From positions 1,302,001-1,366,000 of the forward strand of contig NW_024881520.1 of assembly GCF_019059575.1 (NCBI RefSeq): 64,000 nt of DNA, written 5' to 3'. This stretch comes from Amphibalanus amphitrite. Its lineage: Eukaryota; Arthropoda; Thecostraca; Balanomorpha; Balanidae. Under the pieces are notes generated by a model that was not told the DNA's origin, searched no databases, and saw only the letters and a program-made list of their open reading frames with translations. Positions 1 through 64,000 of the stretch are shown here, piece after piece. Made by a program: the position numbers and the translations under genes. How positions within the stretch are numbered: position 1 is the stretch's first letter; every line of letters starts with the position of its first letter.

Positions 1-1301
1 TTGTGCGTACTGTGTAGCAGCTCAGTGGGCGGCAGGTGGTTAAGCTCACTACGAGCTCGCAGAGGCGCGGGCCAAGCAATTTCTATATTATCAAACCGAC
101 TGTGTGTCAGCCATTACACCAGCAAAATTGCCAAGAAGACCGCCTGCTGCCGACTGAGCTGCCACTTCGCCGCGAAGCCGTCGCGACCGGCGATCTGCGC
201 TAGCTACTACCTGGCGTTGGTGAGCCAAGGCTTGTCATAGTCGCGTGTGGGCGAGATATCGCGCTCCGGGCTGCCTTGGCTGCAGGGACAGACGCAGAGC
301 AGGAGCGGGGGTGCCGTGTCAGTGCGTGTGGGCGGGTGCGTGCGCCGACCCCGGAGCTAGGCTAGGGGGACTACGGAGGCTATCACAGCGGCACACGGCC
401 GAACGAGCAGGACAATAACGACTACGGAAAAATCCTCTGTTCGTCAAATGAAAGAAATCAAAATGCATTAGCGTACAAATGAAATGGACAATGACGTCGA
501 AATGAACAAAAATACTAAATGAACGACATAAGTCGTGTCAAAAACAAATTTTGCACACCAAATGTAAAAGCAAAACAAAATGTTAATGTTTGTCATCCAC
601 CACTTGTTATCTGTTTGTTAAGTGTTAGCGCACTGTTCAGCGTTGCCGTGTTTAGTCCGATAGTAGCGGGATCAGCCAGATCCTTGTTATGTTACACCGC
701 CGAAGAAAAGCATGGATCCGGTTTGCGAGACTGAATGAACACCCGAGGAACGACCAGAAAGAGAGAGAGAGGACTTCGTGACCGGGGCCGTCGGCGCCGT
801 CCCATCGATCGTCACATTAGCTCAGCATTAGTAGCCATGTTATGCATCAGTAGGAGTTCAAACCGTTTTCCTTCCGAGCTGGACGGAATCCATAGCGAAC
901 CCAAGGAGGTTAGTGGGGCTGACCTGGCGCAGTCAGTCCCTGTAAGTACAGTAACGGCGACACTGAAAGTGCCATTTACCGAGCCGTCCCGAGTCGGCCG
1001 TATATATTACAGAAGACGCACAGCGTACCCTGAGTACGTGGTAACGAGTACCGAGTAATTAGTAAGCTGTACCGAGTACCTAGTATCTGGTATCGAGGAG
1101 CGATCCGCGAGAAACGAATGGAGAGGCCACAGACGGCCGACCACAAGAAGAGCAGAAAGAAATGGAGAGAAAACCATCACCGCGGTGTCGAGAGAGAAGC
1201 AGCCCACCAACACCAGTCACCAATCACCATCACCAAGCATAACCACCACCATCGGTCAGCGACCACCACCAATGGTCACCGGTGGTTGACGAGACACTCA
1301 C
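1..1301. other. Presumed intron downstream of micro-exon; no gene recognised
   Basis: The donor at 1300-1301 (minus strand, AG|GTGAGT) shows the spectraplakin transcript continues left, but I could not identify the next exon here. It would have to begin with one base completing a codon. The stretch holds degenerate GAGTA-type repetition (about 1029-1096) and a CAC/ACC-rich stretch (about 1205-1285). Plus-strand open frames are short and show no family resemblance. The GAR/EF-hand end of the gene probably lies left of the window. Confidence 0.5.
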
Positions 1302-1343
1302 CTCTTCTTGCCGGGCGATCCCTCGCGGTCAGGGCTGAACTGG
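1302..1343 (-). CDS. shot: Spectraplakin micro-exon (42 nt)
   Basis: On the minus strand the acceptor TTTTACAG precedes 1343 and the donor AG|GTGAGT follows 1302. The exon enters with one base and leaves with two. Exactly that completes the codon left open by the exon ending at 2631 (AG + C = Ser). The encoded peptide is S-QFSPDREGSPGKK, a Ser/Pro/charged linker that directly follows the last spectrin repeats and should lead towards the EF-hand/GAS2 region. Such a small in-frame exon is a candidate for alternative inclusion. The phase match on its upstream side is the main support, because the exon is too short for homology to decide. Confidence 0.75.
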
Positions 1344-2630
1344 CTGTAAAACAACCCGGGGGTACATTCAGTATGGTGCGGTATGACATACAGCCACAGG
1401 GAAACTACTGACAGACTGTAGTGCAATCTACAGCTAACACTGACTGGGCAGGCCATACAGCCGTACTTGAGCTATGTAGTAAATGGGGTAAGCCACAACG
1501 GAATCAGTGCAACAAAAATGTCAAGGAAGCTGAACACAAGTGACACCGCTACATTATGTAAAACTCTACGCACTGCTTGAAAAAGAATAAGGGCTAAAAA
1601 AGTAAAACATCGCAAAATGAATTTAAAACATGAAACACAAAATGAAGAACATGAAAAAATGTAGCACAAAATGCAAAAATAAAACGGTAAATGTAAAAAT
1701 CGGGGTTACAAATGATCTACTCAGGTGGTTAAAAACTACTACGAGAAAAAAGAAACGCAGTCTTCTACTTTTGTTATGGTAAATAAGCGATTTCCATAGA
1801 CGGAGAAATGTCGAAAAACAAACAAAATAATGTTACCGAATCTAGATAGAACTAAACTAATAGAACTAAGCTACATTGAGAAAGACATCACAGGGCACGT
1901 TGGAACTGATTCGTACGAAGATGAGCTGCAGAAACGTTGAAAATGACTCACGGGAAAGGATTTTAGGACGTCTTCTGTAGCGGTGCAATCACTGAGTTTA
2001 GCCGAGGAAACGGAGTGGCTAGGAAGGATATTTTGTCCAGGTCAGCTGTGGAAAAAAACCAAGGATAGGATCACAGAGTCACGTGGTAGAGGGAGGTGTC
2101 AGATGGGACGTGAGAGATGGAAATATAATGAGGGAGATCAGAGAAAAAGAGCGGCGTGCGTCATCAACCACCTACACCACAAACTACAGAGAGGCCCGCC
2201 CAGCGGGCGGCCACAGACAGGCTACGAGCGGTCAGTCAGAGACGGTTAGAGGCGAGCAAACGACACTGATACTGTCGGGTTAGGGTTACACACTACGGAT
2301 CGGCACCTGAGGCGGCGAACGATATTCTGCAGGGGTCGAGTCGGCGACGGACTGAAAAAGGCGAGAATGGCACACACTCAAACAACTGTCGCCTCTGGGT
2401 CTCCTCCTCTCACACGCCAAACATATACAAAACGAACACAAAATTAGCTCCAGTAACGTGCGACAATGAGGGAGTTCGGTCAAGGGTTGCCACGAACACC
2501 GACCTGTGTTATGACGTCGTCATAGGGTCAAATTACGTGCGTGTTCAGTAATTGGAGACACACAAACATCACATACACACAGGCAAGGGCATGCCGTGCG
2601 CGACCGAGCCTTTCCCTCAAACCAACTCAC
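1344..2630. other. Intron of spectraplakin gene
   Basis: This lies between the phase-compatible exons at 1302-1343 and 2631-4976. It is AT-rich around 1480-1960 and shows no splice-bounded open frame, RNA gene or recognisable transposon. Confidence 0.7.
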
Positions 2631-4976
2631 CTCTTGGCGCGTGATCCCTTGCGCAGACCCTTGTGCTTGGGTTTGCAGATGGCATCGACATCCGGCTGCC
2701 GAGACTGCAGGTCCTCCATGAACTCCTGGTGCTCCTGAATGAGCACCTCGATCTCGGGACGCTCCTCCGGCAGCGGCACCGGCTCCAGCTCGATCATCTT
2801 GTTCTCTCGCTGGCGCACCCAGCGCAGTAGTTCGTCGAGGAGCTCCTGCAGGTCCTTGAGACTGGCCAGGTGCTCGGCGAGACGCTGCTGCCGCTGCAGC
2901 GCCCAGCTGCTCACTTCCTCCCAGCGCGACTCGATGATGGTCTGCCAGTGCTTGATGACCGGTACGGCGTCCGGATGGGCCTTCTCGAGGATCTGGGCGG
3001 CCAGCCGGAGCGTGGCGTCCTTATCGCCCTCTCGGCGGTGCAGTTCGTCCATCAGTCGGCCGTGCTCGTCCGCCTGCTGCTGAGCCTCCTCCTCGGTGGC
3101 TGGCAGCGCGCCCACGAAGCGCAGCTTCTGCTCCGTGTCGCTCAGGTACTCCAGCAGACCGTGTACGTCGCGGTGCAGCGTCTCGGCATCGGCCAGCGCC
3201 TGCTGCAGCCGCTGACTGCGGCCGTCCGACGCGCGGATCACTGACGTCCAGGTGGTGGTCAGCTCGGTCACCTGAGTCTTGATGACGGCCGCGTCCTTCT
3301 TGTCGGCCGACTCGAGCAGCTCCTGGCCGGTCTTCTGGATGGACTCGACCTGCTGAGCGCGTCCCGCCAGCTCCTCCTCGAGAGTGCGGTGCTGCTCCAC
3401 CAGGTTGGTCACCGTGTCCAGGTCTCCGTGCACAGGCGCCTTCTCGTCCAGCTGGGCGTCCACCTTCCTCAGCCAGTCCAGCAGAGCCGTGATGGCCTCC
3501 TTGAACTGGCCGCTGAAGAGCAGAGCCTCCTCCAGCTTACGCTGACGCTCCACGGACTTGTTGCAGCACGTGTTCCACTTGTCCTTGAGCTCGTCCATCA
3601 TACCGCGGAGGATGGGCTCCTCCTCCTTGGGCGCCTTCTCCTTGACCAGCAGACGGCCCAGCTTCATCACCTGGTCGTACGCAGACTGCTTGCCGCCGAG
3701 GGCGCGCTGGAACTCCTTGTGCTTGTCCAGCAGCGCGCGGATCTTGTCCGGCGAGTTGCTGAGAGATGCCTCCGCCTCTTCCAGAGAGAAGAGAGCCTCC
3801 TCCAACCAGCCGCACAGCTCGGACCAAGAGTCGTGGAACTCCTTGGCCTCCTTGTAACCAAGATCCAGCGCACGCGTCCGCTCCGCAGACTTGGAGACGA
3901 CACGCTCCCAGCGATGCTGCACTGACGACAGCATGTTCTTGATGAGGATGACGTCCTGCTTCTGCGAGAAGTACTTGAGCTGGGTGCCCTTCTTCTCCAG
4001 GTTGAGCATGGTCTCGCGGTGAGCGCTCACCTCCTTCTGGAAGTCCTTGTGCTCGTCGATCTGGACAACGATGTTGTCCATGACACGAGAGGCCGGTTTG
4101 AGGTTGGTCAGCACACCCTCGGCGTTGGTCAGCCAGTCCACGAACTCCTGGAGTGCTTCCTGGAACTCGGTGGCCTCCTTCAGCGCGATCTCCAGCTTGA
4201 TCTTCTTGTCGTTGGCCCGGTTCATCACGTGTTCCCAACGCTGCTTCAGCGTCTTCAGGTTGTGCTTTAGGTTGGTGCAGGCACCCTCCTTGGACTTCTT
4301 GAGGTAGGCATCGCCACGCGTCAGCGCAGAGTCAACCTTTGAGCGGTTTTCCTCCAGTTCGGCGAAGAGCTCCATGAACCTCTCCAGCTGCTCCTTGGCC
4401 GTCTCCGGCAGACCTCCGACCGGCTTGCTGGTGGTCAGCGCGCCATCCAGATCGTTCAGCCAGAACAGCAGGTCCTGGATCTCGGTCATGAAGTCCTGGG
4501 CATCCTTGAGCGCAGCCTCGAGGTCACGCTGCTTGCCGCCCGCCTTCTCCTGGAGCTCGGACCACCGCTCGTTGAGCTGTCGCAGCTTGCGGTTGGTGGT
4601 GCTGGCGTCTGCAGACTCGCTGTCCGTCTCGATCAGCTGCCTGCCGGCGTCGTTCAGGGTGTCCACGGACGTCTGGTGCGCCTGGATGTCGTTCACCGAC
4701 ACCTTCAGCTTGGCCAGCTCGACCTCGATCACCTGCGGGTCCCCAAACACCGGACGCAGGCCGTCCAGCGTCTTGTCGGTGCGTCCGATCCAGACCAGCA
4801 GCTCGTCCAGCGCGTGCTGGAACTGGCCGAGTCGCAGCAGGGCGTGGTCCAGCTCGCGCTGACGCTCCACGATACCCTTGAGCAGGTCGTCCCAGCGGGT
4901 GTTGATGTCGGCCAGGGGTTGCTGCAGGGCGGCCGCCTGGTCCGGCGACGTACGCTCCATCAGCTCCTGAGCTTGC
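2631..4976 (-). CDS. shot: Spectraplakin exon: last spectrin repeats of the rod
   Basis: About 782 codons encode roughly seven consecutive spectrin repeats, the three-helix coiled coils that form the flexible rod between the actin-binding and microtubule-binding ends. The diagnostic helix-A tryptophans recur about every 110 residues (NTRWDDL, NERWSEL, KQRWEHV, QHRWERV, KDKWNTC, ESRWEEV), as do DWL/EWL-type helix motifs. The segment DLLFWLND...ALTTSKPVGGLPETAKEQLERF closely resembles the last rod repeats of Shot/MACF1. The acceptor is TTCGCAG before 4976 and the donor AAGAG|GTGAGT after 2631. The first base completes AG|G (Arg) from the previous exon, giving SLNR-QAQELMERT. The C-terminal tail CKPKHKGLRKGSRAKR is basic and leaves the coiled coil, consistent with the rod end. 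Confidence 0.95.
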
Positions 4977-5876
4977 CTGCGAACGACGGACAGCAGAGGT
5001 CAGTGGCCAATTGGCACAAACGTCACGGACTCACGCAACAGGGAGCAGAAGGTCTGAGGCATAAAAAACAGAAGTGTAAGTTCATTTGGGCTAAGCTGTC
5101 ACAAGAGCTCCGAGATATTTCCAAGAGGCGTAACTCACGCACCCAGCCACCGCTACCAGTGAAATACCCGTCATAGGCGACTTCTAGCCCGGTGTCACCG
5201 CAGCTCAAACTTCAACATTAAGTGAAATGCTGAACCCCGAAATCAAAATGAAGTAGCGGTGCTACAACGCAGCTTTGTTGTTTGGTGAAAACGAAAAAAG
5301 TAAGAAAGCATAATCATCAGCGTTGGAAAAACATCATTACCATGAAAAAATGAAAATGCACACAAAGGTAAGAAGTGAATTGGGGCTAGAAACCGAAGTG
5401 GGAAATGGGGTTTGCCCAGTGTTATCGGTATAGTAATCTCGGTGTTTTCCTACAAGGGAGACGCTCGTGACCAAACTCAAAGGCATGCTGCAACTACGGC
5501 GGTCTCGTGGCTAAAATCGCTACCAAGACAGCGCACTCAAACACTCAGGCACACTAAAGCAGCGAGCGCAACTTGCCTCCGGATGCTCCTGATCCCAAGA
5601 ACCGGAGTAGAAAACAGAGCCCAGAGGTTAGAATCATGGATCAACTACCATTCAGATGGAGAGATAGAGTTCAATAACTACGGGGAGAGATGAAGTAGAA
5701 TTTGACAATGCACAAGTGAAAAATAGAGCATGACACGAGTACCATACATCTAAAGCATTCAGGTAAACAGGGCCACTTAGCAAAGAGAACTATAGAGTGG
5801 GACTTTGCACAAATTTCACTGTACACCCGCCAAGCACATATTCACATTTACACCAGCTGTAAGTTGAACTGCTTAC
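4977..5876. other. Intron of spectraplakin gene
   Basis: This 900-bp AT-richer intron has matching GT-AG ends. Open frames on either strand here are short and lack coding character. No mobile element was recognised. Confidence 0.8.
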
Positions 5877-6483
5877 CTGTTGAGCGACTCGACCTTGACC
5901 ATCTGCGGGTCGACGTCGTTCTTGAAGTCCATCAGCTGTTTGATCTGCTTCTTGATGGCGTCGATGTCGGATCCGACCGGTCCCAGGTAGCCCAGGCGGT
6001 CCTCGGCATCCTCGAGGAACTCCATCAGACTCTGCATCGTCTCGTGGAATGCCATGGCCTTCTCCATGGCGTCAATGAGGTTCTCCTCGCGGCGGGCGTA
6101 CAGGGCCGTAATGTTATCCCAGGCAGAGTCCAGGTCAGCCAGGTTCTTCTTGACGTCCGGTTTCTCGGGCTCGCCGCAGACCTTCATCAGGTCGTGGCCG
6201 GTGCGACGCACCTGGTCCACCTCGGGCTTGGCCTGATCCAGCTCCTGGCGGATCTCCTGGAGCTCCTTCTGCTGCTCCTTGATGGCCGACGGCTCGATGG
6301 CCGGCGGCTCCTGGCTGGAGAGCGTCTCCTGGAGCTCTTTCAGGGCGCGCATCACGCCCTGCAGCTCGGACCAGAACTTCTCCGAGATGGCCAACGCCTC
6401 GTCCAGAGAGCGGCCGCGGTCGTTGGTAGCCGACTGCAGGTGGTCCCACAGGGTGTTCAGGCTGTCCAGCTTCTTCTTGATGT
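5877..6483 (-). CDS. shot: Spectraplakin exon: spectrin repeats
   Basis: The exon carries about 202 codons, bounded by the acceptor CTATCCACAG before 6483 and the donor AACAG|GTAAGC at 5877. It encodes DIKKKLDSLNTLWDHLQSA, EKFWSELQGVM, a linker with the EQQKELQEIRQEL helix, and DSAWDNITALY: about two spectrin repeats with the characteristic Trp positions. The entry phase (two bases, AC) joins the single G left by the exon at 6773-7103 to give Asp. The exit phase matches exon 2631-4976. Confidence 0.93.
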
Positions 6484-6607
6484 CTGTGGATAGCCAGAAA
6501 CAATCATCAGACTAAGTCCGGCATCGGGAAGAGCATAAAGCAGCGTGACCTCCAATTAACACCGAAATATCGTTATTGATTATCTAAGGGCATACATAAA
6601 AACTATT

Positions 6608-6671
6608 GCTAGCTAGTGACCTCTCGCTAGTGCTAGCTAGCTAGCTAGTGCTAGCTAGTGCTAGCTAGTGA
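6608..6671. repeat. Short tandem repeat, CTAGCTAGTG unit
   Basis: About six imperfect copies of a 10-bp unit rich in CTAG palindromes lie within the 289-bp intron between exons 5877-6483 and 6773-7103. A poly-C run follows at about 6745-6757. Confidence 0.85.
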
Positions 6672-6772
6672 CCGACGAGGTGCGCCGACCCATCAACCTC
6701 TCCGATCAGTCTTTGACACCTACTCTCGACGGAGATGACATGCCCTCCCCCCCCCCACCCGATCACACCCAC

Positions 6773-7103
6773 CTTTGACAGCCGGGTCGCCCTTGCCGGC
6801 CTTTCCGATGACATCAGCCGCCGCCTTTTTGACGGCGTCGAAGGCCGAGGCGCGCTTCTCGAGGTCGTCGATGATGGCGTTGTTCTCGGCCATCTGGTCG
6901 TGAATGCGGTCCGGGTGGGCCGAAATGGGCTCAGCACGGTCCACCTGGTCAGCCGTGTCCTTCAGCGCCGACAGCATGCCGTCCAGCTTGTCGGCGAACT
7001 GGGAGCACTCCTGCAGCGCCTCCTCCAGCGCCTGTTGACGCTCACGCAGCGCCGTGCGAAGGGCATTGTAGCGCACGTTGTCCGTCTCCATGAGGTCGGA
7101 TAC
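6773..7103 (-). CDS. shot: Spectraplakin exon: spectrin repeat
   Basis: The acceptor TTGCCCCCAG precedes VSDLMETDNVRYNALRTAL; the donor is AAAG|GTGGGT. The 331 nt hold one spectrin repeat (ALRERQQALEEALQECSQF, helix B/C with DQVDRAEPIS and DDLEKRASAFDAVKKAA). It ends with a single G that is completed in the next exon. Confidence 0.92.
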
Positions 7104-7268
7104 CTGGGGGCAAGCACGGTATCGGGTCAGACTCGAGGGTTCGGTTATCACAGTCCTACTAAGACGTTAAGTCAATAGCACGGTCCGAAAATTAAGTCAT
7201 CCTTACGCTACATTTCTCAGGGAAATAGTCTGTAATCCGAGGTAGCGCGATCCTCCCACAACTCTCAC

Positions 7269-7553
7269 CTTGCTGCTGTCCTCATCGGTCACCAGCCTGG
7301 CCAGCGCGGCGCCCGTCTTGTTCAGCTTGTCCAGCAGCGGCTTGCGCTCGGTGACGCTCTGCAGTAGGGTCTTGTTCTTGTCCTGCTGGCGGAGGATCTG
7401 GTCGGGCCGCAGAGCCGGCACGTCCAGCCGCATCGCCTCGTTCTCGGCCTCGTCCAGCCATTCGCTCAGCTCGCTGTGCGACTCGTTGAAGTGCTCAGCA
7501 AGCGGCAGCGCCTGCTCCAGAACACTGACCCGGTCGGCGGACAGCTTGCTCAC
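7269..7553 (-). CDS. shot: Spectraplakin exon: spectrin repeat
   Basis: This phase-0 exon of 95 codons has the acceptor TCTCGCTAG and the donor AGCAAG|GTGAGA. It encodes KLSADRVSVLEQALPLAEHF, then the ELSEWLDEAENE helix-A Trp motif and a LLDKLNKTGAALARLV helix C typical of a spectrin repeat. Confidence 0.92.
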
Positions 7554-7777
7554 CTAGCGAGAGGAAGAACGAATAGATCAGATCAGCCAGAGACGCAGCG
7601 CACGACAGAACCATCGACCGCCAGAAACACAGTAAGAAGTCATACGAAGAAATTATCTTCAGGACGAATAAAGGCGACAATTCTTTTCAATATCACCAAC
7701 AAGTGTAGGCTATCCTCACAAGAAATAGCCCGACGGATTCCGCATCATCCTCAAAGCGCATATCCACTCCAACTCAC

Positions 7778-8002
7778 CGTATCGGACGTATCACGGAGCT
7801 GGTCGGCCTTCTCGCGAATCTCGCTCACGTCGTCGTACTGAGCGGCGTCGCGCACCAGCTTCTTAGCGGCGCTGAGCACATCTCGCACGCGGCCCTTCTG
7901 TCCGCTGATGTCGTCACTGAGCGCACGTGCCTCCTTGAGCTGTTCGCGGATGGCCGCCGGCTCGGAGCCAGGGAGTTCGGCAGTGCGCAGCTGCTTCTCC
8001 AC
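7778..8002 (-). CDS. shot: Spectraplakin exon: spectrin repeat part
   Basis: Seventy-five codons, phase 0, acceptor GTACCCAG, donor ACG|GTGAGT. It encodes VEKQLRTAELPGSEPAAIRE and a KARALSDD-like helix, then SAAKKLVRDAA, consistent with helices B and C of a spectrin repeat continued by neighbouring exons. Confidence 0.9.
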
Positions 8003-8196
8003 CTGGGTACAAACATAGAGTCACAATCACATACACAGTCACGAACGAGCACAGCAATGCCACAAAGTCACAATCATATCCACGATTTCAAGCAAACAAT
8101 AATAAACATCTCTTATTATAAACATATTCTCACAGCGAGCAGCCAACAAAACACGCAACCACACGGCGCGGGTCTTCGCGCGGCGACCTGACGTAC

Positions 8197-8430
8197 CTGT
8201 TTGAACCAGTCGAGCAGTTCGTCGATGTCGAGCACCACCTCGCCGTGTCGCTGGCGGGCCTGGCGCAGACGCTCCGCTTTACGCTGCACCTGCTCGGCGA
8301 TCGCCTCGAAGCGCCGGTTATCGCGCGTGACGAGCGACTCGATGGTCTGCGCGCCGTCACCGGGAGAGATCTGACTGAGCTGCGGGCCGGCCTGGTTCAC
8401 CTGGTCCAGCAGACCGCGGTGCTGCGACAC
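8197..8430 (-). CDS. shot: Spectraplakin exon: spectrin repeat part
   Basis: Seventy-eight codons, phase 0, acceptor CATCGCCAG, donor AAACAG|GTACGT. It encodes VSQHRGLLDQVNQAGPQLSQ, RRFEAIAEQVQRKAERLRQA and the DIDELLDWFKQ helix-A motif of the next repeat. Confidence 0.92.
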
Positions 8431-8687
8431 CTGGCGATGACACAAAAGGCGAAAACGTCAGGCGATGGTGAGGCGAAACGTCATCATCTGGACTTATCCT
8501 AGACCAAAGGAGCGCAGATCCACTGACCACATGGTAAGTTCGGAAGTGATGAATAAATACAGACAATCCGTCCCAGCGATGTAGTTAATGCTCAGAGAGC
8601 GCCCCTATTATCGGTTGGATTGAGGTTCAACAAAATAGAGCGACATGTTATTCTGAACGCCGTGTATTTGGCCGGAGTTCTACCCAC

Positions 8688-8852
8688 CTCCTTCTCGAGT
8701 GTCTCCATGAGCTGTTCGGCGTTATGCTGCGAGTCGACCGTCTGCAGGGTCTGCTCGGCCGACACCAGCCACTCGGTGAGCTCGTTGTGCGCCTTGTGGA
8801 AGGCGTGCACAAGCGGCAACACCTCCTGGGCACTCTTCAGCAGCGAGCTCGC
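8688..8852 (-). CDS. shot: Spectraplakin exon: spectrin repeat part
   Basis: Fifty-five codons, phase 0, acceptor CCCTACAG, donor AAGGAG|GTGGGT. It encodes ASSLLKSAQEVLPLVHAF, then the NELTEWLVSAEQTL helix-A Trp motif and AEQLMETLEKE. Confidence 0.92.
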
Positions 8853-9472
8853 CTGTAGGGGAGAGGGGTGGAAGGTTCGTCAGGTCGCCACGCCATAAGG
8901 CACGTCACTGTCTTTTAGAACACTGAGCGCTGTGGTTCAGTAGTAGCAGGGCATTTTCGCCTTCTATACTGACATTATGCGGCCCGACCAATCCATAGGA
9001 GATACGAGACTGAACAAAGTCAGGGTTGGAAAAAACCCGGGTTTTTCATTAAAACCCACTGGGTAGTGGGTTTTATTCGGGTTTTAAGTGGGCTTTTTGG
9101 GTTTTTCATGTATGTTGGGCCGTTGAGCATAATATGTGTTCGCGTCACAATACGACACCTACCGTGACAGTAAACAATGTTGTTGAATCTGCACTGCAAG
9201 TAAAGATCATCGTTCTTTCTACAACCTTTATTAACAGCCTCATTACTTCAGTACATTTTGTGATGAGAGAACAATCGTCAACAGAGAATAGATTGAGGCT
9301 GCAATGTAATAATAATCACACTTTTGCATCCATCAGATGATGTAACTTCTGAACTAGAACGAGTTTCGATTACTTCTGAACTCGTTAACTATTTAAAGCA
9401 ATGGACTTTGTTACAAAGTCCCCAAAATATGTGAATACTTATTTCGCCAGCCCAAGCCGAGCAATAACTCAC
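8853..9472. other. Intron with a partial hAT-like transposon end
   Basis: This 620-bp intron contains, from about 9021 to 9108, a terminus-like sequence starting CAGGGTTGGAAAAAACCCGG. It is followed by repeated AAACCC/GGGTTTT stretches that can pair with each other. CAGGGTTG-type starts are typical of hAT transposon ends. No matching opposite end or clear 8-bp duplication was found, so the element looks truncated or decayed. The rest is AT-rich without features. Confidence 0.5.
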
Positions 9473-9628
9473 CTTGCTCTCCAGGTCCTGGTAGCGGTGA
9501 GACACCGAGTCCAGCTTGTCCTTGAGCTGGAGGGCCTCGTCGCTGGAGATGTGCTTCATCAGCTCTGCGCCAATGTCCTGCAGCTCCCGCTCCGGCTCAC
9601 GGTGGCGGTCTACGTCCTCACTCAGCTC
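9473..9628 (-). CDS. shot: Spectraplakin exon: spectrin repeat part
   Basis: Fifty-two codons, phase 0. The acceptor ACCTGTCAG precedes ELSEDVDRHREPERELQDIG; the donor is AGCAAG|GTGAGT after SVSHRYQDLESK. The HRYQDLESK motif is a typical end of helix C of a spectrin repeat. Confidence 0.9.
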
Positions 9629-10610
9629 CTGACAGGTCAGAGAGTACAGGTCAAGGGGAGCCTCCGAGCCCCGAGGCGGCACAGAGACGGCACATTTAAC
9701 AGCCAGCTGAACCAACTACCAGAGTCAGATGATTTTTTTTTAACGTTCTTACACGAATAGAAACATAATTGCAAAATTTTAAACCATAATGATGTTGCCA
9801 CTCGAGAGTCTCCATAAAAAGTGTCTTGAAGTTCTCAGCGTGTTAGGCATAGTAAAATAATGTTAAAACGTCAAAACTAATGTCATGAAGCACGATTGCG
9901 GCGAGCGGTGGTGCATGCAGAGTTGGCGCTCAGTAAACAATGTGGCAACCGGAGCAGGCCGGGTTCGTTTGTACAGGGAGCGAGGGAAGGCTGGTCCCAC
10001 TCCCGACGCCACACCAGCCGCCGGCAGTCCCGATGCCAATCCCAGTACCTCGGCAGCCTCTTTCAGTCGAAGCAGCTCGAACTGATGCACATCTATGGTG
10101 GTGTGGAGCCACTGTCCAAGAGAGGGTGAGGCAGATCGTCACCACACCGGGCGCCACCCAGGCCTCTCCGCCCAGCGCCCGTCGCCACCACATGCATCGT
10201 GCAGTCACGCATATATACAATACACTGCACACAGTGAAACACAACCTGTGCAATGTGCTTTGCATTCCGTGCCAAGTCACACGTGGCGAGATATGAGAAG
10301 GCAAAAGTTAGGTGCATCAGGCGTCAGGCAGTGAGAAGGGGCAGTGAACATTAGATATGCAGTGGAATAGGGGGTTGGAAGACGGCTTTCAGCTCATGTT
10401 ACAGCCAGGGTCAGGGCAGAAATCAAGTGAGAAGATAGGGGAAGCGAAGGTGTACACAGAGTAAGTAGTCAAAATGCAAAACACCAACATGCTGGGAATC
10501 CTGAGGCATTTATATACATTATACAGTGCGTGAACCACACATGGGTGCCGTGCTTCAGATGCAGAGGTTATATACACCCTCCCACGCCCTCCCCGAGAGC
10601 CGGGACTCAC
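9629..10610. other. Intron of spectraplakin gene
   Basis: A 982-bp intron. Open frames around 9930-10330 are low in coding character and lack splice-compatible ends. No repeat or RNA gene was recognised. Confidence 0.75.
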
Positions 10611-10937
10611 CGTCAGCTCCTCCAGCTGCTCGTGCAGCTTGTCCACGTGTACAGAGAGCACCTTGTACTTGTTCAGCTTCTGCTGGGTCTCATCCATCCA
10701 CGCCAGGAAGTCCTCATAGTTGAGCACCAGCGAGCGCAGCTGGGTGCCCGCCTGGCGCAGCAGACGCGCCAGTGTCTCGCTGTCGTCCACCAGCCGTTCG
10801 TACTGATCAGTGACGTCTCGCAGGCGTTCAGACAGCGCGGTAGCCTCCTCGTCGCCGACGAGACCGGCCAGCTTCTTGCCGACCCGCTTCAGGTCGTCGA
10901 ACGCGCCGCGCCGGTCCACGATCTCGGCGTGCAGCTC
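10611..10937 (-). CDS. shot: Spectraplakin exon: spectrin repeat
   Basis: This 109-codon, phase-0 exon has the acceptor GTGCTCTCCAG and the donor CTGACG|GTGAGT. It encodes ELHAEIVDRRGAFDDLKRVG, the DVTDQYERLVDDSETL helix and the NYEDFLAWMDETQQKL helix-A Trp motif, spanning the boundary of two spectrin repeats. Confidence 0.93.
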
Positions 10938-11235
10938 CTGGAGAGCACGGAAATGCGGTCAGAGGCGGCAAGGTTACAGAAAAAAGAAAGTCACAAGGAA
11001 CATTGTGCGATTCCGAAGTCTGATTTAGCTTTGGGAGACACTTAACTATCACAGATCATTCAATTCACTATAAACGTGGGAGCATGCGAGTTGATATAAG
11101 TATCCCGAGGAATATCAATGTAGGAGTTGAACCCTGACTGTAGAATAAATCATCTCGTCCCACCCGATTCCTACATGTTGCCTCTAGCTCAATGTGACTG
11201 TATGAAAGGTCCGAAGTAGCCATTGCGGGACTCAC

Positions 11236-11367
11236 GTCGTGCTCCTGGATCTTGCGCTGAATCTTTTCCTCGTCGGTGGGAATGGTCTCCATGTCCTTCA
11301 GCTTCCGCTGCATCTTCTCTAGCCACTGCACCAGCGGGTTGTTGGCGTCCTGGTACTCCTTGGCCAC
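11236..11367 (-). CDS. shot: Spectraplakin exon: spectrin repeat part
   Basis: Forty-four codons, phase 0, acceptor CTTGCCTCAG, donor CACGAC|GTGAGT. It encodes VAKEYQDANNPLVQWLEKMQ followed by a METIPTDEEKIQRKIQEHD helix, a helix A/B segment with the expected Trp. Confidence 0.92.
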
Positions 11368-11575
11368 CTGAGGCAAGACAACCATCAAGCTCAATAAAAG
11401 TTCGACAAGCAACAAACACTGGTGCCGCATCGCTACCGTTGACCTTCATGTAGCTACTAGCTACGCAATAAGTTACAAACCAGTCACCCAAAAAGCAGCC
11501 AGCAATGACTAGGTATCGTTCAAACAAGATGCGACCTTCCCTCCCGCTCCACGACGATGGCGGCCCTGAACGTAC

Positions 11576-11941
11576 CTTCATGGCATCCTCGAGTCGTCCC
11601 ATCCGGTCAGCCGCCTGATCATTCAGCGCGTCGAACCGGCGAATCAGTTCCCTGAGCTGCTCCTCGATATCTGCCTTCTCGGCCGGCGAGCACTTCTTGG
11701 CCATCTCCCTGCCCATATCGGAGAGCGAGCTGACGGAGCCCTGTCGGTCGAGCAGCAGTTTCTGCAGGAAGCGCTGCTCCTGCACCTGAGCCTTGACCAC
11801 CTTGTAGTCGGCGCTGGGAGGCCGCTGGTTGGCCACGAGGTCCTCGGTGTCGGCCAGCCACTGGAGGAGACCCTCCAGGGCCTCGCGGAACTTGCCGGAC
11901 TGCAGCAGACCGACGTCCAGTGCACGCTCCCGGTTGTGCAT
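11576..11941 (-). CDS. shot: Spectraplakin exon: spectrin repeat
   Basis: This 122-codon, phase-0 exon has the acceptor CTCACCCACAG and the donor ATGAAG|GTACGT. It encodes MHNRERALDVGLLQSGKFRE, LLQWLADTEDLVANQRPPSA and the LIRRFDALNDQAADRMGRLE helix, i.e. one full spectrin repeat unit. Confidence 0.94.
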
Positions 11942-12212
11942 CTGTGGGTGAGGAAAAGTCGAGTTAATTAAGAGGGCTCTACAATGGCATTGTCAAGTGC
12001 ATAATCGTAGCTCCTGCACCTTAGCAGGCAACATGGACAACAGTTCTTGTATTGTATAGCGAACATTTTGGAAGATATAGCCAAACTAACTCAACGATTG
12101 AGCAAAACGTCGAGGCGAGTGAGGCAAATACATTTGAAAGTGAAACCATGAAACATGAAACTGTCAGAAACTGTAAAACCCTCCCCAAAGACCCTTTCCC
12201 AGTGACACTTAC

Positions 12213-12623
12213 GCGCTCCTTCAGCTCGTTCCAGAGGTCGTTCATCTTCTCCAGATCTCCCTCAAGGAGGGCGGTCTTGACGCCCGCAGCGGCCGTCTGC
12301 ACCAGACCCTGTCCCGTCTTGTTGATCTCATCCACTCGCACCGACAGCGTCTCGACGCGGGTGGTTTTGAACTCGCGGAACTCCTGCTGCTGGCGGCGGA
12401 TGGTGGCCACGTCGGTGGCAGGCGGGGAGAGGGCCGCCTCGTCCGCCGACACCTGCTCGATCTCGCCCACAACCACCTCATACGTGCGGTAGAAGGTGGT
12501 CAGCTTGGTCAGCACCAGCTGCACCTCCTGTTCGCGCGCCTGGCCGCGGTCCTCGATGCGCGACAACTGCCGCTTCATGCTGCCCAGCTGGTCACGCAGC
12601 GTCTTGGCGTCCGTGGTAAAGCC
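12213..12623 (-). CDS. shot: Spectraplakin exon: spectrin repeat
   Basis: The 137 codons are phase 0, with acceptor TCCCCGCAG before GFTTDAKTLRDQLGSMKRQL and donor GAGCGC|GTAAGT after DLWNELKER. It covers about one and a quarter repeats. Helix B/C features include VSADEAALSPPATDVATIRR and VRVDEINKTGQGLVQ. Confidence 0.93.
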
Positions 12624-12857
12624 CTGCGGGGAGACGAGGATTGAGGTGAGAACGAATCGTCCATCTTCATGACTGATAGTGTTGTTGTACTGCAGTAACC
12701 AACTTTCGTTACATGTTCACAAGGCTAAGTAAATCATATAGAAGAAACTTCTTGTGGTTTCAAATAGTTTAATAACACTCTGCTGGCAACTACTCTGATC
12801 GAGGAGCGCCTTCTACAGTCACTACAAGTAAGGAAGCAATTCCCAACGGCCACTCAC

Positions 12858-15115
12858 CTCCTGTACGAGTCCATCCACGGTGCGCTCAGCATCAACCAGC
12901 TCCGTCTTTTCACGGACCACCTTCTCCAGGAAGATGGTGATTTCAGTCACCTGGCGCTCCACGATCTTCACCTCACGCGCCACCGGAGCCATACCGTCCA
13001 GCTCCTCTTCCAGAGCTCCCAGCTGAGAGTGAAGCTCCTTGATGCGGTCGTTCACCTCGCCAACGGCGTGGGAGGCGCTCTTCAGGTCACCATGCCGGTC
13101 GTCCAGCTTAGCCTGGAGGTTGTTGAGGCGGTCTCCGACGCGATCCACCTCATCCTTGATGTGGGAGGCGTCGGAGCCGACGTGACGCGCCTCGTCGCAG
13201 AGGTCGTCCGCCTGGTTGCGTACCTTGTCCAGCTGGTGGGCTAGCTGTTCTGCCTCGCGGACCATGTCAGCCACGCGCTCCAGCAGACGTGGGTCGCGGC
13301 CGCCGCCCAGCGCGTCGTGCGAGGCCAGTTTGTCCTCGGCACGCTGCAGCGAACGGTCCACATCACGCAGTCGGTCGGTGAAGTCGGTCACCTTGGTCAG
13401 CACGTCGTCGAGGTTTGCCTGGCGCTGAGCGACGGCGCGCTGCAGGGCGTCCCACCGGCGACGGAGGTCGGTCAGATCAGCCTGCACACCCTCCTTGTCG
13501 GTGTCAGTGGCAGAGAGCAGAGTCTCGCCAGTCGACTGGGTCTGCTCGTGCTCGCCAGAGCGAAGCGATACCTCGTTCTTGAACGCCTGGATCTCGCGCA
13601 GCTGCTTCTGGATCTCAGAGCGATGGAAGCTGATGGGCTGCAGCCGCTCCAGACGGATCTCGCTGGAGTCTAGCCAAGGCACGAACCTCTCGAGCGTCGA
13701 GTGGTACTTGCGGCAGTGGTCAGTGCACGTGCGCAGACGAGTCTGACGGTTCACTGCGTCCTTCTTCAGGTTCTCCCAGTCCTTCTGCAGGCGTTCCAGG
13801 AACTTCTCCAGGTTCTTGGCCTCCTGCTTGTTGGTCGTTTTGGCGATCAGGTCCTTGCCCTTCTTTTGGACAAGGAAGACCTCGTGTTCACGAGCCATCA
13901 CGTTCTTGTAGACGGGCTCGTAGTCCTCCACCTGTCTGGCCAGCTTCTGCTCGTCAGCAGAGACCTTGAGCGGGCGACCCAGCTGCTCCACGCAGTCCTT
14001 GATCCATTCCTGGACTCCAGCGCAGTCGTTCTCGAACTCGCGGTCCTCCTTCAGCGAACTCTCCAGCTCGGCACGGAGGTTGTCCAGCTTGCGCTGCAGC
14101 TGCGTCTGCTGCCGTCCCAGTTGGTACAGCTTGTCCTTGACCTCAGCCTTGGCGGAGGCGTCCGTGAGGACGTTGCAGAGCTCGTCTCCAAGAGTCTCCA
14201 GCTCGCTGAGACGAGGTTTCAACTCCTCCACCTGGTACTGAATCTTGTCGAGCTTGGTCAGCTTCTGGCTCGGCTCGGTCTTCTCCGCGCTGAGGTCGTC
14301 GACGTTGTCAGTGATCTTCTGCAGTTCACGCTGCAGCTTTCCCAGCTCGTCGTTGAAGCGCCGGCTGGTGCCGGAGGCGGCATCCAGGGTCTGTTCGCGC
14401 TCCTCCAGCTGGGAGATGAGCTCCTCCCACTTGTCGTTGACCTGGCGCATCTTCTTGTCCACAGAGTCGGCGGTCTGAGGCTCGGCCTCGTCCACCAGGC
14501 TCTGGCCGACCTTGTTCAGAGTCTGCAGGTTCGGGTACTGTCCGGCGAACTCGTCCCTCAGGACGGCCACCTGCTGACTCTGCATCTGCACCAGACGTGG
14601 ATCCGAGCTCAGCGGTCCCAGCACCGTCAGCATCTTCTCCTTGGCCTTGAGCCAGGAGGCGAGCTGGTCGTGCGTGTCGAAGAACTGCCTGCTGTCCTGC
14701 AGCTGCTTCTGACGACGCTTCAGGTTGTCCTGCAGCTGGCGCCAGCGATCGACGACCTCAGTGAGGTCATCCTGCAGCCGGTCGGCGCCCGGAACACCAG
14801 GTCTCCTGCGCAGCAGCTCTCCAGCCTGCGTCCTCAGTCCGTCCAGGGACGGCTGCCGCTCATACAGCTCCTCAGTCAGCGCACGGACCGCGCCCAGCTG
14901 CTTATCAGCCTCATCGCGAGTCTGCACGGCGGAGTCGCGCGGCAGCTTGGCCTCAGACTTATCGAGGAACTGTTGCAGCTTCTTGAGGGTATCGGCGTGG
15001 CGACGCACCTCGTCGGTGACGTTCTCAATGTCGGCCTGACGGTCGGTGAGTCGCGTACCAGCCATCTGGTAGCGGTTGTCGATCTCAGTCAGCTGCGCCT
15101 GGATCGGTGACATGT
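12858..15115 (-). CDS. shot: Spectraplakin exon: block of spectrin repeats after the hinge
   Basis: A 2258-nt exon of about 752 codons (acceptor GTGCTGCAG, donor CAGGAG|GTGAGT). It starts with DMSPIQAQLTEIDNRYQMAG, strikingly like the start of the rod segment after the Ser-rich hinge in insect Shot, as I remember that protein. About seven spectrin repeats follow (DRWRQLQDN, DKWEELIS, QEWIKDC, KDWENLKKD, VPWLDSSE, RRWDALQRA). The first two bases (AC) complete Asp with the lone G of the exon at 15412. The run of Arg/Gln/Glu/Leu-rich helices is uninterrupted and strongly GC3-biased. Confidence 0.95.
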
Positions 15116-15411
15116 CTGCAGCACACGAGGGGGACAGGAGAAATAGCGTCACATGGCTGGACGGGAGCACCACCGACTAGCCCCAATGATCAAAACACGA
15201 TCAACGGTGACCCGCGAGGAGAATTGTGCGCCATACATTTTTGTTTACAACTAAAAAAGTTTGAACAGTTACACCGCTATGTCCGTTACTATACGTCATA
15301 ACTACAAGAGTATGTCCATTCAAGTTCAGAATAAAGGCCGGCGACAGACCCACTGAGCTAATTGACAACGCTTAGGAAAGCCACTCTAGGCGGACGGCTA
15401 ACAACACCTAC

Positions 15412-15495
15412 CATCGATGTTGAAGAAGCCATCGCCGGTGACGAAGGGGCTGCGAGCCGGAGACGAGCCACGAAGGTCGTAGGACGCCTTACGTG
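15412..15495 (-). CDS. shot: Spectraplakin exon: Ser/Arg-rich hinge, second part
   Basis: The donor GATG|GTAGGT is clear and leaves one base. Two acceptors fit the incoming phase: CTTCCAG before 15495 (used here; 28 codons, ARKASYDLRGSSPARSPFV...) and CCCCTAGCCCAG before 15528 (adds AFVNVSIRRLP). Both read through to TGDGFFNID. The peptide is basic and Ser/Pro-rich, like the non-coiled hinge at this place in insect spectraplakins. The exon is short, so the 5' boundary is uncertain, but the reading frame and downstream junction (D-MSPIQ) are firm. Confidence 0.75.
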
Positions 15496-15846
15496 CTGGA
15501 AGCCGGCGTATCGAGACATTAACGAAAGCTGGGCTAGGGGTGGGCGGCGCCACAGCGGACAAAGCACGACTCACAAGCCGCAGGGCCGGGTAGACGGGAG
15601 AGGGGGTGGACAGCAACGAGACAACTCACAAACCAGAAGGACAACTAGCAAACAACCCACTACGCAACAAGAATGGGGTTCACGCAAAACAAAAACAAAA
15701 ATCAAACGTCCCACTACTAAAAACACTACGCCAAACGTACTACGTCCCAGTAGTTTGGGATGTTCGACCCTGGATAAGTAGCGTTAGCGGAGGGCTCGAC
15801 CACAATTACAGCCAGCCAGACAGCGCCAGTCGTCTCTGACACCTAC

Positions 15847-16033
15847 CTGAGCTCAGAGGGCTGGCCACCGACCGACGACCGTGCGACACGGAGGCGCGCT
15901 TGGCCGGCGTCACGGAGGAGCGTCGCCGGGCGGGCGTCTCGCCACGGCCGCGCAGCAGCGAGTCGTACTGAGTGCCCAGCTCGTGCACTTTCTCAATGGT
16001 GGTGAAGTAGCTGGTGTGCTCGCGTATCAACGG
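15847..16033 (-). CDS. shot: Spectraplakin exon: repeat end plus Ser/Arg hinge
   Basis: Acceptor TTACCTCCAG, donor CTCAG|GTAGGT; 187 nt entering in phase 0 and leaving one base. It encodes PLIREHTSYFTTIEKVHELG and TQYDSLLRG, then a basic Ser/Arg linker (ETPARRRSSVTPAKRAS). The order YDxLLRGE..PARRRS...SPTKR is a hallmark I remember from insect Shot, which makes this hinge one of the best anchors for the orthology. The many RxxS and SP sites suggest phospho-regulation, as inference only. Confidence 0.92.
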
Positions 16034-16195
16034 CTGGAGGTAAAAGGCAGCGAGCGTCACACAGTTTCGTAACATCCCAGAAAGTTCGTGCATCACAAAA
16101 CTACCTCCCTTTACATCTGAATCCCCTTTAGTCGTGCTTCCCCAACCCTGGGGCATCTCTGACATCAATTGGTCAAACTGGCAGCGCGGACCTAC

Positions 16196-16402
16196 CTTGA
16201 GCTCGTCACTCTGCTTCTTGAGCAGATCCTGATCAACAGCCACCGGCTGCAGCGAGTCAATGCTGCTCTCCATTCGTGTCAGCCACGTCAGCACATCCTC
16301 CCGCAGTCGCTCGTAGGCGCTGAGAGAGTCGGAGCGTGTACGTCCCTCGCGCAGGCGCTCATCGAGCAGCTCCTGCAGTTCGGCCCACTGGCCCTCCAGC
16401 TC
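16196..16402 (-). CDS. shot: Spectraplakin exon: spectrin repeat part
   Basis: Sixty-nine codons, phase 0, acceptor GACTATTCTCAG, donor CTCAAG|GTAGGT. It encodes ELEGQWAELQELLDERLREG and AYERLREDVLTWLTRMESSI, both with spectrin-repeat Trp positions, and ends DLLKKQSDELK. Confidence 0.93.
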
Positions 16403-16490
16403 CTGAGAATAGTCGCGGGCGAGAGGCGACGGTGTTAGATTACGGATAGACGATAAAATTCTAAAACATGCATGCATGAAAAGTACTCGT

Positions 16491-17352
16491 CAGGGATGCG
16501 GAGCCGTGGAAATTTCAGACGGCTCCGGCTCCGGCTCCGGCTCCGGAGAAAAAAATCGGCTCCGGCTCCGGCTCCGGCTCCGGGTGAAATGTTATGGCGG
16601 CTCCGGCTCCGGCTCCGGCTCCGAGTAAAATGGTCCGGCTCCGGCGGCTCCGGCTCCGGCGGCTCCGGCTCCGACTCAGTACATCCCCTACGCAATCAAT
16701 TAAATACGGGTGGAAGAAAAATTGGATTGGTTATACGCGTTACTCTTTGCCATGACCGCCTCACCGCGTCCCCGCGCAAACGCACCTCGGAGAGAACTGG
16801 CAGAACAAAGGGCTAGGAAGCGATGGCATTGGAAACGCAGTCGCCGCGAATCGGAGTTCAGTGAACCATCGTAAGCTGACACCCGTCTCGGCTGCATTGG
16901 GGGTGAGGGGTGGGGGGTGTGTGGGATGAGACGGTGCTGGGAGTCGCAGTCCACTGCACTGGTTTGAAAACAATGGCCGTCACCTGATGACTGGTCCTCA
17001 TGTTCAGGGGATGCAGTAGACGTGGGGGGGGGGGAAGAGCAAACAGGAAGTTGTTTGCGTACTGTGGGATACTGGGGATATTCGGATTTTTTCATTCACT
17101 TGATGGCCCATGACGTAAGTACCATATGTTTTACTGCCTTGTACTGTCAAACCGAACTAGGTCAATTATTATTTTTTTTCCTCTTCAAAAAATAAAAAGG
17201 AGCCGGAGTCGCCCCCTTTTTTGGCGGCTCCGGCTCCGGCTCCGGCTCCGGGCTATTTTGTTTCACGGCTCCGGCTCCGGCTCCGGCTCCGGGCAAAATA
17301 TGCCGGCTCCGGCGGCTCCGGCTCCGACTCCGGCTCCGGCTCCGCATCCCTG
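16491..17352. mobile_element. hAT-type non-autonomous DNA transposon with 8-bp TSD
   Basis: The element begins CAGGGATGCGGAGCCG and ends with its inverted complement (CGGCTCCGCATCCCTG). It is flanked by identical 8-bp copies of GTACTCGT at 16483-16490 and 17353-17360. An 8-bp target duplication with CAGGG-type ends is diagnostic of the hAT superfamily. The 862-bp interior carries no transposase-like frame. Subterminally on both sides it has blocks of the 6-bp unit GGCTCC, interrupted by short A/T spacers. It lies in the intron between exons 16196-16402 and 17537-18805. Confidence 0.9.
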
Positions 17353-17536
17353 GTACTCGTAGTGCCATGCCAGTTGCCACTTAACGATCTTCAGAACGAA
17401 CGATGGAACTTTACTTGGCAAAACATGTTTTTGATTAATATGACCAGAACAAAACAAGTAATGTCAAAATGTATTTTAGGAAGTACCGTGATTTCAGGCA
17501 AGAGACTACTGAACATATTTCTGGCGCGTAACTCAC

Positions 17537-18805
17537 CTTGACCTTCTCCTTGGTGATGGCAGTGTCGGTGACGTCCTTCTTGGTGACCAGTCCGTGGCCC
17601 GTGTTCACCACAGCCTGGTACTCGGGGCGCTGTGCCTCCGCCTGGCGGGAGATCTCGTCCACCTTGGCCGTGTACGCCTCCACGTTCAGCTTGCTGGTCT
17701 CGTTGGATTCCACCAGCTCGAAGACCTCAACGAACCATTGATCGAGGCGCTCCGTCTTGGTCCAGAAGGTATCCAGCTGAGAGGAAACCTCGTCCAGGAG
17801 CACGCCGCGCTCGTGACACTTGGTCCTGAGCTTGTAGAAGCGCGTGGTGAGGTCCGTGAGCTTCTGTTCGATCTTTTTGGCGATGCGCGCGTTGGACGGC
17901 GTCTGGAGGAGATCCTCCGCACTGCGCTGGATCTGCTCCACACTGGCCTGGTGCTGGTCGATGTCAGCCTGCAGAACACGCTGCTCCTGCAGCTGCTCGG
18001 TCAGCCGTTCCCGGTTCAGACTGGCCGGCTTCAGGATACCCTTCAGCCGCGTCTCGGCCTGCGTCAGCCAGGTCATCAGCGAGTCGAGGCCGTCCTGGAC
18101 GCCCTGGGACTGCACCAGAGCCATGTCCAGCGCCTGGCAGCGGTCGGTGACGGCGTCCGAGAGGCGACGGTACTTGTCCGCCAGCTCCTCCGGCGGTCGG
18201 CTGATGCGCTCACTCTCCTTGGGACCAATCTGGCCCTCGAGCGACTTGACCAGCTGTGCGGCCGACAGTGTGGCGTTGTCGAACAGCTTACCCTGCGCCA
18301 GGACATCCGTGCTGAGGGTACGCGCCCGGTCCAGCTGCTCCTGAACTCCGCGCGGCTCAGCAGCCACCGGCTCGTTGACCACCTTCTCGGCACGGGGCTC
18401 GGCCTCTCGCAGCCAGCGCTCGGCACGCTCCAGGGCCTCCTGGTACTCGCGCTGCCGGCTGCCGATGCTGGAGAGCTTGTCGGCCAGCTTGTTGGCACGG
18501 CTCAGCAGGTCCTGGAAGGTCTGGGTGACCTCCGCGACCTCCTGTTTGACTAGGTACTCGTGGGGCTCGATGTGGCCCAGTCGCTGTGGCAGCGACGTAC
18601 GGAACTCATTGAGCGTTTTCAGATATTCCTTGGACTCGTCAATGAACTTCTGCGCTGCCACAGTGATGAAGCGCAGATCGGCCTGGTGGGCGATCACGTC
18701 GTTGACGAAGTCCTTGCAGGTCTGCTCGTTGGCTTTGAGCTTGTTGAGGTCGGAGAGCAGCCGCTCCTTGTCCACCAGAGTGCGGGACGCGCTCGATAGC
18801 CAGGT
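17537..18805 (-). CDS. shot: Spectraplakin exon: block of spectrin repeats before the hinge
   Basis: This 423-codon, phase-0 exon has the acceptor TTTCTCCTCCAG and the donor GTCAAG|GTGAGT. It encodes TWLSSASRTLVDKERLLSDL, then about four spectrin repeats with Trp positions ALERAERWLREAEPR, SLMTWLTQAETRL and ERLDQWFVEVFEL. It forms the proximal rod just after the plakin-repeat region. Confidence 0.95.
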
Positions 18806-19045
18806 CTGGAGGAGAAAGGCGGGAAAACATTCAGAACCCGATACTGAGAGCCACTCATTGGATGAGGGAGAAGGAGGGACATCAGTAAACAATGACAACC
18901 AGAACAAACAAATCTGAGACTGATAGCCTTAAACTTAGTTTATGAGGAATCACCAATAATTGTTATGAAATTATTACCATGTAGTAAGTACCAAGACAAT
19001 CCGACAAACCCAGGTAGCCGATGGTCTCATCAGAGTCACACCTAC

Positions 19046-19145
19046 CTGGAATGTGACCAGGTCGGTCCTGTACTTGCTGAGCTCGTCCAGACACGAGGTA
19101 AGACGCCGCAGCAGCTGCTCCGTGCGGTCAACAACAGTGTCGTAC
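19046..19145 (-). CDS. shot: Spectraplakin exon: spectrin repeat part
   Basis: A 100-nt exon, acceptor CCTGCTGCAG, donor TTCCAG|GTAGGT. Its first G completes Arg with the AG left by the exon at 19516, giving LRQRYDTVVDRTEQLLRRL, a textbook spectrin-repeat helix C to A passage. It continues SCLDELSKYRTDLVTFQ. Confidence 0.92.
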
Positions 19146-19515
19146 CTGCAGCAGGGAGGCGAGAGATCAACTACGGTATACAGGTCGAGCTCCTCCATTG
19201 ATCGTCACACGCACAGCGGTGGCATCCAAATGACGATAGTTTGGTAGGTAAAGCTAGATGCGATAAAAATATGATGTTGACGCAATAAATAAACAATTTG
19301 AAGCGTTCAACGTTCGTTTGTCAACGCCAGGTTCGTTTTTTCTTCTCTAGCTTGACATCGTTACCTATCCGACTGAAATGTAACCGCAATGACGCTGAGT
19401 CATACTTCGGTCGGAGACCATGTGGACCCTCCGTTGTCACTCAGCCCCCCCCCCCCCCCCCGACTCCTCCATATTACGCAGCTCCACCAGTCAGGAAGCA
19501 GGCACCGGTACCGAC

Positions 19516-19661
19516 CTCTGGCGCAGCTCCCTGGCGTTCTTGTCGAGCTGCTTGGTCTCGTCCTTGGAGAGGACGTCGCCGCCCTTCTCCGTCACGTCCT
19601 GCACTTGGTCCAGCACCGACGACACCGGACGCTGCTGGTCCTTCAGCTCGTCCTTGATGGC
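19516..19661 (-). CDS. shot: Spectraplakin exon: spectrin repeat part
   Basis: The acceptor CTTGCCACAG precedes AIKDELKDQQRPVSSVLDQV. The donor CAGAG|GTCGGT is weaker than the GTRAGT sites used elsewhere in the gene, but it gives the only phase that joins to exon 19046-19145. The 146 nt end KNARELRQ plus two bases. Confidence 0.9.
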
Positions 19662-19965
19662 CTGTGGCAAGGAGAAGGGAGGGGGCACAGATAATCGACT
19701 GCTGCTAAAGGGATATAACTTACCATGGTCTGGTGCAAAGAGCAACTCGATCGATTACGCTGTTAGCCGCCTCCATATAAATTCATGATAAATATATTTA
19801 TCCGCAAAGGTGCATCCATATTGGACACTGCGACTTAAAAATAGCTCAAATGCTTCAATGTGCAATTTGTACAATGTTATCAGCGCTGACTGTGGCTGTA
19901 CTAGTTTAGAACCAGTACTCAGTCCGGTACCGTTTATTGCTCTGTCCGCCTCTTTAGTTCCTTAC

Positions 19966-20112
19966 CCTGACCACGTTGATCTGGTTGCGCAGGTTGGAGA
20001 CATCCTCCTGAATACGCTCCTGGTTGGCCACGCGCCGCTCCATCCGCTCCACCCAGTCCAGCAGCTTGGCGATCGAGTCGTCGCAGTGGCGGTACTTCTC
20101 AATCACCGCTTG
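19966..20112 (-). CDS. shot: Spectraplakin exon: first spectrin repeat after plakin repeats
   Basis: Forty-nine codons, phase 0, acceptor GTGACTTACAG, donor GTCAGG|GTAAGG. It encodes QAVIEKYRHCDDSIAKLLDW and VERMERRVANQERI, the first rod helix after the giant exon (junction ETR-QAVIEKY). Confidence 0.93.
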
Positions 20113-20884
20113 CTGTAAGTCACCGCACCAAACGAGGGTCAGGTTGAGGGCTCGGCTGCAGTGCGTCGACACACTGACACACAGTAAGGACACAGACCAT
20201 CGCGCAAACGCACCTAACTGAACAGTACAGCCCGGATATAACGCTAAAACAGACTCATATTGTCCTGCTTCAATTGAAGAGTTATTTAAAAGGCATGCAG
20301 TTAGTACATATTTCATAAAAATATGCATATGCAATTATTAAGAGCAGTAAAAAACGTTACTATTTACACAAAAGTAGCATTACCTTCACCATGCAATGAC
20401 ATCAGACCACATTATGTTTCATGCATTATCACAAGCGGTCAAAACAATCCAGAACGACGCACAAAACAAAACTCTTGTCATGCATAACGAAACTACGTCC
20501 ATGCCTTCTATGAGGTTAGGCTCACGCATAACTCGTCAGTCAGAACACAAACACGTTAAGCTTAAAGCGTGACGATGCTACAGTCATGCATTAGTCTTCA
20601 GGGGTGCCTGCTAGGCTGTTAGTACAGGGCCTGACTATGGACATTTTCTTGCCCCAGTGCAGGAGTCAAGCAAGCTTCACTCAGTGGTCAGCCAACAAGC
20701 CGTGCACCACTAAAGCTTCCTCTACGGCTCCCCAGGGACGCGCTGGTTGGCGGCAGGGTGGCTTCACAGCACCGACGGACCAGGTTAGTATCGAAGGCGG
20801 CGATGGCGGCGTTAGGACGGCGACCAAGCGGCGCTCGAAGGCAGGCCGTCGGGCGGGCGGCGTCGGGCACCGCGCGCCCCTTAC
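20113..20884. other. Intron after the giant exon
   Basis: This 772-bp intron has a GTAAGG donor at 20883-20884. The giant exon's frame stays open another 68 codons past the donor before a stop. Intron retention would therefore give a truncated plakin-repeat protein ending in a Pro/Arg-rich tail. No other feature was recognised. Confidence 0.7.
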
Positions 20885-23800
20885 CCTGGTCTCGGCCGGC
20901 ACCAGCAGGCCGAGCCGGTGCGCCTCCACGATGTTGATGAAGTGGTCCACCTGGCGGACGTCGCCGGCGTTCGGCGTCACCAGGCCCTCCTCGATGGCGG
21001 CCAGCAGGTGGTGCAGCCGGTCCGTGAGCGGGTCGCGCACCAGCACCGTGGTCGGGTCGATCAGACCGCGATCAATGGCCTCCGACAGGGGGATGGGGCG
21101 GTCCGTGAACGGATCAACGAACCGCTCCCGGTCCAGGTCGTACAGATCACTGTCGAGCGCCTCCAGCACCGAGAAACAGTAGCGCGGCGTTACGATGACT
21201 CCCTCCTTGATGGCTTGCTCCAGTGTCAGGAAGTGGCCGGTGGTAGTGTCCAGCACCATACCCTTGTCCTCTTCGATCAGACCCTGCTCGAAGGCTGCCG
21301 GCAGACGCACCAGACGCGCCCGCTTCGTATCCTTCAGCAGAACTGTGTTGGGATCCAGAAGACCCAGGTCGAACGCCTTTTTCAATGTGACTGCCTGGCG
21401 CGAGCTAGGCTCGATGTAGCGCGCGTGTTGCACGTTCAGGGAGCCGTTGTCGATAGCCTCTTGGAAGGCCACTGGCGGACGCAGGTACAGCATGGTACGC
21501 CCCTCAAACAAAATCAACTGCGGCGACAGGCGACCGGGGCTGATGTCAATCATGGCGCGGTGTTTCGGCTCGATCAGTCCGTCCGTGATGGCCTGCTTCA
21601 GCGGCCGCAGCTCCTTGGTGGTCGGATCCATCACGACGGCCGTCTCCGGGTTGATGATGAGCTCCTTGATCGCCTCCTCCAGGCTGTAGTTGACGAGGTT
21701 TTCGCGGTCCGAGGGTCGCGCTGAGTAGGCCATCGTCGCCTCCTGCTTCATGATGTGCTCTACATTGACTACCTCCTCGGGTGACACATCTTCCGTTACC
21801 AGCAGCTCGCGGTCGAAAGCCACGCTGTAGTTGTAAGCACGCTTGGTGAAGGTGTCAATTACGCGGCCCTTGTTGGTCTGGATGTTGCCCTCTTTGATCG
21901 CCGTGAGCAGGCGCTTGTGCTTGCCTTGGACGGTATCGTTGAACTTCGTCGTTTTTCCACAGAGCAACCCACGCTGAATACCGTCATGAAGATCCAGATT
22001 GTCACCCGTATTGGGGTCAGAGAACTTTCCGGAGTCCAGATGACACAGCTGGTATTTGATTGCGTCCTTGATGCGCAAAGGTCGCTCACTAGGCACGATA
22101 TACCGCAGCTTCTTGGCTTCGATCATGGTGATCTTCTCGCGGGTGCCTGGCACTACGTACCAGCCGTTCTTTGCGTCAACAAGCTCATCCTTGACGGCGT
22201 CAGTGAAGCTTAGGAAACGGCCAGTTTTGGCGTGTTTCACCGGAGAACGCTTAGGATCGAGCAGGTGGTGTTTCACAGCGTCCTCCAGGGTCAGCTTCCG
22301 ACCGGTGCGCGGCTGCACGATCTTACCGGTCTGTGGGTCATAGAAGCCCATGTGCACCAGGTTGTAGAGACTCATCGGCTTCTCGAAGTCAATGATGAAG
22401 CCCTTTCGAAGCGCCTCGCTCAGAGAGATGTCGTAGCCAGTCTTGGGATGGCGGAAGGTTCCTCGGCGGCGATCGATAATGCCTGCGCGACACGTCTCGT
22501 TGAGGTTCAGCAGACGCTCCTCCTCCGTGTCAAAGTAGCACGGCAGGCCTGGATTGATGATGAAGCGCTTGATGATATCGTGGAGGCTCACCTTCCATCC
22601 CGAGACCGAGTCAGTGAAGCGGCCTGTCTCATCATCGTACATACCGTCCTTGATGGCCTGCTGCAGGGAGAGCGAGTGCCGACTGTCAACGACCAGCCCG
22701 ACTTCAAACGCCTCCTGCAGCGAGTAGTCACTGTGGGTCTCGAAGTTCTTCACGCGAGCGGTGTCGGGTTCCACAAGACGACGGCGCATCGCCTCCAGAA
22801 TGTCGACGTTCTTCCAGAAGCCGCGAATCGTGTCGCGCACGAGCACAGACTTCTCGTCCAGGATGCCACGCTCATCGACAGCTTCCAGCAGCGTCAGCCA
22901 GTCGCCCGTCGTCGGGTCGAAGAATAGGCCAGTGTCCTCATCATAAACGCCCTTCTGGATAGCGTCTTTGATTGACATCGGCAGTTCAACATCCGATATG
23001 AACCCTTCTTTGAACGCCTCATTCAACGGCATGCGACGTGTTTTGTCTGGACAATACACGCCCGTTGTTCCGTTGATTATGCCCTCACGAAGAGCACGCG
23101 GGAAGCTAAGCACACGGTTTTTGCGGTCGTCACGCACAATCGTGCACGAAACATCAATCAGGCGGATCTTAATGGCGCGCTCGACAGTGAACGTCTCATG
23201 CGTGTCTGGCTCAGAGACACGGCCAGTTCGCGGATCGTACATGTTCTTTTCGAACACTTCTCGGAGTGGCACACGTTTGGGAGGCGGGAGCAGCACCTGG
23301 TGCTCCATGGCCTCAGCCAGATTGATTTCCTCTCCCGAGCGGGGGTCTGTCACCGCTCCCGACACCGGATCCAGGAAACCGCGCTCAATTGTCTCAAGGA
23401 GGTTCAGCACCTCGTTGGTGTCCGGATGCTTCATGGTCTCAGCAAAGGTGTTAATCTCAGTGCGAACAATAGCCTCCTCGATTGTCACACGCTCTTTCGT
23501 GCGGAAAATAATCAGATGGCCAGTAGCCCGTTCGTACAGTTCTTTTTCGACGAACTCCTGCAATGCCAAAGGAGGCTTGCGCTCGGCCAGCATGCCCTGA
23601 TCGAAGGCACGATCCAGCGGCACATCGTGGTCTGGCTGGCGAATAACGCCACGCTCTGTGTCCACCAGGCCAGCACGCACGGCTCGGTCGTAAGTGTGGA
23701 TAACCTTAGTCTCCACATCCACCACAATGATCGACTCGACATTGATGATTTTCAGTTCAACAGCTTGTTGGAGTGTCACATCTTCACCACTCGCCGGATC

Positions 23801-26800
23801 AATGATCTTTCCAGTGTCTGGTTCGTACAGGCCCATCTGAACAGCGTCAGTGAGATCAACTGGCATAGGCTTTGTCCAGATCATACCCTCACGATAGGCG
23901 CTGTCGAGTGGCTTGCTATGACCGCTTCGGGTGTCAGTCACTTGGCCAGTTGTGATATCCACCAAGCGTGTGGTGATAGCTCGTTCCAGCGTCACAGACT
24001 CGTTCTTCTGCGTGTCCTTGATCTGTGATGATTCCGAATCGATCAGCTGCCGGTGAATAGCTTCGTCGAGTTTGACGGGTTCGTCGGTACCCGGCACAAT
24101 GATCCGGCCGGTGCCGGGATGGTACAGCTTGCGACGGATGACGGCCTCCAGCGACATGGGCACGCGTCGGGGGATGATGATTCCCTTGTTCAAAGCCTGT
24201 GCCATAGGCATGTCCCTGTTGTGGTCGATGTCCTTCACAACACCGTCAAGGAGGTCGATCAGTCCATTTTCTTCAGCCTGCATCGCTGGTATGTACTCGT
24301 TGGAGTTCTTGTCAATCACCAACACTGTATCGAGGTTCACGATACCCCTTCGGAAAGTTTCGTCAAGTGGCATTGGCTTATCATAGCCAGGCACACTCAC
24401 AGTACCGCGCTTGGGACTGTACCATCCCTTGTCAACGACTCGACTGAGCGGGATCTTCGTTGGCTTCTCGTCTTCTGGCTTCACTAAGCCTTCTTTGACT
24501 GCACGGAAGAAGCTCACTGTCTCACGAGTCTCGGTGTCATACACGTCACCTGTCTCGGCATCAACGAGCTGCTGCTCGATCGCCTCGTCCATTGGCATGT
24601 AACGATTTGATTGCAAGTCAAGCACACGAATCGCTTCAGCCGGCATGATTCCAAGGGTCACCAGAGACTTGAAACTAACGTGCTCCTGCGTGTCTGGGTT
24701 GATGAAGCGGCCACTGTCAGGTTCGTAAATGCCTGCCTCGACAGCAGACACGGGCCGCATCAGACGACGCACAATCGTTGATACCTCTTCTACCAGCACA
24801 ACCTCCGTACGGCTCATGACCATAACAACACTTTCTAGCGACATGATTTTCTTGGAAATGATATCACGCACAGGAATTCGCTTGTCTGTTGCCGGAATGA
24901 TTAGCACACAGCGATTCGGTTCAATCTGATCTTCGTCAATCGCCTCTTGGAGTGTCACTTTGGGACGTTTTGGCAGCTGAGTATACTTAACTTGCTTGAC
25001 TGTGACAAATGTTTCCGGTTCCTTGGCCGGTTCCACCTCATGTGTGAGTCGGGACGTTTTTGTGGGCGATCGCCTCTCTGGTTCAGACAAATCTCCATCT
25101 TTCTGTGCACGAGGACGACTCGGCTCCTCCTTAGATGGGCGTCGGCGAGGGGACTCTTCATCACTTGGCTGCCGCTTGTAAGGCTTAGCTCGGCTCGGAG
25201 AGGGACGAGACGGCTCATCCTTGGAAGGACGCCTCCGAGACGGTTCTTCTTTCGAAGGAGCTTTGTGATGAGGTTCTTCCTTAGTCAGGTCACGAGACGC
25301 ATCCTCTTTAGTTGGCGATCTTCGGAAAGGTTCGCCCTTGGTTGAAGGCTTCCGAGATGGCTCTTCTTCAGATGGAGAACGACGGCTAATATCCTTGCTT
25401 GGCGTCTTTCTAGATGGCTCTTCTTTGCTGGGAGACCGTCGCAATTGATCATCCTTTGTCGGATATTTGCTAGAGGGCTCATCCTTCGCAGATGATTTGC
25501 GTGTAACGGGCTCCTTTGGTCTTCTGGATGACACAACTATCGACACTTCTTCCAGCAAAATAATTTCAAGTCGACTGACTACCTCAACAACGCTGTCGAG
25601 CGACATAATCTTCTTTGAGATAATATCGTCCACGGGGATGCGTTTCCCAGTATTGGGGACCACAAGCGTACACCGTTTTGGCTCGATTTCATCAGCACAT
25701 ATGGCCTCCTCAATAGTCATTCTGGGCTTTTTCGGAAGTTGCGAATATTTGCCTGGTTTTCTGACGCTTTGTGAGGGAACTTCATCGAGTGGTGTCTTGC
25801 GAGAAGGCTCCATTGTTTTCGATGTTTTAGGATATCGCTCGGTTTCTGGCGTAGGCACCTCTTCTTGCTTGTCATCCTTACCGATCGGCTTGTCCATTTC
25901 AGAAGGCTTCCTGCCTGGTTCCCTAAATGGTGCTGTCACAGACGGCTCGTCTTTGGGAGATAGTTCACCATTACGCTCCGCTGGTCGCGTGCTTGATGGC
26001 TTTGTATCCGTTGGATATTCGTCCGATGGTTTACCCTTGACGGGCGATTTGCGGCCGGGCTTCTCTTCCGAAGGAGCTCGGCGCCCGGGCTCAGTCTCTG
26101 ATACTGGCTTTCGGGAGGGTTCTTTTCTTGTGGAAGACAGCAAAGCAGACACTTCTTCGATAAGTGTGATGTCTGTCCTGCTGATGACCTCGACTACGCT
26201 CTCCAATGACATAATTTTCTTTGAGACAATGTCACGCACTGGAATCCGCCTTCCAGTGGCAGGAACAACTAGAGTACAGCGCTCCGGCTCTATTTCATCG
26301 GCACATATCGCCTCTTCGATGGTCATTTGTTTGCTCTTGGGAATACGAGGTTGTGGTCTGGGTTTCGGGGCGCTGCGTTCTTTTGGCAACTGATCTTCGG
26401 GCTCTTCTTTTGAATCGAAAGGTGAATCGTCTTTGGGTTTTTCATCTTCACGCTTCTTGACAGCCTTCTTGGCAAAGTCAACCAGCGACTGTCCTTTAGG
26501 AATGTTGATATCGACTGAAGCGATGAGCCCCTGCTTGATTGCTTCATCCAGCGGTGTCTTCCGCCCAGTCCTGGGGTTCGTGACGTCGCCGGTGACAGGA
26601 TCAATCTTCCTCTTGTCCATGCCGTCTGCGACCGTATATGTGGTGCCAGTATTCACTTCAACAACCACGGAGTACTTGTCAATAATCTTCTTTTCTGTGG
26701 TATCTTTAAGAGTCAGCGGTCGGCCCGACTTGGGATCCCGGAAGCGTTTGTTCTTTTTGTCGTAAATGGTGAGACCAGCCTGAACCAGGTCCATGGGTGT

Positions 26801-29800
26801 CTTGAACTGCTCGTTCGGCTCAAGAATGTCTGTTGGTTTGAGGACACCCTTCTCAATCGCATCGGTCAGGGGCATTTTTTCTCCAGTGTGAGGGTCAGTG
26901 TACGTCTTGGTCTTGAAACAGATCAGTCCCTTCTTAACGGCTTCAGTGAAGGACATCTTTATTTCACGCGTAGTATATTCTTCTACAGTCTCATCATCGT
27001 CTTTCACAATGCCCTTCTCTCTAGCCTCATCGATTGATATGATCTTTCCCGTCTTCAGGTTCTTCACTTGGTCAGGTCCATGCAAGATGTGACCTGCAGT
27101 CAACTGAATAGTTCGAGTGGTGATGGTGTGATACTGTGTCAGTGTCTCCGTGATTCCATCACATGGTGCCAGCAGTTCATCATCTGGGCTGACGGGCTTG
27201 ATGCGAATCAGACCGTTCTCGACCGCCTTTCCTATCGGCATCACTTCGTTGTTCTTGGGATGCCTGAACGTCTTTTTCTTCACATCAATCAGATTCTGGT
27301 CGAGAGCATCCATCAAATCGACAGCATCCGGACTCAATGGGAATGGGAGAACCATCAATATGTCCTGATCAATGGCAATCTCCAGGGGAACCATTTCCTT
27401 GGTGACGTTGTTGAGAAGTTCCTTTTTCTTCGGCTCTATGTAGCCTCGCTCAACAGCCACTGGGAATGTGATGCCAAGAGGAGGAAGGTCATCATTTAGG
27501 GCGTATGTGCTCCAATCAAAGAAACCTTCATTGTGAGCTTCAGAAATGGTTTTTGGACGATCTTCCGAACGGATTTCATTGGTTTCAGGGTTGATGAAAC
27601 CTCGCTCTATAGCTTCCTGCAAGGTGATTGGTTCTTCAGTTGCGCCAAGCACCCTCGATAGCGGGTCCAGGATTTCGCAAATCAGAGCTTCTTCGATCGT
27701 GAGCTCGGCACCAGTCTCAGGGTGAATAATGCGCTGTGTGCGAGGGTTGAAGAGACCCTGATCCATAACGTCCGGGAAAGTGAGACACCTCGCCACCGGG
27801 ATCAGCAGGTTACCCCGATAGATGTCAATAACTCCACGCTCTATGGCTTGCTCAATCGTCAGGTCTTCTCCCTTCAAAGGGTCTTTGATGTTGCCTGTCG
27901 TTGAATCAACCTTGCCGGTCTTGATCGCATCTAAGAGGGTGCATGGCTTCCCCCTGCTATCTTTGAAGCTGTCCGGGTTATCCAGAACATCAGCGGTGTC
28001 TTCATCAATGAGATTGCGGTCCACTGCATCTTTTGGTTTAACAACCCTTCTCCGAACCTTCTGCAGGATGATTGGCTTCCCTTCTTCGGCTTCGATGGAT
28101 TTTGCTCTGCCGATGGTTACACTGAACTTTGGCTCAGAGATTCTGCGCATTGGCCTCTGTCCCCGAGTGCCTGGCTCTTCAGTTGGTGTCTGAGGCATCT
28201 GACCCTGTGATAGTTCTTTGGCATCCTCAGGGGTTATTAAACCCTTTTCAACAGCCTCCTCGAGTGGAACTTCCTCACCAGTCCTTGGGTCACGAACGAT
28301 GATAGAAGTTTCGATTAACTGAGAATCATAAGTGATTTGGCCATCGGCTCCATCCACATAACCTTCCGCGGCATATTGGTCAAACGTCTCCTGGTCGATA
28401 ACACCTCTCTCAAGTGCTTCTTCCAGAGTGATTTCTTCGCCGGTTTGAGGATGTACAACAAGAGCCTTCTTTACCTTCTTGGTAGTGACTCCTCGCTTCA
28501 CAATTTCAGCTACATGCATATCATCCCCATCAGTTGTGGTGTAATACTTGAGCACCTCTTCGCCGCCCCTGTCCGGAGACTGAGATGGTCTAATCGGTCG
28601 CTGCTCCACCGGTCTGGGCTCCTTAGACGGGGACTTGCGTCCTGGACGATCCGGCTTGTCATCTCCTGGGCGTCCAGGTCTATCTCCTGAAGGTTTCGGC
28701 TTTGCATCGGATGTCCGCCGGGGTCTGCCATTCTCTGGCTTGTCTGGCCGTTCAGTAATGTATCGTGACGTAACGGTAGTTCGTTTGGTTGAGTGAACAG
28801 AGCTATCGGGGGAAGCCCGGTCCGGCGACTCATCACCAGGGTACCCCGGCTTTTTAGTGAAGGGTTTCGTGAGCGATTCTTTCTCTGGTGATTTGTCACT
28901 CGGTCGCCGGGGCCGATCACCCTCCGGATAGCGCGATTTATCATCAGGTCGTCGAGGTCTATCATCTCGGGGACGATCTGGACTAACATCACTCAGACGA
29001 GCGGGCTTGTCTGTCCCAGGGCGGCCAGGCTCGTCATCTGCAGGACGAGACTGATCCTCTCTGATGTCGCGCGGTTGTTCGTCTCTCGGACGGCTTGGCT
29101 TATCTCCAGGACGACGAGGTTTATCACCTGGGCGTCTAGGCTTGTCATCGCCTGGACGTCTGGGTCTGTCTTCTCCCGGGCGGCTGGGTTTATCGTCTCC
29201 CGGACGACTTGGTTTGTCATCTCTCGGGCGGCTAGGTTTGTCATCACCTGGATGTCTGGGTTCGTCGTCTCCCGGACGTCTGGGTTTGTCGTCTCCGGGA
29301 CGCCTGGGCTTGTCGTCTCCCGGACGAATTGGTTCGTCGTCTCCCGGACGTTTGGGCTTGTCGTCTCCAGGGCGCCTGGGTTTGTCGTCTCCGGGACGCC
29401 TGGGCTTGTCGTCTCCCGGACGGCTTGGTTTATCGTATCCCGGACGACTTGGTTCGTCGTCTCTCGGACGTCTGGGTTTGTCGTCTCCAGGGCGCCTGGG
29501 TTTGTCGTCTCCGGGACGCCTGGGTTTGTCGTCTCCAGGGCGCTGGGGTTTGCCGTCTCCAGGGTGCTTGGGTTTGTCGTCTCCCGGACGTTTGGGTTTG
29601 TCGTCTCCAGGGCGTCTGGGTTTGTCGTCTCCCGGACGGCTGGGTTTATCGTCGCCCGGACGACTTGGTTTGTCATCTCCCGAGCGGCTTGGCTTGTCGT
29701 CTCCAGGGCGCCTGGGTCTGTCGTCTCCCGGGCGACTTTCATCGCCAGGGCGTCCTGGCTTTGCGTCTCCGGGGCGACCAGGCTTGACCTCGTCAGGACG

Positions 29801-32800
29801 TTTCGGTCTACCAGGTTCAGTTTTCTCAGGTGACCTGCTTGCGGTTCGTGGTGTTGGCGTGGTCCTCGTAGATTTACCAGGACTGTCGGGACGTTTTTTA
29901 GCAGGATATTCGTCGTCAGGACGACTCTTTGCCGGTGAACGATCAGGAGAATCATCAAGTCGTTCCGGTTTGTCATCACCAGGGCGCTTAGGTTTGCCAT
30001 CAACACGATCGGGCCGTTTATCGCTGGGACGTCCTGGTTTGTCGTCATCCGGTTGTTTCCGGTCTGGCGATTCGTCTGGTGATTTTTCACCAGGGCGCTT
30101 CGGTTTATGCTGCCCTGGTCGTTCTGGTTTTTCGTCACCAGGGCGACGTGGTTTCCCTCCAGAACCTACAGGTGGATCATCTTCGGGACGTTTTGTCCCA
30201 TCACCGGGACGTTTTGGCCTTTCATCGATCGGTCGACGCGGCTTTTCATCATCAGGACGCTTTGGTTTGCCATCGCCTGGCTTTCTTGGCTTATCGTCTT
30301 CTGGCCTTTTCTCGGGGGATCGGCTGGTGTACCTAGAGGTCACAGTTGTTGTAGTTCTGGAGTATCCCTCGGGACTTTCAGGCCGCCTATCATCAGGAGA
30401 ATCGTCGATGGGACCCTCCTTCAAAGGCTTCCTCGGAGAACGATCACTAGGTAGATCATCAACAGGCCTCTTGGGCTTATCACCACGTCGAGGACGATCC
30501 AAAGAATCGTGTGGTCGACTAGGCTCATCATCTTGAGGGCTTTCAATTTGTGCAGTGAACGTTGACGTTACTGTAGTCCTGGTCGTACGAGTGGTACGGC
30601 GTTCCGGACTTTCAGGACGGTCGTCAGGCGAGTCTTCGCCAGGCTGACCAGGTTGACTGGATTTGTCTATCGGACTTCTCGGCTTCGCATCATCAGGGCG
30701 TTGTGTGCCAGGCCGTGATGTAACCGTGGTTGTTTTTGTCGTCCGTGTTGTATAATCATCAGGACTCTTCGGACGCTTGCGATCAGGTGATGTATCGCCA
30801 GGTCTCCCAGGTCGTCCGGCTGAAGGTTTGGTCGGCGATTCACCTCTTGGAGAGCTGTCGCCTGGTCGTTTTGGCTTGTCCAGTCCTGGCCGTCCAGGTT
30901 TCTCGTCATCAGGACGGCGCCCCGGTCTTCCATCCTTCGGACGACTGGGTTTTTCATCATCAGGACCGACTGGCTTTTGAGAGCCGGGACGGCCGGGCTT
31001 ATCTTCACGAGGACTAGGCCGGTCTTTCACGGGGCTACCAGGTTTGATGTCTCGCGGACGCGATGGCTTATCAATATCTGGGGACTCTGGTTTGTCGCGA
31101 CTGATGCGCTTTGGTTTTTCATCTGTGGGATGGCGACGCTTATCATCCGCAGGTTGTTTGGACTTATCAGGCTTTTCAGGAGATCTGCTTGTAACTCTCG
31201 TTGTAACAGTTGTTGTTTTCTTAGTGAGTCCAGAAGGGCTTTCGGGTCGTCTTTTATCCGGAGAATCTTCAGCCGGACGCCGTTCCGACGGCCTAGAGCG
31301 AGAAGGGCTCTGATCACCAGGCTGTCTTGGACGATCATCAGGTTCACTAGGACGACTCTCAGGCTGATCTGGATATTCAGTCGTATAATGCGATGTTATC
31401 GTTGTTCGAGTTCTAGACGTGTACTGGTCAAGAGTGTCAGGCGACTTGCGTCCGGGTCGCCCTGGCTCATCGTCTGTAGGAAGATACGGTTTTGGTTTAC
31501 CGTCCTTTGGTACATCTCCCGGGCGTTTGGGCTTACCATCGTCCGGCACATCTTCTGGACGCCGTGGCCGATCATCCTCTGGCTCATCCGGATATCCCGC
31601 TGTGTAACGCGATGTCACAGTTGTCTTTGTTGTCCTATATGTACATCGATCAGGACTTTCGGGAGACTCGCCTCTTGGCCGGTCCGGATGTGACCTACCA
31701 GGAGAGTCATCACCTGGTCGACCTGGGCGAGCTGGACTACCTTTGGATGGTCTCCTATAGGTAGGAGTACCTTCATCAGGTGATGTGTCACCAGGACGTC
31801 TTGGACGGTCACTAGCAGGCTGTTTGGGACTCTCATCGCCCGGCTTTTCAGGATATTGCGTTGTTTGTCGTGATGTAACGGTTGTGCGAGTTGTGCGGGT
31901 TGTAAAACGATCAGGGCTTTCTGGAGACCTATCTCTAGGTCGACCAGCCTTTGACTGCCCCGGCTTGTCTGGACTATCCTTTCTGATATCATCTGGCTTT
32001 TCCCTCAGATACCTGGGCTTGTCATCATCTGGTACGTCTCCTGGACGTCGAGGCCTACCATCTTCTGGCTCGTCTGGATATTCCGTTGCATACCGTGAAG
32101 TAACAATAGTTCTGGTGGTTCTAGCGGTGTAAATGTCAGTGTCATCCGGGGATTTACGTTCCGGTCTGTCCGGTTGGTCACCATCGTCATGGCCAGTAGG
32201 CTTATCATCAATCGGGCGCCTCGGAGAGGAATCTTGGGGCTCGTCGGGGCCTACACCGATGTAACGTGAGGTAACGGTCGTTGTAGTTCGTGTAATACCA
32301 CGGTCAGGACTTTCAGGAGATTCGCCCCTTGGCCGGCCAGGTCGGTCAACGTCATGGGGTCGTCTTGGCTCCGGTTTAGGGCGGTCACCAAAACGTTTAG
32401 GTCTATCTTCATCCGGCCGATCTGGCTCCTCTGGGCGGCTTGGCTTCCTTGGCTCACGCTCATGGGGTTCACCTGGGTATCGTCTGGTAAAGCTTGATGT
32501 AACAGTAGTCCTCGTTTGTGAAGTGTATCTTTCAGGGCTCTCGGGACGTTCTCTGTCTGGAGAATCACTCAATCGACCCGGTTGTCCTGGAGCACCCTTT
32601 GATGGCCTTCTGACTGGTTCACGTTTAGGTGATTCGTCACCAGGACGACCAGGCTTGTCATCTCCAGGACGTCTGGGACTAGTGTCACCGGTACGTCTAG
32701 GCTTGTCATCCTCAGGATGTCCGAACCTGGCACCACTGGGACGTCTGGGCTTATCATCTTCTTGGTCCTCAGGCTGATCTTCACAAGGACGTCTTGGTTT

Positions 32801-35800
32801 CTTATCCCCCGGACGACTAGGGCTAGCTTCATAGGGACGTCTGGGTTTTGATTCAGATGGACGTGATGGTTTTCTATCACCAGGTTCATCGTCATCGGGC
32901 TGATCAGGCTTCTCAGGGTATTCAGTCGTAAAGCGCGAGGTTACGATTGTCTTGGTGCTTCGAGTAGTGTAGCGCTCTGGACTTTCAGGAGACTCGCCCC
33001 TTGAACGAACTGGCCTTTCACGCCCTGGTTTCTCATCTGAAGGAAGTCGCGGCTCATCGTCTCCAGGACGACCCGGCTCGTCATCCCCTGGACGTCTGGG
33101 TTTGTCATCCCCTGGACGTCTGGGTTTGTCATCCCCTGGACGTTTGGGTTTGTCATCTCCTGGACGTCTGGGTTTGTCATCTCCTGGACGGCGGGGTTTA
33201 TCATCCCCTGGACGGCGGGGTTTCTCATCCTCTGGACGTCGGGGTTTGCCATCAACTGGACGACCCGGCTCATCGTCTCCAGGACGACTCGGCTCGTCAT
33301 CCCCTGGACGTCTGGGTTTGTCATCTCCTGGACGTCTGGGTTTGTCATCCCCTGGACGTCTGGGTTTGTCATCCCCTGGACGGCGGGGTTTGTCCTTATC
33401 TGGCTGATCAGGATAATCGGTGGTATACCGTGAAGTGATAGTTCTCGTCACCGTTTTGGTGTAAGAGCGAGGACTTTCTGGGCGTTCTCTGTCTGGATAA
33501 TCGTCATCAGGTTGTTCAGGGGATGGCCTTCTAGGAGACCCCGCATCGGGTGATTTGTCTTTAGGGCGACGGGGCTGCTCATCACGAGGCCGATCCGGCC
33601 TGGTAACACCGGGGCGTTCCGAATGACTATCTCTGGGACGTTCAGGCTTGTCATCGTCTCCAGTATGTTCAGGGCTCCTGTCACCTGGGCGTCTGGGTTT
33701 ATCTTCACCCGGATGTCCTGGCTTATCCTCTCCTGGGCGTTTAGGACTGGTATCACCCGGACGTCTGGGCTTGTCATCTCCCGGGCGGCCAGGTTTGCTA
33801 TACAATGGCCGTTTAGGACTAGTGTCGCTAGGACGTCGAGGCCTGTCATCTCTCGGACGGACTGGCTCATCGTCACCAGGGCGTTCAGGACTGGTGTCTC
33901 CTGGGCGTCTAGGTTGATCCTCTCCTGGACGACTTGTCTTGCGCTTGGGACTGGTGTCCACAGGACGTTTAGGTTTGTCATCTTTAGGACGGCCTGGCTC
34001 GTCGTCTCTAGGACGATCTGGCTTACCATCTCCCGGACGGTCTGGTTTGCTGTCTCCCGGGCGTTTAGGACTGGTGTCCCTAGGTCGACTAGGTTTATCA
34101 TCTCCCGGACGATCCCGCTTCCCATCTTGAGGGCGTTTAGGACTAGTGTCACCAGGACGTCTAGGCTTGTCATCTCCCGGACGGTCTGGTTTGCCATCTC
34201 CTGGGCGTCTAGGTTTGACATCTCCTGGACGGTCTGGCTTGCTATCTCCTGGTCGTTTAGGACTGGTGTCCCCAGGACGTCGGGGCCTGTCATCTCCTGG
34301 ACGATCTGGCCTGACGTCGCCTGGTCGTTTAGGACTAGTGTCACCAGGACGTCTGGGCTTATCATCTCCTGGACGATCTGGCCTGTTATCTCCTGGCCGT
34401 CTAGGACTGGCGTCACTAGGGCGTCTAGGTTTGTCATCTCCTGGACGATCTGGCTTGCTATCTCCTGGACGATCTGGCTGGCTATCTCCTGGCCGTCTAG
34501 GACTGGCGTCACTAGGGCGTCTAGGTTTGTCACCTCCTGGACGGTCTGGCTTGCTATCTCCAGGGCGTTTAGGGCTAGCGTCACCAGGACGTTTTGGCTT
34601 GTCATCTCCTGGACGATCTGGCCTCCTTTCTCCAGGACGTTTAGGACTGGTGTCACCAGGACGTTTAGGGCTGGTGTCACCAGAGCGTGTAGGGCTCTCA
34701 GGGCGTTTAGGCCTGCGACTGGTGTCGCTAGGGTATCTGTGCTTATCTTCCGGTGCCTCCGGATGTTCATCCCCAGGAGCTTTTGGTTTCCTATCCTCTG
34801 GACGATCGGGGCTTCTGTCGCCGGGTCGTTTGGGTGAAGTGTCCGGTGAGCGTAGAGGACGCTGAGGCTCATCGTCAGGCTGATCAGGGTATCCAGTCGT
34901 ATAGCGCGAAGTTACAGTAGTCCTAGTTGTTCGAGTGGTGAAACGGTCTGGACTTTCTGGAGACTCGACTCTTGGTCGAGACGGCCTGCCACTAACAGGA
35001 TGTGCAGGTTCATCATCTGAAGGACGTCGCGGCTTATCGTCTTTAGGGCGACCCGGATTGTCGTCTCTAGGACGGCGGGAATCGTCATCCCCAAGTCTGG
35101 GTTTGTCATCTCCTGGACGCCTAGGTTTGTCATCTCTCGGACGTCTGGTTTTGTCATCACCAGGACGCCTGGGTTTGTCATCTCCAGGACGTCTGGGTTC
35201 GTCATCTCCAGGGAGTCTGGGTTTTTCATCTCCCGGACGTCGGGGTTTGTCATCCCTCGGATGACTGGGTCTATCGCCTGCAGGACGGCTAGGTTTACCA
35301 TCACTGGGTCGTCTGGGTTCATCTCCAGGACGCCTGGGTTTGTCATCTCCCGGACGTCTGGGTTTGTCATCTTCAGGCTCATCTGGATATTCCGTGGTAA
35401 AGCGTGAAGTGACGGTTGTTCTGGTCACTGTTTGACTGTAAGAGCGAGGGCTTTCCGGTCGGTCCATATCTGGAGAGTCATCGTCGGGCTGTCCAGGTCT
35501 TCTTGGAACACCCCTCTCTGGCCTTTTAGTAGATACGTCATCGGGTGATTTGTCTCTCGGCCTGTCGCCTGTGTCATCAGGGCGTCCAGGTTTTTCTTCC
35601 TTTGGATGTCTAGGTTTGTCGTCTCTAGGACTTCTTGGCTCATCTCCAGGACGTCCCGGTTTGCTATCTCCAGGACGCCGTGGTCTAGTATCCCCAGGAC
35701 GCTTGGGCTTATCATCTTTGCGCTTTGGTTCATATTCTTCGACCTTTGGCTGATCGTCGCCAGTACGTGGAAACCTATCTCCAGGACGCCTCGGTTTATC

Positions 35801-38800
35801 GTGCTTCGGTTCATCAGGAGTTTTGCTGGTGTACCTAGACGTAACGGTTGTTGTGGTTGTAGTTTTTGTATAGTCATCAGGACTCTGTGGTCTCTCATCA
35901 GGTGATTTATCCTTTGGACGCCCAGGACGTCGAGGACTTCCCTTTGATGGTCTCCTCGGAGATCGATCGTCGGGAGACCTGTCACCAGGCCGACCAGGTT
36001 GATCATCACCAGATGTCGGACTAGAACTGTCAGGACGAGGCTGATCAGATCCAGGTTGTTCTGGTTTCTTATCTCTAGGAAGAGATGGCTCCTTTTCACC
36101 ACGACGCTTGGGCTGTCTGCGCGTAGGACTATCTGGCCTATCGTCCTCAGGACGAACTGGCTTACTGGCCCCAGGACTATCCTTTGGCTGATCCGGATAA
36201 TCAGTTGTATACCGAGAAGTAACAATTGTTCTTGTTGTCTTTGTGGTGTAGCGATCGGGGCTAGTTGATTTCGGCCTGTCAGGAGAATCATCATGAGGAC
36301 GGACAGGACGTCCGGAACTGTCCTTCAACGGTCTCTCAGGAGAAGTATCGGTGGGAGATTCGTCACCGGGGTGGCGAGGCTTATCCATGCTAGGCTTCTT
36401 TGTCCGATCTCCAGGCCTGACAGGCTTGTCGTCGGCAGGTTGCCTATCAGGACTTTCATCTGGCGAGCTCTTCGATACCCTAGGACGTTCTGGTACGTCC
36501 TTCGAAGGACGTCGAGACGGCTCGTCTTTGAGGGGCTTGTCACCTTTCTTCGGCTTGTCACTACCGGACCGGCCCGGTTTTTCAGCGGGTTGTTTCGGCT
36601 TGTCACCTGGCCGGCTTGGCTTGGAATCACTGGGCCTTCTAGGCTTGGGCTTTTCGTCCTCTGGCTTAGATATTTTGGATAGATACCGCTCTGTAATAGA
36701 GGATGTCCGCTTCGTGGGCGATTTTGGCTCACGGTCAGACGGAATTCCGGCTGCCGGTCGGTCTTCGGGGGGCACCCGATCACTGGGCCGCCTTGAGGGT
36801 GGACTCCGGGTCCGACCAGGTTGCTGTGGTTCTCGAGGCTCCCGATCAGATGGAAGACCAGCAGCGGGCAGGTCTTCGGGAGCCACTCGATCACTGGGAC
36901 GCCTGGGGTGCTGACGAGGCTCGCCGCGGTCCGGAGAACGAGGCCTGTCATCGGACGAGTATCGAGTAGTGTACACAGAGCGTGTCGTATGCGTTGTGTA
37001 TTGACCTGGCTCAGGTTCATCTGGCCGCGGATGTTTCGGCTCCTTCTCATCAGGACGATAGTCACCGGGGCGTTTAGGGCGCCGCTCGTCTTCTGGTTCA
37101 TCTTCCGGCTCCTCAACTGGACGCCCATCGACATAGCGAATGACTCGCGTGGTGGTGGTGCGAGTAGTTCGCGTCGATCCTGGGCGGTGATCATCATCCT
37201 CTGGCTCATCTTCTGGCCCCTCCACACGTTTACCATTGACATACCGAACGGTGCGGGTTGTGTACCGCGCGGTACGAGACGTGCCTGGGTGGTCGTCATC
37301 GTCATCGGGCTCCTCCTCTACCGGTTGACCGTCCACATATCGGATGGTGCGACGCGTGGTGGTGGTTCGGGTTGTTTGCGTAGTGCTGCCGTCATCGCTC
37401 CGCCGTGTGGTGTAGTAGCGGGTGGTGTACTGCTCCGGCTCGTCGGGCTCCTCCGGCTCGCCTACGCTGGTGACGTAGCGAGTGGTGAATTGAGGCGTAC
37501 GAGTGACGTGCCGCCGCGTCTGCGTGGTGAACTCTGTATGATAGCGCGGCTCATCCGGTTCTTCCTCTGTGGGCGCATCGAACACAAGTTCGGTATAGCT
37601 GCGGGGTTGTCCGGGCTCACGTGGCTTGTAGATGCGAATAACATCTGTCTGGTCGACAATGCGTCGGATCTCGATAATGCGCGTGCGGTGCACTACGGTT
37701 CGAGTGGTCTTCTCGATCTTGATTATTCCACGTTCAATAACCTCCTTCAGCGGAATACGTCGGGTGCCGTCTACAAACTGGCCGTGCGGATCAAGGGTAC
37801 CTTGTTCCAACGCTTCCTCCAGATCCAGTGGTCGTCCATGTGGTTTGGTTGGCTCACGAAGAGTAGCAGATGTCTTATCAATGATGCGCAGGGTAACGCA
37901 TTGTTCAAATGTGATGACTCGGTCCGATCCTGGGAAAATGAAAGTGCCAGACACGGGATCCAGGTAATTCTTTCGGATAACTTCGTCAAGATACCAGCCA
38001 TCTTCAGGCATTTCCACCTCCAAAGCATCAACGGGTTCAGCTTCCTCTTGTCGCGGAGGAGTGTCTTCATGTGGACGGCGAGTGAAGAATTTGATTTTGC
38101 TGCGAACATCATCCTCTGGACGTAGCCGCTTCTTATCAGGACTGGGCTCACGTTCCAGCGGATGCTTTGGGGCACTACTGGTCTTCGTGAGTCGAACCGA
38201 CTTGAACTCGGGTTCATCGTCCATCGGCTGCACTCGCCGAGGTTCCGGGTCCTCCTTCGGCTCAGGCTTCTTCTTACGAGGAGCACGCTCACCAGGCCGT
38301 GGGCGGCGGCGTGGCGCTTCTGGTTCATCATCATCGATCTCATAGTACTTGCGTGGCTTGCCAGGTTGTTCAGGCTCATAAACGCGCACTTGGTCCGGCT
38401 CTCCAACGATTTCGATGATCTCAACTGTGCGGACGAGCCTAACCTGGGTACGTCGAACTTCAGTGCGTACGAACTTCCTCTCTATTGCCTCTTCCATGGT
38501 GTACTGCTTCCCGTTCACGATGTACCGACCTTGATGATCCAGCACACCTTTATCTAGTGCTTCTTCAATATCCAAAGGTTTCTTGCTTTCAGGATCTTCC
38601 ACCTTAGCCGATTTACGGTCAATAATTTTCAGTGTAACACACTCTTCGAATGGGATAACTCGGTCAGCTTCGGGGAAGGCAAAGATACAGCGACGCGGGT
38701 CATAGTAATTCATGCGAATGACTTCGTCCAGGTACCATCCATCCTCGGGCATCTCAAGGACTGTAGTGGTCTCTTCCTCCTCGTCTTCATGAACAGTCGG

Positions 38801-41138
38801 TGCGTCCGGAGGTCCAGTGGTCCTCCGTCGGCGCACAGTGCGCTTCATCACGTACTTGCGCACTGTGGTCACTGTAGTTTCCTCCACGTCATCTCGTGGC
38901 CGGCGCGCCACGCGCTTGTAGATCTTGGTGGTTGTTTCGGGCTCGTCCTCGTAACTGGAGCGCACAATGCGCGTGGTGCGTGTAGTTCTCTCGTACCCAT
39001 CGCCGGGCTGTGCCGGCGATCCGGGCGCATCCTCAGCCGGTATCGGCTCGGCTGACCAGTCGCGCAGGCGTTTGGGCGGCGAGGTGGCGCGGTCGGGCGT
39101 CGGTCGCTTCTCTCCAGTGCGCGTCACGTATGTGCGGTACGTGCGCGTCGTGGTCGAGGTGCTGCTGGAGCGGGGAGCATACGGACGACCGGGCTCGTAG
39201 TCGGCCGGCACTTCCTCCAGCAGACCGTCCCGCACCGCCTCGTCCAGAGGCATTCTCTGGTTACTGGATGGTACCACAAACTCGCTGCGCGTCTCGTCAA
39301 TGTATCCACGTCGAATCGCTTCATCGAAGGGCATTGGTGCCGACTGGCCATCGGAGGTCACCGTCACGTACCGCTTGATGGTCTTCGTGACGGTAGCCGT
39401 AGTGACGGTGATGTTGAGCATGCTCTTGAGCAGGGAGGCGCCCTCCAGGGTGATGCAGCGCCTGCGGACGGCCTCTTCGAGCGGCATGGGCTCCAGGGTG
39501 TCAGGGTCAGTCACCTGGCCCGTCTGGGGGTTCAGCCGCTGTCGGAGCACCGACCTAAACACAGTCAGTTCGTGATCGCCGTCGTGGATTCCGATCGGAC
39601 GAGAGAGCATCTCGTTGATCTGCGGTTGGATGTATCGCTGCACGACCGCCTCGTCCAGCGGGATCGAGCGACCGCTCTTGCTGTCGCGGAATTCGCCGGT
39701 GGTGCGGTTGACAATGCCTTTGGTCAGCGCCACGTTCAGACTGACGTAGTCGCCAGTATCCGGGTCCTTGATGCCGTCAATGTCGAATATGGTCTTTGTG
39801 GACACAGACGTGATGAGTCCACGGTTCACAGCCTCGCTCAATGAGAACACATCGTCAGTCTGCGGGTCACGGAACTTGCCCTCGGGCAAAACGATCCGCT
39901 CGGCGAAGGCCTGGGGCAACGTCAGAAGCTGTGCCGTTGACAGGTTCGTCACACATTTCAGCTGCGTATCGACGATACCTCGGCGCACAGCCTCCAGAAG
40001 CGTCACGCGCTCCTTCGTCACCAGGTCGTAGATGGTGCCGGACGTCTCCATCCTGCCACCATCGTGGATGTCCTTCAGTGTCAGAGGTCGGCAGAGCATG
40101 TACTGTTTCACGGCGTCAATGAGCAGCATCCGTTTGCGGGTCTTCTTGTCGATGAATCGTCCCTGATCTGGCTTGATGATACCTTGCTGGATGGCTTCAT
40201 TGACGGTAACCTTTACACCTGTGTCTGTATTCAAAACCTCATGAATGTTTGGGTTGATGAGACCACGCGAGATAGCCTCCTGCAGCTGTAGTTTTTCGCC
40301 ACGGTTTCGATCCTCAAATGTGCCAGTAACGTAGTCAACAAGTCCCTGCTGCACGGCGTCCGACAGCGAGACACCGCACATGCGGGTGTAATCGTGCGCC
40401 AGTGACAGCAGACCCCTGTCGAACGCCTCCGGGAGCGGGTAGCGCCGGCCCGAGTCGGGATCGGTCACCTGGCCGCTGTCGGTGTCCACTTGGCCGGCGA
40501 TGACGGCCTCCAGCAGTGTGGGCCGGTCGGAGGCCGACGGCTCCTCACTTACCTGACGCGGCCGCTCGGCGGCAGCCGGGCCGACAAACATGCTCTCCTG
40601 CGGGTCCATCAGGCCGTCCATCATGGCCTCCAGCAGCGTCAGCGGCCGGTCCGACCTGCCGTCGAACACGCCCGACCGCTGGTGCATGAGCTGGCGCAGA
40701 GAGGTGTCCAGCAGACCGACGTCCACCGCCTCGTCGACCGAGTGGCGCGCGCCCGTCGACGGGTGCACGAAGCAGCCGCGGCGCGGCTCGAACAGACGCC
40801 GCCGCGTGGCCTCACCCAGAGTGAGCGCCTCGCCCGTCTCCGGGTGGGTGACGCCGGCCACGTTTAGCAGCTGGCCCGCGGCGCCGTCCGCCTCGATCCG
40901 GTACGAGTGGGTACGGACCGAGCGCGAGCTGCTCTCAGTGACGGGCGCGCCGCTGCTCGAGCTCGAGTAGGTGTAGGAGCGGACCTGGCGCGACACAGTG
41001 GTCTCGCCTCCATCCGGGCTGGAGTAGCTGTAGGAGGTGGATGAAGTGTGCGGCTCCATCTCGCCCTCGGTGACCATCGAGGTCACGTAGCTGCCCTCCT
41101 GCTCCGGGTCCGTGGATCCGCCTTGCGACGTGACATAT
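20885..41138 (-). CDS. shot: Spectraplakin giant exon: plakin repeats with huge proline-rich linker
   Basis: A single 20,254-nt exon gives about 6,751 codons without a stop. The acceptor TGTGTCCACAG precedes 41138 and the donor ACCAGG|GTAAGG follows 20885. It enters with one base (AG+A = Arg with exon 56395-56516) and leaves in phase 0. Order, with residues counted from the exon start: Ser/Tyr-rich head (1-85); plakin repeats (about 87-640; motifs such as TLLEAVRRGIVD); two MPEDGWYLDEVI modules (about 794-913 and 1041-1163); repetitive linker (about 1166-4190); plakin repeats (4195-4936); three EEAICADEIEP modules with KEEPSRR linkers (4938-5460); then a dense plakin-repeat block to the end (DPxTGxxLTLxEAIxxGLID). 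Plakin repeats bind intermediate filaments in desmoplakin/plectin; arthropods lack most cytoplasmic intermediate filaments, so the role here is open. This fits the plakin-repeat isoforms of Shot, but the linker is exceptional. Confidence 0.93.
20890..24765 (-). other. shot: Plakin-repeat block 3 (within giant exon)
   Basis: About 1,290 residues of closely packed plakin repeats (on the order of 30 units) with little linker. Examples are EPDTGKIIDPASGEDVTLQQ, DPRTGRVSEPDTHETFTVE, QPRTGRKLTLEDAVKHHLLD and DPFTDRPIPLSEAIDRGLID. It ends directly at the donor that leads into the spectrin rod. Confidence 0.9.
24760..26328 (-). other. shot: Three EEAICADEIEP modules with charged linkers (within giant exon)
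   Basis: Three near-identical modules of about 65 residues begin at about 26325, 25720 and 24957: MTIEEAICADEIEPERCTL, the same with EPKRCTL, and VTLQEAIDEDQIEPNRCVL. Each continues VPxTxxRIPVxDIxSKKIMSL and SVVEVxSRxxIxLIEEVS. Two linkers of about 130-180 residues separate them; the second is a tandem of PSKEEPSRR-type units (about 25000-25500). The third module runs straight into plakin-repeat block 3. Confidence 0.85.
26330..28555 (-). other. shot: Plakin-repeat block 2 (within giant exon)
   Basis: About 740 residues start at EEVLKYYTTTDGDDMHVAEI. They contain plakin repeats such as HPQTGEEITLEEALERGVID, DPRTGEEVPLEEAVEKGLI, DPHTGEKMPLTDAIEKGVL and NPRTGRKTPLDEAIKQGLI. The block ends in a basic PKPRPQPRIPKSK stretch. 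Confidence 0.88.
28560..37640 (-). repeat. shot: Coding minisatellite: RPGDDKPR proline-rich linker
   Basis: About 3,030 codons are dominated by an eight-residue unit, consensus RPGDDKPR, encoded by a 24-bp tandem repeat. Variants carry SPKRPGDT, KPDRPGDS and EPGRPGDD. The densest tracts are 29100-29750, 33060-33400, 33650-34710 and 35100-35380. About 18 times the array is broken by a Thr/Arg/Tyr motif (TTRTTRTTVTSRYTTEYPD-like), usually preceded by SPESPDR. Composition is Pro, Arg, Lys, Asp, Gly with balanced charge and almost no hydrophobics, so an extended disordered chain is expected. The frame is intact throughout. The third codon position is less GC-rich (AAA, CCA, GAT, AGA) than in the spectrin exons. 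Confidence 0.92.
37650..38757 (-). other. shot: Duplicated MPEDGWYLDEVI module (within giant exon)
   Basis: Two similar modules of about 120 residues begin MPEDGWYLDEVIRMNYYDPR (about 38757) and MPEDGWYLDEVIRKNYLDP (about 38015). Each runs through FPxxDRVIxFEECVTLxIIDxxSA, PLDxEEALxxGxLDxxGxxV and a hydrophobic TVEIIEI or RTRIIEI end. They contain divergent plakin repeats preceded by a conserved Trp-containing entry motif. An acidic/basic linker with PRRRPRPGERAPRKKKPEP-like sequence separates them. Confidence 0.8.
39215..40880 (-). other. shot: Plakin-repeat block 1 (within giant exon)
   Basis: About 555 residues carry roughly 14 tandem plakin repeats. The recurring core is [DN]P-x-[TS]G followed by [LV]-[TPS]-L-x-EA[VI]-x-x-G-[LIV]-[IVL]-[DN]. 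Examples are DPDSGRRYPLPEAFDRGLL, DPDTGDYVSLNVALTKGIV and DPDTLEPMPLEEAVRRRCI. Spacing is about 38 residues, the family norm. Confidence 0.88.
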
Positions 41139-41314
41139 CTGTGGACACATACCGGAGGGTGTGGTCAGAAACAGCCGAGAGTAAGGGCACAGCCGGCGGT
41201 ACGGTCACATACCACAGATGGCAGCACAGTCACAAATGGTCGGTTGGCAACACCATCGGAAAACTGAGAATGAACACATCAAGCAAGACAAGAAAACACG
41301 ATAAGATTTTTTTT

Positions 41315-41646
41315 CATCACCGTTCCGTGCTTTTATCCTCAGGATACTGAAATCCTTCTCCTCCACGCCGCAACCCCCCTCCGGGCTGGACAGGCAACTT
41401 TATCTCATGCGGGCTGCTCCCTTGGAGCGGCACCGCTGCTCCCGAGGGGGCGCACCCCGTAGCCAGGTGCAGTGAGTGCCTTGGGGCTGGGTGGCCTGTC
41501 CTCTGGACGGGCTCAGCCCCGGCGACTCACTAGGGTGCCTGCCCAGACCAATGTCTCCCCCTATATCCTATCATCCTCCCGGCTCTGAAATGGTCTAATT
41601 GGACCGAAAGGGCCTAACCCAACAAAACAAAACAAACAAACAAACA
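41315..41646 (+). mobile_element. Retrotransposon fragment (SINE or truncated LINE) with 12-bp TSD
   Basis: A 332-bp insertion flanked by identical copies of AAGATTTTTTTT at 41303-41314 and 41647-41658. Its 3' end is an A-rich tail of AACAAA/AAAC units (about 41617-41646). A long direct duplication plus an A-rich tail indicates target-primed reverse transcription, oriented on the plus strand. The body is GC-rich with no coding capacity, so the family cannot be assigned. Confidence 0.75.
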
Positions 41647-42397
41647 AAGATTTTTTTTATCAATTCACCATTGACAAACACATGAATGATACTATCATTT
41701 CTTACGCCCCCTCGCCCCCTCCCTTCCCGAAAGAGTAACGCACCACTGTATGTATATTGCAGGTCAATGTATTGTCATTGGTTTTCAATGAATGTCAACT
41801 AACTATGAATGGTTAGGACAGCCGGCAATGAAACACATCATCTTTAACAAGTTCTCAGTGCCACGGCTCTGTCCAGTGTCCACTCAATCGTCAGTGTTTA
41901 CCGTAGGACTTGAGGCCAGAATGGTGCTGAGTGACAGCGGTAAAACAATACAGCCCATTGAGCGAGTTAGTTAGGGATGGACACGTCTCTCACACACCAA
42001 CAGCGGGAGTGAAAGTTTTATCCGGCACAGCTGCAGAGGAAACCAGGCGGAATCGCTATTAAGTAGATCGTCATAGACCAACTTATTACAAAAGCATAAT
42101 AACTTCTACTCGAAAACAACTAAAAACGTCAGTAATTCATTTGAAGAGTGATTTCCTTCACTGAAAGCTGATGCTATATGAGTACAAGTGTCACTTAACG
42201 AGTACCGTGATGACCCAATGTAGCAAAAACTTGTCGACCGATTCGGTGTCCTTTTTTGGAAGTGCCTATCAATATGTGATGTCATTGAAGCATTGCGATA
42301 GTGACCGGGACAGAGCAGTCGCGACAAGTCAGAGTGGGTGTCAGTGGGCGAGAGTGAAGAGAGAAGAGAAAAGAGAGCACGGGGAGGGAGGGAGGGA

Positions 42398-42401
<4 letters not shown>

Positions 42402-42481
<80 letters not shown>
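42402..42481. repeat. (GA)n microsatellite
   Basis: An uninterrupted GA array of about 80 bp, preceded by a GGGA/GGAG-rich purine stretch. RERERE-type frames across it are not genes. Confidence 0.97.
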
Positions 42482-42482
<1 letters not shown>

Positions 42483-42725
42483 GCGGTCCTGCTCAACACC
42501 CCGCAGCACGACACAAACAGCAAACATCACACGAGCCGGCTAAGGGCAATCCTTGAAGCCTGCACCATTAGCGGCAAGCAGGCATCAGTCGAGCCCTACA
42601 CGACGCCGCCCTCTTGGTGCACACAGGCGCGAGCAAAACAAATGGACAACGAACGTGCCTTGCAGCCCGAGATTGGCTGCCGCGAGGCCTGCCGACATCA
42701 GAGACGGAGCCGCAATCGAGTCACG

Positions 42726-42777
42726 TGACGTGCGATGACGTGATGCGGACTGACGTGCCGTGATGTGGAGTGACGTG
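42726..42777. promoter_or_regulatory. Cluster of four TGACGTG (CRE/bZIP-like) motifs
   Basis: Exact TGACGTG occurs at 42726-42732, 42736-42742, 42751-42757 and 42771-42777, with a CACGTG E-box overlapping the first. This may be an intronic regulatory site for bZIP factors or simply a small degenerate tandem repeat; sequence alone cannot decide. Confidence 0.3.
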
Positions 42778-45700
42778 ACAATAGAGACGCTGCAAAAGGT
42801 GGCATGCATCGAGCTAGCCGCAGCAGATGCACTCGATCCAAACATGGTGATGCCGGAAAAACGATCCAAACTGAGGGTTAACCGATTGCATGTGGATGAT
42901 ATTGAGGAAAGTGCCGTTTCATTGCTAGCCACAATTCGCTTCTGTTAGAATACCAACATAGTTTTGAGTGAGCCACCAGCCACCGACCGTTTCTGTGAGG
43001 TGACCTCTGCCGAGGCTCGTGAGCACCCCAGTCGGCCGGTCAGGGCGCCGCGGGACGACTTTCTCCCCACCCCGGCGTTGCGTCCAGCACCCATCGGAGA
43101 CCGTCGCGCCTGCGAAAGTGGACGCCGCTCGCGTCGCGCCCGCTCATTTCTATTGAGAGCACGCGCGCCTGTCCGGGGTGGCAGGGCGACCCGAGAGGCG
43201 CCTGAGCTGACCGGGACGGCCGGCCGGCGACGGCGGGCAGGAGTCGCCGAGACCAGGTCTAATGCCGGTGGCTTCTAAAACTTGAATAGGTGTCCCAGGT
43301 GGAAAGTCGTTTGTGTACAAGATCAGAAGCGGTGGCAGAAACATTGGTCATGGCATTGGTAAGGCCGTGGGTATCCACACCGCGTATGATCATCACCTAA
43401 GTTTATGAAGATACTCCAGATCTGTATCCGTTCAGCGAGCCTATAGGCACATTCATTGGTTCGCTTTTATCCAACCACAAAGGAAATCCACATCACATGC
43501 TCCAAATTCCTACCCAGGCCGATCAGCGAGGTGAAAGCGTGGTCGCGTGGAAAATATTTAATGCATGGGGTCGTTTATTTTTAACTATGCCCTCTACGAC
43601 GGCGGATCGTCCAGTCAGCTGAGCACCGGCCCCTTATTACTGTCTACATGAAGGGAGTCGGCGGGCGGAGTCGGGACGCTGCACACCGTTCGGCCTTGGG
43701 CGCGGCGTGTGAGGGTATTGTGGGCTGCCCAGCCCTGAAGGCAGCATCACATGAAATAACGAGCACTGTTGGTGAGACCGGCGCAACAGGAACGATGCAT
43801 GACAATAGAAGAGGTTGGCTGAGAACTTGAGAAAGAACATAGCAGATGAGAAAGCAGGGCAGAAGAGGAGATGGAGAGGAGTTTCGGGAAGGGGGTTGGC
43901 AGATCCTAAGTCGGCCGCCGCTTCCCTAATCAGCTGACCACGACCAAGAGCCAGGCTGCTGATTCCGCCGAAAACAAAACACCACTCAGGACGACCAGGC
44001 GTGCGATGGCGCCTAAAAAATCTCACCAACTTCAATGGATCTAGTCGACCTCGCATGAATCATCGGAGGGGTCCATCGGTAGAAGTCCGACGGCCTCACG
44101 GACAGAGTTTGTGCCCCTCAAGCTCCGGGCATCCACCACCAGCGTCAGTCAGTGTTTGTATGCAGGCGCCCAGTCGGCTGTATTCTGTCGGTGTTGTTTG
44201 CGCAGTTTACATAGAGCAGTCAGGAGGAAAGTGTGAGTAACACCGGTAGCCGGCGGTTTCACGCTAATGCCAGAGACACGACACTGTGAGTCGACAGCCG
44301 GCTGCGGGCTGCCTGACACGGCTGGTCTGGTCCTTTTGGTGTTGAAGACCAGCAATACGACAGGGACAGCAAGGCACGGAAGAGCACGGCATCCGTCCGA
44401 CTCAACGCGGCAGGTTATATAACAAGCGAACCGAACTGCAATCCGTTTATCATCAGCAGCTCCATCAGCCCAAATAAACCGTGCGGAAAAACATCATTAG
44501 ACAACCACTCATTATTAACAAACAACAAATGCCGCTGAAAACGATGTAAAACATCCACGGACCCCTCGGTGGCTGCCAATGGCCGTCCGTGCCACCAGAT
44601 GGCCCTGAGTAGACCGGACGCCGCGGCGATGCATGCAGCCGGCATAGCTGACCGCTGACATCAGCCCTGTTGTCTACTGCATGACAGCATGGCCGACGCC
44701 GCCCACAGCCGCCCCCACACCGCCCCAGACCGGGCCGGCGCTGGGAGAGAACACATGTTTATAACATACGTAACTCTGGTACATTGGAATCATTACTCAT
44801 AGTGCCACCGTAACGAGATATCAGACTCACTAGGGACGGTATTAGTCAGAGCGCCTGGCAGCCAGCGAGGTCAGGCCGTTTGCCTACCTAAGAGAGAGAC
44901 CCCCGAGAGACGTGCTATGTCCCGTCACAATCGAGAGTTGCACCTTCCGTCAGATCAGGAGACAATCGCGTCAGCAAGGTGCCTTTCTCCTTATACCATG
45001 AGCCATTCCTATCGGACCAAAAACCTAGGCGCCTAGCAGCCGCTCCCATGGGCCCGAGAGCTTTCTCGTATTCGTCCCTTCAAGTCAGGAGCCGTCCCGT
45101 CGTGCGACCACTCAAGGTTCGCCGGCCGGCGGCGTCTCCCGCCGGGCCGACCTCAAGGTGACCGCTGGCGCCGCCCAGCCGGCGTGCAGCGCTCGTCGCC
45201 GGCTCCAGACCGGCCCGCTCGCCCCTGTGCAGAGCCCTGCTCGGTGCAGCGGCCCAGGGGCCCTCGGGGCCGCCCCAGCCGGTCCCAGACTGCCGTCGAA
45301 GATGACCGTATTCGGAGGCGGCATGCCGCTCCTCCTGCAGAGTGGATCGTGGAGCTCGGTCGCGGTCCGGCGCGGCCACCTGGGGCGGAGGCGGCGGCGG
45401 CGGCGGCGGCTGGCTGGGCGGGGGCGTGCCGCTTCACTGGCATTTAAACAGCATCGTGACACAGTGCTATCCTTCCCCTGTCCGTCTGGCCACCGCAGCT
45501 CGGCAGTTACCGTAACAGCAGAGACCGAACCACGCCATCTGCGGTAGACAGTCACCACGGTGACGTGAACTTGCCGACGGTAATGAGAAATATACCTCAC
45601 TCCCCCTCTCCCCAGAAGGACAAGTCACACAGCTGACCCCGCCGGCGCAGACGCCGCGTCTGGCAGCCCTGCTGCGCCCATCTGGCAGCTCTCACCATGT

Positions 45701-45804
45701 GTGACGTCAGGGTGGTGACGGTCGCGAGACGCTGCAGAGCGCACACACAATCAGCCGCCCCTCTCAGCAGAATGAATCAGAGACAACGCACGGCTGGTAA
45801 GCCA

Positions 45805-45920
45805 GATTAGGCCCCCGTTGCCCGCGCCACTATCACCAAGCGTTCGCCTCAGTTGGCTGTCAGCGGCCGAAACCACTCGCGTCGGCTCGTTTGTAGGGTA
45901 GGACGGCCCCTAAAAAACGC
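45805..45920. repeat. 116-bp direct repeat, copy 1
   Basis: It runs from GATTAGGCCCCCGTTGCC to CCCCTAAAAAACGC and recurs, as far as I can align by eye without difference, at 46277-46392. The two copies flank a 356-bp segment that contains the 255-bp repeat at 46024-46278. This arrangement suggests a composite or nested retroelement remnant. Confidence 0.85.
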
Positions 45921-46023
45921 ACCGACGGAGTGATAACGACGAGGTATATGGTCGGGATTAAGGATATGCAGGTTTGACGAATCTCGAAGTCGCATCTATT
46001 AAATAGGTGAGGGTGGGTGGGAA

Positions 46024-46278
46024 ACTTCTCGCCCACTCTCTGCTCCACTCGCCGTCCGTCGCAGTCGACGACTGCCGTTCGCGCCTCTCGGCTCTGCTGC
46101 CAGCGGCGCGCCCGTTCCTACACTCCCCTTCGCACCACCCCTAGTCAGGGTCTGCTCCGCGTCTGTCGGCGGGGTGATTTATCTGTCTCCGACCCCCGTC
46201 TCCCTTTGCTCCGGTCACGTTCAGTGGCGCCCGGGCAGGGTCCTAACCTTCCATAGCCGCGTCGCCGCTATGAGTTGA
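46024..46278 (+). mobile_element. 255-bp dispersed repeat, LTR-like with primer-binding-site-like end, copy 1
   Basis: Gap-free and apparently identical to 51997-52251. Near its right end GTCACGTTCA is followed after one base by TGGCGCCCGGGCAGGG. A CA-ended LTR followed by TGGCGCC is the classic layout of a tRNA primer-binding site in LTR retrotransposons. No gag/pol frame is present. LTR identity is inference; the duplication itself is seen directly. Confidence 0.65.
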
Positions 46279-46392
46279 TTAGGCCCCCGTTGCCCGCGCC
46301 ACTATCACCAAGCGTTCGCCTCAGTTGGCTGTCAGCGGCCGAAACCACTCGCGTCGGCTCGTTTGTAGGGTAGGACGGCCCCTAAAAAACGC
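46277..46392. repeat. 116-bp direct repeat, copy 2
   Basis: Second copy of the sequence at 45805-45920, abutting the right end of the 255-bp repeat. Confidence 0.85.
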
Positions 46393-48444
46393 CAAATACA
46401 CCCAATGGAATGAAAAAGTCTTAGGCTAAGCGTCCGCTGCCCAAACCTTTCTCGATCTCTGCTGAGCAGTTAATGGTTTGACCACGAATCCGGGCACATG
46501 CCGCATGCGGAAAGGTTCCCAGTGTGTTCCGCTGGCGATGCCCGGTCTGTTATTGCGGCATGGCTCTTGGTGGTGAGTTTGGGTCGAACCCTTAGTTAGT
46601 GTGAACCGGGGCGGCGAGGGACTCCCTCCACCCCAAGGTCGGCTCCCGTCCTGAGTCAGCTGTGACTGGACCCCATACTCCCCGCACAGTGCCGCCAGTG
46701 ACTCACTGTCGACCCGCGTGGGGGCGCCGCGACCCACTAATGGAACGTGACCGTGTTCGGGGTGTTCGTTGGTCGTCTGCCTCTCGTGGCCGCCGGGGGA
46801 CCAGCGGGGGAGCCGGGTCGTGCGGCGTCGGCTGGTATCAGGTTGCGGCGGGCGGCCCGTCCCGCCGCTGTCGCCTGGTTTGAGGACCGTGGCGGCCCCA
46901 CTGTGGGCCTCTGTGGCCCCGCGGACGGTACCGGCAGGCGGGCCCGCGGCTGCCCCGGCGTTGACTGTCTCATCAGCCGGTCCGGTGTCGTGGCGGTGCC
47001 GGGGCTGTGCCAGCGGCCGGCGGCCGGCTCTGGCTCCGCCGATGGCTGTCTTTTCTGACTGGCGGTCGGCGCGGGCGGCCTTGGGGGGGGGGGGGGGGAG
47101 GGGCGACTGTGGTTCCCGGCGGCCCAGCCTATTTCGTTCGTTGCTATTCCGGTGTGTGTGAAGCCATGCCTGGACGCACTGCGGTCAGGGGGGGGGGGGG
47201 GGTCCGATCCGATGGTTTTGTCCCCGTGTCGGTCTTGGACCCCCGTGTTCACGGCCTCGGGGTTGCGAAGTTTAGCCCGGCACGCTTCCCGGCGCCTAAA
47301 CCGACGTCATCGGTGCTGGCTAAAATGGAATGCCGCGAATCTGGGATCAGTGGCCTGGTTTCGCCTTTGATATCGTGCTGCAGATTATCTAGTCGTCGGC
47401 AGCGGTCCCGTAGACCTATGTTGCGCGCAACTTAGCCGCGGCGTCGGCGGCGGACCCGGTTTACGTGCTCATACGACCGCACATACATAAATGAGGTTTG
47501 TATGGCCATGTGGCCGTGAATGACTGGTAGAAAAGGTTGTGCATGGATTCCGGTGCTGTGATGGCACCGCACGCAAAGCACAGTGCCTCACGGAAAATAG
47601 GAACGGTGCATTGTTAGCGTACTTTAAACGCACCTACCCAGGTACCTAAGAATCACGTGCTGTTCATGAGGCCTGTGAGCACGGGCGCCGATGACTTTTC
47701 TGCCGCTCCGTTCTGGCCTGCGGGATGACGACTTGCATGCCAGCGCATGTGGGGACTCACATTTGGCAGCTGCTCGCACGGGTTACCGTGGGTGGGCAGG
47801 GTTCGCGAAAGTGTCGGCTGCCAGCTTGCCGCAGATTGCAGTGTCGCGACGCTTACTCGGAGTCTCGAGATTGGGGAGCCGGCAGGCAGCGGCGTAGTCG
47901 GTGTAGTTGTGTCCGGGCATGATCTTGCATGCATTTTGTCTGTGCTTGCTCGATTCCTGCACTCAGAATGCACTTTGAGAGCAGTTTGAATAAAGACTCA
48001 ATTGAGCGCTGAGACCAGCCTCAAATGTGTCTGATTTTAAACGGTTTCAGTAAGGCTTCCTAAGGGCTCATGTACCCGAATACTGGATTCAAGCGATACC
48101 GAAACTGGGGTTCGGACTAGAAACTGGTTTCATAGTGAGACTAATTTTTTAAAAGCTTGACACCGAAAATAGGTACCGACTGAGCTCTGTTTCTGCGATC
48201 AATGGCGTTGCTCAGAAAATATTCTCAAAATGTGTGATCTGTTTTGAATCGGGGACATTAGCCCGAAACTGATCTCTGAGACCAAAAATGGAGAAACTGT
48301 TTTCTCAGTGTGTGCGGATTGTTCGTTCGGTCTCGTCTGCCACCGCTGAGCCCAGTGTTTCAGACATTGGACGAACGAAGTTCATAGTCTGTCGATAGCT
48401 AGATGCCTGTCGAGTTGCAGAGCAGCCGATGCATGACGCAGACC

Positions 48445-48508
48445 GGGTGTGTATGTGTGTGTGTGTGGGGGGGGGGGGTGCGTGTGTGTGTGTGTGTGCG
48501 TGTGTGTT
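48445..48508. repeat. (GT)n / poly-G simple repeat
   Basis: TGTG-rich dinucleotide tract interrupted by a run of G at about 48468-48478. Confidence 0.9.
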
Positions 48509-48520
48509 AAGCGCAAAGTG

Positions 48521-48670
48521 GCCGAGGCGTCGGCAGCGGACCAGGTGTGTAGTGAAGACAGAGTGGCCGAGGCGTCGGCAGCGGACCAGGTGTGTAGTGA
48601 AGACAGAGTAGCCGAGGCGTCGGCAGCGGACCAGGTGTGTAGTGTAAACAGAGTAGCCGAGGCGTCGGCG
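48521..48670. repeat. 45-bp minisatellite, four copies
   Basis: Copies start at 48521, 48566, 48611 and 48656 with the core GCCGAGGCGTCGGCAGCGGA. The 45-bp period keeps several frames open without any gene being implied. It belongs to the same family as the array at 49490-51550. Confidence 0.93.
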
Positions 48671-49005
48671 CCGGACCGGATGTATGCGTATGTCGATGCA
48701 GAAATACGGAGGCGGCCACTTAGAAAATACTTGAGACCTTTTTACAAAGAGACTCCTTGAGTGCTAAACCGAGCCTCCAAGGTGACTGGCTGAGATGTGT
48801 TTCTGCGGCAGCGTATGTCCATCAAGTTGCGTTCGGAAGCGCTTCTCGAAATGCGTGGTCTGTTTTGACAAGGGGCATTATCCTAAAGCTGGTCTCTGAG
48901 GCAAAAAAAAAGAGATGCTGTTTTCCAGTCCCGGCGAAGAAAAAAAAAAGAATGTCGAGTTGCAGAGCAGCCGAGGCGTCGGCGGCGAACCTGTTGTATA
49001 TGTAT

Positions 49006-49066
49006 CTACGTATGTATGTATGTATGTATGTATGTATGTATGTATGTATGTATGTATGTATGTATT
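49006..49066. repeat. (TGTA)n microsatellite
   Basis: About 15 perfect copies of the tetranucleotide. Confidence 0.96.
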
Positions 49067-49489
49067 CACGTCATAGGGCACATCCCCGTAATTGAGGCTT
49101 TCCTGTACCCTGGAGTCGTTAATATAAAACAGACGATCAGTTGGGTCAGCATACACATACATACACATGCACACACGTGCACCCACATGCACACATCTAA
49201 CCAACCCCCCACGTTGCCTCGTCAACAAGTGCTGCTTTATCTCGCTATTGAAGCGGCTCCCAGGCAGGTTTCGTGTCACGCTTAGCAAGATGTTATATGC
49301 GATGACAATAGCGTGTCTGAACTACGCCTGCCAGACTCCAATCGAATCGCCGGCGTGACTAAATGGTCTGCGTTCCGTGTTGTACGGTACGGCGGTGAAC
49401 ATCTCCACGAGTGACCAGGTCGCCGGCGATCGACTCAGGCTCTGATGTCACTAAAATGCGCTTTAGTAAGCTAAGTGCCTACCGTGTTG

Positions 49490-51550
49490 CAGAGGGCCGA
49501 GGTGACGGCGGCGCACCTGGCCCTGTAAATTGCAGAGTAGCCGAGGCGTCGGCGGCGGGCCTGATGCGTGTGCATGGGTTGCAGATTAGCCGAGGCGCCG
49601 GTGGCGGACCCGATGTGTGCAGGGGTTACAGTGCAGCCCAGGCGTCGGCGGCGGGCCCGATGTATGTGCATGAGTTGCAGAGTAGCTGAGGCGTCGGCGG
49701 CGGTCCTGATGTACTTACGTGCAAGGGTTGCAGCGTAGCCGAGGCGTCAGTGGCGGACCTGATGCGTGTGCGTGAGTTGCAGAGTAGCCGAGGCGTCGGC
49801 GGCGGGCCTGATGTATGTGCCGTTGCAGAGTAGCCGAGGCGTCGGCGGCGGACCTGATGCATGTGCAGTTGCAGAGAAGCCGAGGCGTCGGCGGCGGACC
49901 TGATGTATGTGCCGTTGCGGAGTAACCGAGGCGTCGGGGGCGGACCTCATGCATGTGTGTGAGTTGCAGAGTAGCCGAGGCGTCGGCGGCGGACCTCATG
50001 TACGTGCGAACATGGGTGGAGAATTGTTTTCAAAGTTGGTATGGCGCCAGTTGCTTGAAACAATACTATCGTGTTTTATTCTTATCAAACTGAAAACCTT
50101 AAATTTCGTAGCTTTTACCCTGAAAAAGTTGGTATGGCATTGCCATACCATCTTTTAAGTTGGTGTGGCGCGTGCCATGCCTGCCATACCATATTCTCGA
50201 CCCATGCCGGTGCAGAGTTTATGGGGTGGCTGAGGCTATACGACGGCGAGCCTGATGTGTGTGCATGAGTAGCAGAGGAGCCGAGGCGTCGGCGGCGGAC
50301 CTGATGCAAGTGCATGAGTTGCAGAGTAGCCGAGGCGTCGGCGGCGGACCTGATGTATGTGCGTGATTTGCAGAGTAGCCGAGGCGTCGGCGGCGGACCT
50401 GATGTATGTGCGTGATTTGCAGAGTGGCCGGGGCGTTGTCGGCGAACCTGATGTGTGTGCGTGGGTTGCAGAGTAGCCGAGGCGTCGGTGGCGGACCTGG
50501 TGTATGTGCAGTGCAGAGTAGTGATGTCAACTACGGAAAATCGGAATACCGATACCAAACCAAGTACCAACCTAGGGTGCATTATACCAACAAATTACCG
50601 AACACATTAGGAATCAAATACCAAGTACCGAGTTGGTATCAGTATGGTATCGGTATACCGAAAAGTTGTATCCGAGGACATCTCTACTGCAGAGTAGCCG
50701 AGGCGTCGGCGGCGGACCTGATGCATGTGGGTGCCGAGGCGTCGGCGGCGGACCTGATGTATGTGCGGTGCAGAGTAGGACGTCGACTACGGAAAAATCG
50801 GAATACCGATACCAAACCAAGTACCAACCTAGGGTGCATTATACCAACAAAATACCGAACACATTAGGAATCAAATAGCAAGTACCGAGTTGGTATCAGT
50901 ATGGTATCGGTATACCGAAAAGTTGTATCCGAGGACATCTCTACTGCAGAGTAGCCGAGGCGTCGGCGGCGGACCTGATGCATGTGGGTGCCGAGGCGTC
51001 GGCGGCGGACCTGATGTATGTGCGGTGCAGAGTAGGACGTCGACTACGGAAAATCGGAATACCGATACAAAACCAAGTACCAACCTAGGGTGCATTATAC
51101 CAACAAAATACCGAACACATTAGGAATCAAATAGCAAGTACCGAGTTGGTATCAGTATGGTATCGGTATACCGAAAAGTTGTATCCGAGGACATCTCTAC
51201 TGCAGAGTAGCCGAGGCGTCGGCGGCGGACCTGATGCATGTGCGTGCCGAGGCGTCGGCGGCGGACCTGATGCATGTGCGTGCCGAGGCGTCGGCGGCGG
51301 ACCTGATGCATGTGCGTGCCGAGGCGTCGGCGGCGGACCTGATGTATGTGCGTGCCGAGGCGTCGGCGGCGGACCTGATGCATGTGCATGAGTATTTATG
51401 TGCGTGAGTTGCAGAGTAGCCGAGGCGTCGGCAGCGGGCTTGATGTATGTGCAGTGCGGAGTAGCCGGGGCGTCGGACGCATTGCAGTTGCAGAGTAGCC
51501 GAGGGGTCGGCGGCGGACCTGATGTGTGTGCATGAGTTGTAGGGTGGCCG
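49490..51550. repeat. GC-rich minisatellite field (36-50-bp units)
   Basis: About 30 copies of a unit with core GCCGAGGCGTCGGCGGCGGA followed by CCTGATGTATGTGCGTGAG and TTGCAGAGTA. Spacing is about 50 bp near 49.5 kb and 36 bp at 51246-51390. A 256-bp higher-order unit (50519-51210) includes an amplified transposon-like segment. Isolated copies also appear at about 47430 and 48970. Confidence 0.92.
50519..50686. mobile_element. Small hAT-like MITE (168 bp), first of three amplified copies
   Basis: It starts TAGTGATGTCAACTACGG and ends GAGGACATCTCTA, so the ends are an imperfect inverted repeat. Flanks are GTGCAGAG (50511-50518) and CTGCAGAG (50687-50694), an 8-bp duplication with one mismatch. 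The interior is rich in short inverted GGTATCGGTATACC/GGAATACCGATACC pairs. Copies follow at about 50775 and 51031 with minisatellite between them. Confidence 0.65.
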
Positions 51551-51996
51551 GAACCAGGTGTTTTGTGTGTATCGCGTCGCAGGTTGGGGTGCCGCGTTGC
51601 ACGACCCTTCAAAGCGTGCCTACCAGGCTCCCCGGTTTCCTTTACGATTGTGTGTGCGCTTAGTATGCCTCTGAATAGATGCGCGTCAGTCGCCTGGGAA
51701 CCATCCTCATGGTGGCGCCGCGTCAGTCGCCGGGCAACCATCCTCGTGGTGTCGCCGCCAAGGAACCGCACTCCGCTGTACGTACCCCCGAGCCGTGCTC
51801 GATACGCCTCACCTGCCGTGCCGGCGTTAGTGTGCCTGACCATAGAATCCTTGTAGCCGTTGGTACTCCCCACAGCTTCCCTGGCTCCCTTCTCGCTCGC
51901 TCTCCGCTCCACTCGCCGGCGGCCATGTCGGCGTTAAGGAGTGCGTGATCGGATAATCCTCGTAGCCGTTGGCACTCCACACGGATTCCTTAGCTC

Positions 51997-52251
51997 ACTT
52001 CTCGCCCACTCTCTGCTCCACTCGCCGTCCGTCGCAGTCGACGACTGCCGTTCGCGCCTCTCGGCTCTGCTGCCAGCGGCGCGCCCGTTCCTACACTCCC
52101 CTTCGCACCACCCCTAGTCAGGGTCTGCTCCGCGTCTGTCGGCGGGGTGATTTATCTGTCTCCGACCCCCGTCTCCCTTTGCTCCGGTCACGTTCAGTGG
52201 CGCCCGGGCAGGGTCCTAACCTTCCATAGCCGCGTCGCCGCTATGAGTTGA
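51997..52251 (+). mobile_element. 255-bp dispersed repeat, LTR-like, copy 2
   Basis: Same sequence as 46024-46278, including the TGGCGCCCGGGCAGGG stretch. Just upstream, 51850-51930 resembles 51961-52035 (CGTAGCCGTTGGCACTCC... then CTCGCCCACTCTCTGCTCC), a diverged partial tandem copy. Sequence beyond the right end differs from copy 1. Confidence 0.65.
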
Positions 52252-53613
52252 CTAGCGGAGGATGAAAAAGGCCAACCGCCTTGCAGCGCGGCGCTTTTTA
52301 TTGATAGACGATTAGATCTAAATTGAAAACGAGACAGCCGAGTAAGTGCTTTCAATGGAGGTGCTAAGGTACCAGAAGAAGTGATCGGCTTTGCATCAGG
52401 CATTTTGATGAGCTGGTCAGTCCTAAATCCGGGCCATATAAGGCCCAGACCAAGGCTGCCAGCATAATTCAACCGTTTCTATGTATCGACTGAGCAGCAG
52501 AGCTGATCTTTAATGCATCACGCGGGACTGAGCAGTGATTCACGACTAAACAGAGCCTCCGACTCCGGCAGCGACACCGAACAGATACCTGCTGACGCTG
52601 GAGTGACACGCCACGTCATGACCAATATTGGAACTGAGCTAACACCCGCGTCCTGTCAGCGGCACTGAACTGACAGCCCCCGAGACACCGGGTGTCAAAT
52701 CCCAAGAGCTCCATGTGACCAATCAGGGCTGAATATAGACCCGACCGACAGAACACCGGATTACTCGCTCCCGACCGGTCACAGCCGTCGCCACACCCAG
52801 TGCTGCTCCGGGCAGGCAAGGCCGCGACCTCGGACACAGAGGTCACGGGTCAGGTGACCCTTGTTACCCTAAACACCACATTGCCGGCATGCTATGCGGA
52901 ACTCGGGTCAAAGGTACAACATGGGCTGACATACCAATCACGCCGCCAACAGAGACGCAGATGGTCTCCCGGCCAACGCCCATCGGCGAACAGGGCGTCG
53001 TGATGAGTCACCCGCCGTGGGATGATGCCCAGATTGCATTACGTCATCGATGACGTCCCTGGTAACGTATGGACGTCAATCAGTAGGTATGGAAGGATAA
53101 GTCACCTAATGATCGCTCAGTCAACAGTGGGTATTCGCCGGCGTTCTTTTCAACCACACGCAAACAACACAGACACTGGATGAGACCGGCATACTGGGCT
53201 AAGAACTTGAGAGACGCTGGCGAAACCTCGCCTATTTAGGCGTGACATCGAGCCAACGTAAAACTGCAGCAACCGCTACATTCAGAATCCCGCCAAACGG
53301 ACCGGCACGGCTCTTCACCAGACGCCGCCTTTCCCACGCTCCGCGTGTCAACTGTGATGCGCCGCAGGAACCCAGACAACCAGCGGTTCTTACGCCACTT
53401 TTTCCGGCCGACATCCCCCCAGCATCTCAAGCAGCTGCATGTGGTTAGTCTGACCGCCTTGCTCCGACAAGAGGCGAGTACTCGAGCCAACAAAAGAGAA
53501 AGTGACCGTCCAGCCAGCCGAATGCTGTTGATAAAAAGGTGACCAGGCGCCTGGCCAGATGACCGTACGGCCTGAGTCGACTCGCACCACCAGCGCTGCC
53601 ACTTTTTGCCCAG

Positions 53614-53654
53614 GGCGGGGGCGGCGGCGGGGGCGGGGGCGGGGGGGGGGGGCG
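53614..53654. repeat. G-rich tract, potential G-quadruplex
   Basis: About 40 bp almost entirely of GGGGC/GGC blocks ending in a run of about 12 G. Similar G or C runs occur at about 47081-47098, 47189-47202, 59202-59216 and 63101-63114. Confidence 0.7.
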
Positions 53655-53825
53655 TCACCGCGTTAAGCCGACGTTTTTCAGGGGTCGACCGCCTTTCATT
53701 GGGTGTGCAGACAACGTGACACGGGCCATCAGATGGGCTGTCGGGCGTCGGCACCCACGCGCGCAGAGCCCATCCCAGGGAGGAGCCTCTATCCGGCGGA
53801 GAGGGTGACAGAGGAGGGAGTGGAG

Positions 53826-53828
<3 letters not shown>

Positions 53829-53877
<49 letters not shown>
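53829..53877. repeat. (GA)n microsatellite
   Basis: Uninterrupted GA dinucleotide array of about 48 bp. Confidence 0.97.
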
Positions 53878-53880
<3 letters not shown>

Positions 53881-55372
53881 ATGGAGGGAGAGGGAGAGGG
53901 AGAGAGAATGAGACAGATGTCCATCCCGCCCACACCCAAACCCCGAGTTTGTCGGAGCGTGCTCGCCGCCACCGCCTCTAACCCGGAGAGGAAGAGGGAT
54001 AGAAGAGAAGGAGAGAGCGACCGTGCTCCTTCAGCCTTTGCGTGGCTCATTAGGTCTGTCTAAGCGGCCCCCGGCGCGGTCGGACCGACACGGAACCAAT
54101 TACCGCGTACGTGCCGCCGAGCTCCGAGAGGTGGCCGGGGCAGCAGCCGGCGGCGGGGGCGGCCGGTCGACCGGCACGGCGGGCTGATCAGTTCGACCTC
54201 TGCCTCTCCTCTGTGGCCGTCAGCACGGCCAGAGCTGCTGATTTGGCCGGCCGACTGCTGCAGGCTGCCCCTGACACGGACCTGGGGGAGTTCGGAGGGT
54301 GGGCTGCCGGCCACTCCAGCACACCCCCGCAGATCACGCTCGACAGAGAGGCTGGGCATTCCACCTTACCAGTCAATGAAGTGACACTGCCGGCCGCGGT
54401 TTTAAGTCTAGCACGCAGACAGATGCTGTCTTGTTTCCGACATGATGCAAGGATAACCATGAGGGGAGACACAGCCAAAAGGGCGGGCCAGACATCGGAG
54501 AAGCAAGAAGGGCGGCGCCCGGTGAAGCGAAAACTGAAACCGGTAAACTGAGGGCGGCGGCAGGGCGTGGGCACGTCCTCTGTAAGGGCTGGAGCGTAGG
54601 CGACACACCCATATTCGGGCACGAGACTTCAGGGGGCGGCAGCCGAGGTGGGCCGAAGTAACGACCGCACAGGTGTTCCAACCAGGAAACAGCCCAAGCA
54701 TGCGGTAGCCTATAAGACACCAACCAGACTGACGGCTCAAAACGCATCTATTTGCGTGAACAGCAGTGGCGCGTGCACTATCCGATCAAGAGATCAACTC
54801 AGACAATGCGGCGTGGCAATCAACTGGTGGACATTCCCGGCAGCTTACGCAACATAAACTCGTTGATCCGGTGGCGATTTTAGCGTGTAGCGCTCGTCTG
54901 ATAAGCATCCGAGGGCTGCCACCGGGAGATGGGGTGGCCGGCGGCCGGCCTGTCCGCCCAGAAAGGGGGAGGGGGACGCAGCCGTCATCCGGTGCAACAA
55001 GTCGGCCCCGCCCCGAGCGAGCCACCGTCGTCTGTTCTTGTTTTCTATACTCGTCGCCTCAACGTCCCGCACTCGCCACTCACTTCTGATGGTAAACAGA
55101 GAGGTGACCTCCTCTCCTCCCCTCCTCAGACGCTACTTGTGATGGATGAAATGCGGCTCAACAGCGGCGGCGCGGAGCCGCGGCCGCCACATCGGCTCGG
55201 ACAATCGCTCGGACATCGCACATGCTGAGTGGCGGAGCGGGCATTATTCTGCTCAGCGCGCCGGGCGGACCGATGTCAGGTCAGACTTCAGATGAGATGC
55301 GCACGAGCGACCGTCCTGCGGCCGGGTATGGAGAAGCAGCGAAGGACGGTGGACAGTCCAGGGTGACGAGAG

Positions 55373-55376
<4 letters not shown>

Positions 55377-55441
<65 letters not shown>
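55377..55441. repeat. (GA)n microsatellite
   Basis: Uninterrupted GA array of about 64 bp, about 1 kb from the small upstream exon at 56395. Confidence 0.97.
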
Positions 55442-55442
<1 letters not shown>

Positions 55443-56394
55443 CGACGGGTCGGCAGACCGATCTACCCGGCGACACGCTATGTATACCGAGTCAACGGAA
55501 CCAGGGCATCAGGGGTCAGGGAGAGGGAAGAAGAGATAAAGAGATTGAGGAAGGATGGGATCATGGGAGACAGCAGGGTGGGCTGGTGGAGAAGAGTAGA
55601 GTGAAAAGGAGAAGAGGAGCAGAGGAAACGAGAGCAGCAGAGAGCGGAGCAGAGATGAGAGAAGTAAAGAGAGGGGAGCGAGAGGTGGATGGGTGAGGAG
55701 AGGCGTGGACAAGATGGCTGCCGTATGCAAATCGCTGAGGGACCGGTCAGCCGGTGCGACGCTGCAAGGCGCGAGCCGAGACGGGTTGGGGCGTGACAGA
55801 CGGTCCAGCCCGGGAGTGGGTGGGGTGGCAGATTGCACGGGCGGGACAAGAGCAGCGCTGGACGGGTCGGGCGAGCCACCCACCCGACCACTCTGAACAT
55901 AAACACTTCACGGGCTAGCACTGTCAGCCCTGAGTCACCACCGCGTCAGGCCACAGACGATTTCTGCTGTGACACGCTGATAAACCGATTGACAAAGTGA
56001 AATGTCACCGATGTTAGCATAGGAGTTCATAAGTTCATCCAGCGAACCGCATCGTTGGCCGAAGTATTGACAGAAGACCGCCAAGTTTCCATCCAAAATT
56101 ACACGATGTAATGGAACGGTGAAAGTGCAAACCCAGGTGCGTAGGCTGCTGTTGATGATGATGGTTCGTTTACATTTCATAGAGCCGAAGCCAAAGAACA
56201 TCATGAATCTGTTTGCCTAAAATATGTAAATGTGTTGTAGTATCTCAGCGAGTGAAAAGTCCGTTAATTGATTGTCCCGACACCAAATTACAGATCGCCC
56301 TGTTAGTGTGTAACCTAATGACGATGAACTGATCACGGGTCACCCTGTGCGTCCCTCCCAGCTGACGATGGCTGCGCCGATCACCTGGACTGAC

Positions 56395-56516
56395 CTGCGG
56401 GAGGTGACGGTGCGGACGACCCTCCTGCTGTCCATGTCTGCGCCGGTGGCGGCGGCGGGTGCCGAACTGAGCTCAGTGCGGAATGTCTTCAGAGTGACGG
56501 GGAGCACCTCATCACA
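56395..56516 (-). CDS. shot: Spectraplakin exon upstream of the giant exon
   Basis: The acceptor CTGTCTACCCGGCAG precedes 56516 and the donor CGCAG|GTCAGT follows 56395. The 122 nt begin in phase 0 (CDEVLPVTLKTFRTEL) and end with two bases that complete Arg with the single A opening the giant exon, giving TVTSR-R-YVTSQGG. Length, phase and both splice sites fit. The helix-like first half resembles the end of a plakin-domain repeat. An in-frame ATG at 56435 (GAC ATG G) with CpG-rich sequence just upstream leaves open that this is also an alternative first exon (MDSRRVVRTV). No known domain fits in 40 residues, so confidence is moderate. Confidence 0.65.
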
Positions 56517-59500
56517 CTGCCGGGTAGACAGAGCGGAGGTCAGCCGCGACACAGTGACACCGACGACACACACACACCACAACACTGACACTGACAGACC
56601 AGCGACACACACACGCAGGGCACACGCGGCCTAATGGAGGAGAACAAGACACCGCTCGTCACCAAACGAAAGCGTAAGCTGCCTTCCGGATCCGTCCGCT
56701 CCGGTCGACCGCAGTATGCTCCCGCCGGGAGCTGGCCACGCACCGTCTGTTCGCGACTAGAGAGCGCGGACGACTGGACTGGCGGCTCGACGGCGCGGCG
56801 CGGGCGCTGGCGCTGGGTGCGGGGGCCGCCGCCGCCGCCGCCCGGCCAGCCGGCCCCGCCCCCTTCCAGGCGAGATGGCCATATGCGGAGAGACCCGGCG
56901 GCGGCTACCCGAACGGGGACGGCGCCGGCGCCGCGTCACCGGCCGTCGCCTCCGCCGCGCGCCGGCCGACCTCTCCAGACGAGCCGAGCTGGCCGCGTGA
57001 CACCTGTGATATGCTCGGGCTCCTCCTGGCACGCCCATGCACTGGGGCCGTGCAGATTGGCCCAGCTCACCAGGTACTATCGAAACGACCACGGGGCGGG
57101 ACGCGCAGTGACAGCCGCGCCTTCAGGAGAGCACCGATCGCATATTAAACTAAATCAGAACAACCTCACATCTGCCAGGCGGCCAGCGGTCCTGCAGGCG
57201 AGACTAAGACCAAGCGAGTCTATTCGCTCCCACCTCTTCCAAACGACCAACGACCCTGCAGGTCAGGTCACATCCAAACGAATCTATTCCACCTCCCTCC
57301 CTCCCACTCCGCACCATTCCACATTCCTCTGTCGGCTCGACACGCCGTCCGTCAGCGATGACAGATGAGATCACACATTCCGGACGGTCGGTGCCGGACA
57401 CAGGCGCATCAGGGAGCAAGCAAAAACCGGCTCGGTCGTGCTCGCGACACGCGCACGCAGTTGAGCTGTGCGGAGCGCCACCGAGCAGATGTTTGTGAAC
57501 CGGGCGGCTGCTGCTGCAGGGCACGGCAAGGTGACACCGGACACGGGATGGGGCGTGTGGAGGTGACGTTCACCTCAACTTTTGAGAAATGGGACCAGAT
57601 CGCTCGGAGAATCACCACAGACCGAAGTCAAACTGTTGGAGACACAGTAGCAGACACTGACTCAAAGAGGAGGTGCAGTTCTGGGAAGTGTCCTCTCAGT
57701 TCCACGTGCAGAGTCGGGGAGTGAGAAGAGGACAGGAGTGGAGGGAGGAGAGAGCGCTAACTGCGTGGGAGTGACGCGGCACATTCTGTGGGCGTCCCGC
57801 GGCTCGCCACCTCCCCGGCACACGTCACGACTGAATACAATCTCTCATGGCGTCGCCGCTCGTCAGCATGTCTTATCGTCCGCCGTGGCGGGGCGCATCT
57901 GGGACAATCGTCGGTCCAACAGACGCAGCGGAGACAAAATCCGAGAAATGGACAGGACTGTCCTTTCCAGGACACATACTTCGTCTCCCGGTGCCTAAAA
58001 GAAGCAGAAGACATTCGGTCTCTTCATATTTCGTAACTGCACTGAGGGTATACGTTAGTTTTTATTCGGTGTGTGGAAAACAAAATAATCGACTTTACCT
58101 GGAGCCTTCTCATGACGGCCTCGCCTCTACCGACATGGTATCATTCAAGTTTCATTCCCAAACGCGTTATACGCCCTCCCCACCATCCCCAACGCCCACC
58201 GCAGCCCAGGTCGGCGCAGGACTCTCAATCATCTTTAGGTGTCATCCACTCCGCCCTGTGATTCGCCGAATGCCTGGATTATGGGCCGGCCGGCCGGTCT
58301 CTGCTATCCGCAGTCGGACAGATCCTGTCGGCCGGAGCCGATCAGCCGGCCGCTGTGTGGGTGGGAGTCGGCTCTATCCGTCCAGAGTCGACTCCTCCCA
58401 ACAGCCAGCGGCGGCGACGGAGCTAGTCTGCGTGGACGCGCAGTGAGCTGCTCTCCACGCCCGGCAGCGGGCTCTGACTGGAGACTGCGACTCAGCACCG
58501 GTCGGTAGCACCAACAGGGAGTCTCGTCGCCAGACGACGGGCATCGCATCGACGCCGACGATGCTGCGGGAGCCAGGAGACAGCTTTGGCCTCACTCAAT
58601 CGTGTCTACGACTTGATCACTAACAACTTCATTACGTAATCATCCCCAGAACGGCTCGGTTCGACCAGACAGTGCGTGACATCAGACAATTGCCAGAAAA
58701 TCTATGACGGTACCGATGACCTGCATGTGGCTCACTGGAGCAGCTGCTGTACTAGCAGCGCTATTCAGCACTAACCAAACCCGCCCCCGAGCTGCCAGGT
58801 GTCGCACAATACAGAATGTCACCTGATGGGAACAAACAGCCGTGCGTTGGCGTGCCACACCAACAAGCGTCACCGGTCGGCCCGTGCGGCCCCGGAGGAG
58901 ACATCCACCCACACTCAGCCGTCGAGGACGCGTCCCACCCGGCGCCGCTGACTCACCGAGAGCACCTGAGGCGGCGCTCATCTGAATTTGACAAGGTCAC
59001 GCAGTCGGGAAGACACGAGAAGGCAGCGGTAGGTACTGACGCCGGGATAGTGCGACGCTCAGTGGAGAAATGGAGATGAGCTTAGCTGAACAGAGCTGAG
59101 CGGAGCTGAGCTTGGCAAAGCTGGCCATAGTGGGTCGCTAGACGCTAGACAAGCGGCAGCCGACGAGGACTGGACGGGGGACGGGGGCGGCCGTTGGCAC
59201 TCCCCCCCCCCCCCCCTGTGCAGTGTGCATGTCTTTCGGTCGTGCTCGGTCCGGCCCGGCGGCGCACATGAATACCGCCTGGATAAGGCTCTGCCGGCGG
59301 CGCCGCGTGGGCGTCACGCCAGACGGAGCACCCCCTCCCCTCCGGGCCGACTCCGAGGCTGCGGCAGCTCCGGCGGCTGGCTCCGGAGCTGCCACGACCG
59401 TCAGTCGCCAGCCATCGCCCCCGGCAGACCGGTACCGCACCCCCACAGCTGACTGTCGAACGGGCTCGGCGCGGCGGGGCGGCACCGGCGGCGTGCGGAC

Positions 59501-61024
59501 TCCTCCCGACACAGGTGCGGCCGCCGCCGACTCACAGAGCAGTCAAATGATCCACCGACCGAATCCAGCCGCCGCGACAGGCTGAGGCGAAGTCGGGGCG
59601 GCCCACCCACAACATAAACCCACGCACGGCCGGTGCGGCCAAACGGCCCGCCCGCTAACTCTCAGTTGCCAGGCCGCTCTGCCCGCCCACCTCGGCGACA
59701 CGCCATTCGCCGTCGCGCGGCGGCCTCTCCATCTCCTAACTCGTCTGGTGGTTAATTCGGACCGACAGACGCTGATGTGGCTGCGGCGCGGCGCGGAGAT
59801 CCATCAGCGACTGAAATGGCGGCGCGACGCATCAACAACGCTCCGAACAGACTATCGTCGTCGTCCGCGACTCGCAAACAGCGGGCGCCAAGGTCGGGCG
59901 AGCGCCCACGCCCGCATTATGCTCCATCAACAACGCTCGTCTTTGACGAGTCACTTCTTCCTGGCTGGGTGCAGTCAGACGATAGAAGCGTGCATCCATC
60001 ACCCGTTTGTCTGCAGTGTGGGGCGTTGTGTGCACACAGCTCCACAGGGCTCTAACGGAGTGTAAGCCAGACTGCTGACCTCCAGACGGACCCCTCCCCC
60101 TCTGTGACCTCTCCCCATATCCAGGGCATATCGGCCCTCCAGCGCCCTCAAGCTACCACCTGTGCTATTGGTCGTGGCTGGTGGATGAAGTGTCAGTCCG
60201 GTGCGGTCATCTGGGTGGCCGCGGAGCTCTGGATGTGTGCGTCGAGCCGGTAGAGAGACAAGATAAATGCGTCTTCATTGAACAGAAAGAGACAATACGT
60301 CTCTGTCTTGAAAGAGGATACAGTGAACAGTTGTATCAGATGAGAGTGAAGTGATGGCAGTAACAACTCTAAACAGGATCACGAACGAACGGCTAACGGG
60401 CGGCATGACGTTTAATAAGAGACAGAGGATAGCAGGAGAATGAAGAGTGGTTATGTTCTGACTAAGATCGGACCAGCAGCATCATGGTAGACAGAGCACG
60501 AGTAGCCGACGCTGCGAGAGGCCCCACCGCGCTCTCCCGGCGGCCCCAGCCAGGAGCTCATCAGGAAACATCCAGCGTACCGCCTCAGCCAGCCACAGCT
60601 CAGCTCTGTGAGCTCACGGCGTCGGTCGCGCCGCCCACTGCAGTCTCACCACTGACCGGCCCGCCCACGGTATCAGCAGCACAAACAGCCCAACATGGCC
60701 CCGACGCCATACATCGGCTCACTGCCGGGCCTCCGCGCTCCGTCCAGATCGGCCGAGAACCCACCGAGCCGCCATACATGGTGTCGTCGTGCAGCGTCCG
60801 GAGCGGCCCGCCGACTCGGGCCAGACAGTGACACATGGAGCAGCGGCGCCGGCACGGCTCCGAGCGCCGACAGTGTCCCGATATACCGGCCCCAATTCCG
60901 CGCACACGCCGCGCCTTTCAGAGGGCCGCGCCGTGCCGCAGAGGTTAGCTAACACTGGGTGACTGATGAGATGGAGACGCTACTGAGACAGCCACTTCAG
61001 GGAAACGCACACATATCGCTCTCT

Positions 61025-61103
<79 letters not shown>

Positions 61104-64000
61104 CGTTCTTTTCTTTCCTCCCCATTTTGGTCAAAACGTCGTGCGACAGACCATAGCCCACATTGCGTCCCACCCGTGCCCCCTTTTGGTGCGGTAGCGG
61201 CTGACCAGAATGCGATGCATTCACTTGATATGACTCTGGGACATGTGGCGATACCGCAGCGACTGGCCTGGTGGTCCACACTCGCAGGACCGGTGGGTCA
61301 ACCCACGCCATTCGGCAGCTGCCGGTGGCTCGCGTGCTGGCCGCCCCCGTCCCGCCCACGTCGTCAGATGGGATGGGACGGGACGGTGGCAGTCGGGTCA
61401 CCGGCAGATGGCAGGGAAGGCGCATAGAAGGAGGGCAAATCAACTGAAATAAATCGGTCTTCAAAGTGGTAGGAGAAGCAAGGGCAAAAATCAGATCGGA
61501 TAAGACGAAAGAAGATACCATATCTGTTCAGCGAGTTAACTATCCCAAGAGTTCGAACTGGGCAGGCCGTGGCTGGCCTCTCATGAGACGCTGATAGACA
61601 CCAGCACCAAACCAGGCACTAGCACCAGCATCAGCTAGTTAGCTGGTGCCGCGTGCCAGCACCACCCTCTGCAGACAGCCGGCCGGCGGGGTCTGCCGGC
61701 GGTCCGCCGGCGGCGGGACCGGCCCGACTGGTCTACCGACGGCCCTCCGTCGGCCAGATCGTATCTACAGGCACGGCGGCCACTGCAGGAGCCCCAGCGG
61801 ACGGCGACACGTCAGCGCGCCTCCGCCCGACACCGCCCTTATACGGCGGCGGCCAGGGCGACGCGGAGAGGATCGAACCCGTGGTCATAGACGGGGGTCG
61901 AGCCCAAATGGTGAAATATGGTAAGACCCGTCACTTGGATCGAACAAAAGGCAAAAGTCGGAGATTGAGACGATCAATGCGAATGCTTGAGCACCTGAAT
62001 ACAGCCAGAAGAAAAAAGGATTGAAAACATGAAGGAATTACCAGATGTAAAATTTCAACATGAGACTTAATTGTTCCCAGGGCGAAATAAAAAAGCACAT
62101 CAGTCCACGAGCTAGGAAGCTATCAAGTGCTGATCATATCCAGCGCGGATACTCATAAGCAGTGTATCAGACACACCCATAAGAGGAGAGCCGCTCTACT
62201 TCGCCAATCACTTCCGCGACACAGATCGACAATCCACACAGCTTGAGCCGTGTTTGGAGAGAAACGGGAGAGATGCACCAATTCGGACGAATGTTCCCCA
62301 AAAAGGCGATCGGCTGTGCGAGGTCAGCTGGCGTGACCTCCGTCCGGTGACAGGTCACCGCTATCGCTGTTGGTCAGTGGTGGTGATTGAAGTGACCGTC
62401 GGTCAGTCTACCGAGCCGGGCAGTCTGAGTTTAAAGATTTATAAGACAGTCGTCTAAGTTCGGCGATGTCAAAGAGCTGCCGATTTACTTAGGAAATGAG
62501 TCAAATTCCAGCAGCAAAATATAGTTGCTGACTTGCCAGACATTCAGTTCCAACTTTGGTCCGATCCATTACCGACTCCGCCTACCAACCTCGATCACGG
62601 CAAAGATACCGCGCAAGTGGGGCTGAGGAAGTGCCATTACATAAGCGCCGGGTGAGGCTGCCGACGCCCACTGTACACCTGTCGTCAGGCTGACTGCCAG
62701 AATCACACCGAGTCACGGCAAATTCCTTCACATCCCGGCAACTATCAAACAGGAGGTAAACAAACACAGGGAGCCCTGGTGACAGCAGGCAGGTATGTCG
62801 GGTCCCGGGTCGGGTCCCAGGGCTGCGGGCCATGCCCCGTCCGCCGCGGTTAGCCATCAGCAGCCGGCAGTGCAGCTCACTGCCGTGCCGTCCGGCAGTC
62901 CGCAGCGCCATGGATTGTTATCGCCAGCGCTGCCTCCGTCCGGCCGCCGACCGCCAAGGTCAACTCCGCCATCAACCGACCACTCGGCAGGCTTCGGCCA
63001 CGGGGCTTCTGGGAACGGGCCCGCTACCCCTCTCCTCCCCTGCCCCAGGCTGGCTCGTGAATCCTGACCCGCCCATCAGTGCCGATCAGTGGACAGGCGA
63101 CCCCCCCCCCCCCCTGCTGTCACTGCTGACAGGACAGGCAGCGTCAAAGGAGAGAGAGAGAGAGCTGTACGCTATTGGTGAACGACAGGGCATGACATCA
63201 TCGGTACAGACTGACGTCACCGATCTCAGATAGTGTGGGTGGATACAGAGAGCCTCTGGAACAGAGGCCGAGCGCCGCGCCGGCCGATGGACAAGATGGG
63301 CCGGCTCGACCCGGCGTCTGCTCCTTAGAGGGCCTCTCTCGGACGTTTCTGGAAGAGTCGGACGAGCATTTCTGCGATGTTGTCCACCCCGTTCACCCCT
63401 TGCTCGATCAACCAGTTATGTTCGTAAACAAATACAATATTTCCAGAATACTCCTGTCCAAATGTCAGTTTGCTGACGGCTGGTTGCAGCGAGCGGGCAG
63501 CGGCCGTCCGACCGTCCATCCCTGCATCGTTCGTTGAGTCGTTGGTACCGAAACGCCTGAGGCGGGCACGTCGCCCTGTGTTTGGCCTTCGTCCGAACCG
63601 GATCATAATCGGATGCTCCCAGCAGTCCAGTCGATGGCCTTGGACGTGCTCATAACTTCCACTGGGCCTTATCAAAGCTGCAATTAAATAATATCAGCCA
63701 GATTCCAGCATGGCGGGCAGCAACGTCTGACAGTAAGCCTAGGCCAACCGAAGACGGGGAGGAGCGGGCGGTGATGCCTCACCCATTGGGTGCGACAGAC
63801 CTCACATCGCAATCGCTTAGCCCCCACTCACGTCAGCTGCTGGTCAGACCATCGGCGGACAGGGACTCGTTTTAAATGGCCAGTCTGAGAGTTGAGCCAA
63901 AACGCTGGCCGGCCTAGAGACGCCACGGTCAGGCAGATAGGAACAGATACATTATACCGACAGGAAGAGCTGTAGCAAAAACTCCTCAATACCCTGCTGT
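56517..64000. other. Upstream intron or promoter-bearing region; no exon recognised
   Basis: No splice-bounded frame with plakin, SH3 or CH similarity was found on either strand. The stretch has CpG-rich GC blocks (about 56680-57000 and 59260-59720), a CT array, C runs and an AGCTGAGC-type short repeat (about 59085-59115). The minus-strand frame at 63325-63675 (segment NIVFVYEHNWLIEQGV) looks mildly protein-like but was not assigned. More 5' exons must lie further right unless 56395-56516 is a first exon. Confidence 0.5.
61029..61100. repeat. (CT)n microsatellite
   Basis: Uninterrupted CT array of about 70 bp, the same dinucleotide as the GA arrays in opposite orientation. Confidence 0.97.

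Follow-up and report, generated by a model that had tools for sequence, protein, structure and literature searches.

Spectraplakins of the Shot/dystonin/MACF1 family carry CH and plakin domains at the N-terminus and EF-hand and GAS2 domains at the C-terminus. Neurofilament side-arms and the projection domains of microtubule-associated proteins are charged, disordered bristles that carry sites for proline-directed kinases. In the accessible part of a report on Drosophila Shot, its plakin-repeat region (PRR) is described as functionally unexplored, and Shot-PH, the isoform that contains the plakin repeats, is stated to lack F-actin binding (PMC9320987). According to the accessible text of another article, arthropods have no cytoplasmic intermediate filaments of the kind bound by plakin repeats (PMC9145010). 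For titin PEVK, the available text of a study of mammals gives mean P+E+V+K ratios per exon, with Ala included, of 0.79 and 0.84, and uses 0.54 as a minimum (PMC6469411).

The window (the whole stretch of DNA analysed, 64,000 nucleotides of Amphibalanus amphitrite) contains a minus-strand open frame of 6,827 codons (20681-41164) that encodes plakin repeats, a long linker and further plakin repeats, with spectrin repeats downstream; the coding features described below are all on the minus strand. Plectin repeats (PF00681) on both sides of the linker and a spectrin rod (PF00435) after it agree with the earlier note, which had placed the linker between plakin-repeat domains of a spectraplakin. 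Judged by this domain content, the window holds the very large exon that encodes the plakin repeats of a Shot-type spectraplakin from an arthropod; the terminal CH, plakin, EF-hand and GAS2 domains are expected outside it. The PRR (~6,750 aa) is predicted to lie in a single exon of 20,254 bp (20885-41138), with ends read from splice-site signals. The acceptor, TGTGTCCACAG followed by ATATG, is a prediction, and the donor (ACCAGG/GTAAGG, end at 20885) was assigned by eye and is supported by the protein junction, AETR/QAVIEK, which resembles AEQR/QAVIEK in homologues (the junction pattern is found in 15 of 167 proteins). The GC content is 0.49-0.63 in 2-kb steps, and minisatellites are plentiful in a neighbouring non-coding stretch (48517-51387).

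The N-terminal plakin-repeat block (aa 100-650, 39215-40867; PF00681, 210 bits over 37565-41164) shares 36-47% identity with its best homologues among the matches listed. It is followed by a plakin module, module A (aa 808-930, 38375-38743), used below as anchor A, and by a second copy (aa 1050-1151, 37712-38017) that matches the same stretch of homologues and is therefore probably a duplication of the first. The plakin block after the linker (26465-28474; PF00681) provides the start of anchor B, and this part matches desmoplakin and periplakin chains in a search of solved structures. Two short Pro/Ser/Lys/Glu linkers between plakin modules (25730-26149 and 24986-25543) and the C-terminal plakin-repeat block (20945-24937; PF00681, 342 bits over 20684-28564) complete the exon. 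The downstream spectrin-repeat exons (2630-18928), presumed to belong to the same gene, show PF00435 in ORFs 17438-18928, 12825-15176 and 2630-4999. A DAAK.G-type module, detected by pattern in 44 of the 167 homologues, was not found in the window protein.

The linker core spans 2,912 residues (aa 1309-4220, 28505-37240), delimited by an 80-residue scan allowing at most 10% FILMVWYC, and is close to the stretch of about 3,000 residues (28560-37640) first reported. Its reading frame is open: across 28565-37564 there are no stops in 3,000 codons, compared with 19, 396, 39, 53 and 139 in the other five frames. The sequence is Asp/Arg-rich, with 20.5% Pro, 1.3% Ala, 46% charged residues (0.464) and a net charge of +111 (+0.038 per residue), so that the charges, described as balanced, are nearly so but slightly basic. 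The absence of hydrophobic residues that had been claimed does not hold, since the 2,801 residues starting at aa 1420 include 161 VIFYLMW; these hydrophobics are few, and 70 of them fall within the Thr-rich strips described below. Charges are mixed about as well as in shuffled sequences (delta 0.0712 versus 0.0755 ± 0.0034; kappa-like value 0.155 versus 0.164). The mean hydropathy of 0.253 lies below the charge-hydropathy disorder boundary of 0.427, as do all 57 windows of 100 residues relative to their own boundaries, whereas each of three plakin blocks examined is above its own. With a charged fraction above 0.35, net charge near zero, mixed charges and low hydropathy, the linker is a strong, well-mixed polyampholyte, predicted from its composition to be disordered. 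It matches no Pfam family at E values up to 10 and no solved structure at E 0.01, and a search for EB1-type SxIP sites within it found none.

Two tiers of sequence make up the linker, namely octads (PGDDKPRR) and 17 Thr-rich strips that interrupt them. Residue identity at a lag of 8 is 0.327, versus 0.068-0.164 at lags 1-7, with further peaks at 16, 24, 32 and 40; RPGD occurs 88 times (shuffle mean 1.2) and DDKPRRPG 23 times (shuffle 0.0). A 24-bp unit was recovered by TRF in several arrays with 69-86% match, the longest having 25 copies (29133-29731, 80% match) and the second 13.1 copies (33080-33394, 86% match). The proposed origin of RPGDDKPR-type octads from a 24-bp unit is thus borne out by the arrays and the periodicity, but strict octads (P....P..P) number 171 and cover 1,368 of the 2,912 residues, and the strips were not part of that description. 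Likewise, the linker is Pro-rich as stated, but prolines are spaced alternately by 5 and 3 residues (237 and 234 cases) rather than by three to four.

In N- to C-terminal order, strips 1-6 are located at 36170-36289, 35789-35896, 35357-35464, 34859-34966, 33383-33487 and 32879-32995, strips 7-12 at 32447-32551, 32219-32323, 32048-32170, 31823-31930, 31562-31669 and 31343-31447, and strips 13-17 at 31151-31252, 30668-30778, 30518-30622, 30284-30388 and 28718-28831. The strip model was built from 13 of the 17; only strips 1 (39.3 bits), 6 (42.0 bits), 9 (37.5 bits) and 13 (the weakest, 20.9 bits) were found independently of the seed.

Comparison of octads that share at least 18 of 24 bases gave pN/pS ratios of 0.23, 0.30 and 0.26 at octad lags 1, 2 and 3, with a silent divergence of 0.47 accompanying the first value. 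At lag 1, the two wrong frames gave 1.87 and 2.55, and changes piled up on codon position 3 (49/42/180 for positions 1, 2 and 3). Because most differences between adjacent octads are silent, the linker is, on codon-level evidence, coding sequence under amino-acid-level selection; the stop counts and these frame controls led us to reject an intron or a chance ORF.

Putative proline-directed phosphorylation sites, [ST]P.[KR], number 59 in the linker, versus 22.7 ± 4.6 in shuffles (reached by 0 of 300). Of 101 Ser/Thr-Pro pairs, 59 have Lys or Arg at the second position past the Pro, as do 181 of 497 other prolines (Fisher p 5e-5, for sites that are not independent). Since the octad pattern itself sets Arg two places after Pro, part of this excess may stem from it. 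Basophilic sites ([RK][RK].[ST]) show no enrichment (27 versus 27.4 in shuffles). Among 15 segments chosen by hand, including a krill segment that precedes module A, 13 are enriched in [ST]P.[KR] (the observed number was matched or exceeded in no more than 8 of 300 shuffles), and the repeat linkers of Homarus, Portunus and the tick are enriched. There is no enrichment in window aa 5006-5145 or in the Panulirus slot, and the latter has no such site; the phosphorylation idea is therefore not general.

The 167 homologues, mostly from arthropods, came from three protein searches that scored 705, 2,740 and 7,965 candidates (set length ranges, most shared words). The nearest relative found, P0110, is an ORF whose start is the first Met downstream of the linker, so that it covers none of it; it is 87% identical over 2,565 aligned positions. 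The plakin block after the linker is 94% identical to P0110 and 24-42% identical to the other 30 rows of a 32-row tree, in which the window groups with P0110 (support 100/100). This pair has a long stem and falls within none of the krill/decapod, insect-bearing and scorpion/tick groups, and the basal forks of the tree lack resolution.

Measured from anchor A to anchor B, the slot is 3,304 aa long here and 22-524 aa (median 128) in the 134 scorable homologues, many of which are isoforms or near relatives (Lepidoptera, Diptera, Hymenoptera) and so do not represent 134 independent species. The remaining 33, among them Homarus, Portunus and P0110, were dropped because an anchor was absent or weak, or because the anchors came in the wrong order or at too great a distance. 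Before dropping, nominal gaps were 3,752 (P0144), 3,229 (P0073), 1,992 (P0159), 1,749 (P0154), 1,484 (P0158) and 594 (the Trichinella proteins P0108 and P0109). The large gaps most plausibly reflect extra plakin repeats and not linkers, because the anchors are weak among many plakin repeats and the low-hydrophobic scan listed a single stretch, of 122 aa, in P0158 and none in P0073, P0144, P0154 or P0159.

The patterns RPGD[DEK] and DKP[RK]RP occur in none of the 167 homologues, nor does the strip pattern, a result that applies to this set of retrieved proteins. Pro-charged repeats of other units are nevertheless present at the same slot in Panulirus, Homarus, Petrolisthes and Portunus, and at a neighbouring slot in Rhipicephalus. 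The suggestion of a lineage-specific element is supported as to length among the 134 scorable homologues, but the statement that no described spectraplakin has such an element needs qualifying, since shorter linkers of other repeats are present in lobster, crab and tick. In view of these smaller arrays, the linker represents an extreme form of a tendency that recurs. A literature survey covering titles and the starts of abstracts, with few subscription papers, gave no apparent description of such a linker.

We favor, with a probability of about 0.55, a long, soft, extended tether grown from a variable inter-module slot. Repeated duplications, both of the 24-bp unit and of larger blocks, would have expanded the slot into the disordered polyampholyte, which is presumably retained in the mRNA. 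The linker would extend the reach of the protein by setting the N-terminal plakin block apart from the spectrin rod and the remaining plakin repeats, and may act as an extended entropic spacer, elastic or bristle-like, the elasticity being suggested by composition. Its charge state could perhaps be shifted by proline-directed kinases. With assumed persistence lengths of 0.5-1.2 nm, the contour would be ~1.05 µm, the coiled size ~32-50 nm and the spring constant 0.005-0.012 pN/nm. Given the reported lack of F-actin binding by Shot-PH and its unexplored repeat region, an actin-to-microtubule spring is not to be assumed.

A pure spacer does not account for the strips. They may instead be stickers on a multivalent platform in which octads set the distances, and would then bind one another or a partner from the cytoskeleton or a signalling pathway. 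Phe/Tyr make up 6.0% of the strips versus 0.9% outside, and Thr 20.7% versus 2.5%; strips start 51-519 residues apart, 59 [ST]P.[KR] sites accompany them in the linker, and the 17 copies stay alike in protein despite silent sites near saturation (pS 0.74, pN 0.30, ratio 0.41). This conservation is inflated, however, as copies were chosen and aligned on a [VI]TS core. The strip model gave nothing convincing in the 167 homologues (best 0.7 bits among the matches listed), so no conserved partner is implied, and no family or structure names the linker. We consider such a platform somewhat unlikely.

Drift is less probable still: slippage would lengthen a tolerant slot, selection would remove only stops, frame shifts and hydrophobic changes, and the length would be functionless. 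The slot does vary freely among homologues (22-524 aa), minisatellites abound in the adjacent non-coding stretch, and three short linkers, with 215 of 365 columns identical to P0110, diverge faster than the plakin parts (2,017 of 2,212). Yet an octad pN/pS of 0.23 at a silent divergence of 0.47 indicates lasting amino-acid constraint, the strips persist near silent saturation, and several other lineages have arrived at similar Pro-charged solutions. That the repeat is missing from the mature protein, whether because it is skipped or removed like an intron or because it arose in assembly, is very improbable, for although it is known from genomic DNA, its frame is free of stops where others have 19-396, it bears amino-acid-level constraint, and arrays with 69-86% match between diverged copies are unlike assembly stutter.

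Beyond the favored tether, we put forward tentatively that arthropod spectraplakins may repeatedly evolve giant, phospho-tunable disordered springs from unrelated units at the same one or two slots. The extreme here would be a sticker-and-spacer cable of ~1 µm contour, in which a new Thr-rich motif for binding is present 17 times, setting the reach of a microtubule-associated cross-linker. That several lineages have filled one PRR slot with Pro-charged repeats of different kinds suggests a role in mechanics or spacing and yields concrete constructs for probing it. The extreme linker, as a natural polyampholyte unrelated to titin, also lends itself to comparisons of how elasticity depends on sequence.

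Like titin PEVK, the linker is long, disordered, Pro-rich, charged, repetitive and placed between folded domains. The PEVK-like composition first proposed is not borne out, however: P+E+V+K is 0.37 over 2,912 aa, no PPAK motif was found in the linker, no Pfam family matches, and titin PEVK is spread over about a hundred exons, whereas the linker lies within one. Neurofilament side-arms and microtubule-associated projection domains resemble it in having proline-directed kinase sites, putative here, in a charged, disordered stretch. A neurofilament-like sequence is nonetheless contradicted by only 10 KSP in 2,912 aa, the lack of a family match and an internal position flanked by plakin repeats, whereas the side-arm is a tail with dense KSP repeats on a filament protein of coiled-coil type.

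Among the closest known systems is the PRR of arthropod spectraplakins, Drosophila Shot-PH included. These proteins belong to the same gene family, have matching plakin blocks flanking the slot and share a similar junction to the spectrin part. In Drosophila, the PRR also occupies one exon (exon 12 of shot-RH, from the accessible text of PMC9320987), as predicted here. They differ in the slot, far shorter than the 3,304 aa of the window, and in module A, which is present twice here. Tandem Pro- and charge-rich arrays occur at the same slot in Panulirus (P0003), Homarus (P0025) and Portunus (P0134), and just before module A in the tick Rhipicephalus (P0162). Their units, judged by eye, differ from the octad (~12 residues in Panulirus, ~11 in Portunus, irregular in the tick), and these decapod and tick linkers, with ends cut by hand, span 79-663 aa compared with 2,912 here.

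A single open frame of 6,827 codons occupies the minus strand at 20681-41164. Plectin repeats (PF00681) are present at both of its ends, scoring 210 bits in the first 1,200 residues and 342 bits in the last 2,627, and a family profile search detected spectrin repeats in three ORFs downstream. The C-terminal plakin part, used as a query, matches mainly arthropod proteins labelled Shot, dystonin or MACF1 (21-36% identity), with a minority from molluscs, annelids and nematodes. Because of the flanking Plectin repeats, the downstream spectrin repeats and these matches, the gene is assigned on sequence grounds as a spectraplakin. The frame is contained in a predicted exon of 20,254 bp (41138-20885, minus strand), whose 5' acceptor is a prediction only; its 3' junction, AETR/QAVIEK, is similar to AEQR/QAVIEK of homologues, a pattern present in 15 of 167. 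Other repeats in the window include a large minisatellite cluster at 49530-51387, presumed to lie in an upstream intron (units of 36, 49, 95 and 257 bp, with GCCGAGGCGTCGGCGGCGGACCTGATG in common), a related 45-bp array at 48517-48677, and two apparently intronic arrays of the hexamer CGGCTC, organised in a higher-order unit of 41 bp, between spectrin exons (16520-16673 and 17223-17344).

The core of the linker between the plakin-repeat blocks, delimited with an 80-residue window and at most 10% hydrophobics, consists of 2,912 residues (aa 1309-4220 of the frame; 37240-28505, minus strand). It contains 20.5% P, 16.6% R, 15.2% D, 8.5% K, 8.4% S, 7.8% G, 6.7% T and 6.0% E, with a charged fraction of 0.464, a net charge of +0.038 per residue and charge mixing about equal to that of shuffled sequences. 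Its mean hydropathy of 0.253 is far below the disorder boundary of 0.427, and all 57 of its 100-residue windows fall under their own boundary, whereas each of three tested plakin blocks exceeds its own. Residue identity peaks at lags of 8, 16, 24, 32 and 40. The 171 strict octads (consensus P-G-D-D-K-P-R-R; 22 exact copies, 129 distinct octads) cover 1,368 residues and carry a mean net charge of +0.49.

Within 28565-37564, the coding frame has no stops, compared to 19-396 in the remaining frames. Neighbouring octads gave a pN/pS of 0.23, with 49/42/180 changes by codon position, as opposed to 1.87 and 2.55 in the two wrong frames; these pairs were limited to those matching at 18 or more of 24 bases, a filter that bounds total divergence, silent and replacement equally. 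The strip copies described below, chosen and aligned on their core, gave a pS of 0.74 and a pN of 0.30. Therefore, the linker is largely old and maintained at the amino-acid level. Self matches reach 995 bases at 64-79% identity among the longest 40 listed, which indicates that duplication also acted on blocks exceeding the octad in size.

The octad runs are interrupted by a Thr-rich strip, approximately SPDRYTTRTTRTTVTSRYTTEYPDQPEDD. In the frame, 17 strips (four of them non-seeds) score at least 20.9 bits with a model built from 13 seed copies, and the next match reaches 1.8 bits; the model gives no convincing match across the 167 retrieved homologues. Phe/Tyr content is 6.0% in the strips versus 0.9% outside. 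Weak Thr-rich stretches shortly upstream (aa 715-743 and aa 1237-1417, at most 1.8 bits) could have seeded the expansion. A simple spacer would have no use for this 17-copy strip.

The nearest relative found, P0110, is 87% identical to the window protein over 2,565 positions, all after the linker, since its sequence begins at the first Met beyond it. Further Pro/Ser/Lys/Glu linkers (24986-26149, minus strand) separate three near-copies of a TIEEAICADEIEP-like plakin unit. Together with a third short linker, these are identical to P0110 in 215 of 365 columns, versus 2,017 of 2,212 in the plakin parts. In a 32-row tree, the two proteins sit together on a long branch that falls outside the krill/decapod, insect-bearing and scorpion/tick groups.

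The linker contains 59 proline-directed [ST]P.[KR] sites, versus 22.7 ± 4.6 expected from shuffles; basophilic sites show no excess (27 versus 27.4). Lys/Arg occupies the last motif position after 59/101 Ser/Thr-Pro and 181/497 other Pro (Fisher p 5e-5, with sites taken as independent). Of 15 linkers picked by hand, this one among them, 13 show an excess of [ST]P.[KR] sites; the Panulirus linker does not. If persistence lengths of 0.5-1.2 nm are assumed, the resting core would span about 32-50 nm and could extend to at most about 1,050 nm, with a stiffness of 0.005-0.012 pN/nm. Given the computed size and stiffness, we favor a reading in which the linker may serve as a soft, long-reach tether or bristle. 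In Drosophila, Shot-PH, the isoform carrying the plakin repeats, reportedly is enriched in neurons and does not bind F-actin, and its PRR is described as unexplored (PMC9320987); a role of the linker in joining actin to microtubules should therefore not be presumed. A study of spectraplakin evolution mentions variable-length linkers between plectin modules and states that arthropods lack cytoplasmic intermediate filaments (PMC9145010).

The slot that holds the linker, anchored by module A (aa 801-935) and block B (aa 4231-4460), was scorable in 134 of the 167 homologues; some of the 33 left out have large nominal gaps, read as extra plakin repeats. It measures 3,304 residues here, including a second copy of module A, versus 22-524 (median 128) in the scorable homologues, confirming the element described in the earlier note as real and exceptional in length. 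A DAAK.G module that 44/167 homologues show by pattern is not found in this gap. In P0053 (Rhynchophorus ferrugineus, aa ~1020-1370), the homologous slot is occupied by plakin-like units of TDPKTGQ type, repeated in tandem and separated by Thr-rich spacers, which is another route to lengthening it.

The search for RPGDDKP-rich linkers proposed in the earlier note found the octad patterns RPGD[DEK] and DKP[RK]RP, and the strip pattern, in 0/167 homologues. The length is lineage-specific in this comparison, but the kind of filling is not: the same slot holds an array of ~12-residue, LPSEVKPEPSRD-like units in Panulirus, a related stretch in Homarus, SPVKGEPSPRT-like units in Portunus and SPVK units in Petrolisthes, and the neighbouring slot directly before module A in the tick Rhipicephalus appendiculatus (P0162, aa ~2188-2850) holds an irregular Pro/charge-rich SPxK array of ~660 residues. 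The Portunus trituberculatus protein (P0134) is labelled Muscle M-line assembly protein unc-89 by its source, a name that its plakin repeats do not bear out; it looks like a misnamed Shot fragment carrying an SPVK repeat linker. The linker is thus one of several such inventions that seem to have arisen independently. The earlier interpretation thus stands in part: the linker is neither unique in kind nor a member of the PEVK class, which it resembles only in how it may work.
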